64,000 nucleotides of DNA from positions 5,611,563 to 5,675,562 of the forward strand of contig OZ004594.1 of NCBI GenBank assembly GCA_963924555.1, written 5' to 3'. The position numbers and the translations under genes were made by a program. Origin of the DNA: Crambe crambe (Eukaryota > Porifera > Demospongiae > Poecilosclerida > Crambeidae). The notes below the pieces were generated by a model, which did not search any database, was not told the origin of the DNA, and saw only the letters and a list, made by a program, of their open reading frames with translations. Positions 1 to 64,000 of the stretch are shown here, in pieces (the stretch's first letter is position 1; every line of letters starts with the position of its first letter).

Positions 1-91
1 TCCGTACCATCCTTACTTAGAGAGTACAGAACTCTAGAAAATCCCACAGGCCCTTGTTTTTGAAATACACGTATCTGTGTCTCCCCTTTAG

Positions 92-1865
92 GTGCTAGGT
101 TCTACTATAATCCAGCAAGTATTTGTAGTGGAGTATATTGTGCACAATCTTATGTGTGATGAGTGCCATCGACGAGAAGCTCAAGATTTTTGGAGAGCTG
201 TGGTGCAAGTTAGACAAAAGGTTGGAGTAAATTTACCTGTCCTGGTGAAACAACTAGAATGATCCCTTTCTATTACTAGACTTCACATAAGAGGACATTC
301 ATGTATTTGGAGCAGTCAATCCTTAAATACGAGGCTCATTTGAACACTCTGCGGATAAAAGAGTGTCGTGATGGATTGGATTTCTATTACAGTAGCAAAC
401 AAGCAGCCCGTAAATTGGTTGATTTTCTTACCAATAAGGTTCCATGCAAGTTGAGTGTCCCTCTGTTGTAGTGTTCATACGTTACTCCTATCTCCTTTCA
501 CCATGCAGGTTTAAGACATCCCAGGAACTTGTATCTCATGATATTCACAGTAACAAGTTCCAGTACAAGCACACGTTCAGTGTAGAAATAGTTCCCATTT
601 CTAAAGTAAGTTAATGAAATGCTCTCTATAATACAGTGGTAACTAGTTATGTAATGCTTTGTGTATGTTATAGAATGATCTTGTCTGCTTGCCTTTGAAG
701 TTGGCCCAGTCACTTGGAAACATAGGCCAGGTAGTGGTGTGTACCCATGTGGCTTCGCTGTTGCAGCTGCTAGATCCAACCACATTGCAAGGTACCTGTC
801 ATGAAGGTTCCTGCTGGTGTTATACACACTGTATGTGTACACAGTTGCTGAACTATCTAGTGCTGCTTATTGGAAGTCACCATTCAATGCCTTCTCTGAT
901 GTGCATCAATTGACAGAATTTTTTGTCATACATATTGAAAAGATGGAGTCTGATAGTGCAAAAGAGACAGATAAAGTGAGATTGAATATTGATAGCTGAG
1001 GCTACTACTTGTGGTAACAGGTGAAGGTTCACTTTACCTTGTACATATGCTGGCACACGATACATAAGGGTGTTTTGGCTGATGCATGGATTGTTCCTGT
1101 GGAGGAGCTGGGTCAAACTGACAAACAGCTGCATTGTCGTACTCATTTGGGTCGTATTCTCAAAGATGGGGACACAGCTTGGGGTTTCAATTTTTCCACT
1201 TCAAATTTGAATGACCCCAACATTGACTTAATGAAAACTTCAGCTATCCCTGATGTTGTAAGTCATCATTAATGTGTGGATATAAGAACACAGTGTTAAG
1301 AACGTCCCAATCTTATAGATACTGGTTAAGAAAAGTTATGGTGACAAGCAGAAAAGGCATAAGTTACGGAACTGGAAGTTGAAGCAACTTGATAAGGAAA
1401 TGGAGGTAGTGGCCAGTCAGGAATATGACAGAGACTATACAGAGTTTTTGAATGATTTGGAGGAAGACAAGCACTTCAGACAGAATGTCAAAATTTATTA
1501 TGGTGAGTCCAGTATAATAGTGGTACCCTTCTAGGTTAGAACAGTCTTCATGATGCTGAGAGATCTGTACTTCTTGAAAAAGGGTATTTTTTTTATTGGG
1601 AGGGGTAGCAGCCAGCACTTGGTCCCCCCTTTCAACCAAGAAATCCTTCAGAAAATAAGGACATGGATGTGAGAGGAAGCATCCTCCTTCTATGTATTTC
1701 TCTGCAATATCAATAGCTTGATGCATTATTGTGCAATCTTTAGATCCAGCAGCAAAAGTCAATAGAGAGCATCTTCCAGACATCCCTCAAATTGGCATAG
1801 AAGAAATGCTTCAGGACATGTCACTACAAGATAAACATGAGACTACTTCATCCCTAGGCAACTAA
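92..1865 (+). CDS. NMD3: NMD3, 60S ribosomal subunit export adaptor (5' part missing)
   Basis: The encoded protein is the nuclear export adaptor that bridges the 60S pre-ribosome to the exportin CRM1. The window starts inside an intron, so the N-terminal zinc-binding part lies to the left. Exons read from the sequence: 92-220, 280-449, 509-605, 674-791, 845-975, about 1069-1257 (an in-frame acceptor at 1020/1021 is also possible), 1319-1502 and 1744-1865. Phases join without a stop, giving about 379 residues of a protein that is about 500 aa in other animals. Family landmarks include CDECHRREAQDFWRAVVQVR, GLDFYYSSKQAARK, DIHSNKFQYKHTFSVEIVP, KLAQSLGNIGQ, DKQLHCRTHLG, the basic stretch KRHKLRNWKLKQL, and a short acidic C-terminal tail ending at TAA. 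The gene converges on BCAP31 with 106 bp between stop codons. The exon 1 donor (GTTGGA) is weak but gives the right protein. Confidence 0.96.
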
Positions 1866-1971
1866 TTTCAAATTGTGAATTTTATAATGCACAAATTATA
1901 TTTATTCAGAAAACTGGGGCCAATCACAAATATCTACATTCTATGATTAAAGTTTAGTGGTTTTTGTGGGA

Positions 1972-3587
1972 TTACTTGTCCTTCTTCTGCTCTTGAGAAG
2001 TTTCAACTTTGTCCTGTAGGAAGGGAATACTAATTTAACCTACTTGATATGGTCATGACAATAAATCCTACTTGTAGCTTTTGGTATTCTGAAGAAAGCC
2101 GGTCATATTCTGTGTTTGTGCCTTCGGCTTGTTTCTTTATGGCATCTACCTCAGCTTGACTCTTCTTCAACTCTGGGATTAACAACAATTATTATTACTT
2201 CCATTATGTATTTAGGTTTACTTTTTTGTAGAGTTTCATATTCTTCTTTGGAGTATGTTCCAGCAACCTTAATATCAAAGTGTAAGCATAATACATGATT
2301 ATCAGTAGTCAATGTAAACATACATCTCCTTTGTTATTCTCAAGACGTCTGGCTAATTCGGCATTAGCATTCTGAGCCTGCTTGAGAGTTGCTTGATAGT
2401 TGGCATCCAGAGAAGCATATTGTGACAGCATAGTTACAAGGCGTTTGATGACCCTAAAGATAGTGGGTGACAACAGCATTAGCTATCAGACTACTGTAGG
2501 CATTGGTAATTAAAGTATTGATGCCACAAAAACCCTGTGGCGGACTCTACAGTTCATGCCACTGTATTACAAGTCAAAGTGATAAAAAAAAGCCTATGAA
2601 GGTTTATGTGCAGTTGCATACATGATCGTAGGGTGAAAATTTTCAGTTAAAAAAACAAACAAACCTAAAGTGTAAACTAAATTCCCTTGTCTTTTCATTG
2701 ATCACCAAATTTCACTTATGGGTCCAGCATAACAACACAAATCTCAAGTACACTGAAAACATTGGAATTGAAAATCTGTTCCTTGAAATTTAAGAAGAAG
2801 ATATTCTATTCCCCAGTAGCTTACTTACAACATAAGAAATAGTGCAAATCCAGTAATATAGAAATTCCTTTGACCTTTGCACTCTCGCAATAGCCGATCT
2901 AATTTGGTGTCCAATGTTACAGCAGCTACAGAGTGATCAGGTTTTGAATACTTCATCATTTGCCGAATTGAATCTGAAGGATGTTTAAAAAAAAAAAGAA
3001 GCTTAACTCAATTATGGATTTTAATTAAGGATTGTGATTCACCTAAGAATAAGAAAATGAGAATGACCAAGAGAGTGTAGAATGTCGTTGACCACACTGG
3101 TTGGACTGCTGAAAAAATATGAATGTTGAATATTTTCTTCCACCTGCAAACACAGCATATCAGTGTGATCATGCAGCCACTTTTCTATGGACCATGGCAT
3201 GGGGAATATCCCTTCTGCCCGCTTTCATGATCCTACATAAACTAACTAGATTCTCAAAGGGATAGCATGGTGAAAAAAATTTGCCTGACCACACCTCTTT
3301 CACCTCAATCTATGTATCTTCTACATAGGCGAAAAAATAACTTCAGCTAACTGTAGAATCAAATTTTAGAGATAGTTACGTTGCAAATAAGAAACTATTG
3401 AATTTTCTGGGATGAAACTCAAGCTGGGGCGGGAAATCTCGGACCCTTCGTGAGACTACCTCTGTGTATAAAACCCTAATGTTTAAATGTCTTACAGGGA
3501 TGGTTTCAAAAGTGGGAGGATAAGTAGCAAAGTCACCACCACTTCAGCGTAGAGAAAAGAAGAAACTACAACCCACTGGAGTGTCAT
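1972..3587 (-). CDS. BCAP31: BCAP31/BAP31-like ER membrane chaperone
   Basis: This is an ER membrane protein of the BAP29/BAP31 family, which escorts membrane proteins out of the ER and takes part in ER-associated quality control. Seven exons in transcript order: 3587-3496, 3143-3043, 2973-2829, 2453-2324, 2267-2222, 2172-2072, 2013-1972. The total is 657 nt, encoding 218 aa. The start MTLQWVVVSSFLYAEVV matches the family N-terminus and forms the first membrane segment. A second segment lies in VWSTTFYTLLVILIFLFL and a third in RNFYITGFALFLML. The cytosolic half is a coiled coil. The protein ends in KKDK, which fits a KKXX ER-retrieval signal. The 46-bp exon 5 was needed to keep phase. A GC-rich stretch just upstream (3636-3687) is the likely promoter. 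The CCNF stop codon lies only 148 bp upstream on the same strand. Confidence 0.96.
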
Positions 3588-3635
3588 ACTGGAGGCCTCT
3601 GAATTTCGTTCGGTACTGATCGCTTAATTACTCAG

Positions 3636-3687
3636 CTATGGCCGCCGCGCCGCCGGCCGGCTAGCTTTATAGCCGCGCCGCGGTAAC
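3636..3687. promoter_or_regulatory. GC-rich island upstream of BCAP31
   Basis: A short run of GCC/GCG repeats (gccgccgcgccgccggccgg and gccgcgccgcgg) stands out in AT-rich sequence 50-100 bp upstream of the BCAP31 start codon. CpG-rich patches at other gene starts in this window (LLGL/RPF1, DAZAP2-like/USP22) suggest it is the core promoter. No specific factor site is claimed. Confidence 0.5.
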
Positions 3688-3735
3688 GTGGCAAAATTCG
3701 AGTTTACTACGTGTATGTGTGCTGAATGAAATTCA

Positions 3736-6700
3736 TTACACCAGATTATTTATTTCAACTAATACTCTCTGACTACAACAATCCCTAGTACCATCATGAA
3801 CTTTGCTATGCTTTTTAGACTTCAAACACATATTTTCAGAATCACTGCTTCTCGAGCACTCTAGTGTTTGATTCTTCACTTCTGAGTAAGTTGACTTGTC
3901 AATTTTAGGACAATTGTCCAACGTCTTCTGTCCCATAAAATCATTTTCACAAACACAATCAATAGAAGATACAAGTTTGGAGTTGTCATTTTCTGAAATT
4001 GAGGATCCACAAATGTGCAGCTTGCTGCAATTTGAATGAGTAGATGAGAGGTTAGCATTGATTTGATTGTCATCACAAACTTCCTGAGTGTCCAAACCAT
4101 CTTGAACAACTGTTGGAGCTACTTTAGGGGTGCATCGGCAAGGCTGGGCAGAAGAAAGTGAAAGGTCACTAGATATAAATTCATCACTTTGGAAGTAGTA
4201 CTTGAGATTATGATTAAAAATCTTCTTCACATCCTCATACGCAATTATGGGGTATTGACTGACACAGCCTAACTCACTACTCCTGTACCTGGAGAAAATG
4301 ATGACATAATATTATGTAGATTAATTTTCATTAGGCTAACCCCATGTGTGCACCTAACATGACATTTAAAAATAGAGAGCTGGATTTGAATGGGTAAAAA
4401 AAAAAATTAAAAAAAAAAAAAGGGTATACTGACAAGGCAAGAGAACATGCAATCATGGACAAAATTAACCGATGCAATCGAGCTCCATTTGAATGCAGAA
4501 TAAGGTATTGATCAACAATTATGTAAGACCAGGAGCAGATGTATTCATTCCTCCACACTATGCATAGGATAGGCCCAATATACCAGTATACCACATAAAC
4601 TGTACCTGTGAACTACTGCTTCAAGTTTAATTGAACGGTTATCTGTCACAGTGTGCTTGTCTGTGAGACAATGCTCATAGATAGCCATACAGCATTCCTG
4701 GAGGTCCATAATGGAGAGTCCGGTGTACTCAGTAAGATAAGAGGGCCAGGGGCAATCTAATACAGAAAAATACACAGCATTGTGGCTAGAGGGGTGGCTA
4801 CTGTTATTACTAACCATAGTTCAAGAGTATTCTAGCCAGTAAAAAAGAGGATGCTGCCAAATGAGCAGCAGTGTAAGAACCAAAAATGAGGTGATGAATC
4901 AAACTTTCCGAGAGATAGTATGCCATATGACGAACAAGACTGTCAGCACCAACTAAGTCAAAGAAAATCTCCATGTAGTTGGGAATAAGCACTCTCTGCA
5001 AGGAAAAGATACTTAATATTTAATCGTACCTAAAATATCAAATACCACCTTAACTTTGCCCCTGAACACAGCCAATAGTTCTCCAGTCATTCTGACCACT
5101 TCATCATATCTGTAAGTTTTTTCAGTCAGCCAGGACGCTTCACGGACTGTTAAAATAAATTCACTAGTCCAGCGGGAAGAAAGGAGAAGAGCAGATATTC
5201 CAAGGAGCTGCAAATGTGAACGGTTGATTTGACGGAGCTGAAGGTAACGATCGATGAGATTAATAGCAAAATGAACTGTAAGTGGTGAGAATTCCTTCAT
5301 GCCAGCAACTTCAACTACCCAGTCAATCAAGATATACCTACAAATCATGTATATAGTTTAGGTATACAAAAGGTTGGCTTATCATATTTTGCATGGATGG
5401 ATCAAAGGAGCGGTACCGTGCTATATCCTTCATACAGCACCGTTTTTAAATAGGCTGTGCTGTATGAAACTCGTACAGTTCAGCCCATACAGCACAGTGC
5501 TGCATGCATGCAATTGCACAAAGCACAACTGATCAGGCTATGCACCAATCAGAACACGCTAGAACAGGATGCGTTGGGTTGTGGTTTCCAAATAGTGTGA
5601 TTATTGACCAAAAAATTTAATCAAGACTCAATGAATATCATTAAAATTGTAAAAAGTGACAAAAAATTGATAAGGAGAAAATTACATCTCCTATAATGGA
5701 TTCTCAGGAAATTAGTCCAACTGTACCATGAACATTAACTTGATTGACACTATACCATTTGCAGTATTTATTATTTATTATTATTAATTTTTTTTATTAT
5801 TTTTTTTGGGGGGGGGGAGCTTAACATTCCCAATCAACATCATCAATCATAGTCATCACGATTGATTTATCACCAGTGTGGTACAGCTCCTTTCAAGGCA
5901 CAATATAGCACTCGGCTTCGCCTCGTGCTATATTGGCCTCTTGACCACACTTCTCGTGCTATATTACACATAATAGCACTCCCTCCAGTATAACTATTAC
6001 AAATATTGTAGCCAATGTGATAAGATAGACTGTATGAGTATGAGGCTTTTTTTTTTTTCAAAAGCAAATAATAATAATAATAGTGCTTGCATATATAAGG
6101 GTTTATGGGATTGGAAAGCAATCTATTCCTTGAGAAAGATCGTAGTTTTACCACCCTAGAGACAATATAATTATGTCAGCTAGTACAAAAACTAACCATT
6201 CCATGTAGCTAAAATTTACCTGCCCCTTAGAACAATTGATTCTATCATGTGTGAGAGGAATCATAGTCCCATTAGCCACTACAGTAGTATTTGTAGCTGA
6301 ACTAAAACCCTCAACACATGCGCAAGGGTTATAGTACTCAATTGGTATGTATATTTTGTGTGTGTATCTGTTATGCAGCCTGTAGTGATTAGAGTGCTCC
6401 AATGTCTATCTAGATGATACTCTTCAGTGCTTAAATTGAGCCGGTTTTTGGATAAAGGCTTTATTCCTGAAAGAAGGCAAGCCTGTACTACATCCATTAT
6501 ATGGACACACACGCTCACTATTGTATGTTTGTTATCTGGACCAATCTACAGGTAGCTCTCTGTCTGTCTAGCAGGAGTGTTTTAATTACGTAGCTATATA
6601 GCTATTATTTGCTTCTACAGTAGTCTAGTGCATGTATCGATCCATCCTACCGTACGCTTTTATAGAGTGCACCTCTAGGCCATAGTATTTTTACATGCAC

Positions 6701-7115
6701 ATGCAGGCACTGATGATTGCTGGGGATTCAAAATGAGAATGTGGAATGAATGCTTCTTGTCAACTAAGCTGACAGACGGTGCTTGCTCAATGATATGGAA
6801 TGCACATGCCAATTATAGATGATTCAAATGTAGACTGTTGTACTCAATATCTCCTGTTCAATATCTGCATACTATAAATGATGCATTGTATGCATTCACT
6901 CTTAGTAGCTTTGTATAACAGCAGACATTGTGCCTTATGTGTGCGCTGAGGGTTAGCACCTTAAGGCATCTATGCCCTAGTATATTTACTGTCATTGCCT
7001 CAGTTGTTAATTGGAGTGCACATGATCCATTTTCAATCCCATTTAGATACACAAAGAAAGGGGGGAAAAGATGGGGAAAAAACAAGAAAATGTCATGGAA
7101 TAATGCTTGCATTAG

Positions 7116-7153
<38 letters not shown>

Positions 7154-10146
7154 AAGATTCTGTCCAAGAAAATGTCATGAAAGAGACACATGGTCAATTT
7201 GATTACCATACACATCATGTTTTCAAGGCTCGAATTACCTACAATACTACACTGGTGTATAAGATCCTGTAATGCTTACATACTATGCTATGGTAGAGAA
7301 CTACCTGGACTTTGATTTCAGCCAACACTTTATAATGGGTTGGCTAGGTTCAGTCTTCATGGAGACTAAGCACTACTTTAGGGAGCAAGCTAGTACAACC
7401 AATGATAGCAAGCTAGAGCATGTACATAATTCTGATCATACAAAGATGCCAGCTACTCCTACTGTACTATGGCATATATAAAAACAAAAAAAAACACTAA
7501 ACTTTGACCCTAGTACATGCAAGTAATACAACCCTGGCATATTAATTATGTATAATGAGAGCTGGACATTAATTTTGTGTGGATATAGAAATTAATATGC
7601 CAAATATGACTTGTAAGTTTATAACCCTGGATAAAGAATGTCATCCCCCCACATTATACCTGACAGTGTGTGATATACAACCTTGCAGCTTGAGCTGTTC
7701 TTCCAAAAAAATAGGACGAGCACTACTAATGACTTGTTTGATGTAGCCACAAGCCTGGGTACTGGAAACACCACCAAATAACCCTTGAGAATAAGCACGA
7801 CAAAGTTCTATTTGTGCCTCCCAATAGGAGGGGATTGACAAAATAATCTTTCTAAGCTGACGCAGAACTCCAAACTCATCATTGAGAATCTGCATGTGTA
7901 AATACAAACTGGCATAATCTTAGTTCATAACAAGCAGATTGCAGGCTTACTCACATTTGGTTTTTGCTTTATTTTCCATTCCTCTAAGGCTGAATAGGGA
8001 CAAGAAAGGGATACACCTCTCTCAAAGAGCTTAGTGATAGAAGAAGAAGACTGATCCAGGACTGAGCTGTCAGATCCTCTATGAAATGATAATGCCTTGC
8101 CCACAGAATACTGTATCCCTGGAATCCTTGTGTCCTGATAAAATTTTTGGTGCATGATTTTATGCTGCAAGTTTCAAACTAATACTACATCAGGGGCAAT
8201 TACATATAACAGAATAAATGTCAAGGCAGTTTGGCTGACCATTTTCCTATTGGTGGTCTGACACTAATTACATTAAAAAGAGCAGGTTGTTTTGAATTTA
8301 ATTCACATCAAATATCAGGTCAACTGCAACTAAGGCCATGGTAGCTATAATGCGTTTAGCTACATCTATATATACACAACTGCACTTTAAAATTCTATCA
8401 TTCCACAATTAGCTATAATTGTACTCACATCTTCTGCATATATCTTCATGTGGTAACACACGCAAGCTTTACAGCATTTATTATTAGAAGCCCAGGGTGG
8501 TCTGAACAGAACCCATGAGAATGGTTGAGAATAAGGGGTAAGCCTTTCAGCATGTAAGAGACACTCACTGGCCTTTATACCATTGTATGCATCAAGTGTA
8601 CCTTTATCTATTCCATCAGGCACTAAGAATCAAGAAAAGGATAGAAGGATACTTCATATTGTACAAATTAATGCACTCACTTCCTTCACTGTATAGATAA
8701 GCCACTGCTAGCACTATCAGGGCCTCCACATTGCCACAGTCAGCAGCCCTAAGAAGAAATGAGCAAACTTATCACTGCACCATAGATCATTCACTTACAT
8801 CACTGCCTAGCACAGTGCATTTTTTTACATTAGCTAGCAACTTTAGGGGGGAAAGCACCATGCTGAACAAGTTTCATATACACCGTTCACTTAGATAACA
8901 TGTTGGCTACTCCTTAGCTACTTTCCATTAGTGTTTGTCAACTCAGCAGTTACTCAACCAATGGGACATAAGTTATTTAGACACCCTCAGGTCCTTAGTA
9001 GCACCCTCGCTGCACTCTGGGATGCTACAGCTTCGGGCCTTCGGGTGTCTAAATAACCCCTTGGTCTTGTTGTCTAACTTATATTTATATACCTTTGAAA
9101 AATGGGCCTACTGCTGTCAGATACCCAATGCCCTTGCAGTGTTGCTTGTGCCCACAGGAATCTAGAATCCTCATCATCCACCAACTTTTGCAACCTGGAA
9201 CATACCTAGAGGGTACAATCAAATAATAAAATACCCAATCAGCAAAAGTATCCAATCATCAAGTCATCTCTGATTCAAGAAATAATAGTAAACTAGACTA
9301 CACTATGAATCTACCACGAAGCTGGTTGGTCAATTTGCAAGGCCAACAGACTTCAGCTTGCAATTCACATCATTGCGATGCATTTTTCGGTCACAAATAA
9401 TGTTTGGGTAATTCCAGTCAGGGAATGAGAATTGATAGTAACTACAGAGTTTTTGAACCACAAGAAAAATTATTCTGCTATGTAGTTCACTTGGCAACAT
9501 TTGGGTTGAATGATTGGCATACATGTAGCTGCCTTGTTTCCTGTTGGCAGAGGAATGTTTACAGTAGGACTGTTAGTCAAATTTCAGACCTTTGTATATA
9601 GCTGCTAAGACAAAGCAAGCAGGCAGCTCATAGTTGTGAGGCTACTAACTACTTGTATAGCTAAAGATTAGATACAGAGGAAATAGCTATTGCACAAGTC
9701 TTTCAGGACATAAATCATTGTGTGTGTGTCTTGTGAGTCAGATCATTTACCAATTGTGTGACAGATAACTGCAATATTGAAAAGCTAGCCATTTACTGGC
9801 TGCAGATTTTAAATACTGATGTTGGAAAATCTTTTTAGGACATAGCAGTCATGAAGAGTCACCGGGGAGTATTTTTACTTCCCTAATAGGATTAGTGATA
9901 CAACGCTAGCCAGCTAGCTATTACTGGCCTATTGTGCTAAGTAGCTAGCAGTAACAGTCTAGCACAGATAGTTTAAATAATTATACCGGTAAGCCAAGCT
10001 AGCATGAGTGAACTCACCAAACGGACATTAGCAAGGTCTCGTAAAGGAAGATAACTTAGTACTAGGCTAGTAACTTCATCCGGGACTGATAGTAAGCAGT
10101 AAGAATGATCAGACATTGAGACCATAGATGTTGAGACTGAAGACAT
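3736..10146 (-). CDS. CCNF: Cyclin F (F-box cyclin, SCF substrate receptor)
   Basis: Cyclin F is the substrate receptor of an SCF ubiquitin ligase acting on cell-cycle and DNA-repair proteins, and it does not need a CDK. Ten exons in transcript order: 10146-10018, 9205-9093, 8748-8681, 8622-8429, 8164-7955, 7889-7660, 5337-5049, 4995-4815, 4756-4606, 4288-3736. They total 2118 nt and encode 705 aa (human about 786). The F-box is near residues 18-60 (SVPDEVTSLVLSYLPLRDLA). A middle region with the family signature PFSWVLFRPPWASNNKCCKA follows. The cyclin N-box starts near residue 315 with RYILIDWVVEVAGMKEF, which keeps the RxL-docking MRxIL-type motif as VRYIL, and a cyclin C-box follows. The C-terminal ~180 residues are Ser-rich, as in the PEST-like tail of the family. 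The start codon at 10146 is chosen because upstream in-frame codons are not ATG. The gene is head to head with UBFD1. Intron 6 (2.3 kb) holds hairpins and a GA microsatellite. Confidence 0.96.
5429..5468. repeat. Inverted repeat, 12-bp arms
   Basis: TTCATACAGCAC at 5429-5440 and GTGCTGTATGAA at 5457-5468 are perfect reverse complements around a 16-nt spacer. Degenerate further copies of atacagcac/gtgctatat flank it (5415-5425 and about 5490-5505). Confidence 0.75.
5875..5951. repeat. Long imperfect hairpin with TTCG loop
   Basis: The outer arms AGTGTGGT (5875-5882) and ACCACACT (5944-5951) and the inner arms CAATATAGCAC (5901-5911) and GTGCTATATTG (5925-5935) are complementary. The tip is CTCGGCTTCGCCTC. 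A third copy of GTGCTATATT follows at 5956. The structure is clear by eye; its origin (MITE remnant or satellite unit) is unknown. Confidence 0.75.
7121..7150. repeat. (GA)15 microsatellite
   Basis: Uninterrupted GA dinucleotides lie inside CCNF intron 6. The apparent ORFs that cross it are artefacts of the repeat. Confidence 0.95.
8972..9057. repeat. Hairpin repeat, family H copy A (CCNF intron 2)
   Basis: The arms GTTATTTAGACACCC (8972-8986) and GGGTGTCTAAATAAC (9043-9057) are perfectly complementary over 15 bp. The core contains ACCCTCAGGTCCTTAGTAG, then TGCTACAGC and GCCTTCGGGT. The core matches copies B (56247-56336) and C (55674-55740), but the outer stem sequence is private to this copy. 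The hairpin ends only 35 bp from CCNF exon 2. Confidence 0.8.
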
Positions 10147-10238
10147 TTTCAGATTTTGAAAAGCGCGCACCAATTAAGAAGCGCGCGCATGCCCAACTCA
10201 CTAGTTTAAACTTCGAACTTTTTGAACATGTGGCATTG
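10147..10238. promoter_or_regulatory. Bidirectional CCNF/UBFD1 promoter
   Basis: Only 92 bp separate the CCNF and UBFD1 start codons. The gap holds a CCAAT box at 10170-10174 between two GCGCGC blocks (10163-10168 and 10181-10188), in an otherwise AT-rich sequence. Transcription starts cannot be located from sequence, so both 5' UTRs must be short or overlap this element. Confidence 0.65.
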
Positions 10239-13200
10239 ATGGCCAGTGCAGATGATGAAGCACTGTTAAGTGAGAAGGTAAAGGAAGAGAAGCCATCAGA
10301 GGAGCAACGTGAGTCGATCTTGTTATGAATCTAGGATTTATTCCTGTATAAAGTTCCTGTATGAGTCCTTTGTAATAATTATTATAAATTATCTCAGCTG
10401 AAAAGGTGGATTTTCGTGTGGTATGGAAGAAAAGTAGTTATGATGTCTCCTTCCCCATGGATGAGAAGGCAATCAAGTTGAAAGAACACATTCAAACCCT
10501 CACAGGTAATTGTGATAAAAATTTGCATATGGTAAATATGCATGACAATAAAGTGGATGTATGTGGTTTGAGAAAACTGTCCACATCTCTATATGTCCCA
10601 TCCACTAATTAATGGCATCGATGTGCAACACAATCCTTGATTTATCATTTAAAGTGCATTTTCTGGTGCTGCTTCCTGGAAGATATATATAGCTGGCTGG
10701 ATGGAGGAATTTTCTAGTCTGGTTCCTCCAGTAAGGAAAAAAATGGATCCATGGAGTGATTTTATCCCGTAGTTTGTACCCAAATCTGCTAGGTTATATC
10801 TGACATGTAATATGTCCATGCACTAATATGAAGTAAAGGAAAAATTTAGTATGGATGGCTGTGTGTGTACCCTCAATTACCACACCCATATTACCCAATC
10901 CCTACTTCACTCCTCATGAGTGAAGTAGTGCTCTCGTGGGGAGTTGAAGTAGGGATGGGTAATAATGAGTGTGGTTATTGAAATTAGGCTCTTTTGTTTG
11001 AACTTTGCACATAGCTGTCATTATAACGACTTAATCTTGTGCATGCACCACAATCAGTGTATACCAGGCCCTATTTTAACGAAAAACATATGTACATAGA
11101 AAGCTGTTGTAATACTCACCACTACATTAGATGAGCCTGTGCGCTGTGCCTGGAGATAAGCCTAGTGCCTACTATCCATGCACATTATGCACACGTGCGG
11201 GGTGCTATTATTGCACAACACATACATATATGCCTGGGGCATTTTAGTGTAGACCTAGATTTATATTTTTACAATTTTAATGAGTCATGACCTGAGAGTG
11301 ACTCAGCCCGCTCGCTAAATTATCTTTCAAGGATTTAGATTTTCAAAAGGGCCAATACTTCAGTGCTTTTTACATCTCCATGAAAACAAAAGCACTAAAG
11401 TGCTAGCCCTCAACACACATTAACAGTGCTTAGTAGTTGTGTATTAATTTTGCAGATATTGAGCAGATCAGGAGATATTAACAGTCTATCAGAGAGTATG
11501 ATAATACTCTCTAAGTAGGGAAGGCATGGATTGCCCCATTGGACACTAGTACTCTTTCATAATCTTTCCTACTGTCAGCAACTCCTAACTTGATGACAGA
11601 ACACCTTCAATGTGCTAGGACTCAAGTATGAAGAGCAGAAGACAAAGCAGTATCATTTTACAGTGACTTCTAAAATCACCGTTTTCTGATGGTCCTTCTT
11701 CCTCTTTCACTGACTTATTTCAGAAATGGTTCATTGAAATGCTATAATTTTTATACCACACTGCTCAGAATGACTGCACTATAATCCTTTATCTTAACTC
11801 GACATGTTCAAAAATAGTTCGTCATTTTCGCTTTCTACCTGCAACAAGGCAGACATTTTTGCAGTGCACTATATGCATAGAAATACACCCCCCCTTGATT
11901 GGACCTCAATCTCATGTCTGACTAGCTAATCTCTAGACCATATTTGCTGTTACCTGGGATGTTATAATGATTGAGAGAAGAGCTATTTATATCTCTATTG
12001 AGATTGGTTTTTTGATGCTTAAAGAGCGTAAACCCTAGGCACTGATCTGGTTCGTGAATCAAACCTTGATGATTGCTTCAACACTAATATGCCACCCAAA
12101 CTTTGAAAGTATATCAGGTATACATGCAGAACATAAAATACTGTCAATGACAATACAAGCTCCATCAGCATTTGTCCTTCCAGAAGGATCACACTAGCAA
12201 GCATCCAATTGCCTATAAGAATATAAAGTAATTAGTATCTCTTCTAATCTGCATTACATAAAAAAAGTAAAGAAAAATTGGCAAATAGGGATGGCTGTGT
12301 GTAAAGTTCTATGAACAAGAGAGTCCCTCCTAATTTCCATAACCACACCCATATTACCAAACTTCTCTATCCCTACTTCACTTCCCATGAGAACACTTAC
12401 TTCACTCCCTGAAAACTCTTAAAGAATGTTGAGTAGTTGGTAATATGGGTGTTGTTATTGAAATTAGGAGGGGTAGGCTTTCTTATTCATGAACTTTTTT
12501 GAACTTTACACACAGCCATCCCTACTTGCCTGTTTTATTTAGAATATATTCTTTTCCCTTTACTAATTGAATCATCTATTAAATTTGCATGGCATATGCA
12601 TTCCATATTGTTGAGCTAGCTAGCAGTGTCCGTACTATGGAGTCCACATTCTCATTTTGAATTATCATTAGTACCTGCATATAATACTGTTTGGAGAACT
12701 GTACAGATATGATTAAGCGTGCAGGTAAGACAAGCTTGTCATGAGCAACACCATCATAGACTTGTAGAAGCAAAAAAAAAAAGGCTGTGTCTACAGTCCC
12801 AGCAATGGGACTGGTTCATTCAGGCCACCAGTCCCGGCACCCAGGGTTCTTCACAGATTCAGACTGGTCCTGGCACCAGTGAGGACACAGAAAAATTTTC
12901 AAAGATTGAAAAAGAAAAAAGTCCAATTCAGGAATCGAACCCGAGACCGCACATTCAATGGCCTGAACAGACCGATCCCGGTGCCAGGACGGGAGACACA
13001 GCGAAAAAAATAAAAGCATCTTGAGCTAACTACGAGTTTTCATGCTGTTGCTCTACACCAGTCCAACACAGAGCTCACCTTGTAGTTGAACAGCCTAATG
13101 GTCTGCAGCACAGCTGAAGCTAGACTACTGCCTAGTAGGTCAGTGTTGATGATGTCGAGGTTAGTCCTTCATGCCACACCCCCACCAACATGACTAGGAC

Positions 13201-16200
13201 TTCGTATATTTGCTGAGCTGTGCTGTTGTTCAAAGTTGTCTAGCTAGCTAGATCTAAGGTCTGAACTGTGTACCTCTATCAGGTGACTTTACTGTATTCT
13301 AACTAGCTATGTTCTAATTTTATATATTATCTTTATTTTTATAGGAATCCCTCCTGCCATGATGAAGTTGATGTATAAAGGTGAGTGATAATCCGACAGT
13401 GGCTGTAATGTCCCTTCCTTAAGGTGGTGGGTTAGTTACAAAATATGCACACTTAAATTAAAAAGGGATGTGGCCTGTGATGTAGTGGCCAAGTAAAAGC
13501 TGCTTGCTTTCTGGATGTTTTGTGAGTGACACTGATAGCTAGAGTCAGCGCTTTTCTTCCAAACAAGTCTCTGTATCAGGGTTTTGTTTTTGTTTTGTTT
13601 TTTTGTTGTTTCTTTTCTGGACATGATCATTTAAAGGTATAGAAAAGAATAGGTCAGACAAAAGCAAAAATGATCGGACAAAATGAAGAAATTGATCAGA
13701 CCATATCCTGCTATTGTGAGTCTTGCAAGTTACTTGAGTGTTGCACTGATTTCTAACTTATGTTCTATTTAAGCATGATGATGATGTAGTCCCCTGCAAT
13801 ATTGAAACTGGCAAAGAATAGTAAGTGTAGCTTGATCCTGGTATGAGTGAGACATCCAGAAGTAAGGCAGTGCTTCATAAAAGCTATTACAGGCACTCTG
13901 GACAGTGGCGTAGGAAATAGAGTGGCTCCAGGGGCTAGAGCCCCTCCTTGTAGAGTACTATCTTCAATGCACAGTTACCTACTAAGGTCAAAGTCCATGG
14001 TGGGAGCAATGTAGGCAGATGCCAGGTGCTGGCAAAGCTAGACTACAGGTAGTCTTTGGGATGGCATTGCAAAGCAAGCTGACTTTCTCACTAGAAGACA
14101 AAGTGGTCGAATGAGCTGATAGACTACAGCGGTTCCAATATTTAAGTTTCTAGTTCTAGTCTCTTAAGTCAACCGTCGGGCCGTTACAATCAGATACCGA
14201 TGACTCTGAAAATCTCAGTCTACATTCACTGATGCAGATGTATGAGAGTGCCCATGCTGTGCAATAAGTGAGTCCCCAAATCAATCAAATAATGTAGTGG
14301 ATTCTAAAAGGACATACGAGCATCATGATAAGAAACTTGGTTGCTCCAGACAAGTTGGTATAAGAAACATCCTTGGATAACAGTATGTGACACCACATAT
14401 AAGATCTATTACCATGTTTGTAGACAAGCAAAGCGTAATGGACTCCTAGTATTTTCTAAGTGACAACTAGACTCATTTCTAGATGATGGATTCTATAATT
14501 GGAAAAATGCTCTCTCTAAACTCGCTGATCATGAAAAATCCAAGATACACAAAGAGGCTATTTTACAGCTTTTTGCAAATATTGATGTAGGAGCTATGCT
14601 GAACAATGAACATATGGAGAATCTACTTTCGAGTATTCGGTTTTTGGCAAGCCAGGGTTTAGCCTTAAGGGGACATAATGAAGCCCTGAATCTTTAGAAG
14701 GCAATTTATACAAACTTCTTTTAGAAGATATGAAAGCTTGGGTAATGAAGGAGTACACTTCTCCTGAAATTATTACTATTAAATAAATCCCACTTAGTAC
14801 ATTATTCCAGGTGCATTAACTGTCATAATTTCAGGGCAGAGGACATTATGGTGATAGTTTCCCTCCCAATTTACTGGACATTGCTCACCGAGTTCAGGAT
14901 TGGGATAGAGCAGTACTACTGCATACATGCAGCTGTGTGAAGCTGCCATTTCTATTTTTGACACATTTTCATAATGAACATATTTATCCTCATTTCACTG
15001 TAATTGTGACAATTTTAGCTGCATGACACGTACCGTACCATACACATACGCCTGGCGCATTCTGGAGTGTAGACCTAGATATATATAATTCAAATTTGAA
15101 TGATTGCCTAAGGCTGGAAGCATGTTATCCATGAAGAATGCACCTGAAGGCCTCTGTCTAGGTTCGTGAGTAAGTTTTTTTCTCTATTTCTAATATTCTT
15201 GGATAATGTTATCCATAGTGGAGTTTGCATACACTGATATGCCATTGTCCATGTAATCCTTCCTCACTGCATTCTTGAATCTAATGGCTATCCACCATCT
15301 TAGTCTCAAAATAACAAAAAGAAGCAAACCAAGTACAACAGATTCACTACTCGTAACTGCAAAGAAAACACTAAGAAATTAACTTGTCAAAGTTGGATCA
15401 AAATTGAAGGGCGTAGTGTATAGAATTGACTGTAGCTGTGGACATGCATACATTGGAGAGACGGGACAAACATTCAGTAAGAATAAAAATGCAGCGAGGA
15501 ACAATGGCATATCAGTGCATGCAAACTCCACTATGCATAACATTATCTGGGATAGTGCGAGAATATTAGAAATAGAGAACAAAACTTACTCATGAACCTA
15601 GACAGACCCCTTCAAGTGCATTCTTCATGGATAACATGCATCCAGCCTTAGGCAATCATTGTACCATTATGTGTATATCACTCAAGAAGATCCACGAGTT
15701 AAATTCTATTGATACTTACTACTAAAGCTCAAATAACAATCTTATTTTTAAAAATTAGGTTTGGTAAAAGATGAATCTACACTGCGTGACCTTAAGGTTA
15801 CTTCAGGGGCTAAAATGATGGTGGTAGGGTCAACTATCAATGACATCATTGCAGTGCAGTCACCACAATCAAGTGATACTGAGAGCTTTTCTTTTCTCGC
15901 TGGTAAGTATTCAATAGTGACACCACTATGGTACCTGAAGTGCAGAGGAATTAGTTTGCTAAATCTTTATTGCGATAGTAATAGTGGATTTTTTTCAACT
16001 CTATATCTTGTATGTATGTATGCTAGATTCTAAGGAGCCATTGAGTGAGCAAAAGGAACATAAGAAAATAATTGAAAAAGGAAAACCAGATGATGTTCCT
16101 GCTGGAGTGAAACACAAACATGTGAGTTTTAGCATTGGGTAGGGCATGTCAGTCTTCACTGTCTACCAAAATTAATGGTCAGTATTATTTCAACTGCCAT

Positions 16201-19200
16201 GTGATATGTCAGTCTTGCTTGTAGCATAGGATATTGAACTACAGACTAACATTGGGATACATTGTCAGGGTTCTCCCCAGGCTCTTTTTAGAGTGGTGCT
16301 ACTCCAGCTGATGAAATGCCATATAGTGGTCTTTTAATTTCGTTACTTTCATTGATTACCCCAATGGATGAAAATTAATTCTTATGCTCCATCTATGCAC
16401 AAACATACCATCACGCCGTGTGCGATATACCACATGTGCACCCTAGAATTAGCTAGCTAGCTAGCTGCATACGCTCTAGAACCTGTGATATTAGCAGTTT
16501 ATAACATAGGAAAACAGAGCAATTTCTTCCAGGGTGTATATAGCCAACTACAACTGCTTCTTTCATTATTGCTACAGCAAAATGATCTGTGAGGTTGCCA
16601 ACTTCCTTTTTCCATCAAAAGTATCCCAGATGTCTGGTATCCTCACACAACAGATTCAACATTGAAGGTCTCCATGGTAATAGCTACCACAGACTAAACC
16701 AGTTACTGTATAGCAGGAAATTTTCTTTGGTTCAAATTTTTGTTTAGCATGGACCTTTAGAACAAACTTCGAATTTTTTATTTTTGTCAGCACTAAGGCA
16801 ATAAATTTTACACTCTCACGCATGTTGTGCATAGATAAAGAGCTACAGCTAACTAAGTGCACAAAAGTGCTGTGCACTTAGTTTAAAGGTAGTGTTGATC
16901 CTCTAAATTTGATCTCAAAATGAAGGCTGTAGTTATCCATTTTAAGTTACACCTGTACTGTCAGAGAATAAATGCCACTTATGTAGTCTGCTGCTCAAAA
17001 AAGAAACTTTAATAGAGTCTGTAGAAAATGTTAGCAGAGTCTCATATCTGTCTGCAACTAGCATAACCTTCTTATGAATAAGAAAGAACTTAATGGCTGC
17101 ATTACTTTTTTACATTTTTCTTGCTAATGGTACTTTAACTTGTTGTACAATGGACTGGTTAGGTGTTATTTCCAACATAGTGGAACACGAAGCATAGAAG
17201 ATAAGCATTACTTTTTACATTTTCTTGCTAATGGTGTACTTATTATTTTAACTTGTATATGCATGGCCAATGGACTGGTTAGATATTATTGAAACTGTTA
17301 CCAATCAGAGCATTTATTCGGGACACTGAACATTTATGATTGGTCAGATTAGTTACTAGGCTGTGCGACTATAAAATGCCAAGTACTTTTGAAGTGGAAA
17401 AGCATGGAGGATGTTAAAGAATGCAAGAATTGTTCTATTGTATTGAGAATGGCTGACATGAAGTAGGTTCATGACAACCTCCAAGCTAGTAGTGGAGCAC
17501 CATTTGCAGTGGTCTCATCTCCCTGTACATATTCTTCATCTGATAAATGAGCCAAGCATTATGATTCCATTTCTTAACCCATGGATTTCCATTACTTAAC
17601 CCATGGATATAAAGGACTTGGGTCTGCCAGCAAGACAGACTAGATTTATGAAATTTTTTTTAAAGCTTCCTCCCAATAATACACTGTCACTGTCACTGTC
17701 AATGTTTTACGAGCATGCATGTGGAAGTCTATACAAAGCTTCCTGCTAGCCACTTCTGCAGAGCTAAATGTATTAGCTATAGCTAATTGTGAACTTTTTT
17801 GTAGCTTTGTGGTTCATTTTTATCTTTCCAGCTATTCATCATGTCCTTTCATTATGCGTAGACTTATTAGACCATCAAAAATGTGGAAAAGGGTCTAATG
17901 CAAAACATTGAAACCTGGCTTATCATAGTTTACAAGCTACATAATATAACGTACACGAGATGTAAGCACAACTCTGGAATGAAAGTATAGGCTCTCTGCT
18001 GCTTTTATATATGATCATAAAATCTTGAGTTTTGGTATTTTATGGCTTTCATGTTTCTTGCTCCCAGTACTTTCTCTCAGACGGTTGTTTACTTACCTAC
18101 TGTCTCTACTCTCACTGCTTGGCTTTCTTTCAGCTTTTTCATGACTGTTAACTTGCCTACTTGTAACTTTCTGGCTTTCTAAAGGCTCTCTTGCTTCCTT
18201 TTCAGATGATCATGAAATCTTGAGCTTTGTGCCCTCTGCTCTCACTGTTTATGGCTTTCATGTTGGTTATTTTTGCTCCTACTACTTTTCTCTGGCGGTC
18301 GTTAACTTACCTAGCTAAATGGATGACTGAGCTGTAAGGTCAAGCTTAACAAATAGCTAAAAACTTCAGCAGCACCAGCTGTGATCAATCCTCCTTAATC
18401 CAGGGATAGTCAACTTTAAACCCCATGCATGCATTTCTACAATTAGCCCAACGTTATGAAGATGTCATTATTGATTTTGCTGCTGCTTCTGGGTCAAATT
18501 GCAGGCCATCTTGTAATTTTCCAACACTTTATTTTCCGTAGGATGTTCCAGTTTCCATTATTTGCTATTAAAATTAAGTCATCAATATGATTTTTGCAGT
18601 AGCAAAAACCTTTCAAATATTGTCTGCATTACTTAGAATTTGTATGGTCCATTAATGTGTTGGAGATGACTACTAGGAGCTGTATGATGTCATAGTCCTT
18701 TTTGCAGGGGTAGGCAACATAGGCTTGAGCAACATGCAATGTACTCGGAGGTGAATCTGTATATTAAACCATGCTTTGCTATTTGGTAGTTTCTGTGGCT
18801 TAGTGATGAGCAACTATTGTAAAATAATGCAGTCATTTTGTATATTAAAATGGACTTGCCTTACATTGAAGTCTATCCATATTAACATGAGCACAAAAAA
18901 TTTCTTCTAAAAAAAAGTGAAGTAGGGATAACCATAAAATTTAGCTGCATTCCTATCACTCCTAGCCCTCCTAATTTCAATAACCACGCCCATATAATAA
19001 TATCACCCAACTCAAATCCCTACTCTTCACTCCCCCTTCAGCAATAAGTGAGTCAAGTAACCCCTTACCCGTACCCTCAAGAATCACGGCAATAATATTA
19101 TTACAAAACTACTATTCCTACTTCACTCCTAGGCCTCCTTAGGAGTGAAGTAGGAATAATAATATTATTGCTGTGATTCTTGAGTTTGGTGATGGGTACG

Positions 19201-22200
19201 GGTAAGGGGTTACTTGACTCACTTATTGCTGAAGGGGGAGTGAAGAGTAGGGATTTAAGTTGGGTGATATTATTATATGGGCGTGGTATTGAAATCAGGA
19301 GGGCTAGGAGTGATAGAAATGCAGCTGAATTTTATGGCTATCCCTACTTCACTTTTTATTTAGAAGAAATTTTTTGCACTCACTTGTTTCCATTCTTTTT
19401 CTTTATGATTAGCTATATTATATAGAAATTCATAACAACCTTTTAAAATCTTTTTTTTAATCTTCCTCTTTTGTAAGTACGTAGCACTGGATATAGACAA
19501 AATTTGTGTAGTTGGAGGTGCACACACTGGCATGATAAAGTGAGCAGACTAGCTATATGTACAGTCATGTAGGATCAGCATCTATACTGAGGAGTGGCCA
19601 TCTGACCAGAATAAACAGCTAGCTAAGCAATCAACAGTGGTGGATCCAGGATTTTCAGAAGGGAGGGAGCACATAGATGGAGGTTCATCCATGTGCTTGC
19701 GCGCGAGAAAAAATTTGTCTTGCCTGGCCACGCCCACTTTTCCTAACCACATCCTTTTTAGGGAAACTGCGCCCACTTGATGCTTAGCCAGTCTGCAGCT
19801 ACCACTGTAATTCTTACAAGTGGCCACACCAAAGGGGGGGGCATGTGCCTGAAATGCCCCCTCCCTAGATCCACCACTGATCAAAGTACATAACCTGCTG
19901 CAGTCAAAGTACGTATACATAATCTAGCTAGATTTTGATATGATGCTGCAGTGATAAATTTTGGGGCCACCTTGAAGGAGCGACTGCAGCATAAACCTTT
20001 ATTGTAGAACACCGTCTGATCAGAATAACTAAACTAATCATATAATGGCTGCTGAGATTTGGTAGTCTTGCTTGAGGGAGGAGAATATGGGGGGTGAGCA
20101 TCTGCAGTGCAAATGAGCAGTACTTATAGTGAAAAGTGCTGAAGTGCTAACCCTCTGTGCACACTATATGTGTGTGTTTGTGGATATTGAGCAGATAACT
20201 GATGAGGTATTTTATTTATAAAGCATTTAATACTGTTGAGTTAGCTAGCAGTGTCTGTACTGTACTACTGACTGCACATTCTCATTTTGAATTATCGCAT
20301 ATAAAAATATACTGCTTGGAGAAGTGCACAGATATGATTAAGCATGCATGTAAGACAGGAGCAGCTAGCTAATGCATAAAGCCGTCATACACTTTTAACT
20401 AACAGCTATCTATGAGATTTATGCTGTTGCTCTAATCAACTCACCTGTAGTATATGAAGTAGGTAATGAGCGGCAGCACAGAGTGTGCATTATATGAAGT
20501 ATATAGTACACAGGAATCGTGCCTTTTTCTGGAATAAAGCCTTTTTAGTTGGAACAAATAGCAAAAGGCACGCCTGGAAGTAGCGCTAGAGCAGATCGCA
20601 ACGATACCAATGTCATAGCTGCAGCCAGTAAGTCAGTACGCTGATCTTAAATTATTATTATTATTATTATTATTATGAACAAACTGAACAAAAGTCGATA
20701 TCATTTTTTTCCTTATGTTTGTTAGCGAATGAATTTTAGATTTTCGAACATTCTAGACTCTACTGTGTAGGTATAATGATTCACTGTAGCCTTCTGAGAA
20801 CCTGTAGAGTAAGGGTAGAAGAGAAAGAAGAGTTTTTTGTTTATACAATCCTATGAACTTTGACCTGCCATCTTAGTATGCTAGGGCAATTTAAATTGAT
20901 TCACCATTACATACTCTACACTATACTACCAGTAGGGTCAGAATAATCTACATACATCTTGTATCCCCTTCCTCATACTAGGATACACTCGTTCAGCATA
21001 GGGGTAGTTGTACCCCATACCCAGGCTTCACAGAGAGACTGAATATCTGTGCAAAGTAGCTTAGCTATGCATGTACTTGTTGCAAATTATATAGTGGAGA
21101 TGTCCAACTAGCTAGTCCCAACTGCTCTCTGTCAAGTTGATATTATCTAGCTACTCATTCCTTCAAGAGTTCATACACTTTCTAGGTGGAGAGTAGTAAT
21201 AAATGCATCAGTCTACACACGTATAATATACCAGCATTTCATATAAGACAGTTTTTTTCCAATAATAATTATGATTGTTTTGCTTGCCCAATTATTTCCA
21301 TATGGAAGCCAATACAAGACACTGTTAGTATCATCCAGCCGTGATTTTTCTACCTTTTAAATACAGGACAAACTTCCAGATCAGTCATTGTCAGGGATGA
21401 TCAACAAGTATGGATCAAAAGTTAGACTGCATTTTCGATTAGAAATGGATCAGATATGGATTGGCACAAAAGGTGGATGTGACTGATGGTACTTTAAGTG
21501 TTTTGTTTGTTGTTTATTGTTGTTTTTTTGTTTGTTTTTCTTCTCTGCAGAAAGGACCGAAAAGGTGCCTCTGGGTTCAATAAGAAAAGTTATATCTGAG
21601 CCAATTAAAGGTCATGAAGAATATCACATTATGGTAAGATATATAGACCTCTGCTATAAATATTATCAGAATAAAAACATTTCCTTAAAATGAAAAAAAA
21701 AAATGTAGGGATGACCATTGCTCAAAAAAGTAAGGAAAGAAGGGTAGGGATGAAGGATGGAAATAGGATCTATCTTTGTTCTGTATATCCAGCCATTGTC
21801 AACAATCCCTACACATACGTCGGGTAGCTTCAGATTATAGTGCAGTAATAGGATGATATGCTTAACCCCTCGCTGTGCAGGGTGGGGCCTGAAAGAAACC
21901 CTGCTATGCATGTGTTGATAACCTCCTTGGGTTGTTAAAAGGGTCAAGCATCCAACACAAGTACATTATACCTCTCTTACTCTCTGTGTCCATTTTGCTT
22001 TAATGTCAAGGCTAGAGTACTACAGCTATTCAGAATGGTTTCATTAGCACCAAACACTCCTACGGTACACATGGACATGAAATCTAAAATTGCCATCCAG
22101 TGAATACAATTATCCTACAGTTTGCAGTATAATAATTGTCTTCTATTGTTTATAGGGACTTCAAATGGGACCAACAGAAATGTCCAGGTATTGGTTATAC

Positions 22201-22266
22201 TGGGTTCCTGCACAATATGTAGAAGCTATCAAAGACGCAATATTAGGTAAATGGCAATACTTCTGA
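10239..22266 (+). CDS. UBFD1: UBFD1, ubiquitin-like domain protein
   Basis: UBFD1 is a conserved protein with an N-terminal ubiquitin-like fold and a C-terminal UBFD1-specific domain. In vertebrates it has been linked to polyubiquitin binding and NF-kB signalling; the biochemical role is poorly defined. Eight exons: 10239-10308, 10398-10505, 13345-13380, 15759-15902, 16027-16121, 21367-21472, 21551-21633, 22156-22266. Total 753 nt, 250 aa. The ubiquitin-like region spans about residues 26-100 (VDFRVVWKKSSYDVSFP, IPPAMMKLMYKG, TLRDLKVTSGAKMMVVGSTI). The C-domain carries VRLHFRLEMDQIWIGTKER and ends YWVPAQYVEAIKDAILG then KWQYF, the family's characteristic terminus. Introns 2, 3 and 5 (2.8, 2.4 and 5.2 kb) are packed with mobile-element remains. 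The gene is tail to tail with PLPP, 128 bp apart. Confidence 0.97.
10858..10985. repeat. MITE family M1, short degenerate copy
   Basis: The left half reads ggatggctgtgtgtgtaccc then taccacacccatattaccca; the right half holds the reverse complements (tgggtaataatgagtgtggtta). The centre ACTTCACTCCTCATGAGTGAAGT is self-complementary. It resembles the longer copies at 12281-12530, 29757-30000 and 52341-52570. Confidence 0.7.
11489..12120 (+). repeat. Dispersed repeat R3, copy 1 (UBFD1 intron 2)
   Basis: Starts TCAGAGAGTATGATAATACT and shares long blocks with 51355-52168: CTCTCTAAGTAGGG, AGAAGACAAAGCAGT, CAGAAATGGTTCAT, TGACTGCACTATAATCCTTT, GGCAGACATTTTT and GAGCGTAAACCCTAGGCACT. No coding capacity was seen. 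Flanking sequence (11380-11480 and 12590-12740) matches an uninterrupted version at 20110-20370, as expected for insertion of this block. Confidence 0.75.
12281..12530. mobile_element. MITE family M1, best-preserved copy
   Basis: Terminal inverted repeats GGCAAATAGGGATGGCTGTG and CACAGCCATCCCTACTTGCC bound a 250-bp element whose interior is also largely self-complementary (TAATTTCCATAACCACACCC versus GGGTGTTGTTATTGAAATTA). There is no ORF, so it is non-autonomous. It is nested inside older repeat DNA of UBFD1 intron 2. Confidence 0.8.
12783..13012 (-). repeat. tRNA-derived SINE-like element
   Basis: Read on the minus strand, the sequence contains GGTCTCGGGTTCGATTCC (revcomp of about 12931-12948). 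This is a good RNA polymerase III B box with a T-arm-like stem (TCGGG/CCTGA). The upstream part (GTCCTGGCACCGGGATCGG) could hold a degenerate A box. A poly-A/T tract (12772-12782) sits at the element's 3' end. It is too divergent for a functional tRNA. The short terminal match GCTGTGTCT at both ends could alternatively indicate a TIR element. Confidence 0.4.
14371..14700 (+). pseudogene. hAT-superfamily (ZMYM1-like) transposase fragment
   Basis: In one frame the plus strand reads PWITVCDTTYKIYYHVCRQA, a TTF-type zinc-finger-like stretch, then a stop codon, then FLDDGFYNWKNALSKLADHE, KSKIHKEAILQLF and NLLSSIRFLASQGLALRGHN. The spacing W-K..L..HE.S..H and the RFLASQGLALRGH motif are characteristic of ZMYM/DUF4371 hAT transposases. 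Only about 110 codons remain, broken by at least one internal stop and with no catalytic C-terminal part. A fragment resembling a hAT terminus (CAGTGGCGTAGGAA) occurs at about 13913. It is a dead element in UBFD1 intron 3. Confidence 0.7.
15099..15660. mobile_element. Inverted duplication of a GIY-YIG retroelement fragment
   Basis: The right half encodes on the plus strand (15404-15595) GVVYRIDCSCGHAYIGETGQ followed by TF and, further on, NNGISVHANSTMHNIIWDSA. This is a GIY-YIG endonuclease domain of the kind found in Penelope-like and some other retroelements. It is truncated and contains a small deletion relative to the left arm. The left half (15099-15290) is the reverse complement of 15470-15660 with scattered differences, including CATGTTATCCATGAAGAATG versus CATTCTTCATGGATAACATG. 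The two arms surround about 180 bp. Confidence 0.75.
17100..17290 (+). repeat. Direct duplication, about 75-85 bp units
   Basis: CATTACTTTTTTACATTTTT then CTTGCTAATGG and CAATGGACTGGTTAGGTGTT (17100-17170) recurs at 17206-17290 with small indels (GCATTACTTTTTACATTTTC, CTTGCTAATGG, CAATGGACTGGTTAGATATT). Confidence 0.75.
18012..18310 (+). repeat. Direct duplication, about 100-bp units 190 bp apart
   Basis: ATGATCATAAAATCTTGAG, TTTATGGCTTTCATGTT, GCTCC...ACTTTCTCT and GTT(A)ACTTACCTA occur in the same order at 18012-18110 and again at 18210-18310. It is a diverged local duplication with no coding sense. Confidence 0.65.
18889..19381. mobile_element. Long palindromic element (about 490 bp), MITE family M2
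   Basis: The two halves are near-perfect reverse complements along their whole length, meeting at about 19134 (CTCCTAGGCCTCCTTAGGAG). The outermost part is GAGCACAAAAAATTTCTTCT at left and AGAAGAAATTTTTTGCACTC at right. Arms share CTTACCCGTACCCTCAAGAA with TTCTTGAGTTTGGTGATGGGTACGGGTAAG (one small indel). An 81-codon ORF inside (19180-19425) is only a reading of the arm. Related ends occur at 33355-33490 and partly at 52341-52570. Confidence 0.85.
19635..19879. mobile_element. hAT-like MITE with CAGTGGTGGATC ends
   Basis: Begins CAGTGGTGGATCCAGG and ends CCTAGATCCACCACTG, a ~16-bp terminal inverted repeat, 245 bp overall with no ORF of note. CAGTG ends fit hAT-type non-autonomous elements. 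A clean 8-bp target duplication is not visible (ATCAA occurs on both sides). Confidence 0.75.
20110..20370 (+). repeat. Uninterrupted relative of the 11.4/12.6-kb repeat
   Basis: Shares AAGTGCTGAAGTGCTAACCC-like and GATATTGAGCAGAT blocks with 11395-11480, then GAGTTAGCTAGCAGTGTC, CATTCTCATTTTGAATTAT and GAGAAGTGCACAGATATGAT with 12610-12720. The two blocks are adjacent here but about 1.1 kb apart in the other copy. Confidence 0.65.
20651..20676. repeat. (ATT)n microsatellite
   Basis: About nine ATT units in UBFD1 intron 5. Confidence 0.9.
20715..20890 (-). repeat. Dispersed repeat R2, copy 1 (antisense to UBFD1)
   Basis: On the minus strand it reads ATTGTATAAACAAAAAACTC, TTCTTTCTCTTCTACCC, TTACTCTACAGGTTCTCAGA, AGGCTACAGTGAATC. 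It matches copies at 32200-32365, 32833-33035 and 40885-41010. Each copy carries a polypyrimidine tract followed by ACAG|GTT, resembling a 3' splice site. Confidence 0.75.
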
Positions 22267-22394
22267 ACATTATGTATTTATTTTATAACACATCCACTGT
22301 GGAGTTCATCTAAAAGTGATAGCCATACTGCTGCTGCTTTTATTCAATGTAATTTAATGATATTGTTATTCGCTAGCTGAATAGCAAAAGGAAA

Positions 22395-24041
22395 CTATTG
22401 ATCTTCACCAGATGATGGTACTGGCTTTCTTATGGGAACCTCTTCGTTATTGTTATGTACGGGAGGTGATTGCTTTCTGGTGGCTTTGAATAAGTCCAAA
22501 TTGAAGTAGACCTGTAGGCAGAATGAATTGCATTCTGTAAATAATGCTAGTGCTAAAAATTAATGTAAACATGTCTCATCTAGTGCACTTGGGAAGGGTG
22601 CATTTGTTTGTCATGGTAGCTACATGTTCATACAGCTATTTTCCTGCATGATGTAACCATCTAAGTTATGAATAGAGAGTGTGTGACAGTTTGTCATCAC
22701 TGCTACACTTACAATGGCACCTGCTGTGATGATTCCAATGAGCCAACCACTCAATACATCAGTTGGATGATGCTTATTATCTGAAACTCTAGAGAGACCA
22801 GTAAGGAAGGCTATTGCAAGAGAGACCAGTGTGAGTCCTGCTCGCAGAATGGTCCGTGGAATCCACACTTTCACGAGTGATATATAGAGCTAGATTGAAG
22901 AGAAGATGATACAAGTACAGGGCTGGCTCATGAGGGTGGGCCAGGGGGACCATGGCCCACCCAATATTTTACTAAAACTAGAAGAAATTCTCATACTTTA
23001 TTTAGCTACTCATTTGTCATACTCAATTGATCATGTAAATATAAACCACAAGCATATCATCAGCTATGATAGATGTAGCACTCTTTCACTCAAAGTGGCC
23101 CACCCAATATTGAATCGGATGAGCCAGCCCTGAAGTATATCAGAGAGATGTAAACAGGAGATGTGCACCTCAAATTACATACCAAAAAAAAAAAAAAAAA
23201 AAAATCCACCCAGGCCAACTGTAGCTACTTACACCAAGGTAAACACATGCATATGCAGAGATCGAAGAGTGTCCGGATGGCCATGACAACCTATAACAGA
23301 AAAATATTATTCATTCACCCAGTTTCATGCTGTGGAGTCTGTGCAGTCATGCTACTGTTCTACTACCATAATATTATTTATAATGAGGTATCCCTGTCCC
23401 ACACCCTGAAAATACCTTGCTGCAATGACCATACTTGAGTCTCCTAAACACCGATACTCAGTCACATATACTGGATGCCCCAAAACATCAGAGCAGTTAA
23501 AGGTACTGAAATCAGGTTTACAAACGTCTATAAAGTGTGGTCGCAATCTCCCAATTACGATTTTCCCCATATCTGTGACTACAAGAGAGAGCAGCAGCCC
23601 AGTGAAATACCACTTGAGATGAACCACAGAACTGTACACTGAGTGTGCACCCTTAAAATTCTTCCAGAGGTCTTTTAATTTAAGGGGTACATGATGAAAT
23701 CTTTTCCTATACTCCAAAGCAGTCCCACTGATTATCTGCAAGAGAGATTATATCAATTTATAAACCGGAATCGTGCTATACGATGGGCTTGCTCTCCCTG
23801 ACTAGTTTTGAATGGTACTTACTACAACCACTGGTAGAATGACAGAGATAATGGCCAGAGCAAAGGTAGGCACAGTTCCTGTTTTATAAGGAAAACGAAT
23901 GCTACTATCATCGCAAAAGAAACCTCTCTTGTAAGACACCCCAGTTCTCTGACACGCAAACAGAGCGATAAATAATCCAAAAAGCATCAAAAATGTTACG
24001 ATTTCAAAAATCCAATGGCAGCCTCTTTGAACTTTGGACAT
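22395..24041 (-). CDS. PLPP: Phospholipid phosphatase, PLPP/LPP (PAP2) family
   Basis: This is a six-pass membrane lipid phosphatase that dephosphorylates phosphatidic acid, lysophosphatidic acid, sphingosine-1-phosphate and similar lipids on the outer or lumenal face. Five exons: 24041-23823, 23735-23416, 23290-23233, 22889-22713, 22511-22395. Total 891 nt, 296 aa. All three PAP2 active-site motifs are visible: C1 as KIVIGRLRP, C2 as SWPSGHSS (the common PSGH), and C3 as SRVSDNKHHPTD. The first membrane helix follows the start (IFEIVTFLMLFGLFIALFAC). It cannot be assigned to one vertebrate paralog (PLPP1/2/3). The start is the ATG at 24041; the upstream in-frame codon is GTG. The gene is tail to tail with UBFD1 and directly downstream of METTL22 on the same strand. 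Confidence 0.94.
22918..23132. mobile_element. Small TIR element in PLPP intron 3
   Basis: Begins CAGGGCTGGCTCATGAGG and ends GATGAGCCAGCCCTG, with GGCCCACCCAATATT present near both ends (22949-22967 and 23097-23111, direct orientation). AAGTA lies immediately outside both ends. It is 215 bp and non-coding. It sits between PLPP exons 3 and 4, about 30 bp upstream (in transcript terms) of exon 4. Confidence 0.7.
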
Positions 24042-24304
24042 CTTTCTGCTCGAGTGATTCACGAATTCTCTAAAGGAAATACAGGTAAGTGGAAATAATT
24101 ATTGGTGCCCGAGCATGCGCTGTAGTGCAGCGAACTGTACTAGTGCATGCTTTATTAATAGCACGTGCAGACATGCACAATAAATAGCGGCTGTACATAC
24201 AACATAGGCTCTCAGTCACTACTATACAACAAGGCTGGTGATAGTGTGGGGATGACATGTGTAATGTGGGTGTGGCCTGAGATATGAAGAAGTAATTCAC
24301 ATCC

Positions 24305-25807
24305 CTATAATTTCCTTTTAGAAAGTTCCAACTTCAATAATTCCTGCATGATTATAATGGTGCAACTGTTAATCAATTCTATACTCTCTAAGCACTTACC
24401 ATTTCCTTCACTCTGTCATATAGAAAACATTGTGGAACTTCATTAAGATCAACTAATTGTGATTGAAAGCATACAGAGTCCCCAGACTCCATAGTGTACT
24501 CTTTCTCGAGGCATTCTCTGAAATGTTTGTATGCTGAGGCAACAGGAGCCATTTCTTCCAGAGTAAAATTTATTCTGAAATTGACATAAGAATAACACTG
24601 ATAGCTATAGCACTAGGTAGATTGTAAATGAGACAACAGTACTCATTATATTCAATTTTTTGGCTCAAATGTATTATGCCTATGGGGGACATGTATGGAG
24701 GAAAACTAGAAGAAGAAAATGTTTCCCATAGGTGTAATACATTGACCAAAAAAAATAGTGACCGATTTTAGCAGCTGTTTTCTAACTGCGCATTGAATTT
24801 ACCTCTTTTCAGTGGCAATGTAAACCACTGCAGCCTTTTTCAGCCTAGAGTAATTTAAGTGAATTAGACAGGACAGAAACGCATCAGTTAGTTCATCATC
24901 ATACACAACTGCCAAAAGAGAGCAACAATAATTTTAATTGGCACTGATCCTAATGCTCTATAGTATAATGAGCACCATCAGCAGCAAGGATGCAGTTCAC
25001 TCCTTCTAGCAACTTCTTGTCAGAAAACTTCCATTGGTAATCAAGTTTTTCTTTAAGAAAAAAAATTGGGCTAAATACAAATTTTTTTAACCTGTAAATT
25101 CCATACACTGACCTGAAGAACTCTTAAAAGGCACATGCCAATTTAATTCTCTTACATAAATGTCCCCAGTACATTCAAAGTTACGTTTGACATTGCGTTG
25201 ACAAATATCAAGAACAGATATCACTGCATCTATAAAATGAAAGAGATAGTGACAGAAAATCTAGCATTCCTCACTTACATACCAGTACAGAACACAGTCG
25301 TACAAAACAGTGAAGCCACAATACTAACCAACCCAACACCACCTCCCAACTCAAGTATAACAGAGTCCTTAAACAAGTCTCTGTAATGTACCAAGAAATC
25401 TGCCAATACAAGTGCTCCCCTCCATACCTGCTGCCCAGCATCAAGGAGTGACGTAGACAGTCCATGCTCTGCATGGATACAACTGCCACATTTAATACAG
25501 CCTCAACTGAGAATAATAATTCAACCTTTTCAGCGTGGTTACTAACCAATGATTAGAAGTTTTCTTTGACTCAACTCAGATCGCCTAGGGACTACGAGGT
25601 CTCCATCACCGTCCAAATCTCTACATGTACCAGTATCAGTTTCACCACCGCTGATAGTAAAGGGGAATCTTGAGAGTACAGTGCCCTATATTGTTTTTAT
25701 CATAGAAAGTGGCCAGTCTTTGATATAAAACTGACCTTATCATTCAAAGTATCAGCTTCTATCCCATCATGTATGTCTGATACACACCTATCGAGCGCGA
25801 GCGCCAT
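24305..25807 (-). CDS. METTL22: METTL22-like protein lysine methyltransferase
   Basis: METTL22 is a SAM-dependent methyltransferase of the seven-beta-strand METTL21/22 group; the human enzyme methylates the DNA-binding protein Kin17. Eight exons in transcript order: 25807-25736, 25685-25547, 25501-25283, 25229-25113, 25050-24976, 24908-24803, 24574-24400, 24343-24305. Total 942 nt, 313 aa. Landmarks: DGDLVVPRR near residue 60, QQVWRGALVLADFLVHYRDL, the SAM motif VILELGGGVGLVS, CTDAVISVLDICQRN, the post-motif AADVVYDDELTDAF, and EKRINFTLEEM. The terminal exon is 39 nt (ELLKLELSKRKL). The exon 3 acceptor (TTGAG|GC) is inferred from phase and alignment, since the stronger CTCAG four bases upstream would break the frame. 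The exon 5 donor (GTGCTC) is poor but necessary. Confidence 0.92.
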
Positions 25808-25902
25808 CACTTACGAAACTCATCATTTACTACGTGCGCGACTAAGACAATGATAGCTAGCTAATGACAGTTTGTGTCTGTGCTAACAGTTGTGGAATGA
25901 TT

Positions 25903-27268
25903 CTAAAAGGCATTGCCATCAGTGGACCCAACCCACACATCCTTTTTCTTCTGGGTCATCACCACACTTTGTCCTTGGGCAATGGCAGCTTGAGCAGGAT
26001 TAGGTGCATATCCAGGAGGTGGAGGCTAGCCGCCACAAAAAAAACAACAAAAAATAAAAAAATTATGGATTTTTTGCAAGAGAAGTAGGAGGCTGCTAAC
26101 TTTGATAACTATTAGGACAATACTGATCTTACAGGGATCGTAGCAGAAGAATGTTTATCAAAGCGAGCTCCTTGATCAAATTGTCCAACAACAGCTTGCT
26201 GAGGAGGGTCATAAGGTGGAGGTGGCTTGTCACTTCCTACAAAATAAATACATTTCCTTTAGAGGAAGTTTCTTCAACAACTGGCACATTATGCGACTAC
26301 AGACCTCTCCTATGAACTCGGTGTGACAAACGTTATTCTTAAGGTGGCCATTAATTGATCCGATAATCATAAAAATGTTCCAGCAATGCATCAAGCATAC
26401 GCATAACAATTTGGCGAGACAATTCCATACATGATAAGCGGAACAGTGAAACTTAGATGGGGAGGGGCTTCTACTTGAGAAAAATTTTATTAACACGGTC
26501 TACTGTTTACTGCTATTGAACAGCCAGCATCATAATTATTCTGCTAGTCACGTGAATGGTGACTTCAACTACCACCAAAGGAAGCAGATCCCTCCAGATC
26601 CCTCAACATACACCTGGCAAAAAGCTGTGTCTGGCTCAGAGCTGTGCATGCTAAGTGCACTGTCTAAACTTTTAAAGCCCTACGTAATTATGTTGCCACC
26701 AAATGATTAGCACTTGCTATTCTTGAACCAGCAAATCTGATCAGTGTTACATGCACACTACATAATAAGGTATGAAAATGCATAATACTGGACTAGTAAT
26801 GTTGAATCGGTCCACACATACTAATCACTTTTTCTAATGATTAATGATTAGTTATATGAGTTTGGCCAATGATACTGACAGCTTCGTAACTTTCCATTTC
26901 CATTAAAATTTAAATGTAGGGATCACTAAAGAGCTTATAAGTTTAATCCGGGTACTGATCGGGCTGTATGGGTGACATGTCCACATTCGATTCATCTGTT
27001 AAGCTCAGTCCTCATCTACTGTGTATTCTTCCTTTGCCTTCTGATCAGTAGACTAGTGGCCATTTTGGCTCTGCATTCAACAGATGGGTAAGCATGGGAG
27101 GACTACTCAAATATCCTGAACAGAACCCCAGATTATGTGTACAGTAATAAAATGATGGGGCTTCCTAACTTTTCCTTGCAAACATACATGATGCACAATG
27201 GAAGTTTCCTAAGGACTAACCAGATTGAGTAGGTGCTTGAGATTGAGTTGGGTAGGGCTTCTTTTCTT
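25903..27268 (-). CDS. Second DAZAP2-domain terminal exon set (alternative 3' end or tandem copy)
   Basis: Three minus-strand exons in compatible phase: 27268-27221 (KKPYPTQSQAPTQS), 26236-26133 (PPPPYDPP, then GQFDQGARFDKHSSATIP) and 26025-25903 (PPPPGYAPNPAQAAIAQGQS, VVMTQKKKDVWVG, ending NAF). They repeat the Pro-Tyr-Gln, FDQGARF and PPPPG-AQG-VVMTQ layout of the last exons of the DAZAP2-like gene upstream. No initiator exon was found between 27269 and 28213. The first of these exons begins in phase 1, like exon 4 of the upstream gene. So either they are alternative terminal exons of one gene, or a tandem gene whose start I cannot see. The stop is only 95 bp upstream of the METTL22 start codon. 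Confidence 0.75.
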
Positions 27269-28213
27269 CTGAAAGAAAAGGTGTAAGAATTATAATTAAT
27301 CATAATTATTCATGACTAAATGAATTTAGATAACCAAATGGACACACACATGTTGCAGCATAGGAGCATAGGTGGCAGAACAATGAGGGCAGTGGGGGCA
27401 AATGCCCCTGTACTTGGCCCCATGAAATTTTCCATTAAGAGTAATATGGATTTGTGGGATAATCTAGTTTCTTTCCTACCCTCCCACCATCCAATTTTGG
27501 CCCTATATTCTATGACGTCTTCCTCCACCTATAATGCTTGTTTTCTCCCATGCTAACACTTTGCTTGCTATCAATAGCACTATTTATACAACAAACCTGC
27601 AACAGGTGTCCACGTAGTGAAAATTTATTAGCTAGGCATGCATTGCTTGCTTCACCCCTTGTGTATATCCCATGTAATTAATAACTTTGAGGCCAGACTC
27701 AGCAGTGCAAACTGCGAAAAAGGTTTAGCATTGTTGGCTCAATTCAACTTGAATTATTCGGACACTAGATCAGCAATCGTTCTGGGTATTGGACACATAT
27801 CAGCGGACCCACAGATCAACAATCATTTCTGGGTATATTGGATAGATTACGATAACTCACCACTCATTGTAAGAGACCTCAAGGCTTGACTACTGCAGGA
27901 AAACTGAGGGCGTAGCCGAGTGCATAATTAAGGAAACGCCCATCGGAATAATTGAGCCATGTCTAGCTATAAAACTAAAATTATTAGAAGGATAAAGACT
28001 AACTACATTCAAAGCAAAGAATTTAACATTATAACAAATCTGTCCAGAGAGCAGTGAGTCAAAATATTTGCATACTAGCTAGCTGAAATATATTCTGCAT
28101 TGTTCAATAAAAATTATAGACCCATTTGCTTATACCAGTAGTAAGGTGATAACAATAATGGAAATAAAACAATTCTAACGACAGTGTTATATATTATTAG
28201 TACAGTAACAAAA
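26237..28213. other. Region between the two DAZAP2-domain exon sets
   Basis: Apart from the 48-bp exon at 27221-27268, this ~2-kb region shows nothing convincing. ORFs on both strands are shorter than 90 codons and resemble no known family. The stretch 27355-27545 (ggtggcagaacaatgagggc onwards) looks like a decayed repeat. Confidence 0.6.
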
Positions 28214-31200
28214 TTAAAACAAAGTGTAGCCTCCATCAGAACCAAATCCCAAAGCGTCCCTCTTTTGCTGAGTCATCACAACACTCTGTCCTTGTGCAGC
28301 AGCAACTTGTGCAGCAGTAGGAGCACATCCAGGTGGCGGGGGCTACATTTAAGAAATAGTAATTTAAATTCATGATGCTATTGATCAGCAACTAACAGGA
28401 ATCGTAGGTTGTGTATTACCACTGAACCGAGCCCCCTGATCAAATGTCCCAAGTGGAATATTCTGCTGCTGTGCTGGCATGGGAGGACAGTGCTGTTGCT
28501 GTGGGGGAGGGGCTCCTGGAACAGCACTATACGGCGGAGGTTGTTGAGCAGCTCCTGTGATGACCAGGAATATTAATTCAGTATAATACAAATAGTACAG
28601 AGCATTCATTCTGAGTGGGGAATGATGATAAACCTACCTGGCTGTGCATGTGGTGGTTAAGATTTCACAATACAGCCATACGGTCATAATAAATAAATGT
28701 ATTTTGTATTACAAATCTTTCTACTATACCAAATCTAATTCAGCAAGCGAACGCAGTGAGCAAGTTGACTCTCAGGTCATGATTCATTGAAATTGTAATA
28801 TCTAGGTCTGCAGAGGTTTTAGGGAATCTTGCGAAAATTGGTCGTCAGACGCCGACTACTACACATGCACACACTGCTTGAATTTTTGAAATTGTGCTCA
28901 AGGACTTTAGAGAGAAGAGTTAGCTAGTGACAGTTCTAGTATAGTTCTAACCTAGCCTCGTACCCAGGCCTTATTAAAATAAGGGCCTGGTATCCACTGT
29001 TTGCGCGTGCGCGACCCCAGCATCTATGAATATCGTTATAGTGTGCCGATGACGATGTAGAGTGGGTGGTACTAATTAGATGACTCATCTTTGACGCAAG
29101 AACAAAACTCTTTCTCCTTGGAAGCAGACTTTAAAGAGGTGATTATTGAGGGTTCACACACTTCTTTCTCAATCCTCTGACCTGATCCTCCATCCGGAGC
29201 AAGAACTGTGCTTCTCTTCCCAGCTACCACCTTTTTTCTTATTACGAATCTCGCGCGGCCAGACCTTTCTGAGACTAATAGCCTACCTTATTGGTAGCTG
29301 AAGCTGGAGAAGCACCTTCCATATCCATTGTTCTATCAGCCGTCATAGAAACAAGGCCCCGCCCAATTATTGTGACATTTATGTATCCTAAAAATTTCCG
29401 AAAGTGCACAAATTCACGGAAAAGCGTGAAAAATCAGCACATGCGCAAACAGTGGATACCAGGCCCTTATTTTAATAAGGCCTGGGTACGAGGCTAAGTT
29501 CTAACCTATAGCATGCCATTCACCATCTCTGGTGAAATTTTCGAGGCTCAAAAGTTGAGCATGCGCAAGAATGCACACTCAGCATTTTGCAAGATTCCCT
29601 AAAATCTCTGTACACTCCAAACTGCCCCAGGTCTTGCTGTGCACAATGCACATGTTCCAATTATAATTGCAACTATGCTTATCAAAGCCCACCACTTAAC
29701 AGCTGTAGAAATACTTGCTCACTAAATGTTGCACATTACCCTAGTCATTTATTCTAGGCAAGTAGGGATGGCTGTGTGTAAGTTCAAAAAAGTTCACAAA
29801 CAAGAGAGCCTACCCTTCCTAATTTCAATAACCAACCCATATTACCCAACTACTCTATCCCTACTTCACTCCCTATGAGTGCTCTCATGGGAAGTGAAGT
29901 AGGGATAGAGTAGCAGTAGGGATAGAGTAGCGGGTGTTGTTATTGAAATTAGGTGGGGTAGGCTCTCTTGTTCATGAATGAGGGAGTGAAGTAGCATTTC
30001 TCATAAAAATTCTTATGCAAAACTTTTCTTAAACACAACAGGGACAGCAAAATTGTAGGCAGCAAATCCACTCGGGCTACAGTCTGTATACTCTCTGTTG
30101 TGAAGGTTAGTTGTCAGGAGTGTGTGTGTAATAGCTGGTAGCTACCACACACACTAGATTCATACAATGAAAAAAAGTAAACAGCCTTGTCCTTGGGCTG
30201 CACCTCTATTGGCCATAATTTCTGACTAAGGACCTTGGTTTAACTATAAATAATAAATAACATGCCTACTACAGTCTACTATTTATAACGTACCTGGTGG
30301 TGGAGGATAACCAGGTTGAGGATTGCCTGGTACTCCTTGTGGAGGATAACCAGGTTGAGGATTGACTGGCGCTCCTTGTGGAGGATAACCAGGTTGAGGA
30401 TTGACTGGTGCTCCTTGTGGAGGATAACCAGGTTGAGGCGCTCCTTGTGGGGGATACCCCTGTGAAGGACCACCTTAAAGAAAGCAGCATAATAGGTGAG
30501 TGTGCATACTCCGTTTGACATCAGAAAGAGAAACCATAATGTATGTATAATATTAATATAACACCCTAGCCTTATATATGTACAGGAAAAAAGGCATAGC
30601 TATATATATATATATATATACCAAGGGAGAGCATAATAAATTTTGTATGAACCCAGCCTCTTTTGGGGGAAAAAGAGTGCCTGGTATTCACTGTGGATGC
30701 ACCAATCTTTCCAAGAAATCTTGGAATCAGGACATTCACTTGGATATTCCGCTACGTCATATAATTAATGGGTGCAGTTTCACAACCAGTGATACGATAG
30801 GTATGCTGCTAGCAATAGTTTTGCTGCTGCTGCTCGTTTCTCCTTGGAGAAACTTGGCATTCCCGAAGAAGGAACAACACACAGCTGTCAAGGCAGTCTA
30901 CAATGGGAAGGATATACCAACTGGTTATAGAAAGAGTCTCTCTTACTCTCCCCTTCATGATGATCCATCACATGTGCATTTATTATAATTCAAAAATTGG
31001 TGCATGCATAAACAGTGGATACCAGGCTCTCTTTCTCTCCCCATCCCTAAAAAGAGGCTGGGTTCAAGGCTAGGTACCTACAGGACCTAGCAAGTTGGTT
31101 GGCTCAAGCCCTTTTGTTGCAAGCTTCTCTTACTGGATCCACACAGAATAGTGTGGCTAGTAGAATGCTGTCCCTCATGAAATTTTGCTTAGAAACTTCA

Positions 31201-33843
31201 ATATGCATGCTGCAATTTGGGTAACACAAATGAGCAGGAAGTTGATGCTAAGATACCAAAAAAAAAACTGGGAGAGCTCGTTCATAATCCTTAGGCAACA
31301 CTCCTAGCCCATAGAGGCATATGCTCATCTTATATGCTGCAGAAGCCCACAATTGTCTCAGTAAGGATATATGCAGGGAATCTGTAGAAGGACTTCGATT
31401 CATTCCCACAGCCAATTACACAACTCTTTATACGAACCTGTTACCTGATTTGTCACCAAAAATGGTGCTTGCTTGGGATTCATCAGATCTCTACTACTTT
31501 GTGACTAATCTCTTATCCCAAATTCATTTGATGGAAGCATAGCAGGGCTGCATTTATGGAGAAGGGGCAAATTTTTATTCACTTGGCCACTATAATTATT
31601 ATAATCACATACAAAAAATACTTCCTGGCCAAGGCCCCTAAGTACTCTTCCATACCTGGAGGGTATTGTGGGTTATAAGATGGCTGAGACTGTTGAGTTG
31701 GATATGGATTCTGCTGAACAGGATATGGTGATGCTTGTTTCGGATAAGCAGCACTACCACTAGGGCCTGAATACAAATAAATAAGTAAACAAAAAACAAC
31801 AACAAATAAATAGCTTAAGCAACTACAGAATTGAATACTTGGAGAAGAACAAAAAGATTTAATAACTTCAGCAATCTGTAGCTACCCCTCATTTCCTCTC
31901 ATTCAGTTTCTGGGATTCTTCCTATTCACAAAACGTTATATTTCTGTTGAATATTCCTTTCCACATAATGGGAAGAATAAGAAAATTCTGGCTAGCAGGT
32001 AATAGAATGTACAGCTAACTTTTAAATTAGTCTGAATTCTGAATCCTATTTTATGAGCTTATTATTAGTAGTGGGTCAGCTGTGTTGTGTGGGGAAAATA
32101 GAGTTCTGTGGTTGTCAAGTACAATCTGACAACCAAAAGGACATTTTATTTTTTTCCAAAATAGCACAGCTAACCTACGTGGGTAAGGGTGTGAAGTGTA
32201 AAGTTGCTAGGCTCCGAAGTTGGTTATCGAGAGTGCGTTACACTGGTCATAAGACTGTATAAACAAAAAACTCTTTTTTCTCTTCACAGGTTTTCAGAAG
32301 GCTACAATGAAATACTACATCCACACAGAGAGGGAAGAGTGTATAAAATTTATTCGCTAACATAAGAAAAAATGATTTCTAATTTGTTGTTTTCTCTTTA
32401 TACTAGCAAGTGATAGGTGTCACATTGCCTCTAGTTGAGCCAATGAGCGTGACACACCTTACGCTGGTGTAAGGGCATGAGGTGCCCATGGCACAGAGTC
32501 GGAGCACAATTGGCACAGTTACAGATTTCCTATACAGCACTTTCTAATAGACTATACTATTATCACAATAATGTATAAAAAATTTTCCAGAGAGAGAGAG
32601 AGCTGGCTTCACTCTGCAGCAACTCATGTGTGTACTGAGCTGTTGCAATTGAGCTAGTAAGGATGGTCATGGGCATAAGTCACACAGCAGGAATGAAAGT
32701 CATAGAACTTGGCTTGAGTGACTAGAAGCTACAAAAGTATAAAAGTTAATCTCCTGCGATGGTCAGTAGCCAGCATGCAAAAAATCAGAGCTCCAAGACC
32801 TTCCATGAGCTCAAAATTTACATTATCTACTTAGTATCAGAGAGTGCGCTAACACTCTCCAAGTTAAGTAGGGATGGCAAGTCAAGCCATAAGACTGCAT
32901 GAACTAAAAATTCTTCTTTCTCTTCTACCCTTACTCTACAGGTTCTCAGAAGGCTACTACATTCCCACAGAATGTTTAAAATCTAGAATTCATTCACTAA
33001 CATAAGAAAAACGATTTCTAAAATTGACCTTTGTTCTTTTTCTTTATAATTAAGATCGACACACTGACTTATAGGCTATAGTCATCAAAATTCTGTTTAG
33101 GCCATCTGTTAGAGCGGCACCTAGAGACTGATCTTTTGCTATTAGTTTTGACTAAGGTTCTACTTCACAATTCAGTGATATCTATAGCACCTGGTAGTCT
33201 TTCTCTGTCATTTTGAAGCCAGCACACAGGCAGGGCCCATACATGGGCAGGCCACATAGGATAGTATCTGCATGTACGTGGCTACAGAGCTAGCTAGCTC
33301 TTCTCTTCAGTTTAGCTAGCTAAACTAGCTCCACATCTTACAAAGAAAAAGGATGGAAACAAGTGAGCACAAAAAATTTCTTCTAAATAAAAAGGTTAAG
33401 TAGGGATGGCATATTAAAGGCCTCATGAAAACAATCCCTACATTTATAACTAGGCAGTGGAGGATTGTTTTCACATGAGGCTGCAGCTCCACGTCTCACA
33501 TGTTCCATAAGCTATACAGCTCTAGTACGCTCCTAGATCCTCCAGATTTTGGAGAAGAGAATGAGAAAGTATACAGCAGATCCCTATATTTTTACAGGGA
33601 TTTGCATGCGCGAGACTAGTTGTTTCTCAGTCCTACGCAGGTCTTTTTGGCAACTTAATGTCTCTTGCTGCACAGAGAAATGTGGTATTGTGCACTCAAT
33701 TCTCACAATGTTTCACCTGGCTATTTATATACTTTCCAAGCATAATAATTATGGAACTGGACATAGCTTAAGAATCCAGGGCAAACCATCAAAATAAGGT
33801 ACTCACCACTCTGACTCCCAGACTTCTTCTTCCCAAAAGGCAT
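28214..33843 (-). CDS. DAZAP2: DAZAP2-like proline/glutamine-rich adaptor
   Basis: DAZAP2 is a small adaptor with PPxY-type motifs that binds WW-domain ubiquitin ligases and signalling proteins. Five exons: 33843-33807 (MPFGKKKSGSQS), 31766-31656, 30473-30294, 28554-28397, 28342-28214. Total 615 nt, 204 aa. Exon 3 is a tandem array of a 13-residue unit, GYPPQGAPVNPQP. Exon 4 carries PPPYSAVPGAPPP and GTFDQGARFSG; exon 5 carries PPPPGCAPTAAQVAAAQGQS, VVMTQQKRD and the end SDGGYTLF, close to the DAZAP2 C-terminus (DGGYTIW in human). The lysine-rich N-terminus and the repeat exon are extra relative to vertebrate DAZAP2. Introns are long and full of mobile elements. The gene is head to head with USP22. 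Confidence 0.85.
28812..29612. mobile_element. Older palindromic repeat (TTTTAGGGAATCTTG ends) split by a nested insertion
   Basis: CAGAGGTTTTAGGGAATCTTGC near 28812-28833 pairs with GCAAGATTCCCTAAAATCTCTG near 29590-29612. Related intact copies lie at 54001-54117 (GGTTTTAGGGAATCTTG / CAAGATTCCCTAAAACC) and 53114-53216 (decayed). The middle of this copy is occupied by the element at 28953-29496. Confidence 0.7.
28953..29496. mobile_element. TIR element with ~50-bp ends and 10-bp target duplication, Mutator-like
   Basis: The left end (TAGCCTCGTACCCAGGCCTT, continuing through AAGGGCCTGGTATCCACTGT) and the right end (its reverse complement, closing AAGGCCTGGGTACGAGGCTA) match over about 50 bp. 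AGTTCTAACC directly precedes and directly follows the element (28943-28952 and 29497-29506), a 10-bp target site duplication. Long TIRs with a 9-11-bp duplication suggest Mutator-like (MULE) transposition. The 440-bp interior has no transposase. Confidence 0.8.
29757..30000. mobile_element. MITE family M1, copy with damaged right end
   Basis: The left end GGCAAGTAGGGATGGCTGTG is intact. The interior is self-complementary around CCTATGAGTGCTCTCATGGG, with a short internal duplication of TAGGGATAGAGTAGC. The right end breaks off after GGTAGGCTCTCTTGTTCATG without the closing CCATCCCTACTTGCC. Confidence 0.75.
30297..30462 (-). repeat. 39-bp coding minisatellite in DAZAP2-like exon 3
   Basis: Three near-identical 39-nt units plus a shorter one encode GYPPQGAPVNPQP and variants. 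The array lies within one exon and keeps frame. Confidence 0.9.
30602..30620. repeat. (TA)n microsatellite
   Basis: Short TA run in DAZAP2-like intron 2, immediately left of a TIR element. Confidence 0.85.
30649..31065. mobile_element. TIR element related to the 28953-29496 element
   Basis: The left end GAACCCAGCCTCTTTTGGGG with GTGCCTGGTATTCACTGTGG, and the right end CCAGGCTCTCTTTCTCTCC...AAAGAGGCTGGGTTC, are inverted copies. The subterminal motif GCCTGGTATCCACTGTTT is shared with the Mutator-like element at 28953-29496. A 136-codon plus-strand ORF (30578-30988) runs through it, but it starts in a TA microsatellite and resembles no transposase. Confidence 0.65.
32200..32365 (+). repeat. Dispersed repeat R2, copy 2 (antisense to DAZAP2-like gene)
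   Basis: Contains CATAAGACTGTATAAACAAA, AAACTCTTTTTTCTCTTCAC|AGG and TTTTCAGAAGGCTAC, followed by ATTCGCTAACATAAG, shared with the other R2 copies. Confidence 0.75.
32833..33035 (+). repeat. Dispersed repeat R2, copy 3 (antisense to DAZAP2-like gene)
   Basis: Contains GAGTGCGCTAACACTCTCCA, CATAAGACTGCATGAACTAA, TTCTTTCTCTTCTACCC, TTACTCTACAGGTTCTCAGA and ATTCACTAACATAAG. It is the longest copy. Confidence 0.75.
33355..33490. mobile_element. MITE family M2, short copy
   Basis: Begins GGAAACAAGTGAGCACAAAA and AAATTTCTTCTAAATAAAAA, the same terminus as the long palindrome at 18889-19381. The interior GCCTCATGAAAACAATCC is complementary to GGATTGTTTTCACATGAGGC. Confidence 0.65.
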
Positions 33844-34077
33844 GGTAACTTATTAGCTATAATCCGTACTAAACAGCAGGCGAAAATTGCTGAATCATCA
33901 TGCTAATACGCTTATTATGCGCGCACGTACAAAAAAAGAAACAATTCATACGCGTACGCATATATGGTCTACTGGCGCGCGCGAACGACCGCGCAGCGCA
34001 GTTATGAGCGTGACGACCAATAGGTACGTGAGGGATTTTTGAACTCGGAAAGGTGTGGTGGCTGGTAGCTGCTAGCT
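33844..34077. promoter_or_regulatory. Bidirectional DAZAP2-like/USP22 promoter region
   Basis: These 234 bp separate two divergent start codons. The region is locally CpG-rich (GCGCGCACGTAC, ACGCGTACGCATA, GGCGCGCGCGAACGACCGCG) between AT-rich flanks. No specific binding sites are claimed. Confidence 0.55.
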
Positions 34078-38842
<4,765 letters not shown>

Positions 38843-39077
38843 TGCCGACATAGTTTATTATTTTTATCACGAGATAGCCACTTGCCTAGCAGTGTTACAT
38901 TTTAGATTTTTCTTACTCATTTTGAATTTTCAGTCATTATTATTATTATAGGTAGCATCCATCCATCAGACAGGTATACTTATTGACAAAAATGCACATA
39001 AATGATATTAGTATTTATGATTGTTTACAGAATCATAATTATACCTTATTATTTTATATATAACATGAGGAGTTTTT

Positions 39078-40842
39078 TCACTTTGTTTCTTTTGAAGAGA
39101 TGATTTCCAGGATATCTTGGAATAAAATAACAATAATGAGTACTAACCACATATCCACTGCAGGACAGATAAGAGCATGCACAGTTCAAAATGTGAATCA
39201 AGATGGAATAATTACAACTGACATACATAAGACTGTACATCTTAGCTGGCATGATAAGAATTACTAAATGAACTTTCCCTAAACAGCCTCTGCATTAGAA
39301 TTATGCCCACTTGATATCAGTGCATCATGTAAACTAGTTCTACTAATGCTGTAACCTTTGTGCATGTGCTTTCTATTCCCTTCCCATGGAACTGGACAAA
39401 ATAAATACCCCTTAAGAATATGACCTGATAATGTCATGCTTCCATGGGAACACACGTATGTAGCAGTGAGTACATTCACAACTTACTTGTGATAATTCTT
39501 TTATACGCATTGCAAACACGTGAGTCTGGCATTTCACGGATGAATGATTTTCCAGAATCACAAGATTCTCCCAGACGTGGATCCAGTTCAATTTCTCCAA
39601 GAAATGTAACATTCATTTCATCAGCCATTTTTTTTGCTCCTCCAGTAGTAGGTGGAAATATATTTGATACATTCTAGAAATAGAAGGTACAGATATCTAT
39701 TTAGTGTGCCACTTTACACTGTCAATATTTCTGCTAGTAAACACATACATAGTATTATGTACCTTACACTTTGGACAAATGAATCCACTCATATTCTCTA
39801 CTACACCCAAAATTGGTAAGTTGACTTTCCGACAAAAGTTGATTTCTCTCCTGACATCCATTAGTGCTACTTCTTGAGGAGTGGTTATAATAACAGCCCC
39901 ATCTACATGAGAAGAGCTGAGATACTGAATGAGAGAAAGGTGCTCATCAGATGTGCCAGGAGGAGTGTCCACCAGCAAATAATCTACTTCACCCCAATCA
40001 ACATCACGAAGGAATTGCTTGATAAGACCTGTGTAAATATTTGAACTATTTTAGTAGCATCATTATTATGTCATAAGAGCAGTAAATTGTCTCATAGAAC
40101 ATTTACCATTCTTTTTGGGTCCTCTCCATATAATAGCATCATCTGGTGATGATAACAGAAATCCTATTGACATCACTGCTAAGTTCTCTTCCACATACTA
40201 TACCATAATAGATTCAACATCATGTGTGTGCACTGAATATTCAAACAACTCTTAGACTGGGATCCTTCTAATGGTTTATTTCATGTTCTTCATGCAACCA
40301 GCTCTGGGGATCAGCTCTTTTTTAATTAAAACATAACACACAGATTCAGGATCAAGTTATGTATCCACTACAGTTGTCAAATTTTAAGAGTAACTGGACT
40401 TACAACTGGGGACCATCCTGATCCACTCTGGTGTACCTTTTCTCCTTCAAGTCCCATGACCAAAGGAATGGAAGGTCCACAAACATCTACATCCAAAACA
40501 GCCACCTAAGTACATGTGTAATACATGATGTCATTCAATCATAGCTATTGTACACTGTCCTAAATGGGCACAATTAATTTATGATTTTTTACCAGGGTTT
40601 CATACAGATAAGGCCATGCTTGTGTGAGGGGTTACCACACCCACTTTAATGTGCACTTAAACCAAAAAGTTGTGACTGTATTATAAATCCGTATAATTAG
40701 CTGTGGAAGGGAAGATGTCTTCCTTTTCAAGATGTGCTATAATAGAGATTTTAAAGACAATTGGGATTTCAATCAGACAGGGCCGGGATCTCCCCCTTTC
40801 CCCTCTACTGTATGAAACCCTAATGATTATTATTGTCTTTGC

Positions 40843-40873
<31 letters not shown>

Positions 40874-41845
40874 GATCAGCATCATGAGTGTGCTAGCACT
40901 CTGGGGATGGTAGGTTAAAGATCATAAGACTATAAACTAAAAACTCTTCTTTCTTACTATACAGGTTCTTGACAGAATTACTACATCTACACAGAAGAGG
41001 GAAGAGCACTAGCTAGTCATAACATCATGATGACCTATGTATAACTAACTATCACACTTTGATCATACATGTGTTGGACATGATCTTACAAGTGGATGGC
41101 AAATGAGTGGATGGCAAATAAGATTTACCTGAATATCTTCATTTGTTGAAAGACTGTATGCCATCTGAGCAGTGAAGGTAGTTTTTCCTACTCCACCCTT
41201 TCCTGAAAGAACTAAGATCTTGTGCTGAACCTTTGACATTCTATTTTCCACCTGCTCCACAGCTATGAGGGAGGGAAAAGTCAGTATTACACTGAGTCCT
41301 AGGTGGTAGAGCTAGTACAATAACTAATTTTACACAAAAAAAATTTCAGCAACATCCCAAATCACTCAGAGAATGAGAAAGAAGCCATTCTGCATCAAAT
41401 TGAATGATTCATGTTAGTGGGCCCTATAGCAAGTGTAGAAGGATAAGGAGGGAGGGGGGCTGTGAAATGTGGTTTAGAGCCAGCTGTGAGCTAATTAGAG
41501 TCTAGTCTTGCACACCAGACAAAAAAAAATGCAGCTGGCTAGCGAGACTAGCTAGTCTCAGCTTAGCAAGGATATCATGGTGGCTGAATCTAGTATAGAG
41601 CATTATACCATTACATACCTGGATCTGGGGACTTCACATTACCCGATGCACAGATGCTCTGGTTGGGGCAACCCTGACATGCTGATACTTTACCAGCATC
41701 ACAACTGTCTGTTCCAGGACAGCCTATGCAATATAATTTGTCCTTTATATTTAGTTCACTTCTGAAAAAATATTATATCAGACCTGGCAAGTGCTATGGA
41801 TCATTACTGTAACTCACTTTCTGGAGCATTTGAAGGTACACTCAT
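39078..41845 (-). CDS. NUBP1: NUBP1/Nbp35 cytosolic Fe-S scaffold P-loop ATPase
   Basis: NUBP1 is the cytosolic iron-sulfur cluster assembly scaffold that works with NUBP2. Eight exons: 41845-41814, 41761-41619, 41262-41129, 40505-40404, 40197-40107, 40028-39763, 39673-39487, 39115-39078. Total 993 nt, 330 aa. The N-terminal cluster motif keeps the exact family spacing Cx13C-x2-C-x5-C ([20 protein letters not shown], then NQSIC), which separates NUBP1 from NUBP2. The deviant Walker A is [12 protein letters not shown], followed by [37 protein letters not shown] and the second cluster motif FICPKCK. Exon 1 ([10 protein letters not shown]) is the least certain. Its donor must be GTTACA, because the better GTGAGT four bases earlier would break the frame. 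The short last exon adds [11 protein letters not shown]. Confidence 0.94.
40843..40874. repeat. (GTT)n microsatellite
   Basis: About ten GTT units in NUBP1 intron 3, directly left of an R2 repeat copy. Confidence 0.9.
40885..41010 (+). repeat. Dispersed repeat R2, copy 4 (antisense to NUBP1)
   Basis: Contains GAGTGTGCTAGCACTCTGGG, CATAAGACTATAAACTAAAA, ACTCTTCTTTCTTACTATAC|AGG and TACTACATCTACACAGA, in line with the other R2 copies. Confidence 0.7.
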
Positions 41846-43025
41846 CCTAGATCCTTATGACGAGGGGGTGGGGCACGCAGGGGCAGGGTTTAATATGACA
41901 TCATAACACAACGTCTACTCTTGATCTTGTGCTTGCATGCTATGGAGGTTAATACCGAACAAGGGTCCGAAGGAAGGCGATCATCCAGCGACAAAACAAC
42001 GTTAAAGCAGCAGAATCCAGTAAAAATTTGTGGTGGTGGAAGGTAGGTGTTCATAAAGCTATACGGTGATTGTTTTGCTAATCCTACCCTCTTCAGACCA
42101 GACATAGCATCAGTGATGCATTTATGTCTGCGAGCCAATTTAGCAGTTTATCCAATCCCATTTCAAATATTTCTGAGGATTGATTTGAGCACATAGTTGT
42201 GCACATGGCAAGTAGCTTTTATACCTATATCTCCCTTCTGCTTCTTTGAACTGATCCATGGGTGATTTACAGCTGCAAAAATTACCACTTTCCTATTGCA
42301 GAGTGTAAATGTGCTTCATTTGGTAAATAACACCAAATTAGGTAGATGTGCTTTATTTGGAGATAGTAGCTACCTTAAGGTAACTTTTATTAACATGTAC
42401 TCATTTTAGCGAATTTGTAATTTTCGCTAGTAATAATAATACCAGCTAAAAATACGTAATGATTTTGACCATGCCCACACGTTATCTCGAAGTTTTACTT
42501 CTGACCTCTGAACTCATAACATTCACATCATTATAATCATGATAATATTATAGTAATTATATGCTTGTGTGCCCCTCCTTTCCTGGTCATCTCCATCATG
42601 ACCAGAATCATGGCCAAATCCAATTATACATTGACAACACCAGACTTGATTTGCATTTTTCTTGAGCTGCTCCTCAAAATCGCCAAAATTAGACTGAAAG
42701 CAAAAATCGCTAAAATTAGTCTATGCTAATAATAGTTACCTTAAGGTATCTGACTATGTTCCTTATATTAGTTCACTATGCTGTAATTGTTTCCATGATG
42801 TCGACCACTAGTGAGACCAGTGGTATAGGATTTGCTTCATTGAAGACCCTTCATATGCTATTCCATTATTGCTGCTGCATGTATAGCATTGTCGCACACA
42901 TCCCAGCTATCCATGATAATTCCAGTGCAAGATCCCATTCAGCTTTTTTATACAGTAAATACATACGTGAATGCAAAGATGATGGTCCATGAATTATTCC
43001 CTTCTCTAGGAATGCTGCAGACCCA
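41846..43025. other. NUBP1-zinc-finger gene intergenic region
   Basis: This 1.2-kb divergent intergenic stretch has no recognised gene. It should contain the NUBP1 promoter and at least one 5' exon of the zinc-finger gene. The plus-strand sequence before 43008 ends in a good acceptor (CCTTCTCTAG|GAATG), so the 5' UTR or an upstream coding exon is spliced. An 82-codon minus-strand ORF (41890-42138) shows no similarity. Confidence 0.6.
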
Positions 43026-46000
43026 ATGGCTCGTACAGAGTTACTCTCAAGTTCTGCAAAAATTGTTGTTAGTGTGAAATCTGACGTGGACTGTACATCC
43101 ATAATTTCCAATACTCAAGAGGCTACTGTAATTGTCCGGCCTGTTCTCGATGTGCTAAAGGGGTATAACTCACCCTCCAGTCTCAGTGGTAGTCCTGGTA
43201 ACAGTAATCACTCCACTGGTGACATTCCTGGTGAGATAACAAAGATGCTGACACAGAATACTGTGGACTCTCCATCGACACCAGTGATATCCAAGCTTCC
43301 CGAAATTGATTTTGCAAGCCGACGATCACTCCTACGTTATAAATGTGAAAAATGTGGCAGGGAATGTCCCAGTAAACACAAGCTAAAGCGACATCTTTCA
43401 ACACATTCTGAAGCTAGACCTTTCCCTTGTAGCATTTGTGGAAGAACTTTCAAATGGACTGAATACTTGCAGAAGCATATGAGACAACAGCACCCTTTAG
43501 GGAAAAGAGGTAAATGTTGTGGTTTTTATGAAAGGGGTTAGCTTGTTTTATATTCATCGATGTAGGGCCCATTTCACAAGCAGCAAAGGGTTCCTCTATA
43601 GCTTGCAAAGGTAAGCATGCTGTGCATTCAACTCCTATGGATGTGAAGTCCACTACGAAATCCTCCGTGACCCTACGTTTGAAATCTGGAGAACTAGGTT
43701 GTGTACTCAAGTGTGGTGGTAGTTTGGAGCTGTAAAGAATCTCTGTACTATTTATTGTATGTAGATAAGAATGAAAGTGATAAGAAAATTGAAAATACCA
43801 GTGGAAACAACAAAGAACCTCATCCTCATGTGGTGAACAGTGATCAAGAGCAGGTGTGGTTTAGTGGTTATACATAGATCTTGCAACATGAAATTTGGAA
43901 CACCAAACCACATAGCTTCCTTTAAGTAGCCCAACTCTACAGCTACAATTAAGTCCTTTGAAAGGAGGCTATATAAATTTTGGTTTAGTGTCATGTTGCA
44001 AAATCACTGTACATAACCAACAACTTTTTTCTTCTTCATAATTGTGGCGGAGGGTGGGAGGGACCTGCCTCAGAATGAATGAATTTTACTTTTCTTCCTT
44101 TGTTGAATAGGTGAAACAGCCTCCGTCTACACAGAACGTCAGTGTTGGGGTTGACATGGATGCAGAAGAGATGAATGAGTGTGAACATTCTTCAAAAGTA
44201 GAAGAATCAGAACTTTCTGTAAAGGAACTCAATGATTCATCATTTCAATACCCCCAACAGAGTAATGTTGGTATGAGCTGCTGCAGTTCAGAAACAGTTG
44301 TGACTGGAAGTGATAATACGAGACTAGAAAATTGTGCTGGAAATCACAATACCAGTGGCACCACTATGACAGGAAATTTTCATGCAAGTTCAGCAACTCT
44401 TGGAGATAATCATCAGCATCATATAGCTACATCTTATTCCACTGGTATGACACGTACAATACTTGGCAGAATTTTGAGAGAGAATAGTATAGTGGGGAGC
44501 TACTTCACATGTTCATAATGCACACAAAGCTATTGGATTTACTTATCTTTGCCTAGGTAGAGATTCCAAGAGAAGTGAATGTTAACTATAATTTTTTATA
44601 TCTAGAGACTGATGAACGATTTCATTCAACACTCCGAAATCATAACTCTTTGGTCTCCACATCTGGTTACTTCGGAGGTGTTTCAGATTCCATGTGTGAT
44701 ACCTTACCAAGGTGTAATAATAATATGGCAAACATCACTACCAACACAATTTTTTCTCAATCTGCACTTGGTACAGCTGATGTGTTCTCCCAGAATGGCA
44801 GTAGTGGGCTCATGAACTCTAGTTCTATGAATTTGGTTTCATGTTCTTCACATCTTCCTGATCTGATTCACGATAGTACCCTTACCACCATGTCCAATGG
44901 AATCACTATGACCAATGGAAATACTATATCCAGAGGGGTCACTATGTCTGATGGAGCAATTCCAGACAGCATGGATGATAGTATTCAATTTGTGATGAAC
45001 ACTAATAGGACAAGTGGTGTTTTCCAAAGTACGACAAATAGTGGTTTTCAGGATGCAATGAATCATAATTTCCCTGCAACGAATGGTGGTTTCCAAGATG
45101 TGGCTAATGATAGTAACCAAAATGCAACAAATGATAGTTTCCAAGGTACTACAGATTGTCTCCAAGACCCTAGATCAAGTGGTAGTCTCCAACATGCAAC
45201 AAATAGTGGTACAGCAAATAATGGTTTCCAGGATGCAGCAGATAGTGGTTTCCATAATGGTAGTTTCCAGGATGCAACAAACAGTTGCTTCCAACTGAAT
45301 AATGGTGGTCTCCAAGATGCAACTAATAGTGTTCTTGGAGTTCAAAATGCAGTGAACAGTGAAGCTAAATTGAATAATGGTCTCCAAGATGCAATGAATA
45401 GTGGGCTCCATAAGGCAATGAATAGTACTCTTCAAGATCCAATAAATTCTGGATTCCAAGATACGTTGAATAGCGAGATCAGTGGGATTCAAAATGTGTT
45501 CACTGGTGGAATTCAAAGTACAACGAGTGATGGCGTCCAGGTTATTACACCAGCTCAAACTATGATGAATTGTGATCTTCAGGAAACAATGAATAATGAT
45601 CACCTCAATTTCCAATCTCCTAACCAGTATTACAGTGTGAGTGATACGCAGAACTACAATGATGTACCACAGGTGAATTATGTACCATGTTCTATGGATA
45701 CTCAAACCCATTCTTTTGACTCAGTACCTTCTTACATTCACATATCATCGATCACTGATGCTTCAGAGTCTGCTATAGTTTATGAATCAGGTGGTCAAAC
45801 CTACAGTTCTGATTCTTCAGTCAGCCATAGTGTAATGCAGTCTGATAGTACTAATTACTACATGGGTTCTACTGATGTGAACTTACCTAATAACACTAAT
45901 AGTGACCATTTTCCTCGTCAATACGTGACCTCAGAATCTCCTGCCTCAAGTAATGTTCAAGGTGTACCTATTTCTGATATGCAGCAGACAGGGCAATATC

Positions 46001-47350
46001 ACCAGATTCAGCTCAGTACTTGTCCAATAGGAAATAATGAAGAACTATCACAGAGAGAAGAGATGGAAAGTGTTGGTATTGATATTGGCATACAATGTGA
46101 AGTGGGTCCGGAAACTCTGCAAGCACTCCTTGAGGAGGAAGCTTCTGTATGTGAAGAAGGTGAGGATCAAGCAGAGAATACTTCATGTGAGTGAGTTTGA
46201 ATTGTATTCATGGTATATAAACTACATACCCTCATAGGTGCACAAGCTCAAGAGCTTGCATGGCTAAGTTTGCCATTCCTGAGGGCTAATGAGTTAGTTT
46301 TATAAGGAGTAATGAGGCCAGTATTTTTATAGGCTTTTGTATTTGAAAGGAGAGAACCGCTCTAATTTTGGAGCAATGAGGCCAGTATTTTTATAGGCTT
46401 TTGTATTTGAAAGGAGAGAACCGCTCTAATTTTGGAGCAATGAGGCCAGTATTTTTATAGGCTTTTGTATTGGAAAGGAGAGAACCGCTCTAATTTGGCA
46501 GTGTCCATTATTCAGAATTTTCATATTACCTATACAATATGTAGGTTTAAACGAGTCTGACTATACCAATGTGGGTGGTGAGAGACTAGTGCAGAAGTAT
46601 CCTTGTAAAATCAAGACTTGCAACAAGGCATACATTCATCGAAAAGATGTTATTCGTCATATGCGAATCCGTCATGGGATAACTCCAAAGACATTGGAAC
46701 CTGTAGTGGTAGAAACTCCTGAAAAACCTCATATTTGTGGTGTTGGTTTCTGTCATCGCTCATACTTTCACCTGAAAGATTTGAAGAGACACCAACGACT
46801 CTGCCACAAAGTTAGCCTTGAATCAGCTAGTAGTACTAGCTCTAGCGTTCCAGTTGCTGACAATGGACATTCTGTGACAGGTAGTACCAACAAAAGTCAA
46901 ATGAGATACCCATGTGACTTCACAGGATGCTTGCGTTCTTATGTACACAAGAAGGACCTTGTTCGTCATAAGAGACTATATCATAAAGATGCATCATCTA
47001 AACCTAGCATTCCAGTACCTATTTGGTACACTGACACTGAACTGAAAAAAATACGTCAGAAAGTTAAGCAAGAAATTGATACTAAAATACAAAAGTTTAG
47101 ACTGGACAGTACTGGATCAAATATCAGTAATAGCAATGATGAAGATGGTAGTGAAAGCCACAGGTCTATTGACCGTGCAGACATCACTAAAGAAAGTAAC
47201 ACGACTGTCTTATTATCATCTTCTACCTCTATGCATGATTCAAGAATCGATGTTGAACTAGATATTGACCCAGCTATTTCTAGTGATGTTGCATCTATCT
47301 TGGGTGCCCTTGAACAGCATAGCCAACAGATATTTAGGAGTAAGTTCTGA
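43026..47350 (+). CDS. Unrecognised C2H2 zinc-finger protein with split finger clusters
   Basis: No named ortholog is recognised. Exons: 43026-43509, 43566 to about 43697, 43765-43853, 44111 to an uncertain donor (frame open to 44516), 44557-46186, 46545-47350; about 1,150 residues. Two classical fingers lie near residues 109-160 (YKCEKCGRECPSKHKLKRHL and FPCSICGRTFKWTEYLQKHM), joined by a TGEKP-like linker (HSEARP). Three fingers of another type (C-x4-C...H-x4-H) lie in the last exon: YPCKIKTCNKAYIHRKDVIR, HICGVGFCHRSYFHLKDLKR and YPCDFTGCLRSYVHKKDLVR. Between them a 1.6-kb exon encodes Asn/Ser/Gln-rich, probably disordered sequence built on degenerate units like GFQDATNSG. DNA binding is inferred from the fingers. 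The ATG at 43026 is the first in its exon; an upstream coding exon is possible. The stop TGA overlaps a possible donor (GGA|GTAAGT at 47339). It converges with LLGL; an AATAAA lies at 47576. Confidence 0.85.
45040..45540 (+). repeat. Degenerate coding repeat in the zinc-finger gene
   Basis: About fifteen irregular units around the nucleotide pattern GGTTTCCAAGATGCAACAAATAGT-like (no unit exact) encode (G)(F/L)QDA(T/M)NSG variants. Reading frame is kept throughout. Long antisense ORFs (45175-45711 and 44848-45165) are shadows of the periodic composition. Confidence 0.8.
46306..46496 (+). repeat. 64-bp tandem repeat, three copies, intronic
   Basis: Units at 46306-46369, 46370-46433 and 46434-46496 begin GGAG(T/C)AATGAGGCCAGTAT and end GAGAACCGCTCTAATTT. 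They differ at only one to three positions, so the triplication is recent. It lies in the last intron of the zinc-finger gene, about 50 bp before the final acceptor. Confidence 0.95.
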
Positions 47351-47641
47351 CAGGCCTTCCTTTTTCTTTTTTCTTTCTTTCTTAGTGTGCTCATTTCCAT
47401 TCCAATTCCAATTTTCCCCTGCATTTAATGATCTCATTACAGTAATCAATTAAGCGATGCGTTTAGCCGATGATATCATTGTAACTTGCACTAACAAATA
47501 GCAGATAAATAAGCCATTGTTTAAAAAAGTCATGTATATATTGCTATAAGGAAATGTCATGAGACATCTAACTGAAATAAAAATTTTAAAATGATGAATA
47601 ATGGAGATTTATAAGTCGAAAGTAATGTTTACATAAGATAT

Positions 47642-49063
47642 TCATAGAGCACGTTCTTGAAAATCCAGCTGAGCATCTTCAGAGCTGTTGGCTGTTAACA
47701 ATTCAACTTTGGATCCTTCATCAATGTCTTCTACTTCAACTGAAACTTCTACCTCAACTACATCTGATTCTTTATGTGAAGAAGAATGCTGCACAAATAC
47801 ATTGTTCTGACTTACAAATGATATAGTCACATTAATAATTACCTGCAGTTCTTCTTCACTAGATAGATTTTCTTGGTCAGCAGGTATCGGAGTAGCAGGG
47901 GTAGTGTCAATGGATTTAGGAGTACTAGGAGGAGGTGCTACCTTATTAGGATCTTTGCATGGTATCGAAAAATGTAAATCCACTTTTGTATGGTCAGAGA
48001 GAGAGCCTCGAGTGAATTCTGATGGGGACTTTTGATGAAGAAGCAGTCCATGTGGAGTAATAATGAAATGTCGTTGTCCAAAAGCATCAGATGCATCCAC
48101 ACAGTCTTCTCTATAGATTAGCTTCAGGTCAGGTAGAGTGTACACATGGATAAAACCATCACTGCACATCAACAGTACAAAAGACTGACCTAAAAAAAAA
48201 AAGGAAGAAAAACTGTACTGAAAAATTGAACTATAATCTTCTGGATTCCAAAAATTTCCAGGATAGTCAAACAACTGCAACACTCACACCCAAAAACTTA
48301 CCCCCCATTCTGATGAAATGTCCTGACTGCACATGAAATTCATCATTGTCATTTTGCTTTAGTCGAAGTCGAAACTTCTTTTTCAAATTAGGTATGCCCA
48401 GTACTTTGACAGCATCTTCTGTGACAATGACTATCCACTGTCCTCCTTTGGAGCTGCTGTGGTGATAGCTCCTGGGATCATTGATATCAAGGAGATAGTT
48501 TTGATGGTCAAGAACTCCACAAAATAGAACTGCATGATTCTTTCTTGTACTGAATTCACGTTCTAAAACATCAATGAACAGCAATTGAGTTATCACAGGA
48601 CAACAGCTGGCTATGGAAGGTAGATTCAGAGAATCGAACCACCCATAAACTTATGATTACCGGACACTTCAGTACCTTTTCCTTCACTAAAACAATCGGT
48701 ATGTGGCTCACTTTGCTTCCCAATTACAAAAATACTACACTAAAGGCACTGTACATATATTGCAATCAGGTTCTGGTATTTGCTAGGCGTATGTAGCTAG
48801 ACAATGAACTTAATCCACCACTGGAATCATCAAGTTCATTATAGTGATAACCCATTTGCCTGGGCAATCTAAATTGCTCCAGCTGCCTTATCATCCTAAT
48901 TTTTACATCGGCACCGGAGTGCCGAGGCGCAGTGCCAGGATCAACTATGTATGTATGTACGTTGTAATAGTAGCACCCGCACGTTCATGTAACTTACACC
49001 CACGCAATCTACATTGCACGTGTAGATAGTAATCGTGAAGAAAGGCCAGCTGGCAACAGGAAA

Positions 49064-49132
<69 letters not shown>

Positions 49133-52100
49133 ACATGTCAGACATCAAGGACAATGAGATCAACTACAGGCCTTGCATGGAAGTGAAAAGCCAATCAGAG
49201 GGCACTGACTAACTCAAATTTTGATGCTTTATAAGCATAGCTAGAATTGAATTTCAACAGTGTGCACTGTACTACCTCATATTCTACCAGTGCCGAGGCA
49301 CAAGTCTTTTTGAAGACAAACTTGTTACAATGCTAACCAAACTAAGTTGACACACAAGCAACAGCACTAGCTGTATTTAATAGCTAAGTACCTAGATCTA
49401 TGCTGCTCCAGCATCATTTGATGATGTCAAGTATATTATAACTTCAATAGAATTAGTTCTCATAAAAATTAGCTTATGAAACAAACCACCGTTTCGACCA
49501 GAATACTCTAGCCTTCATCAGGGTGATACAAAAAATGCACACAGAAACGTTCTTTATATTTCATAAGCTAATTTTTATGAGAACTAATTTTTTTGAATTT
49601 TTTATCATGTTAGCTGAGAAAATAAGCAGAGTTCATATTATAACTGCTTACCACAAGGCATCAAGACGGGGGACTTGGAGTCTCTCTCCTTCTTAGTAGG
49701 CATGTCAATAGTATAAGCAAGCACACCACCTTGATTGGTTCCAACCAAAACACAAGATATATAAGAATGGCCTAGAATTGAATTTTAATATAAAGTGAAT
49801 AACTACATACACTGATATGGAACATGATGTAATTACCACTGACCTGCAATCTGACAAGGAGCACTGAACGTAAATGACTTTACAGTATCTCTGCGAGGAG
49901 CTACTGGAGTAGCCTCATGAGATGCTCCAGGTGATGGTCCAATCCCACCACCACCTGATTTAGCAGCCTGAGCACGGTTCTTTGTGGATGGTCGAGTGCT
50001 TCCTGAACGTACCAGCGCAGGTCTGTATGACTGATGTATACTTTGTCCACCACGCATACTTCTGCGGACATTGAGACGTTTGAGAGATTGGCGGAAAGAC
50101 TTTCTTATACTTTGCATGCGAGAGAGATGTCCGTGATCAGGATCTGCTTCAGTAAAGGTGCTCGAGACATGTACTGTGGAGTTTTTTAAGTAATCAATGA
50201 TTGCAAAGCCATACATACAGCCAACTCCTATCCTGCAAGGGGGAAGTTCAAATTGTAGAGTGAATAAACATTAAATAACCAACCACACAATATGATACTG
50301 GTATATTATTATCAGTACCAAAGTACTATTCTCACAGTTTCTGCTCCTTTGCTAATCCTGTGGCTGTGATAGGAACATTTGGGTAAATTCCGACACAAAA
50401 AGTTGGTTGATATCCAGGAGCACACTCAATCCCATCGAGTCGGAGCTCCATGGGAGCCTGCCAATTCCTTCCTCGCTGTCTTGGGTCCTCCCTCAGAATT
50501 GACACACGATGTAATGGAACGATAACAGTGGAGGTTTGATTATTGAGACTGAATAGCAAAGATATTCCTCCCATGAAACCAACAAGAAGTTGCTCCTCAT
50601 AAAACTGTAAACATGAAACCTGCAGCTGATCATCATCACTTCGAGGATCCCAATAACCAATCTATAAAAAAGAAAAAAAAACATGTATAAATAGTTAACA
50701 CTCAAGTAGATCACAACTATGAAAGCATACAACCTAGGTAGAAAGTATAGAGGCACTCTTCTCATTCTTATGCTATCATCCAATAGTTAGCAAGTGCACT
50801 TTATCAGGAGGCCACACAATGGAATATAGGTGTCTGACAGAATCCAAAATTCTATGACTAACAACTAGCACGACCACTCTTTGCCAACCATTTTGTTGTG
50901 AAGTATTCTAATTAACATAACATAGTGGCCATATTGAACATCATGCCAATTACGTATGTGTTCAACCCTACCTGCTTTACAACATCAGATTCATTTTCTG
51001 GTGTCCCTCCATCAAAAAAGTCAGAGTCAAAAGTATTAAAGAAAGAAGAAGATTTTAAGCTGTACAGTAATCGCATTGAAACTGCAAAGAATAGAATAAT
51101 GTCATAACAGAGGTTAAGAGTAGCTGCTAAACATGATCAATCCTTAGTAGCAAATTAATAGTAGACATTAAATGTTAAAGATTCATGGGCGATCAAGGCA
51201 ATAAAATTCCAGAAGATTGGTCTACTTTACTTACGTACCACCACTAATATCCCAAATCTTGACTGTTCCATCTTCATGCCTATATTGTTACACAATCAAA
51301 ATACTTATCTTCACTGACACTTCACTACACTATAGCATTTTTGTCTTAAATTAATCAGAGAGCATGATAGTACTCTCTAAGTAGGGATGGCACAGATGCT
51401 CCTTTGGAATAGTACTTAATATTTTCTTTCATAACTCCAGAATACTTCCCTCCTACAATCAGCAACCTTGAAGACTAGGACTCAAGTATAAAAGCAGAAG
51501 ACAAAGCAGTCTCGACTTCTAAAATCGCCATTTTCATCTGGTCATTCATCATCATCATCATAATCATCGATCATAATCATCGAACAACTTATTACCCCGT
51601 GAGCGCATGTGCAGCAAGGGGTAAAGCAATCTGTCGTGGTGTTGATATATATGCCAAAAATTTTGAAAAATCACCTAAACTACATAAATCGTCACTTTTT
51701 ATGCTCTATTGCGATGACAGAAGACTTACCTCTCAAATATAGCTGTCTAACTTAGCAAACCGCCTTCATTGCCAAACAGAAATCACAAATTCTAACAAGT
51801 TCGCTCCATACCTACTACAAAATTTATATGGCATGCAAAATTTACGCGGGGTTATGAAATCTATGATTGCTCTTGCTTCAGAAATGGTTCATCCAAATGC
51901 TATCATTCTTATACCAATCTACTCAGAAATGACTGCACTATAATCCTTTACCTTGACTTGTTCAAAAATAGCACCTACAACATGGCAGACATTTTTATGC
52001 CCTGGCCCGTACATGTGATCCTTTGAACCTTGACCTCACAACTGACTATATCGAATGTCATTTGCTTTCTCTCTTGATGTTGGTCTCTCGATATCGCAAT

Positions 52101-55100
52101 ACTCAGAGCGTAAACCCTAGGCACTAGTCTGGTTATGAATCAAGCCTTGATGCAACAGTATATCAGGTACATATATATCAGTAAAGGCCTTAAAAAATTA
52201 TGTACAAAATTAGGTAATGGTAATCTTATAAACTACGATGAAACCTCCAATGAACTATAGCTATAATAACTTTGATAGCAGCATCCAGTTGCCCATTGCA
52301 TCAAAAAAGATGATGAACAAGGAAAAAATATTTATTCTAAATAAAGTAGGGATGGCTGTGTGCAGTTCAAAAAAGTTCAGCAACAAGAGAGTGAACTTCA
52401 GTCAAGTAACCCCTTACCCATCACCAACTACAAGCTAACTCTTCACTCCCTTTATATCTCATCTTGGCCTCTCATGGGAGTGAAGTAGGAATTGTTAGCT
52501 CGTAGTTGGTGATGGGTAAGGGGTTTATTCTCTTATTCCTGAATTATTGAACCGCACACAGCCATCCCTACTTTTCTTTTTTATTTTTTATAAATATTTT
52601 CCCCTTTATCTAGACTAGGACAATGTGCAACATTCGATAGCGAGCGAGCAAACAAGTATTCTTTAGTGCTTCGACTCTCTAGAAGATTTTCATATGTAAC
52701 AAAGCACCTAGAGCCTCTACAACTATAGCAATGTGCAGCATTTGACAGTGAGCAATTAAAGTAGCTGATAAGCTCCAGTGCTTGAGGTTGCTGTCAGAGA
52801 CAAGAGTCATGCAAGTTGAAGCTCCATACAGAAGATTTGCACCAAAATGTGACTTCTTTATATGGACTTAAGAAACCTTACTGTGTATATTGTATTGCTT
52901 ACTGACCTCAAGCACTTAAGAGCTACATCTACTTCAAACACTTTGCAATCTCCTGTACATAGAAAGCTGTAAAATGCTTACCACACAAGCACTAAAAAAT
53001 CCACTTTGATAAGCCTAGGCCTCTATGAAAAAAGGCTGTAGAAAACAATCTAGCTCAATTTACAATTGGAGCATATACATTATGCATGTGCAGCCCTACT
53101 AATTCTGGATATGCGATTTTAGGGAATATTTAAACATTGGTTGCCAACCAACCACATTACCCATGTCATGTGTAGTTACTTGATGGTTGACGACCAGCGT
53201 TTAAAGATTCCCTAACCACCTGGGGCATTTTGAAGTGTAGACTTACAATTTCAATAAGTCAGCTCACTTCTAGGACTATGGAGAGTTATATGTAGATACT
53301 TTATGTGTAAGCACTCTAAGGTAAATAAGTTTCACTTCAGGAGAGTAGACAGCTAATCATCAACACATGTAAGTATATGTATGTAGGCTATAGGTTGGTT
53401 GCATTCTGTTTATTGCATTATACCACCACATTGCACACTTACAAAATACTACTGTATAGCTCACCCAGTGATTAATGCAGCTCTCTTTTCATAGTCTGTT
53501 TGGTTCAAAATGCCACCATCTATGGGCCAAACATTACTCCTCGCCCTGTATACTATTTCCTGTTGAACACGACCAGCCTGGGTTATAGTTTGCCACACCT
53601 CCTTTGGTACACCTTCATACACCCCTGAGTACTTAATAGGAGAATTATGAATGGAGTATAGATAAGGTGGCCGAAGAATAGGAAGCCTGTGACATACAAT
53701 AAATATTTGAATATTCATGACTATTATTTTTTTCATTGCCTTACTCAGGAAAAGTAAGCTCAATAAATATAACTTCTTGCTCTAATAGTAGAATCAGCAC
53801 TCTTAGATTGGTTCCCACACCTTCACCTTCAGCTGTTTCACCATAATTAACTATGCCAGAGTCTCTGTCTGCCTGGATACCATCAAGCACATGCATTCCT
53901 GCATACACCAATTATTATTACTATTGTATGTAGGTAGTTTAAAAATTAAGTATAATACCAGGGCAATATTAATTTTTACAGTGAGCGAGAGATCTTGAAT
54001 GGTTTTAGGGAATCTTGGCATGTGTAAATGTCATTGCACATGTGCAATAAGCCAAAATCTGACACTACACATCCGTAGTTCATGGTTGTAACCAGTGTTT
54101 CAAGATTCCCTAAAACCGCAGTACTATATTGCATGCATAACACACACCTGGGGCATTTTGGTAGACCTGTGAGTCATGCATGACCTGAGAGTCAGCTGCA
54201 CTTGCTCACTGAATTATGCAGTGTTCAATATCAAACTGCTGTGCATGTCACACCATTTTTCGTTCTCAGACTGACTGGCTGATGGGATCTAATATTTGGA
54301 GCCTGGGAGCCTTTAGTTACTCATCAATTTGTCATGCAAGGGATCTTCCTCCCCTAATGAAGCTGATCCTTAACCTTTGATTGGAGAAGTGAGCTGCAAA
54401 GTGTGGCTTTTGCTATGATCCAGCACAGTTGCACAGTGACCATCAACGAGACTGAAAGGAGATCCCCCACTAACCACAAGAAGATCATCCTCAGGCCAAA
54501 GGATATGGAACATATCTTGAACACGTTCACTACCTACTCAATTAAATTCAAATATAGGGAATCTTACACAGCAAGTGTATATGACACACATACCATAAGG
54601 CTTCTTGGTCTTTACAGGCTGAGAATGACTATTTACATTCCAGAATGCAATGGTTCCATCTTGGTGAGCTGTAACGAACTGATTTCCACTTGAATGCCAT
54701 GATGAAGATAAAATATCCCCTGTTTCATTCTCTTTGTAAGCACCAAAATATGAAATCGGTTTCCAAGTCAGAGCATCCCAAAGTTCAAGATAGCTGTGCT
54801 CATATCCAATTAGAAGCTACAATGATTCAGATATACAATTATATGTGTATTAGTGCTCTGCAAGGCTGGGAGATACAGTTCCATTAATATAATTTTTTAA
54901 TCAAAACTATTATACTCCCACCTACAAGACACATCAATGTCCGAAACTGAGGAATCTAAAGTATTTAGAATCTGAATGCCAGCAAGATCTGATCTCTGTA
55001 ACATAGCAACTATTGAATAAAATATTGTAAGCCAGCCCATGCATGGGTTTTCTGATTATATTTCTAATTCGCTATTTGAAGACATGGTGCCATGTAAAAA

Positions 55101-58100
55101 CTTGTAATTGATATTCAGACTAGCTAGAATAATATATTAAGACACTTACATACCTGTTTATGATTTACTGGATTGATTTCCAATGTGCGCACTTCACCAG
55201 GTACATCTTTACCACTGTATTTCAAGCTATAATGAAAAAGATATCCAAAAATTGCCACTCAGTTGCAAGTGAGATTTAAAAATTTCCACTTAGGCATAAT
55301 TATAATATTATGTAACTTTAAGTTAACATCCAACTTTACCATGGTACATAATATATTTAAAGGAGGAAGAACACAGGCTGAATCAACTTCATTTTGGACA
55401 GCCATGATGAAGTCATGACTCATAAACAGGTGGTATGCTATGAAGTTATAGTATATGATGTAGCTATTAGTGTATGCAGATCAGTCAGAGTAACTATGTA
55501 TCTGTCCTTGACAACAATATTCTAACTCTAGTATCCAAGTATGCAGTGGTTGAAGCCATTTCATACATATACACATTTAAATCCCCACATAGCACTGAAA
55601 TAAAGCAGGCAGACAGTCTGCAGAGCACAGTGCAGTGGGCTCTAATTAGTTTGAGACTGAGTGATCTACAGTATAAGGCCCTGGATTGTGGCAGTCCAAG
55701 CACAGCAAGGGCACCACTAAGAGCCTGAGGGTTTTCTAAATACCATAGATCCAGTTGGTTGAGGCGTCTAACTTAGAACATAGCTGTAGCAACCAACACA
55801 ATGGGTACTATGTTTAGTAGCCGTATGTCCTAAGAACGAGGGCTACTATTAAAACTTAGAACATAGCTAGTTGAATACAGTAATCTTGCTACTCTGAGAT
55901 CTTATTCTCATAGTCACCTGGTAGAGGTAGACTACACATAGTCTTTATGAGCAAGACCTTAGATGTCAAAAGCTAGCTAGATGACTACGAAATGGCACCA
56001 CAGCTCAGTGAACATACAGAGTCCTAGTCACATTAGTGGGGGTGTGGCCTGGAGACTAACCACTCGACGTCATCGAGATTTGCACCAACAGCATGCTGTA
56101 AGCCAGCTAGAAGTTGCGGTCTGTGATGTCAATGTTGTTGCCGTCATGAAAACACAGCATTATGAAGTCCGCTATTTTGGAAACGGTCAATCCATTGCTA
56201 TGTTCTAATTATAAATTAGTTTAACACTTTGACCAATTGGGATCTACAGCATTCAAGAGACCCTCAGGCCCTTAGTAGTAGTGACCTAATTGCGCTCAGT
56301 TGCTACAGCCAAGAGCCTTCGGGTCTCTTAATGCTGTCAGTGTCTAACTATTATTTAATGCCCTCAATGAGGGCACCTGTAACTTATCAATCAGATTGCT
56401 CTATTCAACACAGCTATGTTCTACAGAAAATTAAAGATGTAATTGTAATACAGGCAGTGAATATCGCTTATTGCACGTACAAACCAACAGCAGCAGCAAC
56501 AACAACAAAAGAAATGTAGTCTGGTCCAGCTGGCCATATTAACCATTGTCCCCTATCACGGGTTTAGCCACAACTCTAACTGCCATCAGCTCACACTCAA
56601 CTTGTACAATGAGTGCAATTGCTATTATTCTGTTTTGATGGCTCTGTGTAAAATAACGTTCACCATAGCAGCATGACAAAGCTGGCACATTTGAAACTTG
56701 TTGTGCTAATTATCAGAGTTTGGTATGCATTGCGGAGAACTTCAGTCCGTGTGACCTTGCTTTAATTTATCCATGAGTACCACGAGATGTAGCTGTAACA
56801 TTCCATTGATCAAACTACACAATCATTTCATCACAGGATTCAAACAGTGTGAACTCTTCTCCCAACTTGAGGATAGTGCATGCATATTTTATTATTTATA
56901 CAGCTCATAGTATCATTCAAGTACCACAGAGAGATAGCTACTTACTAAGCTCTAGCTCTTGACCAAGAAAGAACTTCAGGAGACATGCCATCAAACTCTG
57001 TGTCCATAGGATATGTTATCCCACCAAGAGTTCCCACAAATAGGCAGTCACAGTGTGGTGGCAAACAGCATGTGGTTATTGTTTTAGCACTAAAAGAAGA
57101 AAAGCAATCACACATTATAATTAATGTACATGCACAGAGCAATGCACTTACAGTCCTCCTTGAAATTTGTAAGTTCTTCTGAGAATGAGCCTTGAATCAC
57201 CTGCATGATCTACCAAGCTCCACTTATGCATAATATTGTTCGAACAAATGGTGATCAGAGAAGGCTAAACAAATACACAATAGGAATCATTCCAAGTGTT
57301 ATAATGAAGCAGCAAAGTGGTTATTCATAAACTGCTTTGTTTATAGCAGGGCTAAATCTCAACCACAATTCACATAATCGTACAAGGTAACAAAAATGGA
57401 CCAAACACTTGTTACAAGGATTGCTTGCCATGGACAACATACGTACTTCAGAAGTAAATGGCAATATCTGGAGCACTTTATTCACATCATCATGTAAACC
57501 AGATAACTCGACTCCCGGCTGACCAAGCCTGAAAAATTAAACATGACAACTTGATCAGCATCACTACACTTTACTCAGTGGTGGGTCCAGTGGACCATGT
57601 ATTCATACTGTTTTGTCACTAGACCATTATAATGTTGTCCATGCATATCAATCAGGTTCTCTCTTCTCAAGAGTCTTGGTATGACACTATGTCATATAAT
57701 TATTATGTATGTATAACTTAATTCACATGGCTGTAAAGAAAGATGTGATGCTTGCTTTAAAAAGTGTAACTTGTACACAGTTTCACAGCAATCCCTTAAC
57801 TGTATGACAACATCCTTAAATCCTTCATTTGAATTGACTAAACACTTACATTCGTATCTCTCCACTAGAAGTTCCTATAAACAGAACTCTCCGATAAACA
57901 TCAAAAGTCATACAAGATGGAGAAAGTGGAAATCCATGTGGACAGTGCTACAAAGTACATATGTACCAACATCATTGACAACCCGGACAGCAAGGAAGTA
58001 TAACATTCACACCCTGATCATGCATCCTGAATATCTCTTATTCAATAGCTCTCCCGGGCTAAGATGAATTTATTAATCTCGGATTGACAGCAGTTTATAT

Positions 58101-58380
58101 TCAGCCCCACCCATTTAATAGGTACCTAAACACACCAGATTTGAGATGAAATACTTTATACAATGGATGCAAAAAATAATTTAGCTAAATATAATTAATA
58201 ATCTCGAGATATTTTCTAATTAGTCTTAAGATAGTTATAAGCTTCGCTATTAACCAGTTGCATTATGTACTGCTACTTTACCTTTTCAAGATTGAATTTT
58301 CCACTGATTTCAGAGCTGGAGCCAGAAGCAGTCAGTGTAGTTCTGTGGCTCCGAAGTTTCCTTCCTAAAAATTTCCACAT
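47642..58380 (-). CDS. LLGL: LLGL / lethal(2) giant larvae polarity protein
   Basis: LLGL is a WD40-repeat scaffold of the Scribble/Dlg/Lgl basolateral polarity module, regulated by aPKC. Eighteen exons: 58380-58282, 57947-57850, 57528-57447, 57264-57152, 57089-56946, 55226-55154, 54816-54594, 54533-54375, 53898-53745, 53686-53465, 51279-51239, 51081-50972, 50661-50336, 50232-49844, 49771-49652, 48562-48302, 48189-47843, 47788-47642. Total 3108 nt, 1035 aa (human LLGL1/2 about 1020-1060). Landmarks: HGFPLSPSCMTFDVYRRVLF, LGQPGVELSGLH, LLIGYEHSYLELWDA, PPYLYSIHNSPIKYSGVYEG, NVWPIDGG, ALITGHEDGTVKIWDISGG, IGYWDPRSDDDQLQ, and the aPKC target-like stretch SRMQSIRKSFRQSLKRLNVR. IVTEDAVKVLGIPNLKKKF and SPSEF mark the second propeller. 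The related tomosyn (STXBP5) is rejected because the C-terminus is acidic (ending FQERAL) and lacks an R-SNARE motif. Confidence 0.94.
48890..49345 (+). repeat. Dispersed repeat S1, copy 2 (LLGL intron 15), with GA microsatellite
   Basis: Begins near GGCACCGGAGTGCCGAGGCG, includes TTCATGTAACTTACACCCAC and TACATTGCACGTG, is interrupted by a 65-bp GA run (49066-49130), and closes TTTCAACAGTGTGCAC...CCAGTGCCGAGGCACAAGTC. It matches 36390-36990. Confidence 0.65.
49066..49130. repeat. (GA)n microsatellite
   Basis: 65 bp of GA dinucleotides inside repeat S1, LLGL intron 15. Confidence 0.95.
49451..49589. mobile_element. 139-bp element with perfect 31-bp TIRs
   Basis: The sequence from 49451 (AATTAGTTCTCATAAAAATT onward) to 49481 is exactly reverse-complemented at 49559-49589 (ending TTTTTATGAGAACTAATT). 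The interior holds ACCGTTTCGACCAGAATACT and CTTCATCAGGGTGA. This resembles the 'rhythm' GTTTCGACC...CTTCATCAGGGT often seen near the ends of Penelope-like/GIY-YIG retroelements in animal genomes (remembered pattern, not checked). It may be an inverted-LTR remnant. Confidence 0.8.
51355..52168 (+). repeat. Dispersed repeat R3, copy 2 (LLGL intron 10)
   Basis: Starts TCAGAGAGCATGATAGTACT and ends near ATCAAGCCTTGATGCAACAG, matching 11489-12120 block by block. It contains about 350 bp (51541-51888, starting with CATCAT/ATAATCATCG repeats) that are absent from the first copy. Confidence 0.75.
52341..52570. mobile_element. MITE, mosaic of families M1 and M2
   Basis: The ends are M1-like (AAAGTAGGGATGGCTGTGTG and CACACAGCCATCCCTACTTT). 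The interior (AAGTAACCCCTTACCCATCA with TGATGGGTAAGGGGTT, and AGCTCGTAGTTGGTGATGGG) matches the M2 palindrome at 18889-19381. Confidence 0.75.
53114..53216. repeat. Decayed copy of TTTTAGGGAATCTT palindromic repeat
   Basis: CGATTTTAGGGAATATTTAA at left pairs imperfectly with TTAAAGATTCCCTAACC at right, followed by the family's flanking motif CCTGGGGCATTTTG. Confidence 0.6.
54001..54117. mobile_element. Intact short copy of TTTTAGGGAATCTT palindromic repeat
   Basis: GGTTTTAGGGAATCTTG (54001-54017) and CAAGATTCCCTAAAACC (54101-54117) are perfect 17-bp inverted repeats. The right flank reads CCTGGGGCATTTTGGTAGAC, then TCATGCATGACCTGAGAGTC, shared with 11225-11330 and, inverted, 28740-28810. Confidence 0.75.
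55674..55740 (-). repeat. Hairpin repeat, family H copy C (decayed stem)
   Basis: On the minus strand the core reads ACCCTCAGGCTCTTAGTGGT, continues to CTGCCACA, then GGGCCTTAT. The left stem survives but the complementary right stem (expected CGGGT...) is lost. Confidence 0.6.
56247..56336. repeat. Hairpin repeat, family H copy B (LLGL intron 5)
   Basis: The arms CAGCATTCAAGAGACCC (56247-56263) and GGGTCTCTTAATGCTG (56321-56336) pair over 16 bp with one bulged C. The core ACCCTCAGGCCCTTAGTAG ... TTGCTACAGCC ... GCCTTCGGGT matches copy A at 8972-9057. Confidence 0.8.
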
Positions 58381-58594
58381 TTTGTTAGTTAGCTCAGTTT
58401 TGTTAGCTAGCTCAATCAACAACGAGATGCTAAAGCTGTGGAGCAGTTTCAGGCAAAAAAAGTCTCTCCTGATAAAGTTTATACACTAGCTTGTTATGCG
58501 GTTTTAATAGTTCAAGGTGTACTACCGGTATACCGCGGTACGCGGTAGGTGTGTGAATCCAATTTCGCGTGGGTGGTACATGGTGTAGCTGGCT

Positions 58595-58730
58595 AGCTGT
58601 GACGTCAGGGGCGGGCCCCGGCCCCCGCCCCTAGCCCGCCGGCGCCCGGCGCCGCCCGCCTTCGCGGCCGGCGCGCCGCATATGTGCGCGCGCGCATATG
58701 CCGCGCCGCGCGCGCGCCGGGAGGCAACGA
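58595..58730. promoter_or_regulatory. GC island between divergent LLGL and RPF1
   Basis: About 135 bp of extreme GC content (GGGGCGGGCCCCGGCCCCCG, GGCGCCCGGCGCCGCCCGCC) in an AT-rich region. It includes the near-palindrome GCATATGTGCGCGCGCGCAT followed by ATGC (58677-58700). It sits 40-175 bp upstream of the RPF1 start and 215-350 bp upstream of the LLGL start, so it probably drives one or both. Confidence 0.65.
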
Positions 58731-58769
58731 TACCTTACCAAACAATCACATGTATATCGAATATGCAAA

Positions 58770-59893
58770 ATGACAGCAGGCAAGGTCACTATTGAAAAAA
58801 TATTTAGATCTACATCAGTAAAGAATAAAATCCGTCGTCTCGCTTTGTACCAGTTGGATAAGAAGAGAAAGAGCAAAAATAGAAGACAAAGACGAGAGCA
58901 GCGACTAAAGGAAAGGAAAATACTTGGTGATAAAGTAGGTTAAGCAAATACCTCATTTGTAAAACAGTATCAATGTTGTCATAGGCACCACCTAAAGAAG
59001 CCCCACGAACAATTGAAAATTTGCGTATTGCAGATGAAACTCGTATACTAGATGACAGTGAAGTAACTCAGGATGACAATACAGATGAATTTGCAGCTTA
59101 CTTTGATTGCACTATCCCATCAAAAGTTCTCATTACTTCATCAGAGAGGCCTTCCCTCAAATCACACTTGTTAATGAAGGAATTAAAGAAGTGCATACCG
59201 AACTCTGACATTCGACTAAGAAATAATATTGAAGTTAAAAAAATTATTCCTCAAGCTATCAGTAGAGATTACACTAATATACTGATTATAAATGAAGACA
59301 GAAAAATGCCCAATGGTTTACTGATAGTGCACTTACCAGAAGGTCCTAGTGCACTGTTTAAACTCAGTAGTTTCAGGAGAGGTTATAATATCAAGGTACA
59401 TGTAGATTGTAGGTTAGAATAAGTGTGTGGTCACATTCTTTTATTTCCAGGGTCATGGCAAACCTACAAGTCATAAGCCTGAAGTCATGCTCAACAATTT
59501 TTCTACACGTTTAGGACATACAGTTGGTCGTATGTTTGCTAGTTTATTCCCTCACCATCCTCAGTTCAAGGGAAGACAAGTAGTGACATTTCATAATCAG
59601 CGAGATTTCATATTTTTCAGATATCACAGGTACATGGCACACTTGTATGTGCAACAGTCACGGGGTTCTAATCCACTTACAGGTATATTTTCAAAAATGC
59701 TAAGCGTGTTGGGATGCAAGAGTTAGGTCCAAGGTTTACTCTAAAGTTACAATCATTACAGAAAGGAACTTTTGATTCAAAGTGTGGAGAATACTATTGG
59801 ATATACAAGGTAACCAAATCGACTCCTGATTTACTGTACTTATCTAAATCACTGCAGAGAGGTGATACTGAAAGAAGAAAATTTTACTTGTGA
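58770..59893 (+). CDS. RPF1: RPF1, Brix-domain ribosome production factor
   Basis: RPF1 is a nucleolar Brix-family factor for 60S subunit (27S pre-rRNA) maturation. Exons: 58770-58934, 58985-59395, 59451-59629, 59683-59809, 59858-59893. Total 918 nt, 305 aa (human about 349, with a longer N-terminus). The N-terminus is strongly basic ([20 protein letters not shown]), then [20 protein letters not shown]. The Brix domain runs from about residue 95: [87 protein letters not shown]. It ends [35 protein letters not shown] and RRKFYL, as in other animals. The ATG at 58770 (A at -3) is preferred over an in-frame ATG at 58698 inside the GC island. Confidence 0.96.
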
Positions 59894-61361
59894 AACTCTA
59901 CTTTTTGTTTATGAATTGTATTTATAAAGGCTGTAAGGAATGGGTATGCTTGCATTCCTGTGCATATAGGAAAATAATTTTCCCATTGAAATACATACTC
60001 TTGATACATGCAACAAGTGGCTTGTGCATCCTGCATTCCTGTGCATGTAGGGAAATAATTTTCCCATTGAAGCAATTTCAATACATACTCTTGATACATG
60101 CAACAAATGGCTTGTACATCCTAGTCCTTGTGGCTGGCAGAGACAAAAAACTGGACAAGAAAATGGATGTATCCCAGGTACATTTCGTTGACTGATAATG
60201 GATACATCACGCTTGAAGAGTTGTATACAGTGTATGGGAGCACCAATGATCACAAAGAAATGTGATAAGGCAGGAGAATGGCTTTTCTTTTTCTTTTCTT
60301 TTTTTTTGGCCACAGGTATGGATCCAGGTATTGTATTATAGGTGAAACATTTGAAGGTCTGTCCAATAATTGGTACTGCAATAGATGTACGTTTATAGGA
60401 AATTCTGTTGTACCAATGTTGCCTTGGAAATAGCTAATTAAGATTAAACACCCCATCAGAAATGCAATTGCACCTCACCTTGATATAAACTTGTAATTGG
60501 CGTCAGAATCACAATGCTGAAATGCAGTAACCGGGCCTGGTATTCTTGCCAATTGTTTAAGTATTTATGACCCCAATAGACTTAAATTCTGAGAAGGTAG
60601 AATGTGAGGTCTCGAGCAGTGGCACCAGAGTCAGTTGATACAGAGGACCCTACAACTTACATAGTACAGACAGGAGAGTGGTATCAATGACCACAATACC
60701 ACTAGCTAGACAAATGCTCACTCCAAGACTGCTAGAGAGTTACAAGACAAAAATTTTGCAAATATTGTTTCCAAGGAAGGAGGCAGTGGAACTTATAACA
60801 CACTCACCTTGAAACTAGACTCACTGTGCTTCATGATCACTAAATCACTCGGGAAAATTTTTGATAGTGGGAGAAATGTGAGAGATTATCAGCTCCCAGA
60901 CCAGTTATTATTTTTTTTTTTTTTTTACTTCTTAACACTTTCACTTGTGCTTGTAAATTACTCATTTTACCTTTATGATAAATAATCCATAACAGATACT
61001 ATGACCCTTTGCTGTTCATAAAATTAATGTAAACTTATGTCATATCTAAAATGAAGGTCTACCTTATAGCTGAGGCCCAATTGCACACACTAAAAATCTC
61101 TTATCTGTTGTGTCCAGAGCAGTTATTTTCATCTAGACTCTTCTTCCATTATAGCTAGTGATCTTTTTGTCTTAGTGTTGTATAAGCATCGGCTTTCCTC
61201 CATTCATCAACCTCAGTTCACTTCCTTTAGGATGCCAATTGGAAAAAAAATAATAAAAAATAAATTAATTAATTAAAAAAAACAACAAAAAACAAAAAAT
61301 AACAACAAAACAAAACTACATGCAGTGAGATAACTTTGCTACAAAATAATGAGGAATAATA
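59894..61361. other. RPF1-KHK convergent intergenic region
   Basis: Apart from the tandem duplication at 59950-60120 and A/T-rich tracts (60910-60926, 61242-61315), nothing is recognised. It should hold both 3' UTRs. ORFs near 60250-60456 show no similarity. Confidence 0.65.
59950..60120 (+). repeat. Tandem duplication of about 82-90 bp downstream of RPF1
   Basis: CATTCCTGTGCATATAGGAA...ATACATACTCTTGATACATG, CAACAAGTGGCTTGTGCATC (from 59952) is followed directly by CATTCCTGTGCATGTAGGGA ... CAACAAATGGCTTGTACATC, with one 9-bp insertion (AGCAATTTC). The ORFs on both strands here come from the duplication. Confidence 0.85.
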
Positions 61362-63335
61362 TTATGATTTGCACTTAAATACCCTCAGTCCATCATAACC
61401 TAGCATTCCACATTTTGAACCTGCAAGCTTACAACCAAAATTAACAGCATTTTCAAGGCTGAGTCCATTCGAGAGTGCATGAATTAGCCCAGCATTGAAG
61501 GTATCTCCTGCTCCTAAAGTGTCCACAACTTGAGAAGGACTGAATGCTGGACTAGAATAAACCTGTAGATCATATAATAACTGTTGAAACTTGTGTTGTG
61601 TGATCATATCAACAACCTTTCCATCTTTATCAATAGCTGCAGCTCCTTGTTCACCCCATGGACATACCACAACTGCACTAAATTATAACATTTATAATAT
61701 ACAACATTATATACAAATAAAATGCTCACTTTCTTTTGACTTTAGTATGAAATTGTGTCACTGCTTCAATTTTGTCATTAAGGCCGTGGTACTTGGCAAA
61801 ATCTTTACTCATTATTAACTAGGATAACAAAAAATGGTTCATTAAGCTAGCCGCCTCTTGTGTGTGTGTGTGTGTTGTGTGTGCGCGCTTACCACATCCA
61901 CCAGGGGTACAAAATCCATCAGTTCAGGTTTTTTTTTCTCAATCTCTACAGAAACGATTACTGGCTTGGAAGGATTTAACTGGTTATATTCTTGTATATG
62001 CTTGATCATTTTGGAATACTCCACAGGATTCCGACCCTGTAATATTAGATTATGGCAACTGAGCAGGCACTGTCTGTAATGAAGTTTAGATCCAACTAGT
62101 TAAGGAATAAGGACAGCTAATAGTTATTGTATAGCAGGACATTAATTTTTGGTTGGTTAATTTTCATAGGAGTGCATAACAGGTACTTTTCAAGGGCACT
62201 TTCTCTTCTGCACCTCCCATAGAGAGAAGGTAAGACTATTCATTATGTACAAATATTATTATAGTACCTCAAAATGTATCCAACCATATTTTACGAGATC
62301 AACATCTAGAAAATCTTGTAGACATAATTCAGGAATATTCCTACACAAGATAAATTTACAATAGTTTAAGACTAGGCTGTAAGTAGAACAAAGACTTAGA
62401 AGCCAGGCATGAATAAGAGATCTGGAGTCTGAATTAACATACAGTTGCAATCTATTTTATACGTAAAATAAGAGAATGCATAAATTAGATCCTATTCACC
62501 AGAGCATTTATGGGGTAGGTGGCTATGAAAATCCAGTCTTTCAATAAGTACATATGTATTAGGTAGTTTGTGTGGTGCAGTTAGTATGAAATCGATTGCT
62601 CTTGGTTTGATGCTACAAGAGTGGGGATCAAAGCACCATTGCTTTATAAATCCTCAACTATGTACCTATAATGAATAATAGTTCTGGATCTATTAGTAGT
62701 ATTCAATACTATATAAGAAGTAGGTAATCGACTTTCTTCATAAATAGGACAATAGTTATGAGAAACTCCTAGGGAATCCAATCGAGCCACTCCAAAACTG
62801 CAAATAAAAGAAATGGCCAGTTATATGTTTCACTAAGCGACTAGATGACTGGTTAGCAGGTTGACCCCTATGAGCCTAGTGATCCTACTAAATTAGTCCA
62901 GACATGAAAACTTGTGTATTTTTGCAGGTCAAAGGACAGAGTATGTTACGTATACATTAACTGTTTACACTCAATAGTTAAGTTGATACTGCAACTACTG
63001 AAAGAAAGAAGAATGTAAAAGACACATCACAGTTCAGTGCATTGCTGACATGATCTTTACTTTATGGGCGACTCTAGGGCAATTTTAAAGGCTTTTATAG
63101 CTGAGACTTACTCTGTCTCCATCCCAGTACCCAAAGAACCAAAGAATTCAGACTGCCTCCCTATTAATGCTAACACTTTAGCTGTATTGTTAGAGTTCCC
63201 CCCAGATTGCCACAGTTGGTGCTTAGCTCGAATATCTTCGTCTTCTTCTGGATATCTATCTAGAAAATTTACAATATCTAGACACATTAGACCCACACAA
63301 AGGATCCTAGGTGAAACATAGTTATCCTGGTCCAT
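61362..63335 (-). CDS. KHK: Ketohexokinase (fructokinase, PfkB family)
   Basis: KHK phosphorylates fructose at C1 with ATP, the first step of cytosolic fructose breakdown. Six exons: 63335-63112, 62797-62666, 62340-62268, 62036-61893, 61818-61730, 61677-61362. Total 978 nt, 325 aa (human 298). The N-terminal signature is ILCVGLMCLDIVNFLDRYPE with EDIRAKHQLWQSGGNSNNTA (the GGN substrate motif). The middle has LVKYGWIHFEGRNPVEYSKM and VIVSVEIEKKKPEL. The C-terminal PfkB signature DTLGAGDTFNAGLIHALSNG contains the catalytic Asp in GAGD, followed by FGCKLAGSKCGMLGYDGL. The start ATG at 63335 is chosen because the upstream in-frame codon is TTG. The extra length is mainly at both ends and a small insertion before the ATP motif. 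Confidence 0.96.
61859..61876. repeat. (GT)n microsatellite at KHK exon 4 donor
   Basis: GT-rich run starting 16 bp downstream (on the minus strand) of the KHK exon 4 donor at 61892; on the transcript it reads CA repeats, which in other animals can bind hnRNP L. Confidence 0.7.
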
Positions 63336-63416
63336 GGTGTCCAAATAGTTGAGGAGGCGTGGCTGCCTACTTCATGAAAGATGGTAAAAGGTCGACTAAG
63401 CCGGTGTCACGATACG

Positions 63417-63925
63417 TACGCGATCGCGGCGACAAAATTTGTGTCACATATGACGACACAATTTATCGGGAGATTTCGTCGCTCCTGTGAGATAGTGTCG
63501 CATCATCTTCTAGATGATGCAAATATATGATGCAAACAAGTCCAACTCTAGAGAGTTGTTCTACATCAGTCAATGCTGCCATCACTATCCCGTGAATTAT
63601 AGCCTTGTCAAATAACTTTGGACTGGTTCGTGACAGCCATTCCATTAAGTCCATTAACAGGAAGACCCTGAGGAGAATGTCCATATTGAAGCCCAGGAAG
63701 AGAAATGGAACTCGAGTCAGGAGAATCTAGAGGTCCAGAATGAATCATGTTCTCTGGATAAAACAGGGTGTGGAACTGCATCATGGATAACCTCACTCGA
63801 CACACTACCCACCCCTCTCAATCTGAGATATTGGAAAAAGTACTCTCGCGGGCCGGGTGTCAGTTTATTTTGTCGCTGGGAGATTCTGTCGCGGCGACAA
63901 ACTCTGTCGCGAGCGACCTACTGCA
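63417..63925. repeat. GTCGC/GCGAC-rich palindromic region upstream of KHK
   Basis: Two CpG-rich blocks, 63417-63515 and 63845-63925, are made of related words: GCGGCGACAAA, GGGAGATTTCGTCGC, TTTTGTCGCTGGGAGATTC, TGTCGCGGCGACAAAC. TTTGTCGC and its complement GCGACAAA recur. They bracket about 330 bp of ordinary sequence and may be the ends of a mobile element or a KHK promoter region. Confidence 0.45.
63608..63784 (-). other. Possible small ORF/exon, unidentified
   Basis: The minus-strand ORF beginning MMQFHTLFYPENMIHSGPLD is Ser/Pro/Gly-rich and includes SISLPGLQYGHSPQGLPVNG. Its composition looks more protein-like than the other stray ORFs, but no domain is recognised. It lies between the two GTCGC-rich blocks, so it could be part of an element, a 3' terminal exon of a gene to the right, or chance. 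Confidence 0.2.
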
Positions 63926-64000
63926 TATAAAGTAACTATTGGAGAGGTGGTATAGCTATATCTGATTATACAAAGACAATCGCTCACCAACAGATTGCTC

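Follow-up and report, generated by a model that had tools for sequence, protein, structure and literature searches.

Oversized hairpins at Helitron2-like 3' ends in the sponge Crambe crambe: arms that probably evolve in concert by arm-to-arm copying in source elements

How can hairpins that share a constant core come to carry different stems, each complementary to itself? This question was raised by three related sequences, A, B and C, in a 64,000-nucleotide stretch of the Crambe crambe genome (contig OZ004594.1, positions 5,611,563 to 5,675,562), hereafter the window. The initial annotation held that the outer stems of A and B differed completely and were private to each copy, and it offered insertion into palindromic targets, regeneration of the stem by template copying or selection on structure as explanations. 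The features of the three copies are as follows (window positions):

8809..8946, plus strand: alpha-body remnant of copy A, 5' of its hairpin; across 65 aligned bp, 8809-8869 shares 91% identity with the bodies of loci L030 and L017, and the piece 8914-8946 matches L004
8949..9078, plus strand: 3'-terminal hairpin of copy A, subfamily alpha (fold z -5.95; alignment with 44 other copies), of which 8972-9057 is the inner part
55649..55772, minus strand: decayed hairpin of copy C, assigned by us to subfamily gamma
55773..55784, minus strand: 3' subterminal inverted repeat of copy C, GCTATGTTCTAA, which is TTAGAACATAGC on the plus strand
55856..56354, plus strand: copy B, an entire 499-bp non-autonomous element from 5' TTAGAACATAGC to 3' CTAACTATTAT, with a body matching L034, L035, L038 and L043
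55856..55867, plus strand: 5' asymmetric terminal inverted repeat (ATIR) of copy B, TTAGAACATAGC
56197..56208, plus strand: its 3' subterminal partner, GCTATGTTCTAA, immediately ahead of the hairpin
56219..56348, plus strand: 3'-terminal hairpin of copy B, subfamily d (fold z -4.28)
56349..56354, plus strand: 3' tail of copy B past the hairpin, TATTAT

Six open frames of the window were also compared with Pfam: C2H2 zinc fingers were recognised in two and a Brix domain in another, the remaining three having no match. Host gene fragments were noted at 47642-50270 (minus strand), 58985-59422 (plus) and 42993-47350 (plus), namely two minus-strand frames without Pfam match, the Brix-domain frame and the C2H2 zinc-finger frames.

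Copies A and B are true hairpins, as had been proposed. None of 200 shuffles folded as well as A (8972-9057; 15-bp perfect outer stem, z -7.3) or as B (56247-56336; 16-bp outer stem with one bulged base, z -4.5), and both extend past these first limits, to 8949-9078 and 56219-56348, respectively. The shared core is real as well, with three occurrences in the window at up to three mismatches versus 0.01 expected. Copy C, on the minus strand, showed no folding advantage over shuffles (z 0.86 at 55674-55740 and 0.21 at 55649-55772), and its description as having lost one arm was a fair one.

The supposedly private nature of the stems did not survive comparison with the rest of the genome. The left arm of A, GTTATTTAGACACCC, was also found in L001, L002, L004, L009, L015, L016, L026 and L030, and that of B, CAGCATTYAAGAGACCC, in L005 and L038. 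A and B are members of different subfamilies. At the base of the hairpin, all subfamilies have the consensus motif GTTAGACA...TGTCTAAC, with few variants. That each copy owed its own stem to insertion into, or copying of, a palindromic target site is suggested by nothing but the contrast between A and B in the window. Stems are, however, common to copies at unrelated sites, and the flanks of epsilon copies differ from one another past the element. Since stems are shared, an outcome that the initial annotation had itself named as refuting, private or target-derived stems were ruled out, and we give this origin practically no credence.

The 143-Mb assembly (119 contigs) was searched for further copies; some of the whole-genome counts are to be read as 'at least'. 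The 19-base core gave 433 matches at up to two mismatches (220 + 213), versus two (1 + 1) for the reversed pattern. The junction GCTATAGTCTAAATAAGTTAGACA gave 166 exact matches (79 + 87) and its variant GCTATGTT gave 21, each with zero for the control. Ninety loci yielded 111 hairpin instances, or 92 without duplicates, and subfamily groups were assigned by us from bodies and stems. The upstream sequence adjoining the hairpin was common to another locus in 73 of 92 instances, and the downstream sequence in only 16 of 91. Shared downstream sequence was found in long duplicated stretches (L021/L022, L028/L029, L059/L060, L065-L067), in the pair L083/L086, which also shares a neighbour, and in the tandem elements L076/L081/L088; L013 and L071 share it without explanation. 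The hairpin was moreover present on several unrelated bodies (alpha, beta, gamma, delta, epsilon and d). Judging by this one-sided sharing and this diversity of bodies, each hairpin is the final ~150 bp of a longer transposon, that is, a 3' end module. A simple MITE was ruled out by the one-sided bodies.

Complete epsilon copies (n = 15, 432-469 bp) start with TTAGACTATAGCTAGTC and end with TCTAACTATTAT, with outer flanks varying from copy to copy. Their first 12 bases recur inverted immediately ahead of the hairpin, forming the ATIRs TTAGACTATAGC / GCTATAGTCTAA, and their 3' end is CTAACTATTAT. Window copy B carries the ATIRs TTAGAACATAGC / GCTATGTTCTAA, and no 5' ATIR partner was found by motif in the retrieved flanks of alpha, beta and delta. 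Direct flanking repeats of at least 3 bp occurred in two of the 15 epsilon copies versus 1.2 expected from shuffling, indicating no target duplication; the base after the 3' end was T or A (nine and six of 15) and the next base was T in 13 of 15. Helitron2 elements are inserted into T-rich targets, generally with no target duplication, whereas Helentrons encode a RepHel that has an endonuclease domain and are inserted at TT. Folding of the 5' end with RNA parameters gave -4.2 for epsilon, a weak -0.8 for gamma and 0.0 for d. In a scan of 65 copies, some of them with misplaced or decayed ends, the flank right after the element was often WTAG, resembling the element's own 5' TTAG. Head-to-tail arrays were found at L081 and L088, with a spacing of 459 bp, and three such junctions lie at C8:2956298-2957249. 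A preference for WTAG flanks, combined with elements starting in TTAG, may constitute a target rule that gives rise to such arrays.

This anatomy resembles that of Helitron2/Helentron elements, as far as excerpts of PMC3627910 and PMC5148889 describe them: 12-bp ATIRs, the 3' one directly ahead of a 3'-terminal hairpin, a 5' end starting with T, a probable 5' hairpin and an apparent lack of target duplication (both in epsilon), and head-to-tail copies. The adjacency of ATIRs and hairpin is given for Helitron2 in both excerpts. Our elements differ in hairpin length, which is ~130-150 nt and reaches some 200-235 nt in the RepHel-linked palindromes described below, and by the absence, among the matches listed, of a protein associated with these exact ends. 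The 3' ATIR also lies ~146 bp from the end (56208 to 56354 in copy B) rather than at 20-30 bp, because the hairpin is long. Helitron1 hallmarks (5' TC and 3' CTRR ends, A^T target) were not found, the ends being TTAG... and ...CTATTAT. The Helitron1 element Helraiser, according to an excerpt of PMC4778049, likewise has a 3' hairpin adjoining its end, but its palindrome measures 19 bp, its ends are TC...CTAG, neither of which is present here, and it has no inverted repeats. The 3' hairpin of that tested element is a terminator (same excerpt), and those described here most likely act as transposition terminators.

Another possible explanation is an ordinary foldback MITE family in which the stems of A and B differ through recombination that gave subfamilies different palindromic ends. 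A single hairpin module on several unrelated bodies does suggest that ends were exchanged between elements. Nevertheless, one-sided bodies, asymmetric inverted repeats and the lack of target duplication are not MITE anatomy, and neither symmetrical terminal inverted repeats nor a fixed-length target duplication was found in epsilon, where they were looked for. Swapping of whole modules would also leave the origin of new matched stems unexplained, and we regard this alternative as very improbable.

The relation between left and right arms was analysed using majority consensus sequences of the six subfamilies together with two single copies, L057 and L046 (eight compared). From 95 hairpins (the 92 and the three window copies), 50 were selected by anchors and length and 43 were kept after trimming; the final alignment comprised 45, L069 being excluded and the three window copies, filtered out earlier, being added again by hand. 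The aligner placed paired indels in non-corresponding columns, so arms were compared directly instead of by a fixed-column covariation count. In the inner helix of 22-24 bp, the edit distance between a hairpin's own left and right arms was 0.5 on average versus 4.4 between subfamilies, and the true left-right pairing was the sole one that good among 40,320. Additional bases, two in epsilon and one in d, were present in both arms, and one unmatched difference was seen in four of the eight. In the outer 20 bases, all eight left arms were nearer to another left arm than to their own right arm (means of 2.4 left-left and 4.1 own left-right). Some covariation was left in this outer stem, where 432 of 40,320 pairings were as good as the true one, and the bases adjoining GTTAGACA covaried in several subfamilies. 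In every subfamily part of the outer stem stayed asymmetric (TCG/GAG plus a bulge), suggesting that any arm copying would not be blind.

The idea behind the initial annotation was borne out between subfamilies only: stems are shared within subfamilies, and between subfamilies they differ yet remain self-complementary, the true pairing of the inner helix being the best of all 40,320. Between subfamilies the two stem halves change together, most likely one being copied from the other. Within subfamilies, almost every change in a single copy lacked a match in the other arm (40 copies, with 16 edits on the left and 31 on the right, window copy C, L019 and L036 being left out). One possible matched change was noticed in window copy B, with CAGC in both arms versus mostly CGGC in the right arms of its subfamily, at a CpG site. 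Since changes are matched between subfamilies and unmatched within copies, source elements appear to restore their pairing, which resident copies then lose.

Strong folding and covariation would also be expected from an RNA gene, for instance a microRNA-like or structural RNA, that had spread as a repeat and whose stems were kept paired in RNA. This is hardly compatible with the position of the hairpin at one end of mobile elements, and on one and the same strand the unmatched cells of the consensus stems include G/T as well as A/C, which does not fit a single RNA strand. No Rfam family reached its gathering score in the window, and we consider an RNA gene highly improbable.

Helitron proteins were sought in the same genome. 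Helitron_like_N had 67 matches, 34 of them in frames of more than 1,000 aa, and L094 encodes Helitron_like_N and a PIF1 helicase, with an OTU domain in a second frame. No RepHel gene with exact window-family ends was found among the matches listed (100 of the 166 junction places and the variant junction matches). When the listed core and junction matches were compared by eye with the 67 Rep places, none lay within ~10 kb downstream of a Rep, and the window-family hairpin was absent from the A-group end (L091/L092) and from a 5-kb stretch of the C-group RepHel L094. One group of RepHel elements is also terminated by palindromes, of ~200 nt. L096 and L097, taken 6.8-7.8 kb downstream of one Rep match each on C8 and C17, show 99.4% similarity as far as such a palindrome extends and are unlike past it, and the sequence preceding the palindrome was found 7.1-8.2 kb downstream of six of the nine Rep matches that we assign to class B (C1 twice, C5, C8, C16, C17). 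Over a few kb upstream of the Rep matches in this B group, the 19-base sequence that precedes its hairpin was not seen, so that a B-group ATIR is at most putative. Downstream of two other Rep matches, the similarity of L091 and L092 stops where a perfect inverted repeat of 160 bp ends, the spacer of which measures 452 bases; in L091 this structure occupies 1513-2284 and is followed by (AAT)n, absent in L092.

The palindromes of L093 and L096 differ in their 100-column stem by seven substitutions and a 17-column gap, all in both arms, with 76 columns unchanged. No change was confined to one arm of the stem, although one gap column is a position where the arms of L093 differ. In the 15 apical columns, correspondence between the arms is lost through inversion of the loop (another count of this pair gave 24 identical columns, one of them apical). 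Indeed, the L096/L097 loop is at edit distance 2 from the loop of L093/L095 when the latter is reverse-complemented, versus 11 in forward orientation. Similarity among L093, L095 and L096 continues past the palindrome, and the L093/L095 end is thus less well bounded. In the window family a single inverted loop was noticed: the hairpin at L069:1602-1741 has its apex inverted relative to outer arms and body (edit 7 vs 21). Seven palindromes of the second family (L091, L093, L096, three from the window and one from L069) were submitted to the pairing comparison, three of ten having no anchor and being left out; the true pairing was the best of 5,040, and own-arm distances ranged from 0 to 12, with a mean of 4.4 versus 15.9.

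Window palindromes around TAGGGATGG, at 18888-19382, 12274-12536, 52343-52574 and 33346-33480 (the last one partial), are related to those downstream of Rep matches, and in the three tested the arms match better within than between copies. A separate hairpin family, GTTAGAACACGG...CCGTGTTCTAACTATTA, occurs in L016, L055, L085 and L091 (~3800-3940 in the latter); it has the same TCTAACTATTA tail as the window family and an unrelated stem.

Pure selection, in which a terminator that must pair is mutated in one arm and later compensated by a separate mutation in the opposite arm, would dispense with arm copying. It agrees with the terminator role of the 3' hairpin in a tested Helitron (PMC4778049, excerpt), with the compensatory changes reported between two related Helitron2 elements (PMC3627910, excerpt), with changes that are matched between subfamilies and mostly single within copies, and with the conserved asymmetric bulges, which point to selection on form. 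Beyond point mutation, however, indels of 1, 2 and 17 nt in both arms would require coordinated double events, and neither the zero one-arm changes in the stems of two RepHel palindromes nor the loop inversions are expected from it. Selection alone is in our opinion an unlikely explanation.

Arm-to-arm copying is the best explanation of the matched arm changes, as judged from the compared sequences; selection alone explains them less easily. Paired indels, the absence of one-arm stem changes between L093 and L096 and inverted loops argue for copying, and the persistent asymmetric bulges for selection acting as well. Regeneration of the stem by template copying, one of the initial suggestions, therefore gives the best account of matched arm changes, indels and inverted loops, but apparently in source-element lineages and not at each insertion. 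The reading that we favour, with reasonable though not full confidence, is that a superfamily of non-autonomous, Helitron2-like rolling-circle transposons carries these hairpins as its 3'-terminal palindromes, the stems being renewed by arm copying in source elements under terminator selection. In a source element, the hairpin would be extruded and one arm copied from the other, be it by a template switch, by fold-back repair or by the repair of mismatches in a self-annealed single-stranded intermediate. Such copying would replace the inner stem as a whole, occasionally flipping the loop, terminator selection would retain paired versions and the fixed asymmetric bulges, and inserted copies would then decay one arm at a time.

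It is also conceivable, though we hold it only tentatively, that the 3' terminator is rebuilt during transposition itself, the single-stranded 3' end folding back and one arm being resynthesised on the other, with the loop sometimes flipping. This would make it a self-correcting terminator, in which new matched stems arise in one event, and the step would resemble the hairpin transfer of parvovirus ends. Parvovirus terminal hairpins show flip and flop, the loop of the terminal palindrome being present in both orientations. Here the likeness is one of analogy, our data including neither a virus gene nor hairpin-transfer machinery. A parallel in sequence change is provided by RNA genes, in which template switching explains multi-base compensatory changes in both arms as well as loop inversions (PMC8794818, excerpt); the hairpins described here differ in being transposon ends, with many copies per stem state.

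Among the open-licence papers listed in our literature searches, neither concerted arms nor loop inversion was mentioned for Helitron ends in any title or opening abstract lines, although PMC3627910 mentions compensatory changes. It has long been asked how paired stems can change while avoiding broken intermediates. Because one genome offers hundreds of copies in several states of the stem, together with paired indels and inverted loops, arm copying can be distinguished from selection. The known form of Helitron 3' ends is widened by these elements, and searches that rely on short hairpins at the terminus could overlook such ends.
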